A stretch of DNA of 42,273 bases from a virus, in the IMG/VR virus record IMGVR_UViG_3300043436_002614, positions 1 to 42,273 of that record. The stretch is one strand, 5' to 3'. The translations under genes were made by a program, and so were the position numbers. Under the pieces are notes generated by a model. It saw only the letters and a program-made list of their open reading frames with translations. It searched no databases and had not been told where the DNA came from. Position 1 is the first letter of the stretch; every line of letters starts with the position of its first letter. Shown piece by piece: positions 1 through 42,273 of this stretch.

Positions 1-127
1 AACCTCAGGAACCCTCGCTGTTTTTAAGCGAACAGGATCAAACGGTGCATTTATTGGACTAGAAGACGGTTCTGGTTCTGGATTAGCATATCTTGGAGTT
101 ACCAGCGGAACTTTTGCAATTCAGACT
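1..127. repeat. Exact 127-bp repeat, copy 1 (matches 40028-40154)
   Basis: Bases 1-127 are identical to 40028-40154, and the first mismatch is at base 128 (T against C at 40155). The repeat lies inside the fibre coding frame and is in phase in both copies. A repeat that begins exactly at the window edge and is exactly 127 bases long suggests a de Bruijn graph node (k=127 is a common maximum assembler setting) rather than a biological boundary. Confidence 0.9.
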
Positions 128-958
128 TCCGGCTCTAGTTATTCTAATAAATATACTATCGCTTCCGATGGTACTGCCACTTGGTCCGTAGCTGGCACCA
201 CCGCCATGACCCTCAACTCTACGGGGTTGGGGATTGGTGATTCACCTAATCGCAATTTGGATGTAAGAAAAGACCAGTCCGCCGCAACTATTGCCCGAGT
301 TCAGAATCAATCGGTCAATGCTGCTGCTTATTCTGAAATCAATCTTGCAGCAAGCGGAAATAATTGGGGCATTAGAGTTGGTTCTTCCGCTGCGAATAGC
401 AACAAACTCCAGTTTGTTTTAGATCCGGGTGGAAGCAGCATGATCGCTGCTACAATCGATACGACTGGTAATTTGCTAGTTGCTAAGACTGCGCCCAGCG
501 GAACGACTCTCGGTTGCGAGCTTACAGCAACCGGCGTAATTAACGGTGCATCAGCTAACGCTGACAATCTCAACATTTACAATACGACTGCTGCTGCATA
601 CAGGTTCTATGTCAATGCTGCTGGAACCATCTTCGCCACCAACACGACCATCTCTGCCATCTCCGATGCTCGCTTTAAGGAGAACGTGCAGGATATTGAC
701 GTTGGACTCGGTGCGATTCTCGCTCTCAAGCCGCGCAAGTTTGATTGGAAGGCCGGTAAGGGTAAGAACATTAAGGGAGACAGAGGCTTCATCGCTCAGG
801 AGTTTGAAACCGTGTTCCCGAACCTCATCGACGAGTGGAAGGACGCTGCGCCCGAAGGCGAAGCTCCCTACAAGTCCGTTCGCCAAGACCTTATTCCGGT
901 GCTTGTGAAAGCCATTCAGGAACTCACCGCCCGCGTCCAAACCCTCGAAGCCCGCTAA
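2..958 (+). CDS. Tail fibre with C-terminal S74-type chaperone domain (5' truncated by window edge)
   Basis: The frame is open from base 2 without a start, so this is the C-terminal ~318 residues of a fibre. An internal ATG at 206 is not the true start, because the residues encoded upstream match the complete fibre at 39699-41015. The last ~110 residues carry the S74 intramolecular chaperone signature (SDARFKENVQDI, then KPRKFDWK and GFIAQEFE) and end in a short coiled coil. In known S74 proteins this domain trimerises the fibre and then cleaves itself off. The segment encoded by about 235-500 is quite unlike the same part of the second copy, while both flanks are nearly identical, as expected for an exchanged receptor-binding region. 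The role in host attachment is inferred from the family. Confidence 0.85.
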   Translation, partial: TSGTLAVFKRTGSNGAFIGLEDGSGSGLAYLGVTSGTFAIQTSGSSYSNKYTIASDGTATWSVAGTTAMTLNSTGLGIGDSPNRNLDVRKDQSAATIARVQNQSVNAAAYSEINLAASGNNWGIRVGSSAANSNKLQFVLDPGGSSMIAATIDTTGNLLVAKTAPSGTTLGCELTATGVINGASANADNLNIYNTTAAAYRFYVNAAGTIFATNTTISAISDARFKENVQDIDVGLGAILALKPRKFDWKAGKGKNIKGDRGFIAQEFETVFPNLIDEWKDAAPEGEAPYKSVRQDLIPVLVKAIQELTARVQTLEAR

Positions 959-961
959 TTT

Positions 962-1333
962 ATGATTATCCTCTGGATCATCGAACGCCTTCTCGTTAAG
1001 CCCATCGAAGGCTCTGAAACAAATGTCGTAATCACCGCCGATTGGCGATGCAACGGCACCGACGAAACCTACAACGGCACTTGCTACGGCTCCTGCTCGT
1101 TCCAGCCGCCGTCTGGTGAGTTCACGCCATATCCTGATCTGACGCAGGAACAGGTGCTTGGTTGGTGCTACGCCAACGGAGTCGATCAAGCGGCTATTGA
1201 GGTGAACGTCTCAATGCAGATCGAGAATCAGATCAATCCTCCTGTGATTGCTCCTCCGTTGCCGTGGGTGCCGGTGCCGCCTCCGGTTGTGGTTGCGGAG
1301 CCTGTGGTTATCGCTGACGCTCCCGTCGTATGA
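962..1333 (+). CDS. Conserved protein following the S74 fibre, possible fibre accessory protein
   Basis: 123 residues, starting 3 bases after the fibre stop. It begins with a hydrophobic stretch (ILWIIERLL). A conserved middle follows with a WRCNGTDETY motif, three close cysteines and FTPY, a pattern seen in small phage proteins encoded next to fibres. The C-terminus is proline and valine rich (PWVPVPPPV). The paralogue or variant at 41019-41390 has the same length and most of the same residues. Its role is unknown; position next to the fibre suggests assembly or attachment to it, and this is inference. Confidence 0.65.
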   Translation: MIILWIIERLLVKPIEGSETNVVITADWRCNGTDETYNGTCYGSCSFQPPSGEFTPYPDLTQEQVLGWCYANGVDQAAIEVNVSMQIENQINPPVIAPPLPWVPVPPPVVVAEPVVIADAPVV

Positions 1334-1479
1334 TCAAGATCGAACTCACGCAGGAGCAGGCCAATAGCCTCCTGCAACTCATCGACATCGCGGTTAAGGC
1401 TGGTGGCGTTGCTAACGCCCGTGCAGCCCTTCCGCTTGTGGACCTCATCCTCAACGCAGCACAGCCTAAATCCGAGTAA
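1330..1479 (+). CDS. Small conserved protein, 49 aa
   Basis: ATG at 1330 overlaps the upstream stop (ATGA). The protein starts MIKIELTQEQANSLLQLIDI and looks like two amphipathic helices with no membrane segment. The copy at 41387-41536 has the same length and start and differs mainly in the middle, so selection has kept the frame. Similar short proteins with a TQEQ..L..L..A pattern occur in phages. No function is known to me. Confidence 0.6.
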   Translation: MIKIELTQEQANSLLQLIDIAVKAGGVANARAALPLVDLILNAAQPKSE

Positions 1480-1649
1480 TGGAACCAACGAACAGCAGCA
1501 CCAGCCCTGGACTCAGCCTAGCAGCAGCAGCAGGGGCGACTGCTGCATCATTCCTGCCAATCCTAACCGATTGGGTGCGACTGGTGACCGCTGTGGTTGG
1601 TCTCTTGTGCGCCATCTACGGAGCCTATAGGCTGTTCAAATCCAAATGA
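1479..1649 (+). CDS. Candidate holin, 56 aa membrane protein
   Basis: TAATG overlap with the preceding stop. An N-terminal Ser/Thr/Pro stretch is followed by two hydrophobic segments, roughly residues 12-29 (Ala-rich, ending FLPIL) and 33-51 (LVTAVVGLLCAIYGAY), and a basic tail RLFKSK. Two membrane spans, small size and a charged C-terminus fit a class II holin. The conserved copy is at 41536-41706. No sequence match to a named holin is claimed. The lytic transglycosylase at 22018 is far away, so this is not a classical lysis cassette. Confidence 0.5.
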   Translation: MEPTNSSTSPGLSLAAAAGATAASFLPILTDWVRLVTAVVGLLCAIYGAYRLFKSK

Positions 1650-1846
1650 AAAACACAAAAACAACTCTCGCTGGTGTTGGTGCAATCCTCGTCGCTGTTG
1701 GTGGTGCCCTTCGGGCTGCCTTCGACGGTGACGCAAGCACCAACATCGACATCGCTTCGACCATCGCCGCGGTGACCGCTGGTATCGGCCTCATCCTGGC
1801 TAAGGATGCCACCGAGAAGCCTCTGGTGATCGAAACTAAACCGTGA
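1646..1846 (+). CDS. Small two-span membrane protein, 66 aa (second holin-like candidate)
   Basis: ATG at 1646 overlaps the preceding stop (ATGA). Hydrophobic segments lie at about residues 8-25 (LAGVGAILVAVGGALRAAF) and 37-53 (ASTIAAVTAGIGLILA), separated by a short polar turn with a DGD motif. The product could be a holin, antiholin or other inner-membrane protein. The copy at 41703-41900 is nearly the same up to the last dozen residues. Having two adjacent small membrane genes is compatible with a holin/antiholin pair, but nothing in the sequence assigns the roles. Confidence 0.5.
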   Translation: MKNTKTTLAGVGAILVAVGGALRAAFDGDASTNIDIASTIAAVTAGIGLILAKDATEKPLVIETKP

Positions 1847-2016
1847 ATTGGGTCTACCAGATCCTCAAGGCTCTGCTCGACTGGATCCGAGAAACACCAC
1901 CTACCGATGTTCAACACGGCCAAGCGCCTCAACCCCTCAAGGATGATCTGGCTGCTCGTGTTGCCGATCTGCCTGGGTTGCCAGATGACCAGGGTGGTCC
2001 TGGTTCCAAGCGGTGA
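1843..2016 (+). CDS. 57-aa protein overlapped by the lipoprotein gene
   Basis: GTG start at 1843 inside GTGA. The protein begins MNWVYQILKALLDWIRETP, an amphipathic helix, followed by a Pro/Asp/Gly-rich tail. Its 3' two thirds lie in another frame under the lipoprotein gene starting at 1907. The copy at 41897-42070 keeps the same length, start and stop. The nested arrangement recalls Rz/Rz1 spanin pairs, but this protein lacks a clear membrane span and a long coiled coil and is short for an inner-membrane spanin. Confidence 0.5.
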   Translation: MNWVYQILKALLDWIRETPPTDVQHGQAPQPLKDDLAARVADLPGLPDDQGGPGSKR

Positions 2017-2140
2017 TCCGGTAATGCTGGCCAAGCCTACAACGGCCAGCGTCTATGCTTTCGATGCCGATAAGAAGCTGGTCGGGCCATCCACCGTCAC
2101 TCTGCCGGCAGGTTGGTATGTTTTACCGAAGAGCCAATGA
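1907..2140 (+). CDS. Small lipoprotein-like protein (possible outer-membrane spanin analogue)
   Basis: 77 residues. After a basic N-terminus comes a hydrophobic stretch (MIWLLVLPICLGCQ, residues 13-26) ending in a loose lipobox with Cys at residue 25. The mature part contains a VPSGDPVMLA motif and ends PAGWYVLPK. The lipobox residue at -3 is Cys instead of the usual Leu, so lipidation is uncertain. The gene starts out of frame inside the 57-aa gene, as Rz1 does in Rz. The copy at 41961-42191 is well conserved. The start at 1907 is chosen because it aligns with 41961; ATG at 1943 is possible. Confidence 0.6.
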   Translation: MFNTAKRLNPSRMIWLLVLPICLGCQMTRVVLVPSGDPVMLAKPTTASVYAFDADKKLVGPSTVTLPAGWYVLPKSQ

Positions 2141-2385
2141 TCAACTACAAGGGAAACAAGTTCTCGGGCTATAACAAGCCCAAGGCCACCCCCGGCGAAA
2201 GCAAGAAGTCCGCGGTGCTCGCTAAGGAAAACGGCAAGGTTGCCCTGGTGCGTTTCGGCGACCCGGGCATGACCATCAAGAAGCACATCCCGGATAACAA
2301 GAAGAGCTTCAACGCCCGTCACGGCTGCGACAACCCCGGCACCAAACTCTCCGCCAAGTACTGGGCCTGCAAATCCTGGAAGTAA
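2137..2385 (+). CDS. Small basic conserved phage protein, 82 aa
   Basis: ATG at 2137 overlaps the lipoprotein stop (ATGA). The protein is rich in Lys and Gly, with FSGYNKPK near the start, a central VRFGDPGM, then FNARHGCDN and a C-terminal SAKYWACKSW. This pattern is familiar from small proteins of many environmental phages (DUF6321/DUF5872-like from memory) whose function is not established. There is no equivalent after the second cassette copy, where a fibre gene begins at 42193 instead. Confidence 0.65.
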   Translation: MINYKGNKFSGYNKPKATPGESKKSAVLAKENGKVALVRFGDPGMTIKKHIPDNKKSFNARHGCDNPGTKLSAKYWACKSWK

Positions 2386-2388
2386 CCA

Positions 2389-3312
2389 ATGAGAACCGTC
2401 ACCTACGACTATGTCCTGCAACGTGCCTGTGAGCTCACTGGGCGCGTTTTCTCATCGCTAACGACCGAGGAGTCCAATCTCTTCCGCACGTTCATCTCCA
2501 TGTCACTGAGGAGCGCTTGGGAGTGTTTCAACTGGCCCGAGCAGACCGTGTATCAACAGGAGTTTTTTGCGGCCAACTACAGCGCGGCGCAGGTCTACTC
2601 CGGTGGCATGGTGGTCTACTACCCCACCGAGCAGAAATACTACCAGTACGTTGGGGCCATCAACTCCAACAACCCTCCGACTCTCAACGGACCTGGAGGT
2701 ACACTGAACTCCCAATACTGGGGGATGGCACAGCCGAGCTACGGCAGCACTGCGACCTGGGACACGACGACCGTCTACAACATCGGCGACATCGTCCTGT
2801 ATCCCGAGGACCAGGAATACTACCAGCTCTTTGCGACTGCTTCCGCCGGAACTGTTCCCACCAACGCTTCCTTCTGGGGACAACTGAACAAGTTCCTTCG
2901 ATACGTCAACCAGCAGACCAACCCAGATGGGACTACCCGGGCTGTTCAGATCGGCGAGACCTTCTCGGTATGGCCTGCCGATCCTCGGATCACCTGGAGG
3001 CAGCAGGAGCCAGCCTACACGCTCACCGACGATGGCATCCTGGTGGGTGAGCAGCTCCCGTTTGTCTGGATTGAGTTTCGTAAGAGCCCTCCCCTGCTGT
3101 CGACCGCTGGTGAGGCGACCGCCTATGCTTTCCCATACAGGTTCTGCGAGGTGTGCAGTCTCAAGGCAGCCGGCCAGATGCTCCGGGTAGATGGCAAGGT
3201 CGACCTCGGGAACACCTTCCTTGAGCTTGGTGAAGTCGAGCTGACCAAGGAGATCGACAAGGTAGCTCTTCAAGAGAAGTATGTGCGCCAGATAATTGTC
3301 CCAGGTCGCTAA
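2389..3312 (+). CDS. Tail tubular protein A-like (gp11-type) adaptor with two CBM5/12-like inserts
   Basis: 307 residues. The first ~50 residues and the last ~100 are helical and resemble the podovirus adaptor that links the portal to the nozzle. In between are two similar segments, about residues 68-118 and 125-172, each with the Y..G..V.Y...Q.YYQ pattern and a final W (YWG, FWG). This resembles small carbohydrate-binding modules of the CBM5/12 type. Assignment as an adaptor rests on size, helical ends and position immediately before the large tail protein. Alternatively it could be another virion connector protein. Confidence 0.55.
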   Translation: MRTVTYDYVLQRACELTGRVFSSLTTEESNLFRTFISMSLRSAWECFNWPEQTVYQQEFFAANYSAAQVYSGGMVVYYPTEQKYYQYVGAINSNNPPTLNGPGGTLNSQYWGMAQPSYGSTATWDTTTVYNIGDIVLYPEDQEYYQLFATASAGTVPTNASFWGQLNKFLRYVNQQTNPDGTTRAVQIGETFSVWPADPRITWRQQEPAYTLTDDGILVGEQLPFVWIEFRKSPPLLSTAGEATAYAFPYRFCEVCSLKAAGQMLRVDGKVDLGNTFLELGEVELTKEIDKVALQEKYVRQIIVPGR

Positions 3313-3313
3313 T

Positions 3314-6300
3314 ATGCCCGACTTACCCGAGATAATGTCGGTCGACGATGGCTTCAAGGGAGTCATCTCGCGCTTAGATCCTGCCCAGGTGCCGGCGCAG
3401 TACGTCAGCCAGGCGATCAACCGAATCTTCCAGAATCAGCTCATCACGAACAGGTGGGGCATTGTGCAGCCCAAGTGGGGCGGTAAATGGAGCACCTCCA
3501 CGCGCAATGTCACGGTAACCTCAAACTCACAGACAACGATTGTCGTCAGCGGAACACAGATCCCCAACAACACGATAATCTGCTCGGACTCTAGCGCAAA
3601 CTCGTTGGTGTTTCCTAATGGCACGCGCTGCTTGTTTGATGACAACACCAACTGCGTGATGTCCTCGGCGGCCATCTCTTTTGCAACTGCTCCGATTAAC
3701 AGCAACATCCAGTTCTATTCTGGAACTAATGCATTCACCGACATCCTCGGTGTGCTGCCTTTCCGCGATCCTGACACCGGCTACCAAGCCCTAGTTGTAG
3801 CCACCAACGAGGCCCGTACATTGGCAACAGAAGATGGCGGTCAGGGCCGGATGTATCTGGTACGACCCAACCAGTCGGACCTGGAGATACCGCTAAACGG
3901 GCACGACATCTACAGCCCGGTGCGTTTGATGCAGGCGACCAATGCGGTGGTGATGTTGAGGCCTGGCAATGCCCGGTATTACTTCACCGGCGCTGATGTC
4001 AATGTGGCCAACAGTACGGTGACTCTAAACGTCCCACCTGACATGGAGTCCGGTGATCGGATTGAGGTTGTTCAGGTTGGTGTGGCTCCAAACCTGTGGA
4101 AAGTAGCATCGACCACAGCCGGACAAGGCTTCGCGATGTTCGTAAACGTGAAGGGCGGAGGAGTCTGCACGTTGCACCTAGCTCAAGGAGCCGCTCAAAC
4201 CGGATCATCTCCGGTTGAACTTACGTCCGGTCTCACTAGTGCCAACCGGTACTACTTTGAGCTGTCAAACAACACCACCGGGTACGACGTAACGCAGGGC
4301 GTCAGCGACTTCTACAACGACGGCTTACCGTTGATAATGGAGGCCTCCTACAATGCTGGCGTGCCTATATCGGCGCTGGATAACGGTTTCAACCGGATTG
4401 CATCGGTCAATGCTATCGTAGCGTCATCAATTACGGACGACACGATCACGGTCCCGAACCATCCGTTTGTTGCCGGTGATCAGGTGACCATCAGTAATGT
4501 ATCTGCAGGTGTTTCGAACGGAATCTACTACGTATTCCCTACTGACAAGAACTCGCTAAAGTTGTTTAGCGGATCTTCCGAGGAGCTTGATTCTCTCAAC
4601 ACGGCGGCAGTCGCTAACATAACCGCAACAGCCAGCGCAGTTACTGCCACTGGGACAGCAGTGCTTTCAGGGGCAACGGTTGGCTCAATCACTCTGGGAA
4701 TCGGTGGTGCTGGTTACGCCACTGCTCCAGGTGTTTCATTTTCAGGCGGCGGTGGAAGCGGTGCTGTGGCTACAGCAACCGTCTCTGGCGGTAAAGTCAC
4801 CGGGTTTACCGTGACAACACCTGGATCAGGGTACACTACGCCTCCAACGGTAACAGTTGTTGCTCCTGCTGGCCCTGGTGTAACTGCCTTGACCATCGTC
4901 AATCAGGGCGCTGGTTACGTGACCGCACCAGTCCCGGTAATAACTGGCGTAACAGGTGCAACCGCAACCACTACCATCACTGACGGCAAGGTCACCGCGG
5001 TCACTATCACCAACCCGGGGCATACCGCTACGTCAGTGGTTGTGACCGTACCCAAACCGTCGACTCTTACGGAGATCACGTCCGACACTATTACTGGCAC
5101 GATCAAGAAGTCCTCTGCCTCCGGTGCCAACGTCCCTGCTGGCCGTGAGGGCCTGTACTTCCAGAACCGCCTGCTGCTTCTCTACGGTCCCGACTACCTG
5201 GCAGTGTCCGACGTGCTGGATCCGCTGCACTACAGCCCGATCCTGAATGAGTTTAAGCTCAACACCGGTGCCAATGACGCTGTGGTGGCCCTGTACCCGT
5301 TCAACACGACCACGCTGATAGTCTTCAAGGAACGGTCTATCTTGGCTGTAGAGAACCTCTACGGCGACCTGTCGACTACCCGGCTCACTGAGGTTACCAG
5401 GGAGTTTGGATGCATCAGCCAGGCGTCTATTGCGTCTACCGGGTCAGACATTGTCTTCCTTAGTCAGCGCGGTGTAATCAGCCTCAAGCAGACCGAGTTT
5501 GGCATCAGCCAGTCGGTGGTGCTGCCGCTGTCGGATCCGATTCAGGATGTCATTGAAGAGATCGACCAAGCCAACTGGGAAAAGTCATGTGGGGCCTATT
5601 TCAACAACCGGTACATCCTGAGCGTCCCGGTGGAAGGTGGCGACGGGACAAACCAACGCACCCTAGTCTACAACTTCCTCAACCAAGCGTGGGAAGGATA
5701 CTGGGAAGGCTTGCTGCTTGTTCCACGGTATTACACTCGGCTGGTGGTCGCTGGCACCGACACGCTCTGCTGGGCTGACAACAGCGGGTTTATCCACAAC
5801 TTCGACTATCAGGCGCTGCAGGATCGCAATCGTGTAGGCACGATCCAACAGATCGCCACCTCGGTCTCCTTCCGGGGCCATAGCGGTGACAAAAACCCCT
5901 ATTCTCAAGGCAGCCCAACAAACAACAGCGTCGAACACAAGCAGTGGACCAACCTGCAGTTTGAGTTTGCCTCATGGAATCCGACTTATTCAATCACTGC
6001 CAACTTTGATGGTGTGAATGAGTCCTACCCGATTGCCACTAACGAGACCAAGAGCCGCACGGCCTACTACATCTATGGCAGCGGAACCTACGTCACCAAC
6101 AACTCCGGGAACAACTTCCTCGACCCATATCGCGAGGATTACTCTACATTGCCGGGTATTCGATGTAACACTGCCGGATTCCAAGCGGGGCTTGTACAAT
6201 CGTTCTCGCAGAAGGCTCGCTTGCGCCGCCACTCCATTACCATGCAGCCTGTGGTTACCACTACCACCGGTGCGTTGAATATCTACAGCGTCAAATCCAT

Positions 6301-6340
6301 CGCAATCCCTTTCCGACTCTACGGCAAAACCGACGTCTAA
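3314..6340 (+). CDS. Large tail protein, tail tubular protein B-like nozzle
   Basis: About 1008 residues from ATG 3314; a TTG at 3296 is in frame but lies within the previous gene, so I prefer the ATG just after its stop. N-terminal and C-terminal parts are beta-rich and resemble beta-propeller nozzle proteins (for example the segment containing NRLLLLYGPDYL and the later FKERSILAVENL). The middle, encoded by about 4430-5110, holds an inserted block with two copies of an Ig-like GxGYxTxPxVxxxG repeat common in phage surface proteins. It pairs with the upstream adaptor as gp11/gp12 do in T7-like phages. Naming is by context and fold impression. Confidence 0.6.
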   Translation: MPDLPEIMSVDDGFKGVISRLDPAQVPAQYVSQAINRIFQNQLITNRWGIVQPKWGGKWSTSTRNVTVTSNSQTTIVVSGTQIPNNTIICSDSSANSLVFPNGTRCLFDDNTNCVMSSAAISFATAPINSNIQFYSGTNAFTDILGVLPFRDPDTGYQALVVATNEARTLATEDGGQGRMYLVRPNQSDLEIPLNGHDIYSPVRLMQATNAVVMLRPGNARYYFTGADVNVANSTVTLNVPPDMESGDRIEVVQVGVAPNLWKVASTTAGQGFAMFVNVKGGGVCTLHLAQGAAQTGSSPVELTSGLTSANRYYFELSNNTTGYDVTQGVSDFYNDGLPLIMEASYNAGVPISALDNGFNRIASVNAIVASSITDDTITVPNHPFVAGDQVTISNVSAGVSNGIYYVFPTDKNSLKLFSGSSEELDSLNTAAVANITATASAVTATGTAVLSGATVGSITLGIGGAGYATAPGVSFSGGGGSGAVATATVSGGKVTGFTVTTPGSGYTTPPTVTVVAPAGPGVTALTIVNQGAGYVTAPVPVITGVTGATATTTITDGKVTAVTITNPGHTATSVVVTVPKPSTLTEITSDTITGTIKKSSASGANVPAGREGLYFQNRLLLLYGPDYLAVSDVLDPLHYSPILNEFKLNTGANDAVVALYPFNTTTLIVFKERSILAVENLYGDLSTTRLTEVTREFGCISQASIASTGSDIVFLSQRGVISLKQTEFGISQSVVLPLSDPIQDVIEEIDQANWEKSCGAYFNNRYILSVPVEGGDGTNQRTLVYNFLNQAWEGYWEGLLLVPRYYTRLVVAGTDTLCWADNSGFIHNFDYQALQDRNRVGTIQQIATSVSFRGHSGDKNPYSQGSPTNNSVEHKQWTNLQFEFASWNPTYSITANFDGVNESYPIATNETKSRTAYYIYGSGTYVTNNSGNNFLDPYREDYSTLPGIRCNTAGFQAGLVQSFSQKARLRRHSITMQPVVTTTTGALNIYSVKSIAIPFRLYGKTDV

Positions 6341-6343
6341 CCT

Positions 6344-7309
6344 ATGCCACTCTTTGTAACCGTCACGCCAGGAACCACCGTCACCAGCTCCACCACGCTG
6401 GATGCGTCCACTCTCAACCTGCTAGGCACGCCCAGTGTCGACGTCACCGGTACGGTAGATGGTGGGTCGATAACGCTCGGATCTCAGTCTGTACCACTTC
6501 CTTCGTTATTCGCTCAGAACGATCAGACAATAGTTGGCAACGGGTTAGGAACAGGTGCAAGCCCGGTAGCGCTTACGACGACCGACTTAGTGCTGACGGC
6601 AACGACCGTCAATATTAAGGATGGGGCTGTTACTGCGGCTAAAATAGCCACTAACACGATCACTGCCGATAAGCTGCTGCAAATTGATGGAACCACCCCA
6701 AAGATACTGGGAAGATTTACCACGGCAGTCGGAAACATTGAGACCAACCTAAGCGTTGGATCTAACCTTACTACGACTGGGAGTACGCTGAATGCGTTGA
6801 GGCCGGCGGTTGCTTCAACAACTGTACTTGCACAATCTGGTTATGGTGTTCCAACCACAAGGGCTACTCCTCAGGAAATCACCCCACTTACAACGTCAAT
6901 AACCACTCAGACAGCTACGTCAAAGGTGCTTGTTACGTTTAATATATCGTATGCGCTTTCCGCTCTTGGAGCAAACTCTACAAAATACGCATTCATATTA
7001 ACACGCACTGTTGCAAGCGTTGAAACAGAACTTGCAATACCTACAAGTCCTCAAGCCCTTCAGGTTTACGGAATTAAACCTGTCGGCATGAGCTTTTACG
7101 ACTACCAACAGGTGTTTGATTGCATCCAGTTTTTAGATTCACCAGGAGCTGCTGCATCCGTAACATATAAACTAAAGATTTATGGCAGCACTCAAATCAC
7201 ATTAGCTTCAACCACTGGGTTTTTCCTAAACAGAACCAGCGCTGACGGAAATTTAGCTTACGCTACCCGCGCCACCTCCCAAGTAATCCTCCAAGAGATC
7301 CTGCCTTGA
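6344..7309 (+). CDS. Virion appendage / fibre-like protein, 321 aa
   Basis: Starts 3 bases after the nozzle stop. The N-terminal ~150 residues are Thr/Val/Gly-rich beta repeats (for example DGAVTAAKIATNTITADKLL and SVGSNLTTTGSTLNA) of the type also present in the fibre at 17732-21100. The C-terminal ~150 residues form a different domain ending in a Thr/Arg-rich strand region and are more AT-rich than the N-terminal half, suggesting exchange of the distal domain. It is probably a short fibre or head decoration; no enzyme motif is seen. Confidence 0.6.
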   Translation: MPLFVTVTPGTTVTSSTTLDASTLNLLGTPSVDVTGTVDGGSITLGSQSVPLPSLFAQNDQTIVGNGLGTGASPVALTTTDLVLTATTVNIKDGAVTAAKIATNTITADKLLQIDGTTPKILGRFTTAVGNIETNLSVGSNLTTTGSTLNALRPAVASTTVLAQSGYGVPTTRATPQEITPLTTSITTQTATSKVLVTFNISYALSALGANSTKYAFILTRTVASVETELAIPTSPQALQVYGIKPVGMSFYDYQQVFDCIQFLDSPGAAASVTYKLKIYGSTQITLASTTGFFLNRTSADGNLAYATRATSQVILQEILP

Positions 7310-7722
7310 TTCCCCTGATCACAGACTACCTGCTGCACAAGCTCCCGGACAGCTTTCGAGGCTGGACCCGTGAGGCTGTGGAGGACTATGTGATGTTTCA
7401 TGCCGAGCAGAACACGCTCAAGGTGGCCCTGCAGGACGGGCACGTTGTCGCTGTGCTTGTAGGCTGGAGGCAGATGGGGCCGGAGCCTAAGGAGTGGACC
7501 TGGCAGAAGTCCGATCCCAATGGCGACCATTGGTACTGGCACCAGTTCGCTGCCGACTGCGCACTATTCGCGATGGCGGTGGCGGCTAAGTTCTTTCACG
7601 ACGCACCGGAGTCGGCAATCCTCCCGGCTATCGGTTATCGCAACGGTAAACTAACCACCTACAAGAAAGGCTCGATGCCGATCTATAGGATGGCAGACAA
7701 AAAATATGGGAACCTCAGTTGA
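7306..7722 (+). CDS. 138-aa protein, possibly GNAT-like
   Basis: A TTG start at 7306 overlaps the previous stop (TTGA) and is preceded by AAGAGA. The first ATG would remove 28 residues of sensible helix. The protein has a GWRQM turn after a VALQDGHVVAVLVGW strand pair, a HWYWHQFAADC segment and a YRNGKL region. The strand-strand-helix order is reminiscent of N-acetyltransferase-like proteins found among podovirus virion genes, but the acetyl-CoA loop is not clear. Function unassigned. Confidence 0.5.
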   Translation: MIPLITDYLLHKLPDSFRGWTREAVEDYVMFHAEQNTLKVALQDGHVVAVLVGWRQMGPEPKEWTWQKSDPNGDHWYWHQFAADCALFAMAVAAKFFHDAPESAILPAIGYRNGKLTTYKKGSMPIYRMADKKYGNLS

Positions 7723-8503
7723 AGCACCAACACCACGGGATTACGGCAAGGAAACCGCTGACACACTCCGATCTCAGCTTGCCCTAGCGCCCGAGAAGTA
7801 TGCTGCCGAGGCTAAGTATGCCCCGCAGTATCAACGGCTGCAGCTAGATATGCTGAAGTCGGCGACCCCGGAGCTGCTACAGCTCTACCGGGACCAGATC
7901 GCGCCGGCCATGGGCGAGGTCGAGGCCGCCGCACGCTCCCGTTCCCGAGCTGGCGACATTGCCGACATCTCAACTCTCGGTCCCCAGGCGCGTGCTGCAA
8001 TCAAGGCTGCCTCGCCACAGCAGGCAGCACTAGCTGACAGTCTTACCGCCCAAGCTCAATCCGGTCTCAACGCTGGCTCCCGGCTAACGCCCGAGCAGCA
8101 GCGCCAGGTCGAGCAGCAGACCCGAGGCTCCTTTGCTGCCCGAGGCCTAGCAGGAAGCCCCACAGCCGGCCTACAGGAGGCTGTGCGCTCCCAGCTATCT
8201 GGAGCCGGAATGCAGCAACAACGCTCCCAGCAGGCCATGGGAGCCCTCGGGGCATCCCAAGGTGTGTATGGCGACGTGTTCCAACAGGTGTTGGGCAGGC
8301 CGTCCCAAGCATTTGCCGGGTCTCAAGGCTTCCTAGGCCAGGCCCAAGGATTCAACCCTGGGCAGTTGTTCAACCCCGAGTCGCAGTACGCCGCCAACTT
8401 GATCGGTGGTAACCAGCAGCAACAGCTTGCTGCCCGTACTGCTTCTGCAGCCAACTCCACCGCACTCATTGGTGCCGGTATGTCAGCGGCCTCTAGCCTA
8501 TGA
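7706..8503 (+). CDS. Ala/Gln-rich internal virion protein
   Basis: 265 residues, starting inside the 3' end of the previous gene. It is mostly helical, with high Ala, Gln, Ser and Gly and repeated Q-rich stretches (SRLTPEQQRQVEQQTRG, then FAARGLAGSPTAGLQ). The FxxRGlxxSptagl pattern recurs in proteins encoded between nozzle and giant internal-virion genes of many environmental podoviruses. I infer it is a packaged protein ejected with or around the DNA. No catalytic motif is visible. Confidence 0.55.
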   Translation: MGTSVEAPTPRDYGKETADTLRSQLALAPEKYAAEAKYAPQYQRLQLDMLKSATPELLQLYRDQIAPAMGEVEAAARSRSRAGDIADISTLGPQARAAIKAASPQQAALADSLTAQAQSGLNAGSRLTPEQQRQVEQQTRGSFAARGLAGSPTAGLQEAVRSQLSGAGMQQQRSQQAMGALGASQGVYGDVFQQVLGRPSQAFAGSQGFLGQAQGFNPGQLFNPESQYAANLIGGNQQQQLAARTASAANSTALIGAGMSAASSL

Positions 8504-8862
8504 ACTACGGATACCAAGGATCCATGCCCTACGGCCAGGGCGGTGGCATGAGTCAGTTTGCCCCCCAGATGCCTGCAATGCAGCCCGGCACCGGTTATGG
8601 TGCCCCGATGCAGCAGATGAACCCCATGAACACCGTTGCGGATGTCGAGGAACAGCGCAAACGGCTCAAGGCACTTGGCCTGGACGATTCGTTCATTGAC
8701 GATGCTTTTGAGATGAAGCAGGGGATGTTTGAGAAGCGGGATGAGATGAAGGGCCAAGCCCTGGAGGCTATTGGAAGCGGTCTCAAAAGCGCCGGCAGTG
8801 GCATTGCAAGCGCCGCCTCTTCTGCTGGCTCTGGATTGGCTGGACTAGCATCTTCACTTTGA
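8500..8862 (+). CDS. Small Gly/Met-rich virion-cluster protein, 120 aa
   Basis: ATGA overlap with the previous gene. The N-terminal 45 residues are Gly/Pro/Met/Gln-rich low complexity. A charged helix follows (VEEQRKRLKALGLDDSFIDDAFEMKQG) and then a Ser/Ala/Gly-rich C-terminal stretch that could form a glycine-zipper helix. The company of internal-virion genes suggests a minor ejected protein. Not recognised as a named family. Confidence 0.5.
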   Translation: MNYGYQGSMPYGQGGGMSQFAPQMPAMQPGTGYGAPMQQMNPMNTVADVEEQRKRLKALGLDDSFIDDAFEMKQGMFEKRDEMKGQALEAIGSGLKSAGSGIASAASSAGSGLAGLASSL

Positions 8863-9188
8863 TCCAACGATACCAGCGATGCATTGGACTCAAGCTCTTC
8901 AGGTTCAGATCCTGGCAGCTTGAGGCCTGGTGCTGCCCTGCTGGCGAGGTTATCCCGTCGCACACACACCAGTCATTCAGCTCCCGGATCATCCATGTCC
9001 TAGGGAGGATGCGTTGGACGATGGGCAACAAGTCGAAGCACGTCACCACCTGGCACTGTGGCTGGTCTAAGCCGGTGCCTGCCGGTGTGAGTCATTCAGC
9101 GGTTGCAGACACTTTCTCGGTGTTCCTGAACCTTGAACGGTGGCAATCCAAGCCGACATCTGCTGCAATCGACTTTCATCCAGCATGA
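8859..9188 (+). CDS. Cupin-fold protein, 109 aa
   Basis: The start is TTG at 8859 in TTGA overlap; no better start exists. Two cupin signatures are visible: motif 1 with His35-x-His37 (PSHTHQSF) and motif 2 matching G(x5)PxG(x2)H exactly, from Gly68 to His79 (GWSKPVPAGVSH). The motif-1 Glu is not obvious, so the metal site would be three His at most. Cupins include dioxygenases, epimerases and sugar-binding proteins; the substrate cannot be inferred. The gene is translationally linked to the next one and sits inside the internal-virion cluster. Confidence 0.6.
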   Translation: MIQRYQRCIGLKLFRFRSWQLEAWCCPAGEVIPSHTHQSFSSRIIHVLGRMRWTMGNKSKHVTTWHCGWSKPVPAGVSHSAVADTFSVFLNLERWQSKPTSAAIDFHPA

Positions 9189-9607
9189 ACAAGCTCGGCC
9201 AGCTCTACTTTGACGCAGCAGGAGGCAACCACAACGCAGTGGTGTTCATCACTGCCTTCCATGCCTATTGCCATTCCATCGACGACCTGATTGATGGGGA
9301 TGTGACTTTTAGCCCTGAGGCATTCCTGGATATCTTGATGCAGGCCAACAGCCTCTACTCGACCCCGTTCTACATCGACAACTGGTTCCGGCTGCAGCCC
9401 GTGATAGCCATGATCACCAGCACCTACGCAGATTCCGTTGCTTGGGAAAAAGCCGATGAGGAGTGGAAGCGTCAGACAGCCGATGTCCTACGGCTCTGTG
9501 GCAACGACATGATTCTACAAGTGGCTTGGATAATCGGTGGTTACAAGCACATGAGGGCTATCAGCTTGAAGTTGCGGGAGTTCGCATACCATTCTCAACA
9601 CAGCTAA
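9185..9607 (+). CDS. All-helical conserved phage protein with HSIDDLID motif
   Basis: 140 residues from ATG 9185, in ATGA overlap with the cupin. An in-frame start at 9140 lies within the cupin gene and is less likely. The motif HSIDDLIDGD at about residues 26-35 resembles the Asp-rich DDxxD metal site of all-alpha isoprenoid synthases. Later parts (SVAWEKADEEW, GGYKHMRA) are also typical of a small phage family I recall only as hypothetical. At 140 residues it is far too short for a complete isoprenoid synthase, so a catalytic role is doubtful. Confidence 0.55.
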   Translation: MNKLGQLYFDAAGGNHNAVVFITAFHAYCHSIDDLIDGDVTFSPEAFLDILMQANSLYSTPFYIDNWFRLQPVIAMITSTYADSVAWEKADEEWKRQTADVLRLCGNDMILQVAWIIGGYKHMRAISLKLREFAYHSQHS

Positions 9608-9611
9608 ATCT

Positions 9612-11090
9612 ATGGCACAATACGGCTACTCAACACCTTACAGCGGTCAACAGGTTGCGCCATTGCCTCCGGGCTACATGGAGGCTGCTACGGCTTCCGG
9701 CCGCAATCTGGCGATGGGCATCACCGCCATCGGTCAAGGCCTGGGCAAGGCGCTGGAACGCTACACCGAGAACAAGAAGGCGCATGAGGCTGCTGATCAA
9801 ACGAATACCGCGGTGACGCAGATGTTCCTGCAGCAGATGGAGGCTGATCCAAAGGTGCAGGCTGTGCGATACTTTGAGGACACCGGCCAACTTCCCGCAG
9901 GTGTGGATGAGACGACGCTGAAGTCCTACGAGGCTCAGATGAAGCGTGATGCCGGGATGATCAGCAACTTGGTTGGAAGCAGCGCCAAATGGGCGGACAT
10001 GAGCCTGACCAAGAAGAAGGCTGCGCTCGGTGATACCGTGACGATGCTCAACCAGTATCGGAACAACCAGCAGGACGATTTCAAGAACGAGGCGACTAGG
10101 CAGCAGTTGGCGATAGGTGCGTTGCAGTTGGGACAGGCTCAAAGAGAGGCAACTGCCGCTCCGTTTTTCACGCAGGCGCTTTCCGACGTCATGTCAATGC
10201 AGCCCGGTCAGGCTCCTTCCGTTCCGTACTCCAACGTGACGCAGGAGATGCTTGGAAAGTACGGCGACAAACTGACTCCGACCCAGATGCAGTCGTTGAT
10301 TCCAATGATGCGCAGGATGGGGCAGACTATTCCTGCAAACATGACTGCGCTCGGTGCGACTATCGGACCCGAGGGGACCAAAGTGGAATACGGATTGCCG
10401 GCTACGGTCACCTCTATGCCTGTCCCAGGCACTGACTACGTTCAGCCAATGATTTCAGGGAAGGCAGCCGGCGCACCAATTAAAGCTCAACCAAAGATTC
10501 AGGCCGAAATTGATAAACTTCCTGAAGCCCAGCAGAAATGGGCAAACGATACACTTAGCGATATTAATAAGAACCCGCAAATCAAGGCAGTTGGAGAACA
10601 GTTCAAGAATCTGATGGAGATAAAGGAACTGGGAACAACCCCTTCCGATGATATTGCGCTGATCTTCAAGTACATGAAGACGCTAGATCCCACTAGCGTT
10701 GTCCGTGACAACGAATTCCAAACCGTAGGAAACGCTGGAGGTCTTCCTACTCAAATTCAAAACATCTACAACAGCTACACCACCGGAAACAAGCTGACCC
10801 CTGAAATCCGGAGAGATATCAAAAAGTCTGCTGACTCAATCGTGCGTGGTTCGCTCAAAGCTGTTGAGTCGACGATTAGTGATACTGTAAGTCAGGCGAA
10901 GTATCGTGGAGTGCCTGAAATGCTAATCCTTCCTGAGAGCTCATTGAAGGCGTGGAGGTCAATGTCTGCTCAAAGCGCTGCGGAATCTATGCAGCGTTTC
11001 CAATCGCCCGAAGATATGCGTGCTCAAGGCATTAAGCGCGGCCTTGTTTTCAATCCTGCCACCGGGAAATACCAAGAATTTCAAGACTGA
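9612..11090 (+). CDS. Internal virion protein, 492 aa
   Basis: A mostly helical protein rich in Gln, Ala and Lys, directly upstream of the giant gene with 3 bases between them. The N-terminus is Pro/Gly/Tyr-rich, then long helices (ITAIGQGLGKALERYTENK). A C-terminal segment with FKYMKTLDPTSVVRDNEF resembles a motif widespread in podovirus ejected proteins, usually followed by variable helical sequence. I infer a component of the internal core, ejected into the host with the DNA. Confidence 0.6.
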   Translation: MAQYGYSTPYSGQQVAPLPPGYMEAATASGRNLAMGITAIGQGLGKALERYTENKKAHEAADQTNTAVTQMFLQQMEADPKVQAVRYFEDTGQLPAGVDETTLKSYEAQMKRDAGMISNLVGSSAKWADMSLTKKKAALGDTVTMLNQYRNNQQDDFKNEATRQQLAIGALQLGQAQREATAAPFFTQALSDVMSMQPGQAPSVPYSNVTQEMLGKYGDKLTPTQMQSLIPMMRRMGQTIPANMTALGATIGPEGTKVEYGLPATVTSMPVPGTDYVQPMISGKAAGAPIKAQPKIQAEIDKLPEAQQKWANDTLSDINKNPQIKAVGEQFKNLMEIKELGTTPSDDIALIFKYMKTLDPTSVVRDNEFQTVGNAGGLPTQIQNIYNSYTTGNKLTPEIRRDIKKSADSIVRGSLKAVESTISDTVSQAKYRGVPEMLILPESSLKAWRSMSAQSAAESMQRFQSPEDMRAQGIKRGLVFNPATGKYQEFQD

Positions 11091-11093
11091 CCT

Positions 11094-14000
11094 ATGCCAT
11101 TCGTTGAAGGCGGAATTGTTGTCGATGAAGAGCCACAGCAACAGGCCTCGCCTCAGATGGCGCAAGGCGGTTTTGTGCAGGGAGGAATCGAAGTCGATCC
11201 CACGCCTGAGGACTCTTATAACAAGGTGCTGCAGTTTCAAGGAGCGCAGACCGACTACACCCCGAGCAAGCAAGAGTTTCTCGACTACCTGAAGGTATCC
11301 AAGACCAAGCCACTGCTGGGCGAGAAGCCACTGGAAACCATTGGCACCGCTGCCGTCCAAACGGTGGAGGACATTGCCTCAATGCCTTACAAGCTGGGCG
11401 AGGCCATTGGGCAGTACATGGACCCTCCTGAAGGCGTCACACCGATGCAGCTTGCCGGTGGAACCGCTGCAGAAATCGCAGTCCAATCCAGACTCAAGGC
11501 CGAGAACATGGGCCGCGGACTGATCGACACCGCGCTGAACAAGCTGTCGGACATTACCGGAAAGCTCCGCAACGACGACGACAAGTACGAGGCCTTCCTT
11601 GCTGCTGCTGAGATCAAGCGGCAGTTGGCCCGTGCCAATGCACCAGGAGACCAGCGTGTTCCTGCCTCTCAGGATGTCTTGCAGGCCTATGGCATTCCCG
11701 AGGAAGCAATCAGCCAGGAGGGCCTTGATGTCGGTGGATTCCTTGCTGACCCGTCATCCATTGCTTTTGCCGGCGGTGGAAAGCTGGCGTCTGCATTGGC
11801 GCAGCGTGCTATCCCGCTAATCCCTCGGGCAGGGCAGATTCTCCAACGCACTGGCGAACGCATTTCAAACCTAGGCCGCGGCCCCGAAAACATAGCAGGC
11901 AGAATCACTGCCGGAGTCACTGGATCCGAGCAGATGGGTCAAGCGGTGCAGGAAGGCATCGCCAAAGGAACCACAGGAATCACCTTGGGTGAGGCTGCTG
12001 GCATCCCGCTTACCATGAATGTTCCTGGTCTAGGAACTGTTGCTAAGACAATCACTGCAACCAAGGGCCTAGGAGGGACCATGGAGACCGTTGGTGAGGC
12101 TGGAACTGTATCCGGTGGTCCAAGCCTTACGGCGACCCAGCGCGGCCTTCTGGGGGCTGGCGAGCGTATTGCCGCGGCTGAAGGCGCATCATCTAGGGCT
12201 CGGGCCTTAGGCACCGCTCTCGCCAGGAGCGGCCTTGAGACTCCGATAAGGGGAGCAGCAACGATTCTTTTGCCCATGGCAGGTGCTGGCGTTGCCGGCG
12301 GTGCCCTCGCTGCATTGACCGGAGAAGAAGGCGATGCTGTTGCCGCGGCTATTGGCAGCGGTGCTGGCTTTGGCGTTTTTGACGGTGGGTTCACGCTCGC
12401 TAAGGCTGTTCAAGCCAACGCATTCAATGGTGGGCGTGTCCGACAGACCGCGGTGGATGATCTCAACACTCGTCCCACCGACGTGCAGTTCACCTACATT
12501 GACCCGGTGGCCGGTGAGCAGACTGCGACCATCAAGGATTCCGAGGCACGCGCCACCCTGTACGGACGCCTCAACAACAAGCAGCTCACTAAGGCGCTGT
12601 CCGAGGTTGCAGGTGCTGAAGGCGCTGGAGTCGATGTCATCTTCCACACCGATGCAGACACGGTCCCTGCTGGACTGCAGAACGTGAATTATGCCGGTGT
12701 TGCAATCGGTCCCGACAACATCAAGAGCGGAAAGCCGACGATCCTGATTAATGTCGACAAGGCCAGCCCCGAAGCACTCCCGCATGAGATCCTGCACGCA
12801 CGCATCACGCAGGACATGGTGAGTCAGCTTGGGGCTAAAGCCATCGACACTGCCTCTGCTGATCCCAACTTCCAGAGGCAATTCACCGACTTCGCTAACA
12901 AGTACGCCGACAAACTACAATCGGCTGGTGGGCGCGTGGTTGCTGACCGCATCCGCACTGAGCTCCGGGATGCTTTTGATCCTGCTCAACAACGGGCTCA
13001 AAAGGTTGAGTCTCTTAAACGCATCACCGATGAGTTTGCCGCGTACTACACGCAGGAAATGCTCAAAGGCAAAGACCCGAAGACGATGCTTCCGGGTCGC
13101 ATTCCTTCCTTCATTGAGATGGCGCTGAACAACGCCAAGGAGGCTGTTTCGGAACGGTTCACTAGGCGTGCATTGCAGGCTGGTTTCGACCCTGTTGCCC
13201 GTACCTTCTACGACGCCAACGGACGGCGCATCAAGCTCGACTGGATGGAGGATGCCATCAAGAACCTGGTGACTCCGAAGGAGGGCTATGAGCCCACCGA
13301 GCAGCGGGTCGACATCAACAAGATGACCCAGGCGCAGCAGAATGCGGTCATCATGGCCCGAGGCTACTCGGACCTGTTTATGACTGCCCCAGATGGCAGT
13401 ATCGTCAGGCCGTTGTCTAAGGCTGAACTCGCAGCCAAAACTGCTGACATAGCTAACCGCACGATGCGTGTCGTCGAGTCTGTTCCTCAGGCTGAACGCA
13501 CCAGCATCTCGGGCATGGATGCCTACGGAAACCCGGTCATCGAAGGAAGACTTAGCCTGGCCGAGGCCGATGCAGTATCAAAGAGCGGTATATTCGGACC
13601 ATCCTCTTCTAGGACACTGATCGACATCGCCACCGCAATCCGGGATGGCACGTTGATGGAAGGAAACTACTGGAAGGTCTACGGATCCACCGGGAAGTCT
13701 GGCGTGTTTGACGAGTCCCAGAAGCTGTTCCTGCCCTACGGCATCTCGATCAACAGCAAGGGCGGCGTCAACGTCAAGGTGGTCGACTGGGGCAAGGTGC
13801 AGGCCCGGATGTACAAGGCTCTCACCAAGCCGGCCTACAAGAGCCTGTTCAACAACTACGACCAGGCCATGTCCACGATGCGTGACGTGTACCTGAAGAA
13901 CATTGCTGAGACCGGTGCTGTGCCTTCCGCTGAGGCGCTGGGTGGAGGCATCGATGGCGCTAAGAAGCGCAATATGTTCAACGAGATCATGGGTGCAGTT

Positions 14001-17000
14001 CCCAAGAAGGGGGACGTCATGGTCAACTTCCCGACTGCCGGCTACGTCGCCAACCGCAAGGGAGGATCGGTCTATCAGGATCTGCGTCTTGAGCGCATCC
14101 AGAATGCCGACTCCACTAAGGCTCAGATCCCCTGGACAGGCGACATGGGCGAGCAGTCGAGCTACCGCCGCACTCAGCTCAACTTCATGCCTGCAGAGGC
14201 CATTGGTGAGACCAGGGTCAGCACCGATGAGAATGGCGGTTATCGAATCTTGTCGAAGAACGGAAAGTTCCGCCTGTACGGCCCCGATGGATCAACCGTT
14301 GGGATCTTCGACACTCAGGAACAAGCCAAACTCAAAGCAGAAAAAGATTATGCCACTCAAACAAGGCTACAGCCAGAAGTCCGTCAGCAGCAACGTCCGC
14401 TCGGAGATGAAGGCCGGCAAGCCGCAGAAGCAGGCGGTCGCAATCGCGCTGTCGGTGGCCAAGAAGGCCAAGTCGAAAGCGGGGCGGTACGACAAGCGGG
14501 GGATGTAAGGTTCATGCCGGCTGAAGAGGAGGCGGCCAGAAAACAAGTTGCGGAAGGTCTTCCCCGGCGTGCATCTTTTGAAGCTCCAGGAGTTTCAAGG
14601 GATCAAAATGGAAACATCTACTTCAAAGGCAAAGAACCGAAAGACTGGACTCCAAAGGAGTTTGAGGAATACGGCAAAGCATTCGGCGTCGAAAACCTTG
14701 GACCTCTTTCAGAAATCACAAACATCCCCTCGGACGTGGCTGGAGATCCTGCGAGAATACCCGGCGGCCTTGAGGGCAAGTTCACGTACTACGATCTCCT
14801 CTGGCTCAAAACCAATCCGGTCGACGTAGCAAACCTGCCAGAGACCACGCACGCCAAGCTGACAGCCAAGCTGGCGGCGACAATGGCTCCCACACCTGGT
14901 GACAAGGTTTCCAGCTTCAACTCCATTGTCTTCGGGATGCTCTCCCCGAATGCTCCGTTGCTTCCCAATGAAATGGGGATGGCACGGTTGCGGTTTGGTT
15001 CGATGGAAGATGTGCGCAAATTTGCCAGTCTATACCCAGAGAACCCGACTAAAGAAAACCTGAAGGAGCTGAACCAACGACTCAAAAAGGAGCTAGGGTT
15101 CATCTCCGCTGGCAAGGGTGGCCTTGGCATTGCAATCACCGCGGACATATCGAACATCGTAAATGCCGCTCGGTTGTTCACCAAGAACCCAGACTTCTTC
15201 GTCAAAAAATCCAACGAATCTTGGGCAGACTTTGTCGACAAGCTGACAACTCAAATCAAAGGGTTTGGCACCAAGACAGGATCATTTGGATCTGTGTGGC
15301 AAGATCCGCTCAAGGCATCCATATCGGCCATGGACCGCCACATGGCTCGCATCTTTGGCCAGGAGCTGCTTGGAAACCCAGAGCTCCGCAAACGGTTTGA
15401 AGGCATCGTTGTCGACCGTTTCAATTCGATGCTGAAGAAGTCAAAGGAAGCCACATCGGCTTTCAATCGCCGGCTCAAAAATGCCGAGGAAAAAGGTAAG
15501 CGCATTGAGGAGATCAACAAGGACGACCCGAAAACGCTCAAGACGCTAAAGGCCAAAAACGATAAACGCATCAAGAGCATCAAAGCCGAAATGGCATCCA
15601 CCTTGGATTCGTTGCCAGACCCAACGGCAACTCGGGCAAAAACTATTGATGACGTTCTAGGTCAAGCGCAAATCTACGGTGCTGATCGCGTCCAGAAATT
15701 CGTCAATGAGGCCGTGTTTGCTGCCATGGGCAGCCGCAAGGCAACGCTGATAGCCAAGAAAGGCGGCATCAACCCGAATGCTCCGGCGAACATTAAGTCG
15801 GTGGAGTGGGTTGAGACTCCAAAAGACTTCCAGGTAATGTCGGATTCCTACCGCTCAGCACTTGAGATCAACGAGCGCCGGGCAAACGAGCTTGGCGTTG
15901 CTGTCTTCCCGGCTCAATGGACCCTCTGGGATCGCATTCGGGGACGGGTTGAGCCGCATGAGGTCATGTTCCCTGGGCTCGACAAATTGCCTGCCTTGAA
16001 CGACCGGCAACTGGGCGAAGCGCAGAAAGCAAACAAGGCTGCCGGATACGGAAGCACGCCGGAGGCAGGCGAGAAATGGAAACGAAAGCAAATTGACTCC
16101 CCCTCTCGACTGGCGTATTTCATGCCAGCAGGCGAGGGAGAAAAACTTTATGAACAAGGACGACCCGAACAGGGAGGAGACCGAGGAGGACGGCTACCGC
16201 GCGGAAGCTATACGCCGCTTGATGGTGCTCCGAATGTCGCGGGTGCGACCGGACCAGCGCCAGGACTCGTGGATGTTGCGAGATCTTATGCCGCTGCCGC
16301 CGGGATTTCCCACCGGCGACAAGCCGTCTACGTCGAAGTAGACGAGGCCCGAGCTCGGCGTCTTGCCGATGCGTATGCGGAGATGAAGCACGCACCTCAA
16401 GACCCTAAGGTCCAAGAGGCATACGCGGATATGATCCGCCAGACAAAAGATCAGTATCAGGCACTTGTTGACGCTGGGTACGAGTTTAGTTTTTTTGATA
16501 GTTCCAGCGACCCGTATAAGGGGAATCCATCAGCAGCCATGCGTGACCTTCGTGCGAATAAACGCATGGCTGTATATGGCACTTATGACGGCTACGGAAC
16601 GGAAGGCATTACAGGAGCGGAGATTAAAGGCAACCCAATGCTAGAGCCAACCGGGCTCACCTGGCCAGATCAGCGTGGCGTCATGCATCCTGTAGTGGCA
16701 AACGATCTGTTCCGAGCTGTTCACGATGCGTTTGGACATGGATTAGAAGGCGCAAGTTTCCGAGCGCGAGGCGAGGAAAATGCATGGCAAGCTCATGTCC
16801 GGTTATTTACCGGGCCGGCCATAGCAGCAATTACCAGCGAAACCCGCGGTCAAAACAGTTGGTTAAATTACGGTCCTCATGGCGAACGTAATCGAACAGC
16901 AAAACTTGAGGACACTGTGTTTTCTCCGCAGAAGACCGGACTCATGCCGGATTGGACTTGGACCGAAGGCCTAGCACCGGACGAGGGGGCTTCTGTTGAG

Positions 17001-17735
17001 GGCCAGCGCTATATGCCGGAGACAATCCAGCGTGATGTAGGCCGCAATCAGGACTTCGCCAACCCGCCTACAGACACCGAGGCTGTCGATGCTTTGAGCT
17101 CGGAGAAGAAGGCAAAGTTTGGTGCTGCTAGAAGCATCAAGCCGGGCACACAGGTGGCCGCACGCATCGACATCCCGGCCTTCCTTAGAACGGGCAAATA
17201 TGTGGTTGCTGTGCATGAGCCCGATGGCGCTGCAGGTGGCCCAGGCAAGGTCATTGGGTACGATACCGTGACCCGTTTGCAGAACCCGAAGTTTGTGGTC
17301 AAGCCAGGCGTGCAGCGGATTTACGAGGGCAAGTCCGCCAAGTTCCCGGTGGCAACGGTCGACGGCAAGATCATGGCTGACCGATCCATACCGGATGACT
17401 TGGAGAACTATGTGGCAGTTGGAATGGACCCGAAGGAACACGCCTTCTTCTACGACAAGCGCACCGACCAGCCTGTCATCGGTGGCTCTGAGGCTGTGAG
17501 CGTAGGCAACACGGTGTTTGTGAAGAACCCGGTGTACGGTAAGCCCGAGGACTTCCGCTATATGCCCTCCCCCGACTCCGCCATGCCCGGTGCCTACTCG
17601 TTCCCCGGTGGCTACCGTGCCCTCCCAGGCAAGGCCAAGGGCTCACTTCGCCTCTACGGCCCCGCAGGCAGCCTCATAGGCATCGCCAGCAGCCTTGACG
17701 AAGCCCAGCGCATCCTTCGACGTAAGAACAAATGA
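11094..17735 (+). CDS. Giant mosaic polyvalent internal-virion protein, 2213 aa
   Basis: Visible parts, by residue: Gly/Ala-rich helices that may cross membranes (~220-440); a zincin-like HEILH motif at 564-568; a conserved unnamed block (~760-1000); RLYGP module at ~1030-1080; a low-complexity stretch at 1086-1138 lying over a nested gene; an HhH-GPD-like segment (GFGTKTGSF at 1390-1398, DRH at 1414-1416); a conserved unnamed domain containing AVHDAFGHGLEG (~1690-1965); a second RLYGP module at the C-terminus. F/YMP motifs sit at residues 1031, 1140, 1676, 1973 and 2156, near domain junctions. Base use at the third codon position falls sharply over 14350-14508 and 16130-16340. Large polyvalent proteins of phages are known to be packaged and ejected; that role is inferred here. 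Confidence 0.75.
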   Translation: MPFVEGGIVVDEEPQQQASPQMAQGGFVQGGIEVDPTPEDSYNKVLQFQGAQTDYTPSKQEFLDYLKVSKTKPLLGEKPLETIGTAAVQTVEDIASMPYKLGEAIGQYMDPPEGVTPMQLAGGTAAEIAVQSRLKAENMGRGLIDTALNKLSDITGKLRNDDDKYEAFLAAAEIKRQLARANAPGDQRVPASQDVLQAYGIPEEAISQEGLDVGGFLADPSSIAFAGGGKLASALAQRAIPLIPRAGQILQRTGERISNLGRGPENIAGRITAGVTGSEQMGQAVQEGIAKGTTGITLGEAAGIPLTMNVPGLGTVAKTITATKGLGGTMETVGEAGTVSGGPSLTATQRGLLGAGERIAAAEGASSRARALGTALARSGLETPIRGAATILLPMAGAGVAGGALAALTGEEGDAVAAAIGSGAGFGVFDGGFTLAKAVQANAFNGGRVRQTAVDDLNTRPTDVQFTYIDPVAGEQTATIKDSEARATLYGRLNNKQLTKALSEVAGAEGAGVDVIFHTDADTVPAGLQNVNYAGVAIGPDNIKSGKPTILINVDKASPEALPHEILHARITQDMVSQLGAKAIDTASADPNFQRQFTDFANKYADKLQSAGGRVVADRIRTELRDAFDPAQQRAQKVESLKRITDEFAAYYTQEMLKGKDPKTMLPGRIPSFIEMALNNAKEAVSERFTRRALQAGFDPVARTFYDANGRRIKLDWMEDAIKNLVTPKEGYEPTEQRVDINKMTQAQQNAVIMARGYSDLFMTAPDGSIVRPLSKAELAAKTADIANRTMRVVESVPQAERTSISGMDAYGNPVIEGRLSLAEADAVSKSGIFGPSSSRTLIDIATAIRDGTLMEGNYWKVYGSTGKSGVFDESQKLFLPYGISINSKGGVNVKVVDWGKVQARMYKALTKPAYKSLFNNYDQAMSTMRDVYLKNIAETGAVPSAEALGGGIDGAKKRNMFNEIMGAVPKKGDVMVNFPTAGYVANRKGGSVYQDLRLERIQNADSTKAQIPWTGDMGEQSSYRRTQLNFMPAEAIGETRVSTDENGGYRILSKNGKFRLYGPDGSTVGIFDTQEQAKLKAEKDYATQTRLQPEVRQQQRPLGDEGRQAAEAGGRNRAVGGQEGQVESGAVRQAGDVRFMPAEEEAARKQVAEGLPRRASFEAPGVSRDQNGNIYFKGKEPKDWTPKEFEEYGKAFGVENLGPLSEITNIPSDVAGDPARIPGGLEGKFTYYDLLWLKTNPVDVANLPETTHAKLTAKLAATMAPTPGDKVSSFNSIVFGMLSPNAPLLPNEMGMARLRFGSMEDVRKFASLYPENPTKENLKELNQRLKKELGFISAGKGGLGIAITADISNIVNAARLFTKNPDFFVKKSNESWADFVDKLTTQIKGFGTKTGSFGSVWQDPLKASISAMDRHMARIFGQELLGNPELRKRFEGIVVDRFNSMLKKSKEATSAFNRRLKNAEEKGKRIEEINKDDPKTLKTLKAKNDKRIKSIKAEMASTLDSLPDPTATRAKTIDDVLGQAQIYGADRVQKFVNEAVFAAMGSRKATLIAKKGGINPNAPANIKSVEWVETPKDFQVMSDSYRSALEINERRANELGVAVFPAQWTLWDRIRGRVEPHEVMFPGLDKLPALNDRQLGEAQKANKAAGYGSTPEAGEKWKRKQIDSPSRLAYFMPAGEGEKLYEQGRPEQGGDRGGRLPRGSYTPLDGAPNVAGATGPAPGLVDVARSYAAAAGISHRRQAVYVEVDEARARRLADAYAEMKHAPQDPKVQEAYADMIRQTKDQYQALVDAGYEFSFFDSSSDPYKGNPSAAMRDLRANKRMAVYGTYDGYGTEGITGAEIKGNPMLEPTGLTWPDQRGVMHPVVANDLFRAVHDAFGHGLEGASFRARGEENAWQAHVRLFTGPAIAAITSETRGQNSWLNYGPHGERNRTAKLEDTVFSPQKTGLMPDWTWTEGLAPDEGASVEGQRYMPETIQRDVGRNQDFANPPTDTEAVDALSSEKKAKFGAARSIKPGTQVAARIDIPAFLRTGKYVVAVHEPDGAAGGPGKVIGYDTVTRLQNPKFVVKPGVQRIYEGKSAKFPVATVDGKIMADRSIPDDLENYVAVGMDPKEHAFFYDKRTDQPVIGGSEAVSVGNTVFVKNPVYGKPEDFRYMPSPDSAMPGAYSFPGGYRALPGKAKGSLRLYGPAGSLIGIASSLDEAQRILRRKNK
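14350..14508 (+). CDS. 52-aa basic protein gene nested in another frame of the giant gene
   Basis: ATG at 14350, TAA at 14506-14508, in a different frame from the giant gene. The product begins MPLKQGYSQKSVSSNV, continues with GKPQKQAVAIALSVAKKAK and ends YDKRGM. It is clearly a member of a widespread small basic phage/bacterial family (PQKQAvAIALs..rk). 47 of its 52 codons end in G or C, whereas the overlying giant-gene codons mostly end in A or T, so this frame is the older coding frame. No strong ribosome binding site is seen. Function of the family is not known to me. Confidence 0.75.
   Translation: MPLKQGYSQKSVSSNVRSEMKAGKPQKQAVAIALSVAKKAKSKAGRYDKRGM
16150..16341 (+). CDS. Possible second nested gene, 63 aa, in another frame of the giant gene
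   Basis: ATG at 16150 with GAGGGAG ending 9-10 bases upstream. The acidic start (MNKDDPNREETEEDGYRAEA) is followed by a basic RRLMVLRMSRVRPDQR and a Pro-rich end. 52 of 63 codons end in G or C (all of the first 18), while the giant frame here is A/T-ending and encodes Gly/Arg-rich linker. Its second half overlaps the start of a conserved domain of the giant protein, so the frame could be chance. I do not recognise the product. Confidence 0.4.
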   Translation: MNKDDPNREETEEDGYRAEAIRRLMVLRMSRVRPDQRQDSWMLRDLMPLPPGFPTGDKPSTSK

Positions 17736-20700
17736 GCTACGATTCCCAGACCAGCACCACCCTGATCAACAGGCTCAGGAAGGACGTCGACAGCCTGACT
17801 CTCAAGGTGGCTGTCCTCACTGACAGCAAGACCTCGGGCACTAGTGGTGGCAACGGTGTGGCGACTACCTGGTCGACCAGGACGCTCAACACCATTGCCG
17901 TCGATCCCAACGGGCTCATCCTCGACCTGACTGCCAACCAGTTTAAGTTGGCGGCGGGAGCCTACCAGATCCGGGCCATGGCTGCCTTCCTGCACACTGG
18001 GCACACCAGGATTCGGATCTACGACGTCACAGCCAGTGCAGAGGCCACTGCTAGTGCTGGGTCACCGGTCGATGTGATCATTGGTTACGGCGTGTCGGTA
18101 GATGTGAGCAATCAGTCAAACACCTACAACGACATAAATGTCCGAGTACAGCCCCACAAGGACAATGTCTATAGGCTTGAATACTACATCTCGGCAGCAG
18201 GCGCTGATCACCTCGGTGTTGCTGCTGGCCTCACAGGTATCCCGGAAATCTTCGCCATCTGCGAGATCACCAGGCTAGACACCGGCCTGACCAAGCCCTC
18301 CGGTGGATCGGGCATCCAAGGCGCACCTGGCCCGGCTGGACCTGTAGGCCCTGCTGGACCCCCGGGACCGGCTGGAGGCGGAACGGTTACGCAGGTATCT
18401 GTGGTCACGGCAAACGGCGTGTCGGGCTCCGTAGCAACGTCCACAACGACCCCGGCCATCACTCTAACCCTGGGAGCAATCACTCCCACCAGTGTGACTG
18501 CATCAGGTGCAATATCTGCCGGTGCTACGGTCACGGGCTCCAACCTTTCAGGCGTCAACACCGGCGACCAGGTGATCATCCTGAGCGGCGACCGGATGCT
18601 GACCGAGGGCAGCGACTTCCTGATCACCGAGTCCGGCGACTACATCCTGGAGACAGGTGACGTGACCGGGCAGGGCACAGGCCGCATCCCGGCTGTGATC
18701 ACCCCGCAGGCTGTCACGTACGACAAAATGCAGTATGTGAGCGCTACCGACAGGCTGTTGGGCCGTCAATCTGCAGGGCCAGGGCTGATCGAAGAGATCA
18801 CCTGCACCGCGGCAGGCCGGGCTATCCTGGACGACGCTAGTGCTGCAGATCAACGAACCACACTTGGGGCTGTCCCAGTGGGGCCGATCACGACCTCGGG
18901 CCTCACGGTGGTCACCGCTAACCGCCTGCTGGGTAGGGTTAACAGTGCGGGAGCAGTGGAGGAGATCAGTCTCGGCACCGGGATCTCGTTTGCCGGCACA
19001 GTGCTCTCGGCCACAGGCACCGGGGGAACGGTGACCAACCTCACGGTGACTCCTTCCGATGGCATCACAGCCTCGGTAGGCACTTCAACAACGACCCCGG
19101 CCATCTCGCTAGGCCTGGGAGCAATCACGCCCACCTCGGTAGCCTCCACCGGTACGGTGACCGGCACCAACCTTAGCGGTACGCACACAGGCACATCCTC
19201 AGGCACTAACACCGGTGACCAGACCATCACGCTGACCGGGCCGGTGACAGGCAGCGGAACAGGCTCCTTCGCTACCACGATCACCAATGGCGCGGTGACC
19301 TACGACAAGATCCAGTCGACTTCTGCTATCAAGCGCTTGCTCGGCTCCGATGATACGGGCAACAGCGTTCAGGAAATCATCTTGGGCTCAAACCTCTCGA
19401 TGACAGGCAACACGCTGTCAGCCTCGGCGCCAGGCACGGGCACGGTGACCAGCGTCAATGCCGATGGCTCGACCACGGGAATGAGCTTCACAGGCGGCCC
19501 GATAACCACTTCGGGCACTCTTACCCTCGGCGGCACTTTGGCGCTCACCAATGGCGGTACAGGAGCAACCAGCGCGGCTACAGCCCTTACTTCGTTGGGA
19601 GCCTATCCCGCGGCCAACCCCAGTGGGTACACCAGCAACGCCGGCACGGTCACCACGACCTCGGTAGTTACAGCAAACGGAGTCAGCGGTACGGTGGCCA
19701 ATGACACTACTACCCCGGCTATCACGATTGTTCTGGGGGCCATCGTGCCCACCTCGGTGGCTGCATCAGGCACGGTCACTGGAAGCAACTTGAGCGGCAC
19801 GTCCTCGGGCACCAACACTGGTGACCAGACGATTACGCTCACCGGTGATGTCGGTGGGTCTGGCACCGGGTCATTCGCTGCGACCATTGCGGCGAACGCG
19901 GTCACCTACGGCAAGATCCAGGCGGTCGCTGCTTCATCAAAGCTACTGGGCAGCACTGCATCCGGTACAGCGGTGGCAGAAATTACCCTGGGCACGAACC
20001 TGTCAATGACAGGCAGCACACTGAATGCGGCTGGTGGTGGAGGTGGTGGAACGGTGACGAGTGTGGGCGTGTCCGGGGCTGGCTTAGGTGTGACCAACCC
20101 GAACACGACTCCGGTCATTTCACAAAGTGCTGCATCCAGTGTAAACGATGGGTTTATGAGCATCGCCTATGCTTCCAAGCTGGATGGCATAGCTGCAGGT
20201 GCCAGCGTGACATCTGTCGCTGCATCGGGTGGGACCACCGGCCTTTCATTCACTGGCGGACCAATCACTGGCTCTGGTACGCTGATAATGAACGGCACGT
20301 TGAATGCCGACTCTGGTGGGACCGGACACACCGCACCAACCGTGAACGGGCTGTTGCTCATCGGCGATGCGGTTGATGAGGAATGGGATAAGGCCACACT
20401 GACCGCAGGCACCGGAATCACGATCACCAATGGCCAGGGATCAATTACGATTGCGGCGACAGGATCAGGATCAGGCGACGTGGTTGGGCCCAGCGTATCG
20501 GTCGATGGGGATGTAGCTGTTTTTAACGGCACCACTGGCAAGATCATCAAAGTGGGCACGACTACGGGCACCGGTAACTTGGTGCGTGCAACGTCCCCAA
20601 CGCTTGTGACACCGGTCCTTGGGACACCTTCCTCAGGCACACTGACCAACTGCACCTTCCCTGTAGCCATTCAAAACACCGGGATAACCTGTGCAACCGC

Positions 20701-21100
20701 CCGGGTGCTTGGGCGCAGCACGGCAGGCACAGGCAGTGTGGAGCAGCTTACGCTAGGGTCAGGCCTGTCGCTGAGTGGCGGCGTGCTAAACGCTGTTGGT
20801 ACGGGCTCAGGCAACGTGGTGGGGCCATCCTCGTCCGGCATAAACAGGATCGCTAGGTTCGTTGATACTACCGGAACAGAGATCGGACCCGGTGCTTGGT
20901 CAGATGACTCCACCGACTTTTATGGAACGGCTGGAGCAACAACGATGCAGTTCGGATTTGCGTGGATTCCGGCTGCCTCAGGTGCGCCCACCGGAGTTGT
21001 ATCGCAGGCAGGAACGCTCACCGGACGTGTTCCGCTTTACTACGACACGAACAGTGAGACACTCTACGTCTACACTAGCTCGACATGGAAACCAGTCTGA
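17732..21100 (+). CDS. Long tail fibre with collagen-like segment, 1122 aa
   Basis: GTGA-like overlap with the giant gene (ATG 17732, TGA ending 17735). Residues ~1-30 form a short coiled coil, then a beta domain to ~190. A collagen-like run of Gly-X-Y triplets (GAPGPAGPVGPAGPPGPAG) lies at ~197-215. The rest is a chain of beta repeats with units such as SGTNTGDQTITLTG, followed by VTYDKIQ or VTYGKIQ, and AASGTVTGSNLSG. A middle element with TESGDYILETG resembles repeats in the 39458 product. The end (NSETLYVYTSSTWKPV) resembles a small C-terminal fibre cap. It is a trimeric host-recognition fibre by all appearances. Confidence 0.75.
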   Translation: MSYDSQTSTTLINRLRKDVDSLTLKVAVLTDSKTSGTSGGNGVATTWSTRTLNTIAVDPNGLILDLTANQFKLAAGAYQIRAMAAFLHTGHTRIRIYDVTASAEATASAGSPVDVIIGYGVSVDVSNQSNTYNDINVRVQPHKDNVYRLEYYISAAGADHLGVAAGLTGIPEIFAICEITRLDTGLTKPSGGSGIQGAPGPAGPVGPAGPPGPAGGGTVTQVSVVTANGVSGSVATSTTTPAITLTLGAITPTSVTASGAISAGATVTGSNLSGVNTGDQVIILSGDRMLTEGSDFLITESGDYILETGDVTGQGTGRIPAVITPQAVTYDKMQYVSATDRLLGRQSAGPGLIEEITCTAAGRAILDDASAADQRTTLGAVPVGPITTSGLTVVTANRLLGRVNSAGAVEEISLGTGISFAGTVLSATGTGGTVTNLTVTPSDGITASVGTSTTTPAISLGLGAITPTSVASTGTVTGTNLSGTHTGTSSGTNTGDQTITLTGPVTGSGTGSFATTITNGAVTYDKIQSTSAIKRLLGSDDTGNSVQEIILGSNLSMTGNTLSASAPGTGTVTSVNADGSTTGMSFTGGPITTSGTLTLGGTLALTNGGTGATSAATALTSLGAYPAANPSGYTSNAGTVTTTSVVTANGVSGTVANDTTTPAITIVLGAIVPTSVAASGTVTGSNLSGTSSGTNTGDQTITLTGDVGGSGTGSFAATIAANAVTYGKIQAVAASSKLLGSTASGTAVAEITLGTNLSMTGSTLNAAGGGGGGTVTSVGVSGAGLGVTNPNTTPVISQSAASSVNDGFMSIAYASKLDGIAAGASVTSVAASGGTTGLSFTGGPITGSGTLIMNGTLNADSGGTGHTAPTVNGLLLIGDAVDEEWDKATLTAGTGITITNGQGSITIAATGSGSGDVVGPSVSVDGDVAVFNGTTGKIIKVGTTTGTGNLVRATSPTLVTPVLGTPSSGTLTNCTFPVAIQNTGITCATARVLGRSTAGTGSVEQLTLGSGLSLSGGVLNAVGTGSGNVVGPSSSGINRIARFVDTTGTEIGPGAWSDDSTDFYGTAGATTMQFGFAWIPAASGAPTGVVSQAGTLTGRVPLYYDTNSETLYVYTSSTWKPV

Positions 21101-21116
21101 GCTTTTGCCTACCCCC

Positions 21117-21377
21117 ATGAAACACACCTTCCCCTGCGTCGAATCAATGCGGCGCGTCCCTCTCAGCAATGGCCGAGTAATCCGAGTCTGGCGCGACCGT
21201 ACCACCGAGCTCCTGGCTGCCTCGTACGACGATGCCGATATCGTTTCGACCTGCATTGCCCAGGCAAACAACGACACTCTGCTCCTGTCTTCACTGGCCA
21301 AACTCAAGGGAGTCAACGCTGTCGAACTGACCGACAGCAATGGCCAGGGCACCGTGGTTTACCCCATCTGGCCGTGA
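21117..21377 (+). CDS. Hypothetical protein, 86 aa
   Basis: ATG at 21117, 16 bases after the fibre stop. A compact alpha/beta protein starting MKHTFPCVESMRRVPL, with a WRDRTTELLAASYDDADIV helix and an ending VVYPIWP. No motif is recognised. It is coupled to the next gene by GTGA overlap. Location directly after a fibre leaves both a fibre-assembly and an early-gene role open. Confidence 0.5.
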   Translation: MKHTFPCVESMRRVPLSNGRVIRVWRDRTTELLAASYDDADIVSTCIAQANNDTLLLSSLAKLKGVNAVELTDSNGQGTVVYPIWP

Positions 21378-21547
21378 ATCACCACAATCGCACCAACCGG
21401 TCGATAGTGGTCGAAATTTTGGCCGATACTGCGGAGCTACGGATGGGTGAGATCAAGTGGCCGGTGGTGGTCTACCGACGCGTTGACACCGGCAAGATCT
21501 ACGTGCGCCCGAAGGCGGAGTTTGAGGCCAAGTTCGTTTCCGAGTAA
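21374..21547 (+). CDS. Small DUF1653-like protein, 57 aa
   Basis: GTG start at 21374 overlapping the previous stop. The second half reads WPVVVYRRVDTGKIYVRPKAEFEAKF, which matches the end of DUF1653-type domains (vvYr...g.lwvRP...F) in spacing and key residues. The usual N-terminal part of that domain is missing or replaced by about 28 unrelated residues. Function unknown. Confidence 0.5.
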   Translation: MNHHNRTNRSIVVEILADTAELRMGEIKWPVVVYRRVDTGKIYVRPKAEFEAKFVSE

Positions 21548-21646
21548 CCCCTGTTTGACCCGCGTAAACATTGGGTTTTCTTTCAAATCTACAGAAAAGA
21601 GTAAATTGCTGTAGACGGTAATCATGGTCTGGGTCATCTTCAACCC
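21548..21646 (+). promoter_or_regulatory. Intergenic region with inverted repeat and shared 14-mer, probable regulatory region
   Basis: 99 bases before the next gene, more AT-rich than the surroundings. It holds TTGACC at 21555-21560 (a possible -35), the 14-mer CGTAAACATTGGGT at 21563-21576 which recurs in the intergenic region before the large terminase (32385-32398), and a perfect 7-bp inverted repeat TCTACAG/CTGTAGA at 21588-21594 and 21609-21615. The arms are centred 21 bp apart, two helical turns, as in operators for dimeric regulators. No good -10 is found at the right distance, so the promoter assignment is weak. Confidence 0.4.
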
Positions 21647-21949
21647 ATGACCGACAGCGACTTGTTAAACATTGCAGCCGATACCAAATGCCTGCAGGAC
21701 GTCGATAATCTTCAACCTACCAGGGCCGACAGCGACTTCCCGGGCGTCGATTTGGCAACATTAATCAACACTCCAAAAATCAAATGCGTATGTGGAATGA
21801 TTGCGAAAGGCTTAACTCTTATCATGAACAATAACCATGGAGTTAAGATTGGAGATAAGTGGTGGCATTACCGCAAGTGCCCAGGATGCGGAAGGCACAA
21901 CCTGTTGGGTGAGCACATACCGGTAAAAAGCATCAGAAAGAAAAAGTAA
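21647..21949 (+). CDS. Zinc-ribbon-like protein, 100 aa
   Basis: ATG at 21647. The N-terminal half is acidic. The second half has two Cys pairs, CVC (about residues 47-49) and CPGC (about 78-81), enclosing a WWHYRK segment, and ends in a Lys-rich tail IRKKK. The pairs fit a small zinc ribbon that may bind nucleic acid. It is the first gene after a regulatory-looking gap, so it may be early expressed. No family name is recognised. Confidence 0.55.
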   Translation: MTDSDLLNIAADTKCLQDVDNLQPTRADSDFPGVDLATLINTPKIKCVCGMIAKGLTLIMNNNHGVKIGDKWWHYRKCPGCGRHNLLGEHIPVKSIRKKK

Positions 21950-21954
21950 TTTAG

Positions 21955-21985
21955 CCCCGGGTGGGGCAAATACCACCCCTAGGGG
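21955..21985 (+). terminator. GC-rich stem-loop after the zinc-ribbon gene
   Basis: CCCC (21955-21958) pairs with GGGG (21982-21985), and GGGTGG (21959-21964) pairs with CCACCC (21973-21978) around the 8-base loop GGCAAATA, leaving a 3-base bulge. It begins 5 bases after the upstream stop. No T-run follows, so termination would be inefficient; RNA end protection or control of the following lysis gene is also possible. Confidence 0.4.
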
Positions 21986-22017
21986 CGCGACTGGTTAACG
22001 CGCACACTTTCCAAACC

Positions 22018-22350
22018 ATGACCACTCTCTCCAACCTCATCTCGGCCCTGATCATCGTAGAGTCCTCGGGCAACGATCAGGCCATCGGCGACAACGGACG
22101 CGCTGTAGGCCCCCTGCAGATCCACCGCGGTGTGGTGCAGGATGTGAACCGATTCACAGGGTCGCATTACCGCTGGGAGGCTATGACCAACCGAGTGCAG
22201 GCCCGGGCGGTGTGCGAGGCCTACCTCCGGCACTACGGCAAGGGCTGCACTACCGAACAGTTAGCCCGTAAGTGGAACGGAGGCGGTCCCAGGGGCGAGA
22301 AGAAGCAAGCCACCGAGGCTTATTGGAACAAAGTCCGCAAGCATCTGTAA
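22018..22350 (+). CDS. Lytic transglycosylase-like endolysin, 110 aa
   Basis: ATG 22018 is preferred over an upstream in-frame GTG at 21961, which falls within the stem-loop. The protein has the SLT-like pattern: catalytic Glu15 in IIVESSGN, then GRAVGPLQIH (residues 27-36), and later LARKWNGGG. The family cleaves peptidoglycan between MurNAc and GlcNAc. No signal peptide is seen, so export through a holin is expected if it acts in lysis. Its small size and position away from tail genes favour lysis over a virion-borne wall-piercing role. Confidence 0.75.
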   Translation: MTTLSNLISALIIVESSGNDQAIGDNGRAVGPLQIHRGVVQDVNRFTGSHYRWEAMTNRVQARAVCEAYLRHYGKGCTTEQLARKWNGGGPRGEKKQATEAYWNKVRKHL

Positions 22351-22484
22351 TGAAACCAAAGACCATCAACGTGACCACCGACACACACAAAACCCTGCGA
22401 GCCTACTGCCTGGCCGCCGGCCTAAAAATGCAGGCGGTAGCCGACAAGGCCATTCAGGCCTGGCTACGAAAGGCTGCTAAGTGA
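22350..22484 (+). CDS. Ribbon-helix-helix-like small protein, 44 aa
   Basis: TAATG overlap with the lysin gene. The pattern is a short strand (TINVTTDTHK) followed by two helices (LRAYCLAAGLKMQAVADKAIQAWL), typical of Arc/CopG-type DNA-binding dimers. The next gene overlaps by GTGA. It may be a repressor acting on nearby promoters; the target is unknown. Confidence 0.55.
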   Translation: MKPKTINVTTDTHKTLRAYCLAAGLKMQAVADKAIQAWLRKAAK

Positions 22485-22936
22485 AACGGATCTTGGCCAT
22501 CGACCCAGGGATGTCCGGCGGTATCGCCTACCACGGGCACGGGGGCATCATCCTAGATTCCATGCCTACCACCGATCAGGATATATGCACGCTGATCATC
22601 GACCGCCTTGGGATCTCGGATGTGGTGTACCTTGAAAAGGTGGGTGGATACGCCGGCGGCAAAGGCGCACCTGGGAGCGCGATGTTTAACTTCGGTCGCA
22701 ACGTGGGCTTCCTGTTGGGGCTCATCGCCAGCACCAAAACAAGGCTGATCGAAGTGCCACCCCAACGCTGGCAAAAGACTCTCCAATGCGGCGTTAAAGC
22801 CACCTACGGCACTGGCTGGAAGGGCCACCTCAAACAGATAGCCCAGCAGCGCCATCCTCGCCTATCAATCACACTCAAGACCGCGGATGCTTTGTTGATA
22901 CTTGAACACGCTCTAATAGCGGAGGGAGTTAAATGA
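22481..22936 (+). CDS. RuvC-like Holliday junction resolvase
   Basis: GTG start at 22481 in GTGA overlap. The RNase H-fold signature is clear: Asp8 in LAIDPGMSGG, Glu52 in VYLEKV and a C-terminal Asp136 in KTADALLI. At 151 residues it is of usual size for phage RuvC-like nucleases. Such enzymes cut branched DNA during recombination and before packaging. It sits upstream of the replication and packaging genes, which agrees with that role. No other resolvase is seen in the window. Confidence 0.8.
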   Translation: MKRILAIDPGMSGGIAYHGHGGIILDSMPTTDQDICTLIIDRLGISDVVYLEKVGGYAGGKGAPGSAMFNFGRNVGFLLGLIASTKTRLIEVPPQRWQKTLQCGVKATYGTGWKGHLKQIAQQRHPRLSITLKTADALLILEHALIAEGVK

Positions 22937-22986
22937 ACATCGACATGGGCAAGGCTGTGATTGAGCACGGGAGGAACAGCCGGTGA
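22933..22986 (+). CDS. Possible 17-aa ORF
   Basis: ATG at 22933 overlaps the resolvase stop (ATGA), preceded by GGAGGGAG, an excellent ribosome binding site. The stop overlaps the next gene's GTG. The product (MNIDMGKAVIEHGRNSR) is probably the start of a gene that has lost its body, or a coupling peptide that delivers ribosomes to the next gene. Chance is also possible. Confidence 0.35.
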   Translation: MNIDMGKAVIEHGRNSR

Positions 22987-23381
22987 GTTACACATACAGA
23001 ACCGACAAGCTATTGGATGCAATTGGCAACTCTCAGGGATTGGTAAATCAACGAAACTGCCCAAAACAATGGGTTGGATTTGCAATAGAATTGGAAACCG
23101 AGCTGCAAGAAGCAGAATTTGAGATTGAGCGTCTCAGCAAATCAAACCTAGAGCTCCGTAAAGATGCTGAGGAGGCGAAGCAACTGATCCAAGAGCTGAA
23201 TCAACGTGTGAAGAATTACAGCGATCAGATCTTAATGCTGTCAGAGCTTACCGAACGCTTGCGGAGATATTCTGACACTGCTGATCTATACAGAAAAAAG
23301 AACGAACGGCTAACCAAGAAAGTGAAGCAGCTCTACAAAGGCGCAGAGGAACAGAAGCAACGCATCAAGCAACTGGAGTAA
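22983..23381 (+). CDS. Coiled-coil protein, 132 aa (SDTPRTD-type family)
   Basis: GTG at 22983. It begins MSYTYRTDKLLDA, a degenerate form of the MSDTPRTD start seen at 24795. From residue ~30 to the end it is a nearly continuous charged coiled coil with heptads (LETELQEAEFEIERLS ... QRIKQLE). Similar short coiled-coil proteins ending in ..IKRLE are abundant in environmental phages, with unknown role. It is the first of at least five related genes in this stretch, all more AT-rich than the structural genes. Confidence 0.6.
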   Translation: MSYTYRTDKLLDAIGNSQGLVNQRNCPKQWVGFAIELETELQEAEFEIERLSKSNLELRKDAEEAKQLIQELNQRVKNYSDQILMLSELTERLRRYSDTADLYRKKNERLTKKVKQLYKGAEEQKQRIKQLE

Positions 23382-23386
23382 TCACG

Positions 23387-23494
23387 ATGAATATAGAACA
23401 AACAATAGAAGCCATCCGTATCATGCAGGCATTTGTGCATGGGAAGGAACTACAGGTTTTAAATCCGGTTGGAAAATGGGAGGAATCGAAATGA
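23387..23494 (+). CDS. 35-aa ORF, likely truncated relative of the 23968 product
   Basis: ATG at 23387, stop overlapping the next ATG (ATGA). The product has IEAIRIMQAFVHGKELQ and a later KWEES. This parallels the start of the 23968 product (DAANVMIAYANGKKVG ... W), a family that normally continues to a W.W...DY...P end. Here it stops early, so it is either a shortened functional version or a remnant. Confidence 0.45.
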   Translation: MNIEQTIEAIRIMQAFVHGKELQVLNPVGKWEESK

Positions 23495-23739
23495 ACGATC
23501 ATATTCCTGACCTCACGAAAATGATCAGCGACACGCCCATCTCAGACAGCACTCCGCATAGCGTAGGCGATCTAGCGATGGTATGCAGAAGGCTAGAACG
23601 CAAACTAGCCGCGACTCGGAAGTATTTGAGTGAGGTTTCAGAGCGCATCAAGCGGTTGGAGGAGGCTGGTGATGAACTCCTGCGTGACAATGACGACATG
23701 GCAAACATAAATAGATGGCATAAAGCTAAATATGAGTAA
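23491..23739 (+). CDS. Coiled-coil protein, 82 aa (SDTPRTD-type family)
   Basis: ATG 23491 with GGGAGGAAT just upstream. Contains ISDTPISDS, then LERKLAATRKYLSEVSERIKRLEEAGDELL. This is the same layout as the 24795 product: SDTP motif, LERxL helix, then IKRLE coiled coil. It overlaps the next gene by 8 bases. Role unknown. Confidence 0.6.
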   Translation: MNDHIPDLTKMISDTPISDSTPHSVGDLAMVCRRLERKLAATRKYLSEVSERIKRLEEAGDELLRDNDDMANINRWHKAKYE

Positions 23740-23971
23740 ACAGAACAGTCAGATATTTTACGACCAATTGGTGGAAGCTCAAAAGCGAATCATTGAGCTG
23801 GAAAACGAATTGAACATAAAGCACACGAATCACATTGTTCTAAAACTGAAGAAGGAACTCAACCAAGCAAACGACAGAATCAAAATGCTTACGGCAGCAG
23901 GAGACATGATGGAGCCGTATGCCGATCATCAATCCGCTGAACTGTGGGCAAAAGCAAAGGAGAACAAATGA
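23732..23971 (+). CDS. Coiled-coil protein, 79 aa
   Basis: ATG at 23732 within the end of the previous gene. Heptad-rich helices (YDQLVEAQKRIIELENELN; LKKELNQANDRIKMLTAAGDMM) resemble the neighbouring family, with DRIKML in place of ERIKRL. The SDTP start is absent. Codon use is AT-rich. Stop overlaps the next ATG. Role unknown. Confidence 0.55.
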   Translation: MSKQNSQIFYDQLVEAQKRIIELENELNIKHTNHIVLKLKKELNQANDRIKMLTAAGDMMEPYADHQSAELWAKAKENK

Positions 23972-24441
23972 CCAAACAAGAAGTGCTAGACGCTGCAAAC
24001 GTGATGATTGCATACGCAAACGGAAAAAAGGTTGGAACTAGACCTCGAAGATCAATGGAACCGTTGTTGAAGATTCTGTACGTCCCAACATGGAACTGGG
24101 AGCAGAAGGATTACTGCATTATTCCAGATCATGCTGCCAAAGAATCTCTGGAACAAAGCCAAGGAGGCCAAGCCGTGAGCGATACACCGAGGACGGAATC
24201 TTTCAACTGTTATGACAATGGCTGTGACAATCCTCTCCACGCTTGGGGAGCATTTTCAGCAGAACTCGAACGCGAACTCAACTCCGCTAACACAATCATC
24301 CGTCAGCAGCAATTATTAGATGAAGAGAATCTGCGGTTAAAGGAACGCATCAAGCGGTTGGATGAAACATTGGAAGGTGTTACCGATAAGCTTGATGGCG
24401 CGTGGGGAATCTACATGAAATTTAAGGAGGCCAAGCCGTGA
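23968..24441 (+). CDS. Apparent fusion of two small early proteins, 157 aa, with internal GTG start at 24175
   Basis: ATG 23968 in ATGA overlap. Residues 1-69 belong to the short family with GKKVG and WNWEQKDYCIIP. From residue 70 the sequence is VSDTPRTESF followed by LERELNSANT and LKERIKRLDETL, a complete SDTPRTD-type protein. At the junction, AGGAGG (24162-24167) lies 7 bases before GTGAGC at 24175, exactly the arrangement that starts the genes at 24438 and 24620. Elsewhere the upstream frame stops in this GTGA; here it reads through in frame. So either two proteins fused by an indel, or both a long product and an internally started 88-residue product are made. Confidence 0.6.
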   Translation: MTKQEVLDAANVMIAYANGKKVGTRPRRSMEPLLKILYVPTWNWEQKDYCIIPDHAAKESLEQSQGGQAVSDTPRTESFNCYDNGCDNPLHAWGAFSAELERELNSANTIIRQQQLLDEENLRLKERIKRLDETLEGVTDKLDGAWGIYMKFKEAKP

Positions 24442-24623
24442 GCAATATCAAGATAAGCCAGTTTATCAACGAACCGTGGCGGGACGTTGGGTTGGATGCG
24501 GAGAAACGAGGGCTTGAAATCTGCAAGCGCAACCAGATTGAGAAACCGGAAGCCAACATGGTAATGATTATTGGATTGTGCGATATCATCAACGAATTAA
24601 AAGCCAAGGAGGCTAAGCCGTGA
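24438..24623 (+). CDS. Hypothetical protein, 61 aa
   Basis: GTG at 24438 with AAGGAGG at 24424-24430. The product (MSNIKISQFINEPW...) is a short helical protein with no recognised motif. It ends in ELKAKEAKP, the same end as the previous gene because both finish in the repeated ribosome-binding segment. Gene order and repeated junction sequence suggest cassette shuffling. Confidence 0.5.
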   Translation: MSNIKISQFINEPWRDVGLDAEKRGLEICKRNQIEKPEANMVMIIGLCDIINELKAKEAKP

Positions 24624-24802
24624 GCGTAGAACAACGAATCTTGGACCTACCGGCTTTTGCCGATTACAACGACCGCCGCCAACTCCGCGCAATCGCTCTC
24701 GATGTCCGCAAGCTGGAGGATCGGGTGAAACAACTGGAGCAGGAGAACGACGCCATGAGAGCCGATCTGCTGCTCTGGCGGGAGGACAAATGGCGTGAGT
24801 GA
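24620..24802 (+). CDS. Coiled-coil protein, 60 aa
   Basis: GTG at 24620 with AAGGAGG 8 bases upstream, in GTGA overlap. A single helical protein with a coiled coil RKLEDRVKQLEQENDAMRADLLLW. Related in style to its neighbours but lacking the SDTPRTD start. Its 3' end overlaps the next GTG by 8 bases. Role unknown. Confidence 0.55.
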   Translation: MSVEQRILDLPAFADYNDRRQLRAIALDVRKLEDRVKQLEQENDAMRADLLLWREDKWRE

Positions 24803-24980
24803 TACACCGAGAACAGATAAGGAGTCATTCTTTCCGCATGATTCCAAGTATAAGGTTTGCGACGAAGACTTTGCCAAACAACTCGAACGCGAACTCAACG
24901 AAGCAAAGGAACTCATAAAACGATTAGAAGTGGCAGCGTGGAAAAACTACAACAACGCCCACAAGAAGGAGGTAAAATGA
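24795..24980 (+). CDS. SDTPRTD-type coiled-coil protein, 61 aa
   Basis: GTG at 24795, preceded by GGGAGGAC. This is the clearest member of the family: MSDTPRTDKE, then FAKQLERELNEAKELIKRLEVAA. The SDTPRTD start plus LERELNEAKE coiled coil is common in phages of many hosts, with no established function. Stop overlaps the next ATG. Confidence 0.65.
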   Translation: MSDTPRTDKESFFPHDSKYKVCDEDFAKQLERELNEAKELIKRLEVAAWKNYNNAHKKEVK

Positions 24981-25174
24981 GAGACTGCGCATTCATATAC
25001 GTAAACAAAACCAACGGCATCGTTCGCGTAGAAAGTCTGGACACAGCCAAGCACGTCGATCAAAGCCCAGAGTGGAAACACGTCGCGACAATTAACCCTC
25101 ACGTTGTGCTGGAGAGCATTCTTAGAGCGACGATCAAAGACAGAAATCAGATCATCAAACACCTACTGACATGA
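24977..25174 (+). CDS. Hypothetical protein, 65 aa
   Basis: ATG 24977 with AAGGAGG 8 bases upstream. A small alpha/beta protein: strand (CAFIYVNKTNGIVRVESL), then W-K..ATINP and a C-terminal helix (LESILRATIKDRNQIIKHLL). ATGA overlaps at both ends. No motif is recognised. Confidence 0.5.
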   Translation: MRDCAFIYVNKTNGIVRVESLDTAKHVDQSPEWKHVATINPHVVLESILRATIKDRNQIIKHLLT

Positions 25175-25683
25175 GCACTCACATCAAAATCGAAAATCAG
25201 ACCGAAGTCCCTGTTCTTGTTGCTCTCTTTGAGCAGCCTAAATGCAACGACCATCCTACGAGGAGCGCAGTCCTCAAGCCCGGCGAAAGCTGCGACTGGG
25301 GCAGTGGCTCCGTACCACTCGGAAACTACCAGTGCTACGCGGTTATGTCAGGTGATGCCAGCAGTCACGACGAGTGGGTGTGGCACTTCCCGGGCATTGC
25401 TGAGGTTGTTGCACCTCTGGAGCTAGGCTTCAAGCTGTGGCACGAGGGCGATCTTGACTGGGCAAATGTTAAATCCATGTCATCCGACGACCTAAACGCT
25501 ACGTTCGGTTCTGCGTATACCTCCGCCAAGAGTAGCACAAAATCATGGAACGGAATGTCTTCCTGCATATTCCATGTCCGAGGCGGCCCTTCATGGGTCG
25601 AAGAAACCGAGCAGGTGGGTATCTTTAGGCCGAAGACCATTGCTTACAATGGCGTGCAATCCACACCAATGAAATCCGAATAG
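25171..25683 (+). CDS. Hypothetical protein, 170 aa
   Basis: ATG at 25171 in ATGA overlap. The first ~60 residues look like a small beta sandwich (THIKIENQTEVPVLVALFEQ, then LKPGESCDWGSGSVPLGNYQCYAV), a pattern seen in Ig-like or stress-associated folds. The remainder is Ser/Trp-rich. Higher GC content than the preceding small genes. No catalytic motif or signal peptide. Not recognised. Confidence 0.55.
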   Translation: MSTHIKIENQTEVPVLVALFEQPKCNDHPTRSAVLKPGESCDWGSGSVPLGNYQCYAVMSGDASSHDEWVWHFPGIAEVVAPLELGFKLWHEGDLDWANVKSMSSDDLNATFGSAYTSAKSSTKSWNGMSSCIFHVRGGPSWVEETEQVGIFRPKTIAYNGVQSTPMKSE

Positions 25684-25693
25684 CTAAGGATCT

Positions 25694-25846
25694 ATGAGCA
25701 AAGAAGTCTGCAAGATCATCAACCAAGGCAGCGGTCCATATCAGCTAACCAAGGAGCAGGCCGGCGAAGCATACCGTGCAGCTCGCAAGATCAAGACAGA
25801 GTTCACGACCTTCTGGAACCGTAAGCGCGGAAAGGCAACTAAGTGA
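25694..25846 (+). CDS. Small basic protein, 50 aa
   Basis: ATG at 25694 after AAGGAT. Product MSKEVCKIINQGSGPYQLTK, then a Lys/Arg-rich helix ending KRGKATK. The next gene overlaps by GTGA, supporting translation. The basic tail could bind nucleic acid. No family recognised. Confidence 0.5.
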   Translation: MSKEVCKIINQGSGPYQLTKEQAGEAYRAARKIKTEFTTFWNRKRGKATK

Positions 25847-26037
25847 TCACCGATAGAGACGTAGCGCGGTGCATGATCGAATACGGTGGTTCGTTCATTT
25901 CTAAGTTGGGAGCAGCAGCACTCGCCGCTGACCCATCCAACCTTAAACAGATCCGGGATGCTTTCCCGGACTACTGGGCGAACTATTACAGGATGGCAAT
26001 ACAGCTTTCGGAGGTCGAGAAACAGGCCTCCAAATAA
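25843..26037 (+). CDS. Conserved small phage protein, 64 aa
   Basis: GTG at 25843. The pattern ARCMIEYGGSFISKLGAAALAADPSNLKQIRDAFPDYWANY is a familiar small helical family in phages (y.GgSFv..Lg.a...ADp.N...i..aFp.Yw..Y). Its function is not established. It lies just before the SSB-like gene, a place where this family is often found in my recollection. Confidence 0.6.
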   Translation: MITDRDVARCMIEYGGSFISKLGAAALAADPSNLKQIRDAFPDYWANYYRMAIQLSEVEKQASK

Positions 26038-26064
26038 CAAATAAATAACAAACAAATAACAAAA
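26032..26064 (+). repeat. Three tandem 11-bp AT-rich repeats
   Basis: AAATAACAAAT, AAATAACAAAC and AAATAACAAAA follow one another at 26032, 26043 and 26054. The 11-bp period puts each A-tract on the same face of the helix. The array lies between the stop at 26037 and the SSB-like start at 26076 and stands out in GC-rich DNA. It could bend or melt DNA (origin or promoter element) or serve as an unstructured translation leader. Confidence 0.6.
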
Positions 26065-26075
26065 AAACGTAAGAC

Positions 26076-26813
26076 ATGATCATTAAAGCAGCAGGCGGTA
26101 AAGAGTTCGCACCGTGCCCCGAGTTTAGTGGCCGAGCAGTGTGCGTAGATGTAACCCCCCTCCGGGAGTACGAGACCGAGTACGGTGTTAAGAAGAAGTT
26201 CAAGTTCGCCTTTGAGCTAGACCTCATCGACGGATCACGCGACCCGGTGCAGCCCTGGGTGGTGTTCAGCAAGCCACTGGTGCCCTCGTTGCACGAGAAG
26301 GCGGCTCTAACCAAAGTCCTCAAGGATTGGTTTGGCCGTAAGCTAACCGATGCGGAGAACAACGGCCTTGACCTTGAGTCGCTCATCGGCAAGCCGGTGA
26401 CACTCATCATTGCCCATGAGCAGTCGCAGGACGGGAGCAAAACCTACGCGAACATCAAACTAATGATGCCGCACAAGCATGGCGAGCCGCTTCAACCCTC
26501 GGGCCTGTGGGTACGGATGCAGGACCGCCCGGCCAAGGATGACGACAAGGTGAAGACTATCACCCCGGATGGTACGACAAGCCGCCCAGTTGACCTGGGC
26601 GCCACTAAGGTCCATGTGGGCAAGTTCAAGGGCACCGCCATCTCGGAGCTCACAGACTCCGCGGTGAAGGGCCTAGGCGAGCATTGGCTGCCTAAGGCTC
26701 AAATCAGCGCCGGCAAGACTGCCGAGGACAAACAACTCATCGCCGCGGTAATCCAGCGCCTGCGGGAGATCGACGCCAAAGATCAACCCGACTTCGATGA
26801 CGTGCCCTTCTGA
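26076..26813 (+). CDS. Single-stranded DNA-binding protein-like, 245 aa
   Basis: An N-terminal OB-like beta region (RAVCVDVTPLREYETEYGVKKKFKFAFELD) is followed by a middle with IGKPVTLIIAHE. The C-terminus is acidic and ends DFDDVPF, the hydrophobic-tipped tail that bacterial SSBs use to bind replication partners. It is at the head of the replication block, with an AT-rich leader. It is longer than host-type SSB (~170) and the middle shows little SSB similarity, so the call depends on the tail and the position. Confidence 0.65.
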   Translation: MIIKAAGGKEFAPCPEFSGRAVCVDVTPLREYETEYGVKKKFKFAFELDLIDGSRDPVQPWVVFSKPLVPSLHEKAALTKVLKDWFGRKLTDAENNGLDLESLIGKPVTLIIAHEQSQDGSKTYANIKLMMPHKHGEPLQPSGLWVRMQDRPAKDDDKVKTITPDGTTSRPVDLGATKVHVGKFKGTAISELTDSAVKGLGEHWLPKAQISAGKTAEDKQLIAAVIQRLREIDAKDQPDFDDVPF

Positions 26814-27211
26814 TGAAAACACGCAAGCAATACGCCAAGGTCGCCCACCTGGTGCCAGGCGTGGTTCAAATGCGAGCCGAAGGGCGCACCATGGACGAAA
26901 TCGGGAGAGAACTGAACCTAACCCGGCAACGCATCCATCAGATCGTCAAGTCCGCCAAGCAGATGGAGGGAATCCTGAGCCTGTGGGGCTTCCCATTGAG
27001 CGTCCGGGCCGCCCGGGTGTTGGAGAACCTTGGCATCAAGAGCAAGGAGCACGCCTTGGAACTGTACCAAAGCGGACACCTGTTCCCGGGCTGCATCTGG
27101 TCTTTCGGACGTAAGAGCTACATCGAAATTTGCGAGTGGCTGGAGGTTGTCCCTCTGGAGACCAGGCCAACACTGGGCAAGACCTGCCCCCACTGCGGCA
27201 AGATCATCTAA
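26813..27211 (+). CDS. Regulator joining a sigma-region-4-like HTH to an RNAP alpha-CTD-like domain, 132 aa
   Basis: TGATG overlap with the SSB-like gene. Residues ~25-48 (RTMDEIGRELNLTRQRIHQIVKSA) closely follow the sigma-70 region 4 pattern eIg..lgvTRqRirQI...A. Residues ~60-111 (PLSVRAARVLENLGIKSKEHALEL ... FGRKSYIEICEWL) match the alpha-CTD pattern lSvR..n.L...gI.t...L ... G.kSl.eI...L. The end is a Cys knuckle, CPHC at 125-128. Both parts bind DNA in the host polymerase. I infer a phage transcription factor; it could also be a single divergent HTH plus helix-hairpin-helix protein. Confidence 0.6.
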   Translation: MKTRKQYAKVAHLVPGVVQMRAEGRTMDEIGRELNLTRQRIHQIVKSAKQMEGILSLWGFPLSVRAARVLENLGIKSKEHALELYQSGHLFPGCIWSFGRKSYIEICEWLEVVPLETRPTLGKTCPHCGKII

Positions 27212-27218
27212 ACACTTT

Positions 27219-27239
27219 CCGGTAACCTGTTGTTACCGG
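27219..27239 (+). terminator. Perfect 8-bp stem-loop after the sigma4/alpha-CTD-like gene
   Basis: CCGGTAAC at 27219-27226 and GTTACCGG at 27232-27239 with the 5-base loop CTGTT; two G-T pairs and one T-A pair can extend it outward. It starts 7 bases after the stop. There is no T-run, so it may be an attenuator, RNA 3' protection or a binding site for a regulator rather than a strong terminator. Confidence 0.45.
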
Positions 27240-27295
27240 GGACTCATGGGAAATGCCGGGGGTGCGCATCGGTCGACAAACGCACATTAACTTTC

Positions 27296-27604
27296 ATGCA
27301 CATCAATTTAACCGCCGCACGTATCGCAGAGCTCTGTGCTCCGCCTTCCGGGTACGTGAAGCCTCAGGCAAAGCCAAAGCAGGAAAACTTGGACTCCAAG
27401 GCCATGGTCAACAAGGGGCCCAAGGAAAAGAAAAACACGGATCGCAAGTATTCCATCAAAAAGGACATCGCCCAGGAGATCGCTGAATGGCGTAAAACCC
27501 ACCTCAGCTACACCTACCGGGAGATAGCCGATCACTTCAATGTCGGTCTAAACACAGCCTACTACGCAATCAACCCCCGTAAACCAAATGCCAGCCAACC
27601 ATAA
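27296..27604 (+). CDS. HTH protein, 102 aa
   Basis: ATG at 27296 is preferred. An earlier in-frame start at 27230 lies inside the stem-loop and gives an unconvincing Cys/Arg-rich leader. The N-terminus is followed by a Lys/Pro-rich linker (residues ~20-50) and a C-terminal HTH (LSYTYREIADHFNVGLNTAYYAIN). A 13-mer, CAAACGCACATTA, lies just upstream at 27277-27289 and recurs before the large terminase gene (32399-32411). It probably binds DNA in regulation. Its end overlaps the exonuclease gene by 17 bases. Confidence 0.6.
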   Translation: MHINLTAARIAELCAPPSGYVKPQAKPKQENLDSKAMVNKGPKEKKNTDRKYSIKKDIAQEIAEWRKTHLSYTYREIADHFNVGLNTAYYAINPRKPNASQP

Positions 27605-28250
27605 GATCTACTTCGACATCGAAACAGGGCCGATGCCCTTGAGCGAATTGGTAATCCCACCGTTCGTTGCCTCCGACGTAAAGCTCGGCAACATCAAGAA
27701 CCCGGATCTCATAGCAGAGAAGATCCAGCGTGCCGAGGAGACGCACGTGTCCGACTACATCCGCGGCGCTGCCCTGGATGCACTATCGGGCCAGATCCTC
27801 TGCATCGGCTACCGTATCGAGCATGAGACCCCATCGGTGCTGTGCTGTGATGCAGATGGTGAGGCCGAGATGCTTAAGCAATGGTGGAAGCTCATCACCA
27901 GCATGGAGCGCCAGCCTACGATGATCGGTTTCAATGTGAAGCCATTCGACCTACCGTTCCTTATTAAGCGGTCATGGAAGCATCGGATTACCCCACCCTA
28001 CTGGATCCGCCAAGGCCGCTACTGGAGCGACCTGGTGGTCGACCTGCGCGAGGTGTGGCAGCTAGGGGACAGTAGGGCGCACGGCAGTCTCGGGGCCATC
28101 AGCAGGCATCTAGGGCTCGGCGACAAGGCAGGCAATGGGGCCATGTTCTCCGAACTGTTTAAAAGCGACCGTGAGGCTGCGATCAATTACTGCCTGCGTG
28201 ATGTTGAGCTGACCCAGAAGGTGGCGGATGTTCTGATGCCGGCCTACTAA
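27588..28250 (+). CDS. DEDDy 3'-5' exonuclease, 220 aa
   Basis: All three exonuclease motifs of the DnaQ/PolB proofreading superfamily are present: Exo I Asp10-Ile-Glu12 (YFDIETG), Exo II Asp121 (GFNVKPFDLPFL), Exo III Tyr201 to Asp205 (YCLRDVELT). The fold is RNase H-like and the enzyme removes nucleotides using two metal ions. It is a stand-alone protein without a polymerase domain, and no phage polymerase is encoded in the window, so it may proofread for the host polymerase or process recombination ends. Confidence 0.8.
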   Translation: MPANHKIYFDIETGPMPLSELVIPPFVASDVKLGNIKNPDLIAEKIQRAEETHVSDYIRGAALDALSGQILCIGYRIEHETPSVLCCDADGEAEMLKQWWKLITSMERQPTMIGFNVKPFDLPFLIKRSWKHRITPPYWIRQGRYWSDLVVDLREVWQLGDSRAHGSLGAISRHLGLGDKAGNGAMFSELFKSDREAAINYCLRDVELTQKVADVLMPAY

Positions 28251-28433
28251 GCGGTGGACACAATACAGGCTGTCCTATAGGGAGAGCCCGTCAGCGTGAG
28301 CCCTAGGAAGCGAGCGCAGGCACCACAACCACAAGCCATGTTCAACCCACTTTTCCCCACTCTTTCCGTGTCACGTCCCGTTGCTTGTACGGGAGTTCCT
28401 AGCACGGATTGGGTGGGGTTTTCTGTTTGAACC
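28251..28433 (+). promoter_or_regulatory. Intergenic region with T7-like initiation sequence and extended hairpin
   Basis: 183 bases without a gene. At 28276-28285 stands TATAGGGAGA, identical to the start-site part of the T7 late promoter, but the 13 bases upstream match the T7 recognition part no better than chance. At 28355-28418 is a three-tier hairpin: CCCCACTC/GGGTGGGG outside, CCGTG/CACGG in the middle, CCCGT/ACGGG inside with a 7-base loop, followed by TTTT at 28419-28422. It may be a terminator for the upstream operon or a structured leader for the replication protein gene, whose ATG is 15 bases further and lacks a clear ribosome binding site. Confidence 0.5.
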
Positions 28434-29183
28434 ATGATAATTGAACCCGACTTCCTAGATCACTGGAAGACCCGTCTACTGATGAGGCTTCTGGAAACCG
28501 ATGCAGCGCCTAATTACGTCATCCGGCTGTGGTCACACTGCCAAACAAGGAAGACCAACATCTTCCCAGAGTGGAGCCCGGCCATCCTGTCATCAGTCTG
28601 CCGATGGCCTGGTGATGCCGATGTATTCTGGTCAGCCATGCTGCAAACCTTCTGCAGAGTCGAGGATGGCTACCTGATAGCCCACCAATGGGACGAGGTG
28701 AACGCCAGCCTCATCGCTGCCTGGTCCAATGGAGGCAAAGGAGGACGCCCAAAGAAACCCACGGGTAACCCACGGGTTAACCCAGAACCGAATCAGGTTA
28801 ACCCACAGCTAACCCATGGGGTAACCGATAGAGAAGATAGAGAAGAGAAGACAGAGAAGAAGAAACAATCGGTGCCTCTTAAGTCAGAATGGGAGATTGC
28901 CCATGGTGTAGAACTGCCCGAACTCATCCGAACCAAGAACTGCCTGGATGCCATCAGGCTCTGGATGCAGTACAAGGCAGAAAAGCGTGAGACCTACAAA
29001 AAGACTGGCCTGACTGCAGCACTGACCAAGTGGTCCCGAGAGTTCACACCGGCAGAACTGCCTTCGGTTGTTGAGAACTCAATAGCCTCGGGCTGGAAGG
29101 GATTATACAAGTCGCAGGGAATTACCATCAGCTCGACACCAGGCAGCCCCAAGAAGGAACTTGATTGGAGGGATAGCCTGTGA
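28434..29183 (+). CDS. Replication initiation / helicase-loader-like protein, 249 aa
   Basis: The N-terminal ~95 residues (FLDHWKTRLLMRLLETDAA ... WDEVNAS) look like a winged-helix of phage replication proteins. A Lys/Arg/Glu/Pro linker follows (RPKKPTGNPRVNPEP and EDREEKTEKKK). The C-terminal ~90 residues are helical (CLDAIRLWMQYKAEKRE ... WKGLYKSQGI), as in DnaD/DnaT-like or primosomal loaders. It is immediately upstream of, and overlaps, the DnaB-type helicase gene, the usual place of a loader. Origin binding is inference. Confidence 0.65.
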   Translation: MIIEPDFLDHWKTRLLMRLLETDAAPNYVIRLWSHCQTRKTNIFPEWSPAILSSVCRWPGDADVFWSAMLQTFCRVEDGYLIAHQWDEVNASLIAAWSNGGKGGRPKKPTGNPRVNPEPNQVNPQLTHGVTDREDREEKTEKKKQSVPLKSEWEIAHGVELPELIRTKNCLDAIRLWMQYKAEKRETYKKTGLTAALTKWSREFTPAELPSVVENSIASGWKGLYKSQGITISSTPGSPKKELDWRDSL

Positions 29184-30478
29184 ACGACGTTTACTACCCG
29201 CAAGACGACGAGCTGGGCATGATCGGAGCCTGCCTGACAGGAACCATCGACACCTGCTCCGATGCCCTAGCAGAAATACGGAGCGAATGGATCAGCCAGG
29301 ACAACCTGCGCCAGACCTTCGATGTCATCCGCACCATGGTGCAGGCCAACCAACAGCCCTCGTTGTCCGAGCTCGGTAAGGAATGGAAGAAGGCATACGG
29401 CCAACTGCCCATGCCTTTTGATGTCTGGAATCAGGCCATGGAAATCTGCCCATCGCCGGCCAACCTCCCGTCTTACCTCAAGGGCATCACCGACTCGGCC
29501 CATCGTCGCCAGTTGCGAGACACCGGTGACCGTCTGATACGTGAATCCGCGGTAACCACACTCCAACCGGATCAAATCGTCGCCAATGCCGAAGCAGGCC
29601 TTAGCATTGAGGCATCTAAGGAGATGCTCGCAACCTCAAAGACGGTAGCCGGTAACTTCATCGACCAAATGCAGGACAGGTTCAATCGTAAGGGCTCATT
29701 ATCTGGTATCGCTACAGGCTTTCATTGGCTCGACCACAAGACCGACGGCCTGCAGCTCCGAGAGATGGCCATCATTGCGGCCAGGCCAAGTATCGGAAAG
29801 ACAGCCATCGCTATAGCAATTGCTTACCAAGCAGCCATCCAAGACAAGGTGCCCACCTTATTCGTTAGCCTGGAGATGTCCCAGGAAGCCATATTCCGAC
29901 GTATGGTCTCGACCATCGGAAGCATCCCGATGCAGAACCTAAAGTCTGGCGACCTTAGCGACGGTGACATGAGGGCCATGACCGCGGCCTCGGCTAAGAT
30001 AGCAAGCAGCCCCCTATGGTTCCTCGATGGACCAAGCAGTCACAGTATCGCCAGCATCACCGCCCATGTCCGAAGGGCTGTCCGCAAACACAAGGTTCGC
30101 CTGGTGATCGTCGACTACATCCAGAAGGTGAAGGCAGCAGACCGCTCGGAGAAACGCACCTACGAGGTCGCCGAGGTATCCGGCAAGTTAAAGGCAATCG
30201 CCGTCCAGACAGGTGTGGCCATGCTAGCTTTGGCACAGTTAAACCGGGAATCCGATAAGGAAAAAGGCCGTCAGCCCAAGCTGAGTGACCTGGCAGATAG
30301 CGGGCAACTGGAGCGTGATGCCGACGCGGTCATGCTTCTAAACCGTGACAGAACCGAGCCGTCAGGAGAGGCTGCCATTATTATCGCGAAACAACGAGAC
30401 GGTGAATGTGGTCAGGTAAAACTCCATTACGAAGGCCAATACTGCCGCTTCACAGACCCATCACCGAGCTTCCAATGA
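29180..30478 (+). CDS. DnaB-type replicative helicase, 432 aa
   Basis: GTG 29180 in GTGA overlap. An N-terminal helical DnaB domain (~1-110) is followed by a RecA-like ATPase: Walker A ARPSIGKT with GKT at 206-208, LEMS after it, Walker B VIVDYIQ, and DLADSGQLERDADAV near the end with NRD. Length is close to standard DnaB. It unwinds the fork as a hexamer. It lacks a fused primase, so host DnaG would prime. Together with the upstream loader, SSB-like protein and exonuclease it forms the replication set. Confidence 0.9.
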   Translation: MNDVYYPQDDELGMIGACLTGTIDTCSDALAEIRSEWISQDNLRQTFDVIRTMVQANQQPSLSELGKEWKKAYGQLPMPFDVWNQAMEICPSPANLPSYLKGITDSAHRRQLRDTGDRLIRESAVTTLQPDQIVANAEAGLSIEASKEMLATSKTVAGNFIDQMQDRFNRKGSLSGIATGFHWLDHKTDGLQLREMAIIAARPSIGKTAIAIAIAYQAAIQDKVPTLFVSLEMSQEAIFRRMVSTIGSIPMQNLKSGDLSDGDMRAMTAASAKIASSPLWFLDGPSSHSIASITAHVRRAVRKHKVRLVIVDYIQKVKAADRSEKRTYEVAEVSGKLKAIAVQTGVAMLALAQLNRESDKEKGRQPKLSDLADSGQLERDADAVMLLNRDRTEPSGEAAIIIAKQRDGECGQVKLHYEGQYCRFTDPSPSFQ

Positions 30479-30819
30479 ACATCAAATACGATCTCAACCG
30501 CACCAAGCTCCTGAACGAAGCGCCCAGGCTGATCAAGTGGGCCATCGACAAGGGTCTCATGTCTTACCCACTCAGCCAGAAATACCACGAGGACGGCTCG
30601 CTTGACCCGGGCATCGAGGAAGAGATACACGTCGACCCGGAGCAGTACACACCGGAGTTCTGCCAGCGTGCCTACGAACTCAGGCAGCTAGGCTTAACAC
30701 TGGACGACACCGCCAAAGCAATTGGTGTATCAAGAGGATCAATCACATACATATTAGCCAAAGGGCATGAAGCAATACTCGCATCCGACAGAATCAAACA
30801 CGATTTGAAACAGCCATGA
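30475..30819 (+). CDS. HTH protein, 114 aa
   Basis: ATG 30475 overlaps the helicase stop. The N-terminal half is charged helices; residues ~66-95 form an HTH with YELRQLGLTLDDTAKAIGVSRGSITYIL, the pattern of resolvase/terminase-small or invertase HTH domains. Function is likely DNA binding. It lies between helicase and the packaging block, but the gene at 31621 is the better small-terminase candidate. Confidence 0.55.
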   Translation: MNIKYDLNRTKLLNEAPRLIKWAIDKGLMSYPLSQKYHEDGSLDPGIEEEIHVDPEQYTPEFCQRAYELRQLGLTLDDTAKAIGVSRGSITYILAKGHEAILASDRIKHDLKQP

Positions 30820-31631
30820 ATAATCCAACAGCAGCAATCAATATGAACGACCCGTTCATCCACGCTCCACAGGCTACAGCCGTGGTGCATGAGCCGACTA
30901 CATCAGGCACAAGGCCCTCGATACACGTCAGCCTGTATGCCTACGGTGGTATCAGTGCAGCTTGTCTTATGTCCTGGGTAGGACTAACAGCCAACTTTAG
31001 TACATCAGATAGACAGACAGATCTACGAACCATTCGCGAGGATGCACTGATATCACGATCACGATGCAGGGCTACCAAGTGGTTCCTAGACAGTGGCAAG
31101 GACGTATGGATCCAGATCGACCACGATATCGAGTTCGACCCGAAAGACATTATCCGCATGGCAGAGCTGGCCCACGAGCACCAAGCGACCGTGTGCATAC
31201 CCTACCCCTGCAGAACGATTCCGCTAAGGCCGGCCCTGCGTATCGACACCGAGCACGTCAAAGCCCTAAGGATGCAGACATCGGATGCCGAGTGCGCCAC
31301 AGAGCTAGTACCGATCCGAATGTTCGCATCAGGATGCCTCGCAATCCCTCGACGTTGCCTTATGAGCGCACTTGATACGCTCGGAGGGTCAGAGGTGCCA
31401 AACCCCTATCGGATCGACTGGTGCAAGGATGTGAGGGTTGACCAGTTCCCGACACTGTGGATGCCGTTCGCCATGGATACCCTGCCAGGGCAGCACGAGT
31501 ACCTCAGCGAGGACTATGCTGCCGCGGTTAGGTTGTCCCTGTGCGAGGTGAAGCATTATGCCATGCAGCCGAAAAAACATCTCAACCACTGGGGCGAATA
31601 TCCCTATGGGTTTAAACCGTATGTCGGGTAA
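30816..31631 (+). CDS. Glycosyltransferase-like protein (GT-A type), 271 aa
   Basis: ATGA overlap with the HTH gene. After ~35 variable residues comes a Rossmann-like start (IHVSLYAYGGISA), a helix with the RCRATKWFLDSG motif, and a strand with DHD at 102-104 (WIQIDHDIEFDP), the DxD that binds metal and nucleotide sugar in GT-A enzymes. A middle segment FASGCLAIPR matches the acceptor-side region of such phage proteins. It could modify phage DNA, capsid or host surface sugars. The target is not indicated. Confidence 0.6.
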   Translation: MNNPTAAINMNDPFIHAPQATAVVHEPTTSGTRPSIHVSLYAYGGISAACLMSWVGLTANFSTSDRQTDLRTIREDALISRSRCRATKWFLDSGKDVWIQIDHDIEFDPKDIIRMAELAHEHQATVCIPYPCRTIPLRPALRIDTEHVKALRMQTSDAECATELVPIRMFASGCLAIPRRCLMSALDTLGGSEVPNPYRIDWCKDVRVDQFPTLWMPFAMDTLPGQHEYLSEDYAAAVRLSLCEVKHYAMQPKKHLNHWGEYPYGFKPYVG

Positions 31632-32253
31632 GCCTGATGGCAGAATACCAGTAGGACGTGTATCACAGGAAACTATCTCAAAGACCTGTGGCGTAAATGT
31701 AGTGCGTGTTAATCAGATCTTGAATGGCAAAGGCAATTTCAAGCAAGAGATGATCGACAAGGTGTTGAAGACGGCTAGTGATCTTGGATACGAGAAGACG
31801 CACAACCCAACACAACATCACAAATCAACACTTACACAAGACAAGGCAGATAAGATTGTAGAAGGAGTAATACTCAACAAGACACTTGAGACTATAGCGA
31901 AAGAGACAGGGTTCATAGAAAGCACAGTGTTCAAGTATGTTAGAGGTGTTAAGGTTCCGCATGACTACCCAGAGACTGAAGAAGAGTGGCGCAAAGATGT
32001 TGTCGGATTCATGGAGGTTGCTATATGGAAAGGCACTAAACGTCTTGCTGAATCAGCAATTGAATTCATTGATGATCGCACTTTACCCGTAGCGATAGGA
32101 ATCACTTTGGACAAATTATCCACACTGAAGGGCCAGCCTAATAGCATACACCTATCTATGACAGCCTCGATCAGCCACCGCGACCTAATGGCTGACCTAA
32201 AGGACCGTGATGTGACCCCAGTCAACGACGAGCAGACCCATGACTTGGTTTAG
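31621..32253 (+). CDS. LacI-HTH-containing protein, candidate small terminase subunit, 210 aa
   Basis: ATG 31621 sits in the last 11 bases of the previous gene. Residues ~12-60 (RVSQETISKTCGVNVVRVNQILNGKGNF ... VLKTASDLGY) match the LacI-family DNA-binding domain, including the N.LNGK turn. No sugar-binding domain follows. A second HTH-like segment (LETIAKETGFIESTVFKYVRG) and helices come next, and the C-terminus is acidic. A DNA-binding protein of this size directly before the large terminase is probably the small subunit that recognises the packaging site; a regulator is the alternative. The gene is more AT-rich than its neighbours. Confidence 0.5.
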   Translation: MSGKPDGRIPVGRVSQETISKTCGVNVVRVNQILNGKGNFKQEMIDKVLKTASDLGYEKTHNPTQHHKSTLTQDKADKIVEGVILNKTLETIAKETGFIESTVFKYVRGVKVPHDYPETEEEWRKDVVGFMEVAIWKGTKRLAESAIEFIDDRTLPVAIGITLDKLSTLKGQPNSIHLSMTASISHRDLMADLKDRDVTPVNDEQTHDLV

Positions 32254-32552
32254 GTAATGTCCCGAAATGTCCTACCCCTACCACAAGTGACCACGCAGAA
32301 ACCACGCATTTAGGCCTGTTTATGGCAGTCAGATGCACAATAGCAGTTATATTCACTTCGACACAAAATCACGCAGCAATAGCCCGTAAACATTGGGTCA
32401 AACGCACATTAGCCACCGTTCAAAAGGCCAATGTCCTACCCCTCCGCCAAGGCCGGCACCAAGCAGGCCCAGGCAGGATGGGGGGAGGGGGTCAGGCCAT
32501 CGGCTGCAGCGCCAAAAGGCGACGGGTAAACCAAAGCGAAAAATATTAACAA
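32254..32552 (+). other. 299-bp non-coding region before the large terminase; candidate packaging or regulatory site
   Basis: No convincing gene. It holds a 14-bp direct repeat AATGTCCTACCCCT (32266-32279 and 32430-32443), a pair of ACCACGCA copies 11 bp apart (32290-32297, 32301-32308), the 14-mer CGTAAACATTGGGT (32385-32398, also at 21563) directly joined to the 13-mer CAAACGCACATTA (32399-32411, also at 27277), and a purine-rich GGGGGGAGGGGG run near 32480-32491. Repeats next to terminase genes are where cos or pac sites often lie; the shared motifs point to promoters or operators. Which is correct cannot be told here. Confidence 0.5.
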
Positions 32553-34259
32553 ATGTCCACCCCCCTCTGCCTCCTCTGCTCCAAGCCATTCGTTATCCTC
32601 AAGCACCACACCGGCCCTAAACAAAAGCGCTTCTGCACCGAGGCGTGCAACACAGCCTGGTGGAACGAGCAGCCACAGCACCCTGTTATACCCCGGGTAG
32701 ACGCCGCGCACCCCCGTGCTGTTGAGTTGCGCCTCAAGCGGACCCAGCTCGTAACCTTAGAAAAAGCCGACCCGTATACCTACGGCTACATTCCTGACCA
32801 CTGGGAGATCGGCAACACCGAGTACGCACTCACCCAGGAGCTGTTGGTATCCGGCGGCAACCGGGCTGGTAAAACGCTATGGGCAGCCCGGCGAGTGGTG
32901 CAGACGCTGTTGGAGAAGGAGAACGCCGCGGTACTGTGTTGTCATACCAGCCATGCCACTAGTGTAACAGTGCAGCAACCCGCTATATATAACTACCTGC
33001 CTGTAGCACTACGAGGCACCAAGAAGGGCAGGATCCACTATCTCAACTACAGCCGGAAGAATGGTTTTACGGATGGTTCATTCATTCTCCCTAATGGCTC
33101 TCGGTGCGACTTTTTGAACTACACGCAATCGGAGAACACGATTGAGGGGCGGGAGGCGGACATGATCTGGTGCGACGAGCTGGTGCCACAGTCATGGGTT
33201 GAGACACTGCGCTACCGGCTCATTACACGCCGCGGCAAGCTACTGGTGACCCAGACTCCACTGGAGGGCGTTGCCAGTGTATATAAGGAATTTACCGCCG
33301 GCTCTGCTATCACTAGGTTCGATGAGGCCGAGTTGCTTAAGGGCAAGCAGGCGCTGCCTACATGGCCTGTGGGTAAGGCGGCCAGGACAATGGTGCAGGC
33401 CCAGACCAATAGGCGGACGGTGTTCTTCTTTAGCGAGGACAACCCATACAACCCGTTCGACGAGATGAAGTTGAAGTTAATCACGGCACCTATGGGACAG
33501 ATATTGACCCGGGCCTATGGGTGGGCCAGTGACAACATCGGCAAGGCCTTCGCTAGGTTCAGAGTCGACATCCACTGCATCGAGCCCGAGGCCGTGCCTC
33601 CTGGGGGGACGCTTTATATGGTGTGCGACCCTGCCGGAGCGCGGAATTGGTTCTGTATGTGGATGCTGGTCTATGAGAATGGCCGGCGGATCGTGGTGCG
33701 TGAGTTCCCCGACTACGCCAACTACGGCGAGTGGACCTTCCCATCGGAGAAGCACGACGGCAAGGCAGGCCCAGCACAGACACTGGATGCAGGCCGGTCG
33801 ATATCGGAGTATCGGACCATGTTTCGGACCATTGAGGCGGAGCTAGGCTATGGGGAGCCCGTGATGCGATTGATCGACCCCAAGGCCGGCGGTAGCCCGG
33901 CACTATCGGAACAAGGGGGCACCACACTCATCGACCTACTGGCTGAATCAGACAACCCACTGGACGAGGGGATGGCCTTCATCCCGGCGCCAGGCGTGCC
34001 TGTGGACCAGCGGACGAGCGCCATCAACAGCCTGCTGTCCTACGATGCTACGCAGGCGCTCACCCCGTTAAACGAGCCGGCGCTGTATGTGGTCAAGACC
34101 TGCAGCAACCTGATCTATGCTTTGAGCGAGCACACAGGCAGGGATGGTCAGAAGGGGGCTAGCAAGGATCCTATTGACTGCATCGGTATGCTTTTGGTCT
34201 CGGGCCTTGCTTACGTAGGCAATGGGGGCTTCAATTCCCGCGGCGGCGGTGGATACTAA
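32553..34259 (+). CDS. terL: Terminase large subunit with N-terminal zinc finger
   Basis: 568 residues. The ATPase shows Walker A GGNRAGKT at 101-108, Walker B with Asp208-Glu209 (MIWCDELV) and the TQTP coupling motif. The RNase H-like nuclease shows Asp359 (VCDPAG), Asp442 (RLIDPKAGG) and Asp542 (IDCIGM). It drives DNA into the prohead and cuts it. Residues 6-32 hold C-x2-C-x18-C-x3-C (CLLC ... FCTEAC), a zinc-finger type usually found in other proteins and not part of standard large terminases. No clear ribosome binding site precedes the ATG. Confidence 0.92.
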   Translation: MSTPLCLLCSKPFVILKHHTGPKQKRFCTEACNTAWWNEQPQHPVIPRVDAAHPRAVELRLKRTQLVTLEKADPYTYGYIPDHWEIGNTEYALTQELLVSGGNRAGKTLWAARRVVQTLLEKENAAVLCCHTSHATSVTVQQPAIYNYLPVALRGTKKGRIHYLNYSRKNGFTDGSFILPNGSRCDFLNYTQSENTIEGREADMIWCDELVPQSWVETLRYRLITRRGKLLVTQTPLEGVASVYKEFTAGSAITRFDEAELLKGKQALPTWPVGKAARTMVQAQTNRRTVFFFSEDNPYNPFDEMKLKLITAPMGQILTRAYGWASDNIGKAFARFRVDIHCIEPEAVPPGGTLYMVCDPAGARNWFCMWMLVYENGRRIVVREFPDYANYGEWTFPSEKHDGKAGPAQTLDAGRSISEYRTMFRTIEAELGYGEPVMRLIDPKAGGSPALSEQGGTTLIDLLAESDNPLDEGMAFIPAPGVPVDQRTSAINSLLSYDATQALTPLNEPALYVVKTCSNLIYALSEHTGRDGQKGASKDPIDCIGMLLVSGLAYVGNGGFNSRGGGGY

Positions 34260-34270
34260 TCTCTGAACCT

Positions 34271-36358
34271 ATGCAAGGCGATTCATACAAGACGGCAACG
34301 GATGTGATGGCCCGGGTTGGACCCGAGCCCAATGTGTCAGCTCTCACCGAGGAGTTGCGTCGTAGTGCAACCGACTTCGGTCAAACATCCCGCTCTGAAC
34401 GTGTTCAGAATACGAGGTTTTGCCAGTGGCCAGGACAAACCGACGACGGCAAGAAGTGGAACGACAGTGGCCGTAATAAGCCTGCGTTCCCCTGGGACGG
34501 TGCATCCGACACGCGCATCCCGCTCGCCGATGAGGTAATCAACGGGATGGTGGATCTCTGCTCGACTGCCTTCTGGCGCTCGATGCTCCGGGTATCGCCC
34601 ACCAACGTCAGCCAGCTCGATCAGGCTGTGACCGCCCACAACCTGATGGATTGGACTGTGAATGCGAAGATGTACAACGACCTAACCCGGGACGTTGAGT
34701 TGCTATCGCAGTACCTGTGGACCTACGGCTGGGCCGGCGTCCACATCACCTGGCAGCAGGAGATGGGGCAGAAGGAGCAGTACCTCACCATGGACCAGGT
34801 GATGGCACTGGCCGCCCAGTCCCCCGAGGGCTCGGTCCTAGCAGACTTCCCTAACCTCATTGCCAACCCCGAGGCCGATGACCAGTCCGCGGAACTGATC
34901 ATGGCCGCCTTCCCGAACTTAAAAAAGCGCCGGGCACTGAAGGCTGTGCGCGAGTTGCGTGACGAGGGCGAGTGCGACTTCCCGGTGCCCACCATGGTCA
35001 CCAACAAGCCGATGGTGGCCGCGTTAGCCCCCTGGGATGAGCTGGCGTTCCCCCCGGAGACCACCGACATCCAGAGTGCCCGGGTGGTGTTCCGGCGCTA
35101 CTACATGACCGAGGCCCAGTTGCTGAACAAGGTGAAGACCGACGACTGGGATGAGGAGTGGGCGCAGGAAGCCATCAACACGATGGGCCGGTTCTCCAAC
35201 TACGCGGACTATTCCTACACGAGCGGCCTGGCCAACAACTCGGTCATGGATCGTGAGAACCTGATTGAGATCGTGTACGCCTATCAGAAGTCGATTGATG
35301 AAGACGGTGTTCCTGGAGTGTTCTACACGGTGTTCAGTCCCCAGGTAGGCGACAAGTGGGGCTACTTTGAGGCCTTGGACTACGGGCACGGGCAGTATCC
35401 GTTTGTTATCTGGCGCTCCGAGATGATCCATCGGCAGATCTGCGAGAGCCGCGGTGTGCCCGAGGTGTGCATGACCTGGCAGGAGGAAGTGAAGGCCCAG
35501 CGCGATAGTATCTTCGATTACACCAGCCTGGCCACACTGCCCCCCATCGAGGTGCCCAAAACTAGGGGCGGTAATTTGAAGATCGGGCCGGCCATCCAGA
35601 TCCCGGTGCTACGCCGCGGCGAGATTGGGTTCCTACAACCGCCTGCCCGTGAGCCTGGAGTGGCCTTCCAGCTCATTGAAGCGGTGATGGCGCAGACCGA
35701 CAGGTACTTCGGCAGGCCCACCGAGAAGGTGGCTCCTGCTGTGACCCAGATGCGTCAGCAGCGCATCATCAACAACTGGCTGCATGGTTGGACCGAGGCC
35801 TTCCGCCAGGTGCTGACGTTGACCCTGCAATATGTGGGGCCCGAAGAGATCCAGCGCGTGACCGCGTCACAAACTGCATTGCCTCAAGACATCCAAGACT
35901 TCGATGTGATGCTGAAGTTCGATGTCCGGGAGCTCTCGACCGACTTGGTCACCGAGAAGCTGAAGGCTATCAGCACCCTGGTGCTGCCTTTGGACACTGC
36001 CGGCGTCATTGACCGGGCTAAGTTGATCTCTGTGGCGCTCCGGGCCATTGATCCGAACCTTGCAAGCGAGCTGGTGATGCAACAGGGGCCTGCAAGCCAG
36101 AAAATGTTCAACGAAACCAACGATGAGTTGGCGTTGATAAGCCTCGGTAACCCTCCGCAATTGCGCGAGAACGACCCTACGGCAGCAATGCGGCTGCAAT
36201 TCAGTCAGCAGGTGCTCCAAAGCAATCCGAAGTACCAGCAACAGCTCCAGCAGGACCAGTTGTTCCAAGCTAACCTGCAGAAATACATCGAAAATCTGCA
36301 ATTCTCGGTTCAACAGCAGCAAAACGCTGTGACCGGACGCCTAGGAGTTCAACAATGA
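34271..36358 (+). CDS. Portal protein, 695 aa
   Basis: Follows the terminase by 11 bases and precedes the scaffold and capsid genes. Size and order fit a podovirus portal. Visible features: an N-terminal region (KPAFPWDGASDTRIPLADEV) typical of phage portals of this group, a long alpha/beta middle, and a Gln-rich helical C-terminus (LQQDQLFQANLQKYIENLQ) suitable for a barrel reaching into the head. It forms the dodecameric DNA entry ring and is the docking site for terminase and tail adaptor. Confidence 0.85.
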   Translation: MQGDSYKTATDVMARVGPEPNVSALTEELRRSATDFGQTSRSERVQNTRFCQWPGQTDDGKKWNDSGRNKPAFPWDGASDTRIPLADEVINGMVDLCSTAFWRSMLRVSPTNVSQLDQAVTAHNLMDWTVNAKMYNDLTRDVELLSQYLWTYGWAGVHITWQQEMGQKEQYLTMDQVMALAAQSPEGSVLADFPNLIANPEADDQSAELIMAAFPNLKKRRALKAVRELRDEGECDFPVPTMVTNKPMVAALAPWDELAFPPETTDIQSARVVFRRYYMTEAQLLNKVKTDDWDEEWAQEAINTMGRFSNYADYSYTSGLANNSVMDRENLIEIVYAYQKSIDEDGVPGVFYTVFSPQVGDKWGYFEALDYGHGQYPFVIWRSEMIHRQICESRGVPEVCMTWQEEVKAQRDSIFDYTSLATLPPIEVPKTRGGNLKIGPAIQIPVLRRGEIGFLQPPAREPGVAFQLIEAVMAQTDRYFGRPTEKVAPAVTQMRQQRIINNWLHGWTEAFRQVLTLTLQYVGPEEIQRVTASQTALPQDIQDFDVMLKFDVRELSTDLVTEKLKAISTLVLPLDTAGVIDRAKLISVALRAIDPNLASELVMQQGPASQKMFNETNDELALISLGNPPQLRENDPTAAMRLQFSQQVLQSNPKYQQQLQQDQLFQANLQKYIENLQFSVQQQQNAVTGRLGVQQ

Positions 36359-36600
36359 GACTTTCAGAAGCTAAAATCCAAGAGGCCTTCGTTTCAGCGG
36401 GGGACAATTCACCGCTAATGGCTGCATTGCTTCAAATGCTGTCGGACATGATTGAGTCCGAGGTGTTGAGTTGCGTGCAGTCCGATTTAACGGACTCAGG
36501 AAGGGCTTACAACTGTGGTAGAGCTTCTTCACTCAAGGATTTATCGAGCTACATTGACAATTTGAGGGCAGCTAATGGTTTGACGGATCAATCCAAGTAG
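36355..36600 (+). CDS. Small protein between portal and scaffold, 81 aa
   Basis: ATGA overlap with the portal. Helical and acidic (LMAALLQMLSDMIESEV), then SGRAYNCGRASSLKDLSSYI. Small proteins of this look lie between portal and scaffold in related environmental phages. Role unknown. It is followed by a 79-base gap holding a 6-bp stem TGGTTG/CAACCA (36625-36643) and no gene. Confidence 0.5.
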   Translation: MRLSEAKIQEAFVSAGDNSPLMAALLQMLSDMIESEVLSCVQSDLTDSGRAYNCGRASSLKDLSSYIDNLRAANGLTDQSK

Positions 36601-36679
36601 TACCTCTTTACCACAACGGTTTCTTGGTTGACCTTAACAACCATGGCGCACAATACCCAGCTTGCAGGGTCTAAACAGC

Positions 36680-37693
36680 ATGGATTCAATCAATACTAAG
36701 CAGGAAGCGACACCTGGAGAAAACACGGTACGATCCCAATTGCCGAACCCAATCAACTTCGATGAGGGGGCGCTGGCAAAGCTACTGAAGACACGATTCA
36801 GTGGGGAGGAAGAAACGCCAAAGCAGCAAATCGAGGAAAACACAGAGCCCGAGTCCGCGGATGCGGAGTCTCAGGCCGAGGAAGCGGATCCTACCGCTGA
36901 ACAAGAGGATAATCAGGCCGAGTCGCCTGAGGATGTTCTTTCTGATAATAAGACCGAAGACCAAGCTGAAGAGGAACCGTCTGGCTACCGTAAACGCATC
37001 GACAAGCTGACCCGTCAAAAGCGGGAGGCTTTAGAAAAAGCCGATGCATTAGAGCGGGAGCTGAACGAGACCAAAACTAAGCTGGAGCAAAATCAGTCGG
37101 ATAGGCCGGTGCCGGTGGTGAATCAAGCCGATCCGTTTGCTGATGTCTGGGACGCGAAGAAACTCGATGAAGAGTGGAACAAGGCCCGAGATCTCAAACG
37201 CTGGTGCGAGGATAACATCGATGGCTGCGAAATAGGTGACAAGGAATACAGTTCTAGCGAGATCAAGCAGATCAAGCGGCGCGTAGAAGACGCACTGGAT
37301 ATGCACATCCCGTCGAGAGCCCGGTTCCTGAACAACTACAAGCAGATCCAGCCTATCGCAGAGCAGATCTATCCCTTCTGGAAGGATCGAAAGAGCGCTC
37401 AGTACACCGAGGCGCAGGCAGTGTTGCGGCAGTTGCCACAGCTCTCTGCGTTACCGGAGCACCAAGTGCTTGTTGGAGATTTCCTAGAAGGAAGAAGGTT
37501 GCGAATGGAACGTGAAATGAAAAGTAAAACCCCAGTCCGTGTTCCTGCAAAAGCTCCAAGCCAGCCAGGAAAGCCCACTGCTGCTCCCGTGAAAAAGGAT
37601 GCAGCCAAAGCCAACCTGCAGTTTGCTAAGTCCCGGTTTCAGAAATCAGGAGGTACGTCTGAATTGGCTCAAGTATTGAAAAGGATGCTCTGA
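36680..37693 (+). CDS. Capsid scaffolding protein, 337 aa
   Basis: ATG 36680 chosen with AGGG 10 bases upstream; an in-frame TTG at 36662 is less likely. The acidic low-complexity N-terminal third (EPESADAESQAEEADPTAEQ) is followed by a coiled coil (KRIDKLTRQKREALEKADALERELNE), a central helical part and a basic Pro/Ala/Lys tail (RVPAKAPSQPGKP). This arrangement is typical of podovirus scaffolds, and it directly precedes the capsid gene by 3 bases. It is expected to guide shell assembly and leave or be degraded. Confidence 0.8.
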   Translation: MDSINTKQEATPGENTVRSQLPNPINFDEGALAKLLKTRFSGEEETPKQQIEENTEPESADAESQAEEADPTAEQEDNQAESPEDVLSDNKTEDQAEEEPSGYRKRIDKLTRQKREALEKADALERELNETKTKLEQNQSDRPVPVVNQADPFADVWDAKKLDEEWNKARDLKRWCEDNIDGCEIGDKEYSSSEIKQIKRRVEDALDMHIPSRARFLNNYKQIQPIAEQIYPFWKDRKSAQYTEAQAVLRQLPQLSALPEHQVLVGDFLEGRRLRMEREMKSKTPVRVPAKAPSQPGKPTAAPVKKDAAKANLQFAKSRFQKSGGTSELAQVLKRML

Positions 37694-37696
37694 TTT

Positions 37697-38764
37697 ATGC
37701 CACTGCTACAAGAAAACCAAGCCGGTACAACGCCGCTCGCTTCCACTTCGTCAGTTCGTGAGGATCTGGCGGACTACATTGCCATTGTCGATGCGAAATC
37801 GACCCCGTTTGTTTCAATGTCTCCGAAAGGAAAAGACATCGGAAATATGCAATTTTCTTGGCTCGTAGATAATTACGCTGTCCCGACTATGGGTGGCGTT
37901 GTTGACGGTGCTGATGTGACTGTGTCTACCGCCGGAAACCCGGTGGAGAACCGAACCCGCCTCAACAACTACGGCCAGGTGTTCCGTAAAGACTTGCGTG
38001 TCGGCTTTATTGCTGAGACCCAGAACGTCGCTGGTGTGACCGATGAGTTGGCCAACGGTATTGCTAAACGATTGGTTGAGTTGAAGCGCTCAATGGAGGC
38101 GACCTTCATGTGCAGCAATCAAGCTGCCCAGAGTGAGGTTAGCAGCTCCAATCCCTATCAGACCGGATCGCTGGGTAACTGGTTGACCGCCGATTCTGCG
38201 GCCAATATCGGCGCGGTGGCTAGTGGATCACAGTTTAAGCCGGCCTCCGGCGCTGTTATCGACACTGCTACGGCTTCGATCACCGAAGCCGTCATCCAGA
38301 ACGTGCTGACTGCCATCTACGGCAACACCGGCACCTTCCGCGACTACGACTGTATCTTGGGTTCCACGCTCAAGCGTGCGTTCACCAACCTGACGGCTTC
38401 TGGTTCTGTTGCAAACGGTAGTGGAACCACTAATACCTACACGCAGACCAGCGTCCGCACCTTCAACCAAGACCTGGCTAGCGACACATTCAAGTCTTCA
38501 ATCGACATTTTCGAGGGCGACTTTGGACGGCTTATTTTGCATCCGTCTACTTTTGTGGGTGGTAAAGATGGAACCACGTTTGTTGCTCAAGCCACCAAGG
38601 GCTACATCATCCCCATGGACATGGTCGAGGTGCGCTATGCCAAGTTGCCCCAGGTTAAGACGCTGCCTGACGCCGGCGGCGGTCCTGCTCGTTTGGTTGA
38701 AGCTATCGCTGGTCTGGTTTGTAAGAACCCGTCTGGCTTCGGTATGTTCAACGGTACAACCTAA
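37697..38764 (+). CDS. Major capsid protein (SU10/DUF5309-like), 355 aa
   Basis: The N-terminus has a pattern known from the SU10-type capsid group: SVREDLADYIAIVDAKSTPFVSM, then W..D.YA.P. A middle VENRTRLNNYGQVFRKDLRVG and later VTDELANGIAKRLVELKRSMEATF (the spine-helix region) follow. Length is normal for an HK97-fold shell protein without a delta domain. Position after the scaffold and a strong terminator after the gene fit a highly expressed product. Confidence 0.85.
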   Translation: MPLLQENQAGTTPLASTSSVREDLADYIAIVDAKSTPFVSMSPKGKDIGNMQFSWLVDNYAVPTMGGVVDGADVTVSTAGNPVENRTRLNNYGQVFRKDLRVGFIAETQNVAGVTDELANGIAKRLVELKRSMEATFMCSNQAAQSEVSSSNPYQTGSLGNWLTADSAANIGAVASGSQFKPASGAVIDTATASITEAVIQNVLTAIYGNTGTFRDYDCILGSTLKRAFTNLTASGSVANGSGTTNTYTQTSVRTFNQDLASDTFKSSIDIFEGDFGRLILHPSTFVGGKDGTTFVAQATKGYIIPMDMVEVRYAKLPQVKTLPDAGGGPARLVEAIAGLVCKNPSGFGMFNGTT

Positions 38765-38782
38765 TCTTTGGTTGCAAATTGG

Positions 38783-38823
38783 GGGAGGCTACTGGAAATT
38801 TCCGGGGGCCTCCCTTCTTTTTT
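38783..38823 (+). terminator. Rho-independent terminator after the capsid gene
   Basis: GGGAGGC (38783-38789) pairs with GCCTCCC (38808-38814), enclosing the palindrome GGAAATTTCC (38794-38803), followed by TTCTTTTTT (38815-38823). Strong stem plus T-run is the classic form. It ends only 3 bases before the next gene's ATG, so read-through or a separate promoter must serve the downstream genes. Confidence 0.85.
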
Positions 38824-38826
38824 AGA

Positions 38827-39204
38827 ATGAAACCAACCGCATCTTCAGTCATCGCAAACGCTCTGGACGATCTTCCCGGAGAACTCCGCATTGCAGTCAT
38901 CAAAGAGTTCCAGAAAGGCATCCAGAAGGACTGGGTGAAGGCTGGAATAGACCAGAAGCGCATCGCCAAGGATTCTCAACGAGACATACGGTCTATTGAT
39001 GGCATCGGACGATTGCGGATGCGTATTGACCCAACCCTCTACCACGCCTGGGGCACTCGCCTCGGGTACGATTGCTGGAGGGATGGCCAGTTCCTGCGAG
39101 AGGTCGAGCGCGACAATCCCGAGGTGCGTGTAAAATCGGGAGGTACTCGCTTGCAAGTTGGGTTTGAAGGAGCCAAAAGAAGCAGTCAGAAATTTCCATT
39201 ATGA
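38827..39204 (+). CDS. Conserved head/neck-cluster protein, 125 aa
   Basis: ATG 38827 lies just after the terminator; an in-frame upstream start at 38779 would lie within the hairpin. A helical N-terminal half (LPGELRIAVIKEFQKGIQKDWV) is followed by a conserved segment LYHAWGTRLGYDCWRDGQFLREVERDNPEVRV, recurrent in environmental podoviruses after the capsid gene. Function is not established to me. Stop overlaps the next ATG. Confidence 0.6.
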   Translation: MKPTASSVIANALDDLPGELRIAVIKEFQKGIQKDWVKAGIDQKRIAKDSQRDIRSIDGIGRLRMRIDPTLYHAWGTRLGYDCWRDGQFLREVERDNPEVRVKSGGTRLQVGFEGAKRSSQKFPL

Positions 39205-39455
39205 ATGTTGGATCTAATCGTCAGCTCGCCGGCGAATACGGTGGCAAGTACATCTCCAGTGCATCCGGCACTGTGACCGGTAACTTCCAGTCCATCCACG
39301 CGCTTGAGATCACCATCCTCGGCGCTACCGTGTCCAACATCACCAACTTTCCCGCTGGCGTGACGATACAGGCTGGCGATGAGCTTCCGGGTGTGTGGAC
39401 CTCAATTGCGATTTCAAGCGGCTCTGTGGTGGCCTACAACCGTAAGTACGGCTGA
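39201..39455 (+). CDS. Small structural-cluster protein, 84 aa
   Basis: ATGA overlap. Beta-rich: SSASGTVTGNFQSIHALEIT, then IQAGDELPGVWTSIAISSGSVVAY. This is a familiar small phage protein of the capsid/fibre neighbourhood, possibly a decoration or fibre-base protein. No direct evidence of role. Confidence 0.55.
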   Translation: MNVGSNRQLAGEYGGKYISSASGTVTGNFQSIHALEITILGATVSNITNFPAGVTIQAGDELPGVWTSIAISSGSVVAYNRKYG

Positions 39456-39457
39456 TA

Positions 39458-39697
39458 ATGGCACGCCTTGGACTAGGACTAGGACTAGGATCCTACCGGC
39501 GCATTGGCGCTGGTGGAGTTCCGCCTGATCCTCCCATCGAGCGGCGCGACATCCTTTGCGAGAACGGCGACTACCTGGTGCAAGAAGACGGCGGTCACCT
39601 GGTCATCACTTTTGGAACATTCGATTCTCTCCTGGCTGAAAGCGGTGAGTTTTTGGTGCAGGAGGATCTCGGTAAACTCGTTTTAGCAATTTACTAA
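39458..39697 (+). CDS. Small repeat protein, 79 aa
   Basis: Starts 2 bases after the previous stop. It begins MARLGLGLGLGSYRR, encoded by three tandem GGACTA hexamers (39470-39487). Two similar units follow, CENGDYLVQEDGGHLVI and AESGEFLVQEDLGKLVL, of the type x-G-D-[YF]-L-V-Q-E-D. Units of this kind also occur in the fibre at 17732-21100 (SDFLITESGDYILETG). Probably a small surface or fibre-associated protein. Confidence 0.55.
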   Translation: MARLGLGLGLGSYRRIGAGGVPPDPPIERRDILCENGDYLVQEDGGHLVITFGTFDSLLAESGEFLVQEDLGKLVLAIY

Positions 39698-39698
39698 T

Positions 39699-41015
39699 AT
39701 GGCAGACCTTAAGATTTCACAACTTGGTTCAATAGTCACCGTTGTCCCGGCAACCGATGTGTTGCCCGTGGTTCAAGGTGGAACAACGTATAAAATCACC
39801 CCCAACCAGATCCTAGGCTCCGGCGGCCCCGCCACCCTCGCCTCCGCCACCATCACCGGCGCGGCTACGGTGGGTACGACGCTGGGTGTGACTGGAGCTT
39901 CTACCCTCGCCTCCGCCACCATTACCGGCGATCTGACGGTGGACACGAGTACGCTGAAGGTTGATTCGACGAACAATCGGGTGGGTATTGGTACGGCGAG
40001 TCCCGTAAATCCGTTTGACGTTACTTCAACCTCAGGAACCCTCGCTGTTTTTAAGCGAACAGGATCAAACGGTGCATTTATTGGACTAGAAGACGGTTCT
40101 GGTTCTGGATTAGCATATCTTGGAGTTACCAGCGGAACTTTTGCAATTCAGACTCCCGGTTCTGGGTATTCTGACAAATATACTATCGCTTCCGATGGTA
40201 CTGCCACTTGGTCCGTAGCTGGCACCACCGCCATGACCCTGAACTCCACGGGGTTGGGGATTGGTGGTAGCGTAACCAACAAGCTGACAGTCAACAATAC
40301 GGCAGCAACCGGAGCTGTTTCGTTTCTGTCAACTGGGACAACCACTGCATACAATCTTGGACAGTTCTCAAACACTGGTGGCAGTCTATACTTTGGCGTA
40401 GACAACAGTGCCGGATCAGCAATTTCAGGTGCCACTGCCTACGGCTCTGTAATTGGTTCTTCAAACAGCACCAATCTGCACCTCATAACCAACAACACGG
40501 TTAGAGCTACTGTAGATACGAGTGGGAATTTGCTGGTAAAAAAGACTACGCTCAGCGCAACCACTCTTGGTTGCGAACTTACAGCAACCGGTCAAATTAA
40601 CGGTGCGACGGCAAATCTTGATAATCTCAACATTTACAATACGACTGCTAGTGCCTATCGGTTTTTTGTTAGCGCAGCCGGAACGGTTAATGCCACTAAT
40701 GCAACTATAACTGCCATCTCCGATGCTCGACTAAAGGAAAACGTCCAAGACATCGACGTTGGTTTGAATGCGATTCTGGCCCTCAAACCGCGCAAGTTTG
40801 ATTGGAAGGCTGGCAAAGGTAAGGACATCAAAGGTGACAGGGGTTTCATTGCTCAAGAGTTTGAGACTGTGTTCCCCAATCTCGTAGACGAGTGGAAAGA
40901 CCCTGCTCCCGAAGGCGAAGCTCCGTACAAGTCCGTTCGCCAAGACCTTATTCCTGTGCTGGTGAAAGCCATCCAAGAACTCACCGCCCGCGTCCAAACC
41001 CTCGAAGCCCGCTAA
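39699..41015 (+). CDS. Tail fibre with C-terminal S74-type chaperone domain, 438 aa
   Basis: Complete gene, ATG one base after the previous stop. N-terminus MADLKISQLGSIVTVVPATD is a common fibre anchor, with ITPNQIL shortly after. Repeated LASATITG units and a NRVGIGTASP motif follow. The middle is a variable beta region. The end is the S74 chaperone (SDARLKENVQDI, KPRKFDWK, FIAQEFE) with a terminal coiled coil. The protein trimerises through this domain, which is then auto-cleaved in known members. Compare the fragment at 2-958, which differs mainly in the region encoded by ~40260-40560. Confidence 0.85.
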   Translation: MADLKISQLGSIVTVVPATDVLPVVQGGTTYKITPNQILGSGGPATLASATITGAATVGTTLGVTGASTLASATITGDLTVDTSTLKVDSTNNRVGIGTASPVNPFDVTSTSGTLAVFKRTGSNGAFIGLEDGSGSGLAYLGVTSGTFAIQTPGSGYSDKYTIASDGTATWSVAGTTAMTLNSTGLGIGGSVTNKLTVNNTAATGAVSFLSTGTTTAYNLGQFSNTGGSLYFGVDNSAGSAISGATAYGSVIGSSNSTNLHLITNNTVRATVDTSGNLLVKKTTLSATTLGCELTATGQINGATANLDNLNIYNTTASAYRFFVSAAGTVNATNATITAISDARLKENVQDIDVGLNAILALKPRKFDWKAGKGKDIKGDRGFIAQEFETVFPNLVDEWKDPAPEGEAPYKSVRQDLIPVLVKAIQELTARVQTLEAR

Positions 41016-41018
41016 TTT

Positions 41019-41390
41019 ATGACCATCCTCTGGATCATCGAACGCCTGTTGGTTAAGCCCACCGAAGGCTCCCTTACCGATGTCGTAATCACCGCCGATT
41101 GGCGATGCAACGGCACTGACGAAACCTACAGCGGCACTTGCTACGGCTCATGCTCGTTCCAACCGCCGAGTGGTGAGTTCACGCCTTACGATCAACTGAC
41201 CGAAGCGCAGGTCTTGAACTGGTGCTACGCCAACGGTGTCGATAAGACCGCCATCGAAGCAAACGTCACGCAGCAGATCGAGAATCAGATCAATCCTCCG
41301 GTGATTACACTGCCGTTGCCGTGGGTGCCGGTGCCGCCTCCGGTTAAGGTTGCGGAGCCTGTGGTTATCGCTGACGCTCCCGTCGTATGA
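41019..41390 (+). CDS. Conserved protein following the S74 fibre (second copy)
   Basis: 123 residues, same length as the product of 962-1333. Conserved: ILWIIERLL start, WRCNGTDETY, the Cys cluster and the Pro-rich PWVPVPPPV end. Differences concentrate at surface-like positions (for example FTPYDQLTEAQ for FTPYPDLTQEQ). Role as for the first copy: unknown, possibly linked to the fibre. Confidence 0.65.
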   Translation: MTILWIIERLLVKPTEGSLTDVVITADWRCNGTDETYSGTCYGSCSFQPPSGEFTPYDQLTEAQVLNWCYANGVDKTAIEANVTQQIENQINPPVITLPLPWVPVPPPVKVAEPVVIADAPVV

Positions 41391-41536
41391 TCAAGATAGA
41401 ACTCACACAAGAGCAGGCCAACAGCCTCCTCCAACTCATCGACATTGCCATCAAGGCCGGTGGCTATCAGAACGCTAAGGTTGGCGTTCCTCTGGCAGAC
41501 ATCATCCTCGCAGCCGCACAGCCTAAATCCGAGTAA
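41387..41536 (+). CDS. Small conserved protein, 49 aa (second copy)
   Basis: ATGA overlap. The first 22 residues are almost the same as in the 1330-1479 product (MIKIELTQEQANSLLQLIDI); the middle differs (GGYQNAKVGVPLADII) and the QPKSE end is shared. Two helices, no membrane span. Unknown role. Confidence 0.6.
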   Translation: MIKIELTQEQANSLLQLIDIAIKAGGYQNAKVGVPLADIILAAAQPKSE

Positions 41537-41706
41537 TGGAACCAACGAACAGCAGCACCAGCCCTGGACTAAGCCTAGCAGCAGCGGCAGGTGCCACCGC
41601 TGTTTCGTTTATTCCGTGGCTTACCGACTGGGTTCAGCTTATCACCGCGCTCATTGGCTTAGCCTGCGCCTGTTACGGAGCCTATAGGCTGTTCAAATCC
41701 AAATGA
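41536..41706 (+). CDS. Candidate holin, 56 aa (second copy)
   Basis: TAATG overlap. Same build as the 1479-1649 product: Ser/Thr/Pro start, two hydrophobic spans (~12-29; ~34-51 with LITALIGLACACYGAY), basic RLFKSK end. The second span has changed several residues, all to other hydrophobic ones, which supports a membrane role. Holin is an inference. Confidence 0.5.
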   Translation: MEPTNSSTSPGLSLAAAAGATAVSFIPWLTDWVQLITALIGLACACYGAYRLFKSK

Positions 41707-41900
41707 AAAACACAAAAACAACTCTCGCCGGTGTCGGTGCCATCCTTGTCGCTGTTGGCGGGGCCTTACGGGCTGCCTTCGACGGTGATCCCAGCACCAA
41801 CATCGACATCGCCTCGACCATTGCCGCGGTCACTGCTGGCCTCGGCCTGATTATGGCCAAAGATGCCGACAAGACCGCTACCATCGACCCTAAGGCGTGA
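41703..41900 (+). CDS. Small two-span membrane protein, 65 aa (second copy)
   Basis: ATGA overlap. The first 55 residues are nearly the same as in the 1646-1846 product; the polar tail differs (DADKTATIDPKA). Two hydrophobic stretches around a DGDPSTN turn. Possible holin or antiholin partner of the preceding gene. Confidence 0.5.
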   Translation: MKNTKTTLAGVGAILVAVGGALRAAFDGDPSTNIDIASTIAAVTAGLGLIMAKDADKTATIDPKA

Positions 41901-42070
41901 ACTGGATCTACCAGATCCTCAAGGCCCTGCTTGACTGGTTCCGCGAAACACCATCCACCGATGTGCAACATGGCAAAGCACCTCAACCCCTCAAGGATGA
42001 TCTGGCTGCTCGTGTTGCCGATCTGCCTGGGTTGCCAGCAGACGAAGGTGGTCCTGGTGCCAAGCGGTGA
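41897..42070 (+). CDS. 57-aa protein overlapped by the lipoprotein gene (second copy)
   Basis: GTG at 41897 in GTGA. Starts MNWIYQILKALLDWFRETP. Same length as the 1843-2016 product, with a similar Asp/Pro/Gly-rich tail. Conservation of start, length and overlap between diverged copies supports this frame as real. Function unknown; spanin-like arrangement with the next gene. Confidence 0.5.
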   Translation: MNWIYQILKALLDWFRETPSTDVQHGKAPQPLKDDLAARVADLPGLPADEGGPGAKR

Positions 42071-42191
42071 TCCGGTGATGCTTGCCAAGCCTACAACGGC
42101 TAGCGTCTACGGATTCGATTCTGATAAGAAGCTGGTGGGGCCATCTAAGGTGGTTCTGCCAGCAGGTTGGTACGTTTTACCGAAGAACTGA
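41961..42191 (+). CDS. Small lipoprotein-like protein (second copy)
   Basis: ATG 41961 aligns with the first copy's start at 1907; an open frame extends up to 41931 but the extra residues have no counterpart. The hydrophobic MIWLLVLPICLGCQ stretch and Cys are unchanged, as are VPSGDPVMLAKPTTASVY and PAGWYVLPK. It is embedded out of frame in the preceding gene, as Rz1 is in Rz. Confidence 0.6.
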   Translation: MCNMAKHLNPSRMIWLLVLPICLGCQQTKVVLVPSGDPVMLAKPTTASVYGFDSDKKLVGPSKVVLPAGWYVLPKN

Positions 42192-42192
42192 T

Positions 42193-42273
42193 ATGGGAAC
42201 ACCACTCACAGGCAGTAGCGTTGCATCGACCTACACTGGCCTACTCAAGAACTCCGACAACTCCACCGTAGGC
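42193..42273 (+). CDS. Start of a further fibre-like gene, cut by the window edge
   Basis: ATG 42193, one base after the lipoprotein stop; 27 codons remain open to the edge. The start MGTPLTGSSVASTYTGLLKN matches a common N-terminus of phage head-fibre or tail-fibre proteins (TGs.v..TY.gLlK..DN). The first cassette copy has a different gene at this place (2137). Confidence 0.55.
   Translation, partial: MGTPLTGSSVASTYTGLLKNSDNSTVG

Follow-up and report, generated by a model that had tools for sequence, protein, structure and literature searches.

We propose, with a probability of roughly 0.94, that the 42,273-base IMG/VR virus record IMGVR_UViG_3300043436_002614 (G000), which was analysed in its entirety and is called the window below, is a chimeric assembly in which one phage, phage X, has been lapped and a tail from a second lineage, lineage Y, has been attached to it through a shared stretch of 131 bp by a wrong exit from a k=127 node. 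The error type is already known and is the kind made by metaSPAdes with a largest k of 127, namely a chimeric overrun. Three findings place the window in this class: its exact k-base start (127 nt) recurs internally at 40028, a separate record (G001) connects the point of recurrence to the contig start, and the sequence following the recurrence comes from a different genome, being 100% identical to the Y contig L005 over 1,690 bp and then entering a gene found only in lineage Y. Four points are demonstrated here: 40027 joins to 1, X and Y are identical over 131 bp, the tail has the character of lineage Y, and each contig end lies at a 127-mer branch point. No feature beyond 40154 should be assigned to phage X.

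As the first-pass annotation had reported, positions 1-127 equal 40028-40154 exactly and the two copies part at the very next base (128/40155, T/C); an exact repeat of 127 nt in 42 kb cannot be due to chance. It had further been described that the copies are diverged versions of one another with the same gene order. This is correct for 449-2132, where the copies are 83% identical and gene order is kept, but the divergence is uneven: identity is 97% over 1-239, positions 240-448 in the middle of the fibre gene are unrelated, and beyond 2132/42186 the left and right copies carry different, unrelated genes. The features of phage X on which the argument relies are the following.

1..40027, + strand: complete phage X map (G001 join; large terminase, capsid, scaffold, helicase and fibre genes by profile search)
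39699..40027, + strand: 5' part of the X tail-fibre gene (X-specific start, found elsewhere only in G001 and there continuing into window base 1)
1..958, + strand: 3' three quarters of the X tail-fibre gene (open frame over the join; contiguous in G001 with 0 mismatches)
962..2140, + strand: small-gene, probable lysis, cassette of phage X (ORFs)
962-1333, + strand: DUF7936 protein of the X cassette (DUF7936, E=5e-23)
1646-1846, + strand: small membrane-like protein of the X cassette (ORF)
1907-2140, + strand: signal/lipoprotein-like protein of the X cassette (ORF)
2137..2385, + strand: X-type gene MINYKG... after the cassette, absent from the right copy (32/34 X-family loci)
32553..34259, + strand: large terminase subunit (Terminase_6N, E=1e-10)
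37697..38764, + strand: major capsid protein (phrog_1328 major head protein, E=9e-38)

That the small cassette genes act in lysis is probable, given their position and the features of the predicted proteins.

The strongest evidence for the join comes from a scan of IMG/VR with a 29-mer taken at the end of the repeat, which matched five contigs. One of these, G001 (IMGVR_UViG_3300042868_003415, 32,041 bp), corresponds over its full length and with 0 mismatches to window 31610-40027 followed by 1-23623. Because G001 runs straight through, the join of 40027 to 1 is real, and the X-specific fibre start leads to window base 1 and not to 40155. G001 is likely an independent assembly, although it may stem from the same or a related sample. 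When 40027 is joined to 1, the fibre gene forms a single open frame with its stop at 958, and thus the proposal that the frame stays intact across the join is upheld. A related capsid gene was found at 80 loci. At 34 of them, not counting G001, the capsid gene, the cassette and gene 2389 follow one another as expected from the join, and in 32 of these 34 X-family loci gene 2137 (MINYKG) lies between the cassette and gene 2389. In none of the 34 was a second copy of gene 1907 found, nor, in the region that they span, the MGTP gene of lineage Y discussed below. Several relatives of phage X close on themselves at 36.7-39.9 kb and are opened at different genes. Based on the join in G001, the single-cassette relatives in the predicted order and the self-closing relatives, we conclude that the map of phage X closes at 40,027 bp.

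Phage X is therefore a tailed phage whose genome is complete, its 40,027-bp map running from 1 to 40027 and closing back onto base 1; with large terminase, major capsid, scaffold and fibre genes on a closed map of about 40 kb it belongs among the Caudoviricetes. This agrees with the earlier suggestion of a complete genome of about 40.0 kb, for which the mismatch-free passage of G001 over 32,041 bases is the direct evidence, and a homology check of the head, terminase, helicase and fibre/lysis genes bore out, for these genes, the statement that each phage module occurs once. A closed assembly map would be obtained equally well from a circularly permuted genome and from a linear one that carries a direct terminal repeat. 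A real tandem duplication, in which two fibre/lysis cassettes lie on one molecule and the contig is a true linear segment of some larger genome, would explain why both cassettes are found on one contig; however, in G001 no second cassette could fit at the join that it crosses, no X-family locus has gene 1907 twice, and both contig ends are exact 127-mers, which is not expected of a biological end. We rejected this explanation, which has practically no probability left, on the strength of G001 and the single-cassette relatives.

The right-hand part of the window belongs to lineage Y, and the following features describe it together with the two contig ends.

40024..40154, + strand: 131-nt stretch common to X and Y, the fusion point (exact match to L005 and L007, with mismatches on both sides)
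1..127, + strand: last 127 nt of the 131-nt X/Y stretch, a k=127 out-branch vertex that makes an artificial left contig end inside the X fibre gene (identity to 40028-40154; graph)
40155..42273, + strand: foreign Y-lineage tail, with the remainder of the Y fibre gene (to 41015), the Y cassette genes and the start of a Y-only gene (identity to L005)
42196..42273, + strand: 5' end of the Y-lineage gene MGTPLTGSSVASTYTG..., cut by the contig end (35-nt start in 40 IMG/VR contigs)
42147..42273, + strand: last 127 nt of the record, probably a second 127-mer branch vertex (suffix match to L029)

Window positions 40024-41713 (1,690 bp) are 100% identical to the Y contig L005, and the identity to a second Y contig, L007, extends up to 41670. 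In both contigs the start of the fibre gene differs from that of phage X. Upstream of it, their counterparts of X genes 39201 and 39458 have diverged to about 38 and 42% identity. Around the fusion point, exact X/Y identity is limited to the 131 bp at 40024-40154. L005 and L007 diverge from the window after 41713 and 41670, respectively, and none of the records held a Y phage identical to the tail through 42273. The exact first 35 bases of the Y-only gene at 42196 (MGTPLTGSSVAS...) occur in 40 IMG/VR contigs, and this MGTP gene is carried by 39 Y loci. No recognisable capsid, terminase or portal gene of phage X was found in any of these 39 loci; in the Y contigs, the counterparts of X genes 3296 (27-31% identical) and 6344 (34-38%) are remote, and one Y genome closes on itself at 36,139 bp. 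Examining the backbone beyond the variable cassette gave the same result: it is not X-like, and the Y-only MGTP gene follows the cassette of the tail.

These findings bear on the interpretation given in the first-pass annotation, according to which the features after 40154 come from a co-occurring relative, a strain variant of phage X. That these features belong to another molecule stands. The variant part does not: the retained gene order over about 2 kb with 83-97% identity outside the mid-fibre would be consistent with an overrun into such a variant, as would the pieces of the right copy's last small gene that some close X relatives have, but the right copy is identical to Y contigs over 1.6-1.7 kb, the tail runs into a gene that 39 Y loci carry and no X-family locus has, and in the close X relatives L059, L061 and L062 it is the X-type gene that follows the cassette. 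The absence of recognisable X capsid, terminase and portal genes from the Y contigs, together with the remoteness of their versions of 3296 and 6344, means that the overrun does not lead into an X strain variant. We therefore rejected this candidate, very improbable as it has become, because of the match to L005 and the Y-only gene at 42196.

The exact lengths of the repeats point to the assembly graph. We computed a k=127 de Bruijn graph from L005 and the junction region of G001; it has two branch vertices, one at window 40024, where X and Y merge, and one exactly at window base 1, which equals 40028, where they part. At the other end, the Y contig L029 matches the final 127 bases of the window and differs from it at 42146, and since this match is exactly 127 bases long the right end is probably a second branch vertex. 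Contig-end recurrences of exactly 127 nt were seen in 10 of the 27 long contigs checked (8/19 X-family contigs, this record included, and 2/8 Y contigs), at different genes, which would not be expected of a biological repeat. The value of k was itself deduced from such 127-nt recurrences in other contigs. It has been reported that metaSPAdes leaves end sequences of maxK length at branch points (PMC10914622), and a bbcms/metaSPAdes workflow with k up to 127 has been described (PMC12993620). Taken together, the branch at window base 1, the 127-nt match to L029 and the 10 of 27 contigs substantiate the earlier reading of the 127-base repeat as a de Bruijn k-mer node.

The chimeric overrun could have arisen as follows. 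Through past recombination, the fibre genes of X and Y would have become identical over the 131 bp at 40024-40154, and a Y phage presumably lived in the same sample as phage X. With the putative assembler and a largest k of 127, X and Y would collapse into one short node. The assembler would then open X at the branching end of this node (window base 1), go once round X, re-enter the node and take the exit of Y instead of that of X, after which the Y path would be walked for 2,119 bases to the second branch at 42147-42273, where Y relatives diverge. Alternatively, the tail could belong to a real recombinant that combines X head genes with Y fibre, lysis and tail genes, has its crossover in the 131 bp and co-occurs with phage X. 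Such crossovers have happened, as X, Y and a third lineage have near-identical fibre pieces, and contig G031 likewise passes from X into Y-type genes near the fibre. We nevertheless consider this quite improbable, because outside the window the X-specific fibre start is present in a single IMG/VR record, G001, where it leads to the X cassette, and because a mis-walk in the graph accounts for the exact coordinates without a new phage.

The window is not the only contig of this kind. Overruns into diverged copies were found in G006 (1,047 bp, 96%), G012 (483 bp), G009 (2,723 bp), G013 (370 bp) and G020 (429 bp). A first or last k-mer that recurs internally at exactly 127 nt was seen in the window, G006, G012 and the Y contig G023; G009, G013, G020, G031 and G032 are other overruns. 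G031 (locus L186, IMGVR_UViG_3300044623_000711, 40,625 bp) is an X-type genome with X-type versions of 39201/39458 at one end and Y-type versions of these genes (39%, 46%) near the fibre at the other, and is thus a mirror image of the window chimera. G032 (locus L188, IMGVR_UViG_3300044547_000229, 43,889 bp) is an X-family contig with two fibre regions, whose last 3.2 kb (40,682-43,889) have no counterpart among the X genes and may derive from a further lineage. In the window, G009, G020, G031 and G032 the overrun lies at the fibre/lysis cassette, which takes up little of the genome, although the overrun tally comprises eight cases picked by the searches and is not a survey. The fusions mark the cassette as a place where lineages share DNA, which fits the idea that such sharing has been recent.

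The underlying biology is ordinary phage mosaicism, in which lineages trade fibre/lysis cassettes. With a third lineage, Z (G003), exact identity extends over 130 bp in the case of X, and over 213 and 568 bp in that of the right copy. The contigs L004, L006 and G003 of this lineage have a fibre block and cassette common to X and Y, and hardly any other DNA match to X. One extension of this picture, which we regard as unlikely, is that the cassette travels as one block between lineages whose capsid and packaging genes are unrelated, that the 131-bp X/Y and 130-bp X/Z stretches are crossover sites and that real X/Y recombinants circulate beside the artefact. A literature search for a mobile fibre/lysis/S74 cassette found nothing relevant. 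The run of early genes at 24264-25673 is a second exchanged module: these small genes are common to several Y-lineage genomes at about 82-95% DNA identity while the capsid and packaging genes are unrelated, protein identity to lineage Y reaches about 96-97% at 25171-25683, and exact common stretches are up to 118 nt long (at 24319).

In simulated viromes, chimeras of co-existing phages with highly similar regions made up <5% of large contigs (Roux et al. 2017, PMC5610896). The window likewise fuses two co-existing phages artificially at a region of high similarity; in contrast to those chimeras, its fusion also laps a complete circular genome and so hides both the completeness and the chimera. 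It also resembles the maxK contig-end overlaps of de Bruijn assemblers (COBRA, PMC10914622), in that a contig-end sequence of exactly the largest k recurs at graph branches, but the 127-mer stands at one end and internally rather than at both ends, and a simple end-to-end circularity test therefore misses the window. If the record were taken as it is, a complete genome could be rated a linear fragment, and phage X would be annotated as having two fibres and two lysis cassettes. Testing whether the first or last k-mer recurs internally would find lapped records of this kind. The record serves chiefly as a caution, and it draws attention to the swapping of tail fibres among viruses.

With regard to known phages, megablast of window 1-20000 matched no deposited phage. 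The closest deposited phage found, Phage C75C1 (OQ984151.1, 39,484 bp, circular), is a distant relative (terminase 29.6% over 85%, capsid 28.9% over 97%) with the same order as phage X of terminase, unnamed genes, capsid and then tail genes; a literature search found no paper on it. The IMG/VR relatives G006-G022 have capsids 78-94% identical to that of phage X and the same gene order, and several are closed at 36.7-39.9 kb, whereas the mid-fibre and the cassette differ between relatives. A capsid search of bacterial and archaeal genome contigs found no relative and hence named no host or prophage. Within the 5' part of the X fibre gene, 39834-39948 holds two 46-nt repeats (83%), and this stretch also occurs in Y-lineage fibre genes. 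Two adjacent genes of 2,213 codons (11094-17735) and 1,122 codons (17732-21100) are very large for a 40-kb phage and have almost no family matches. The second of them contains three diverged 75-nt direct repeats (18416-18490, 19061-19135 and 19679-19753), about 0.6 kb apart, which suggests that the protein has repeated domains.
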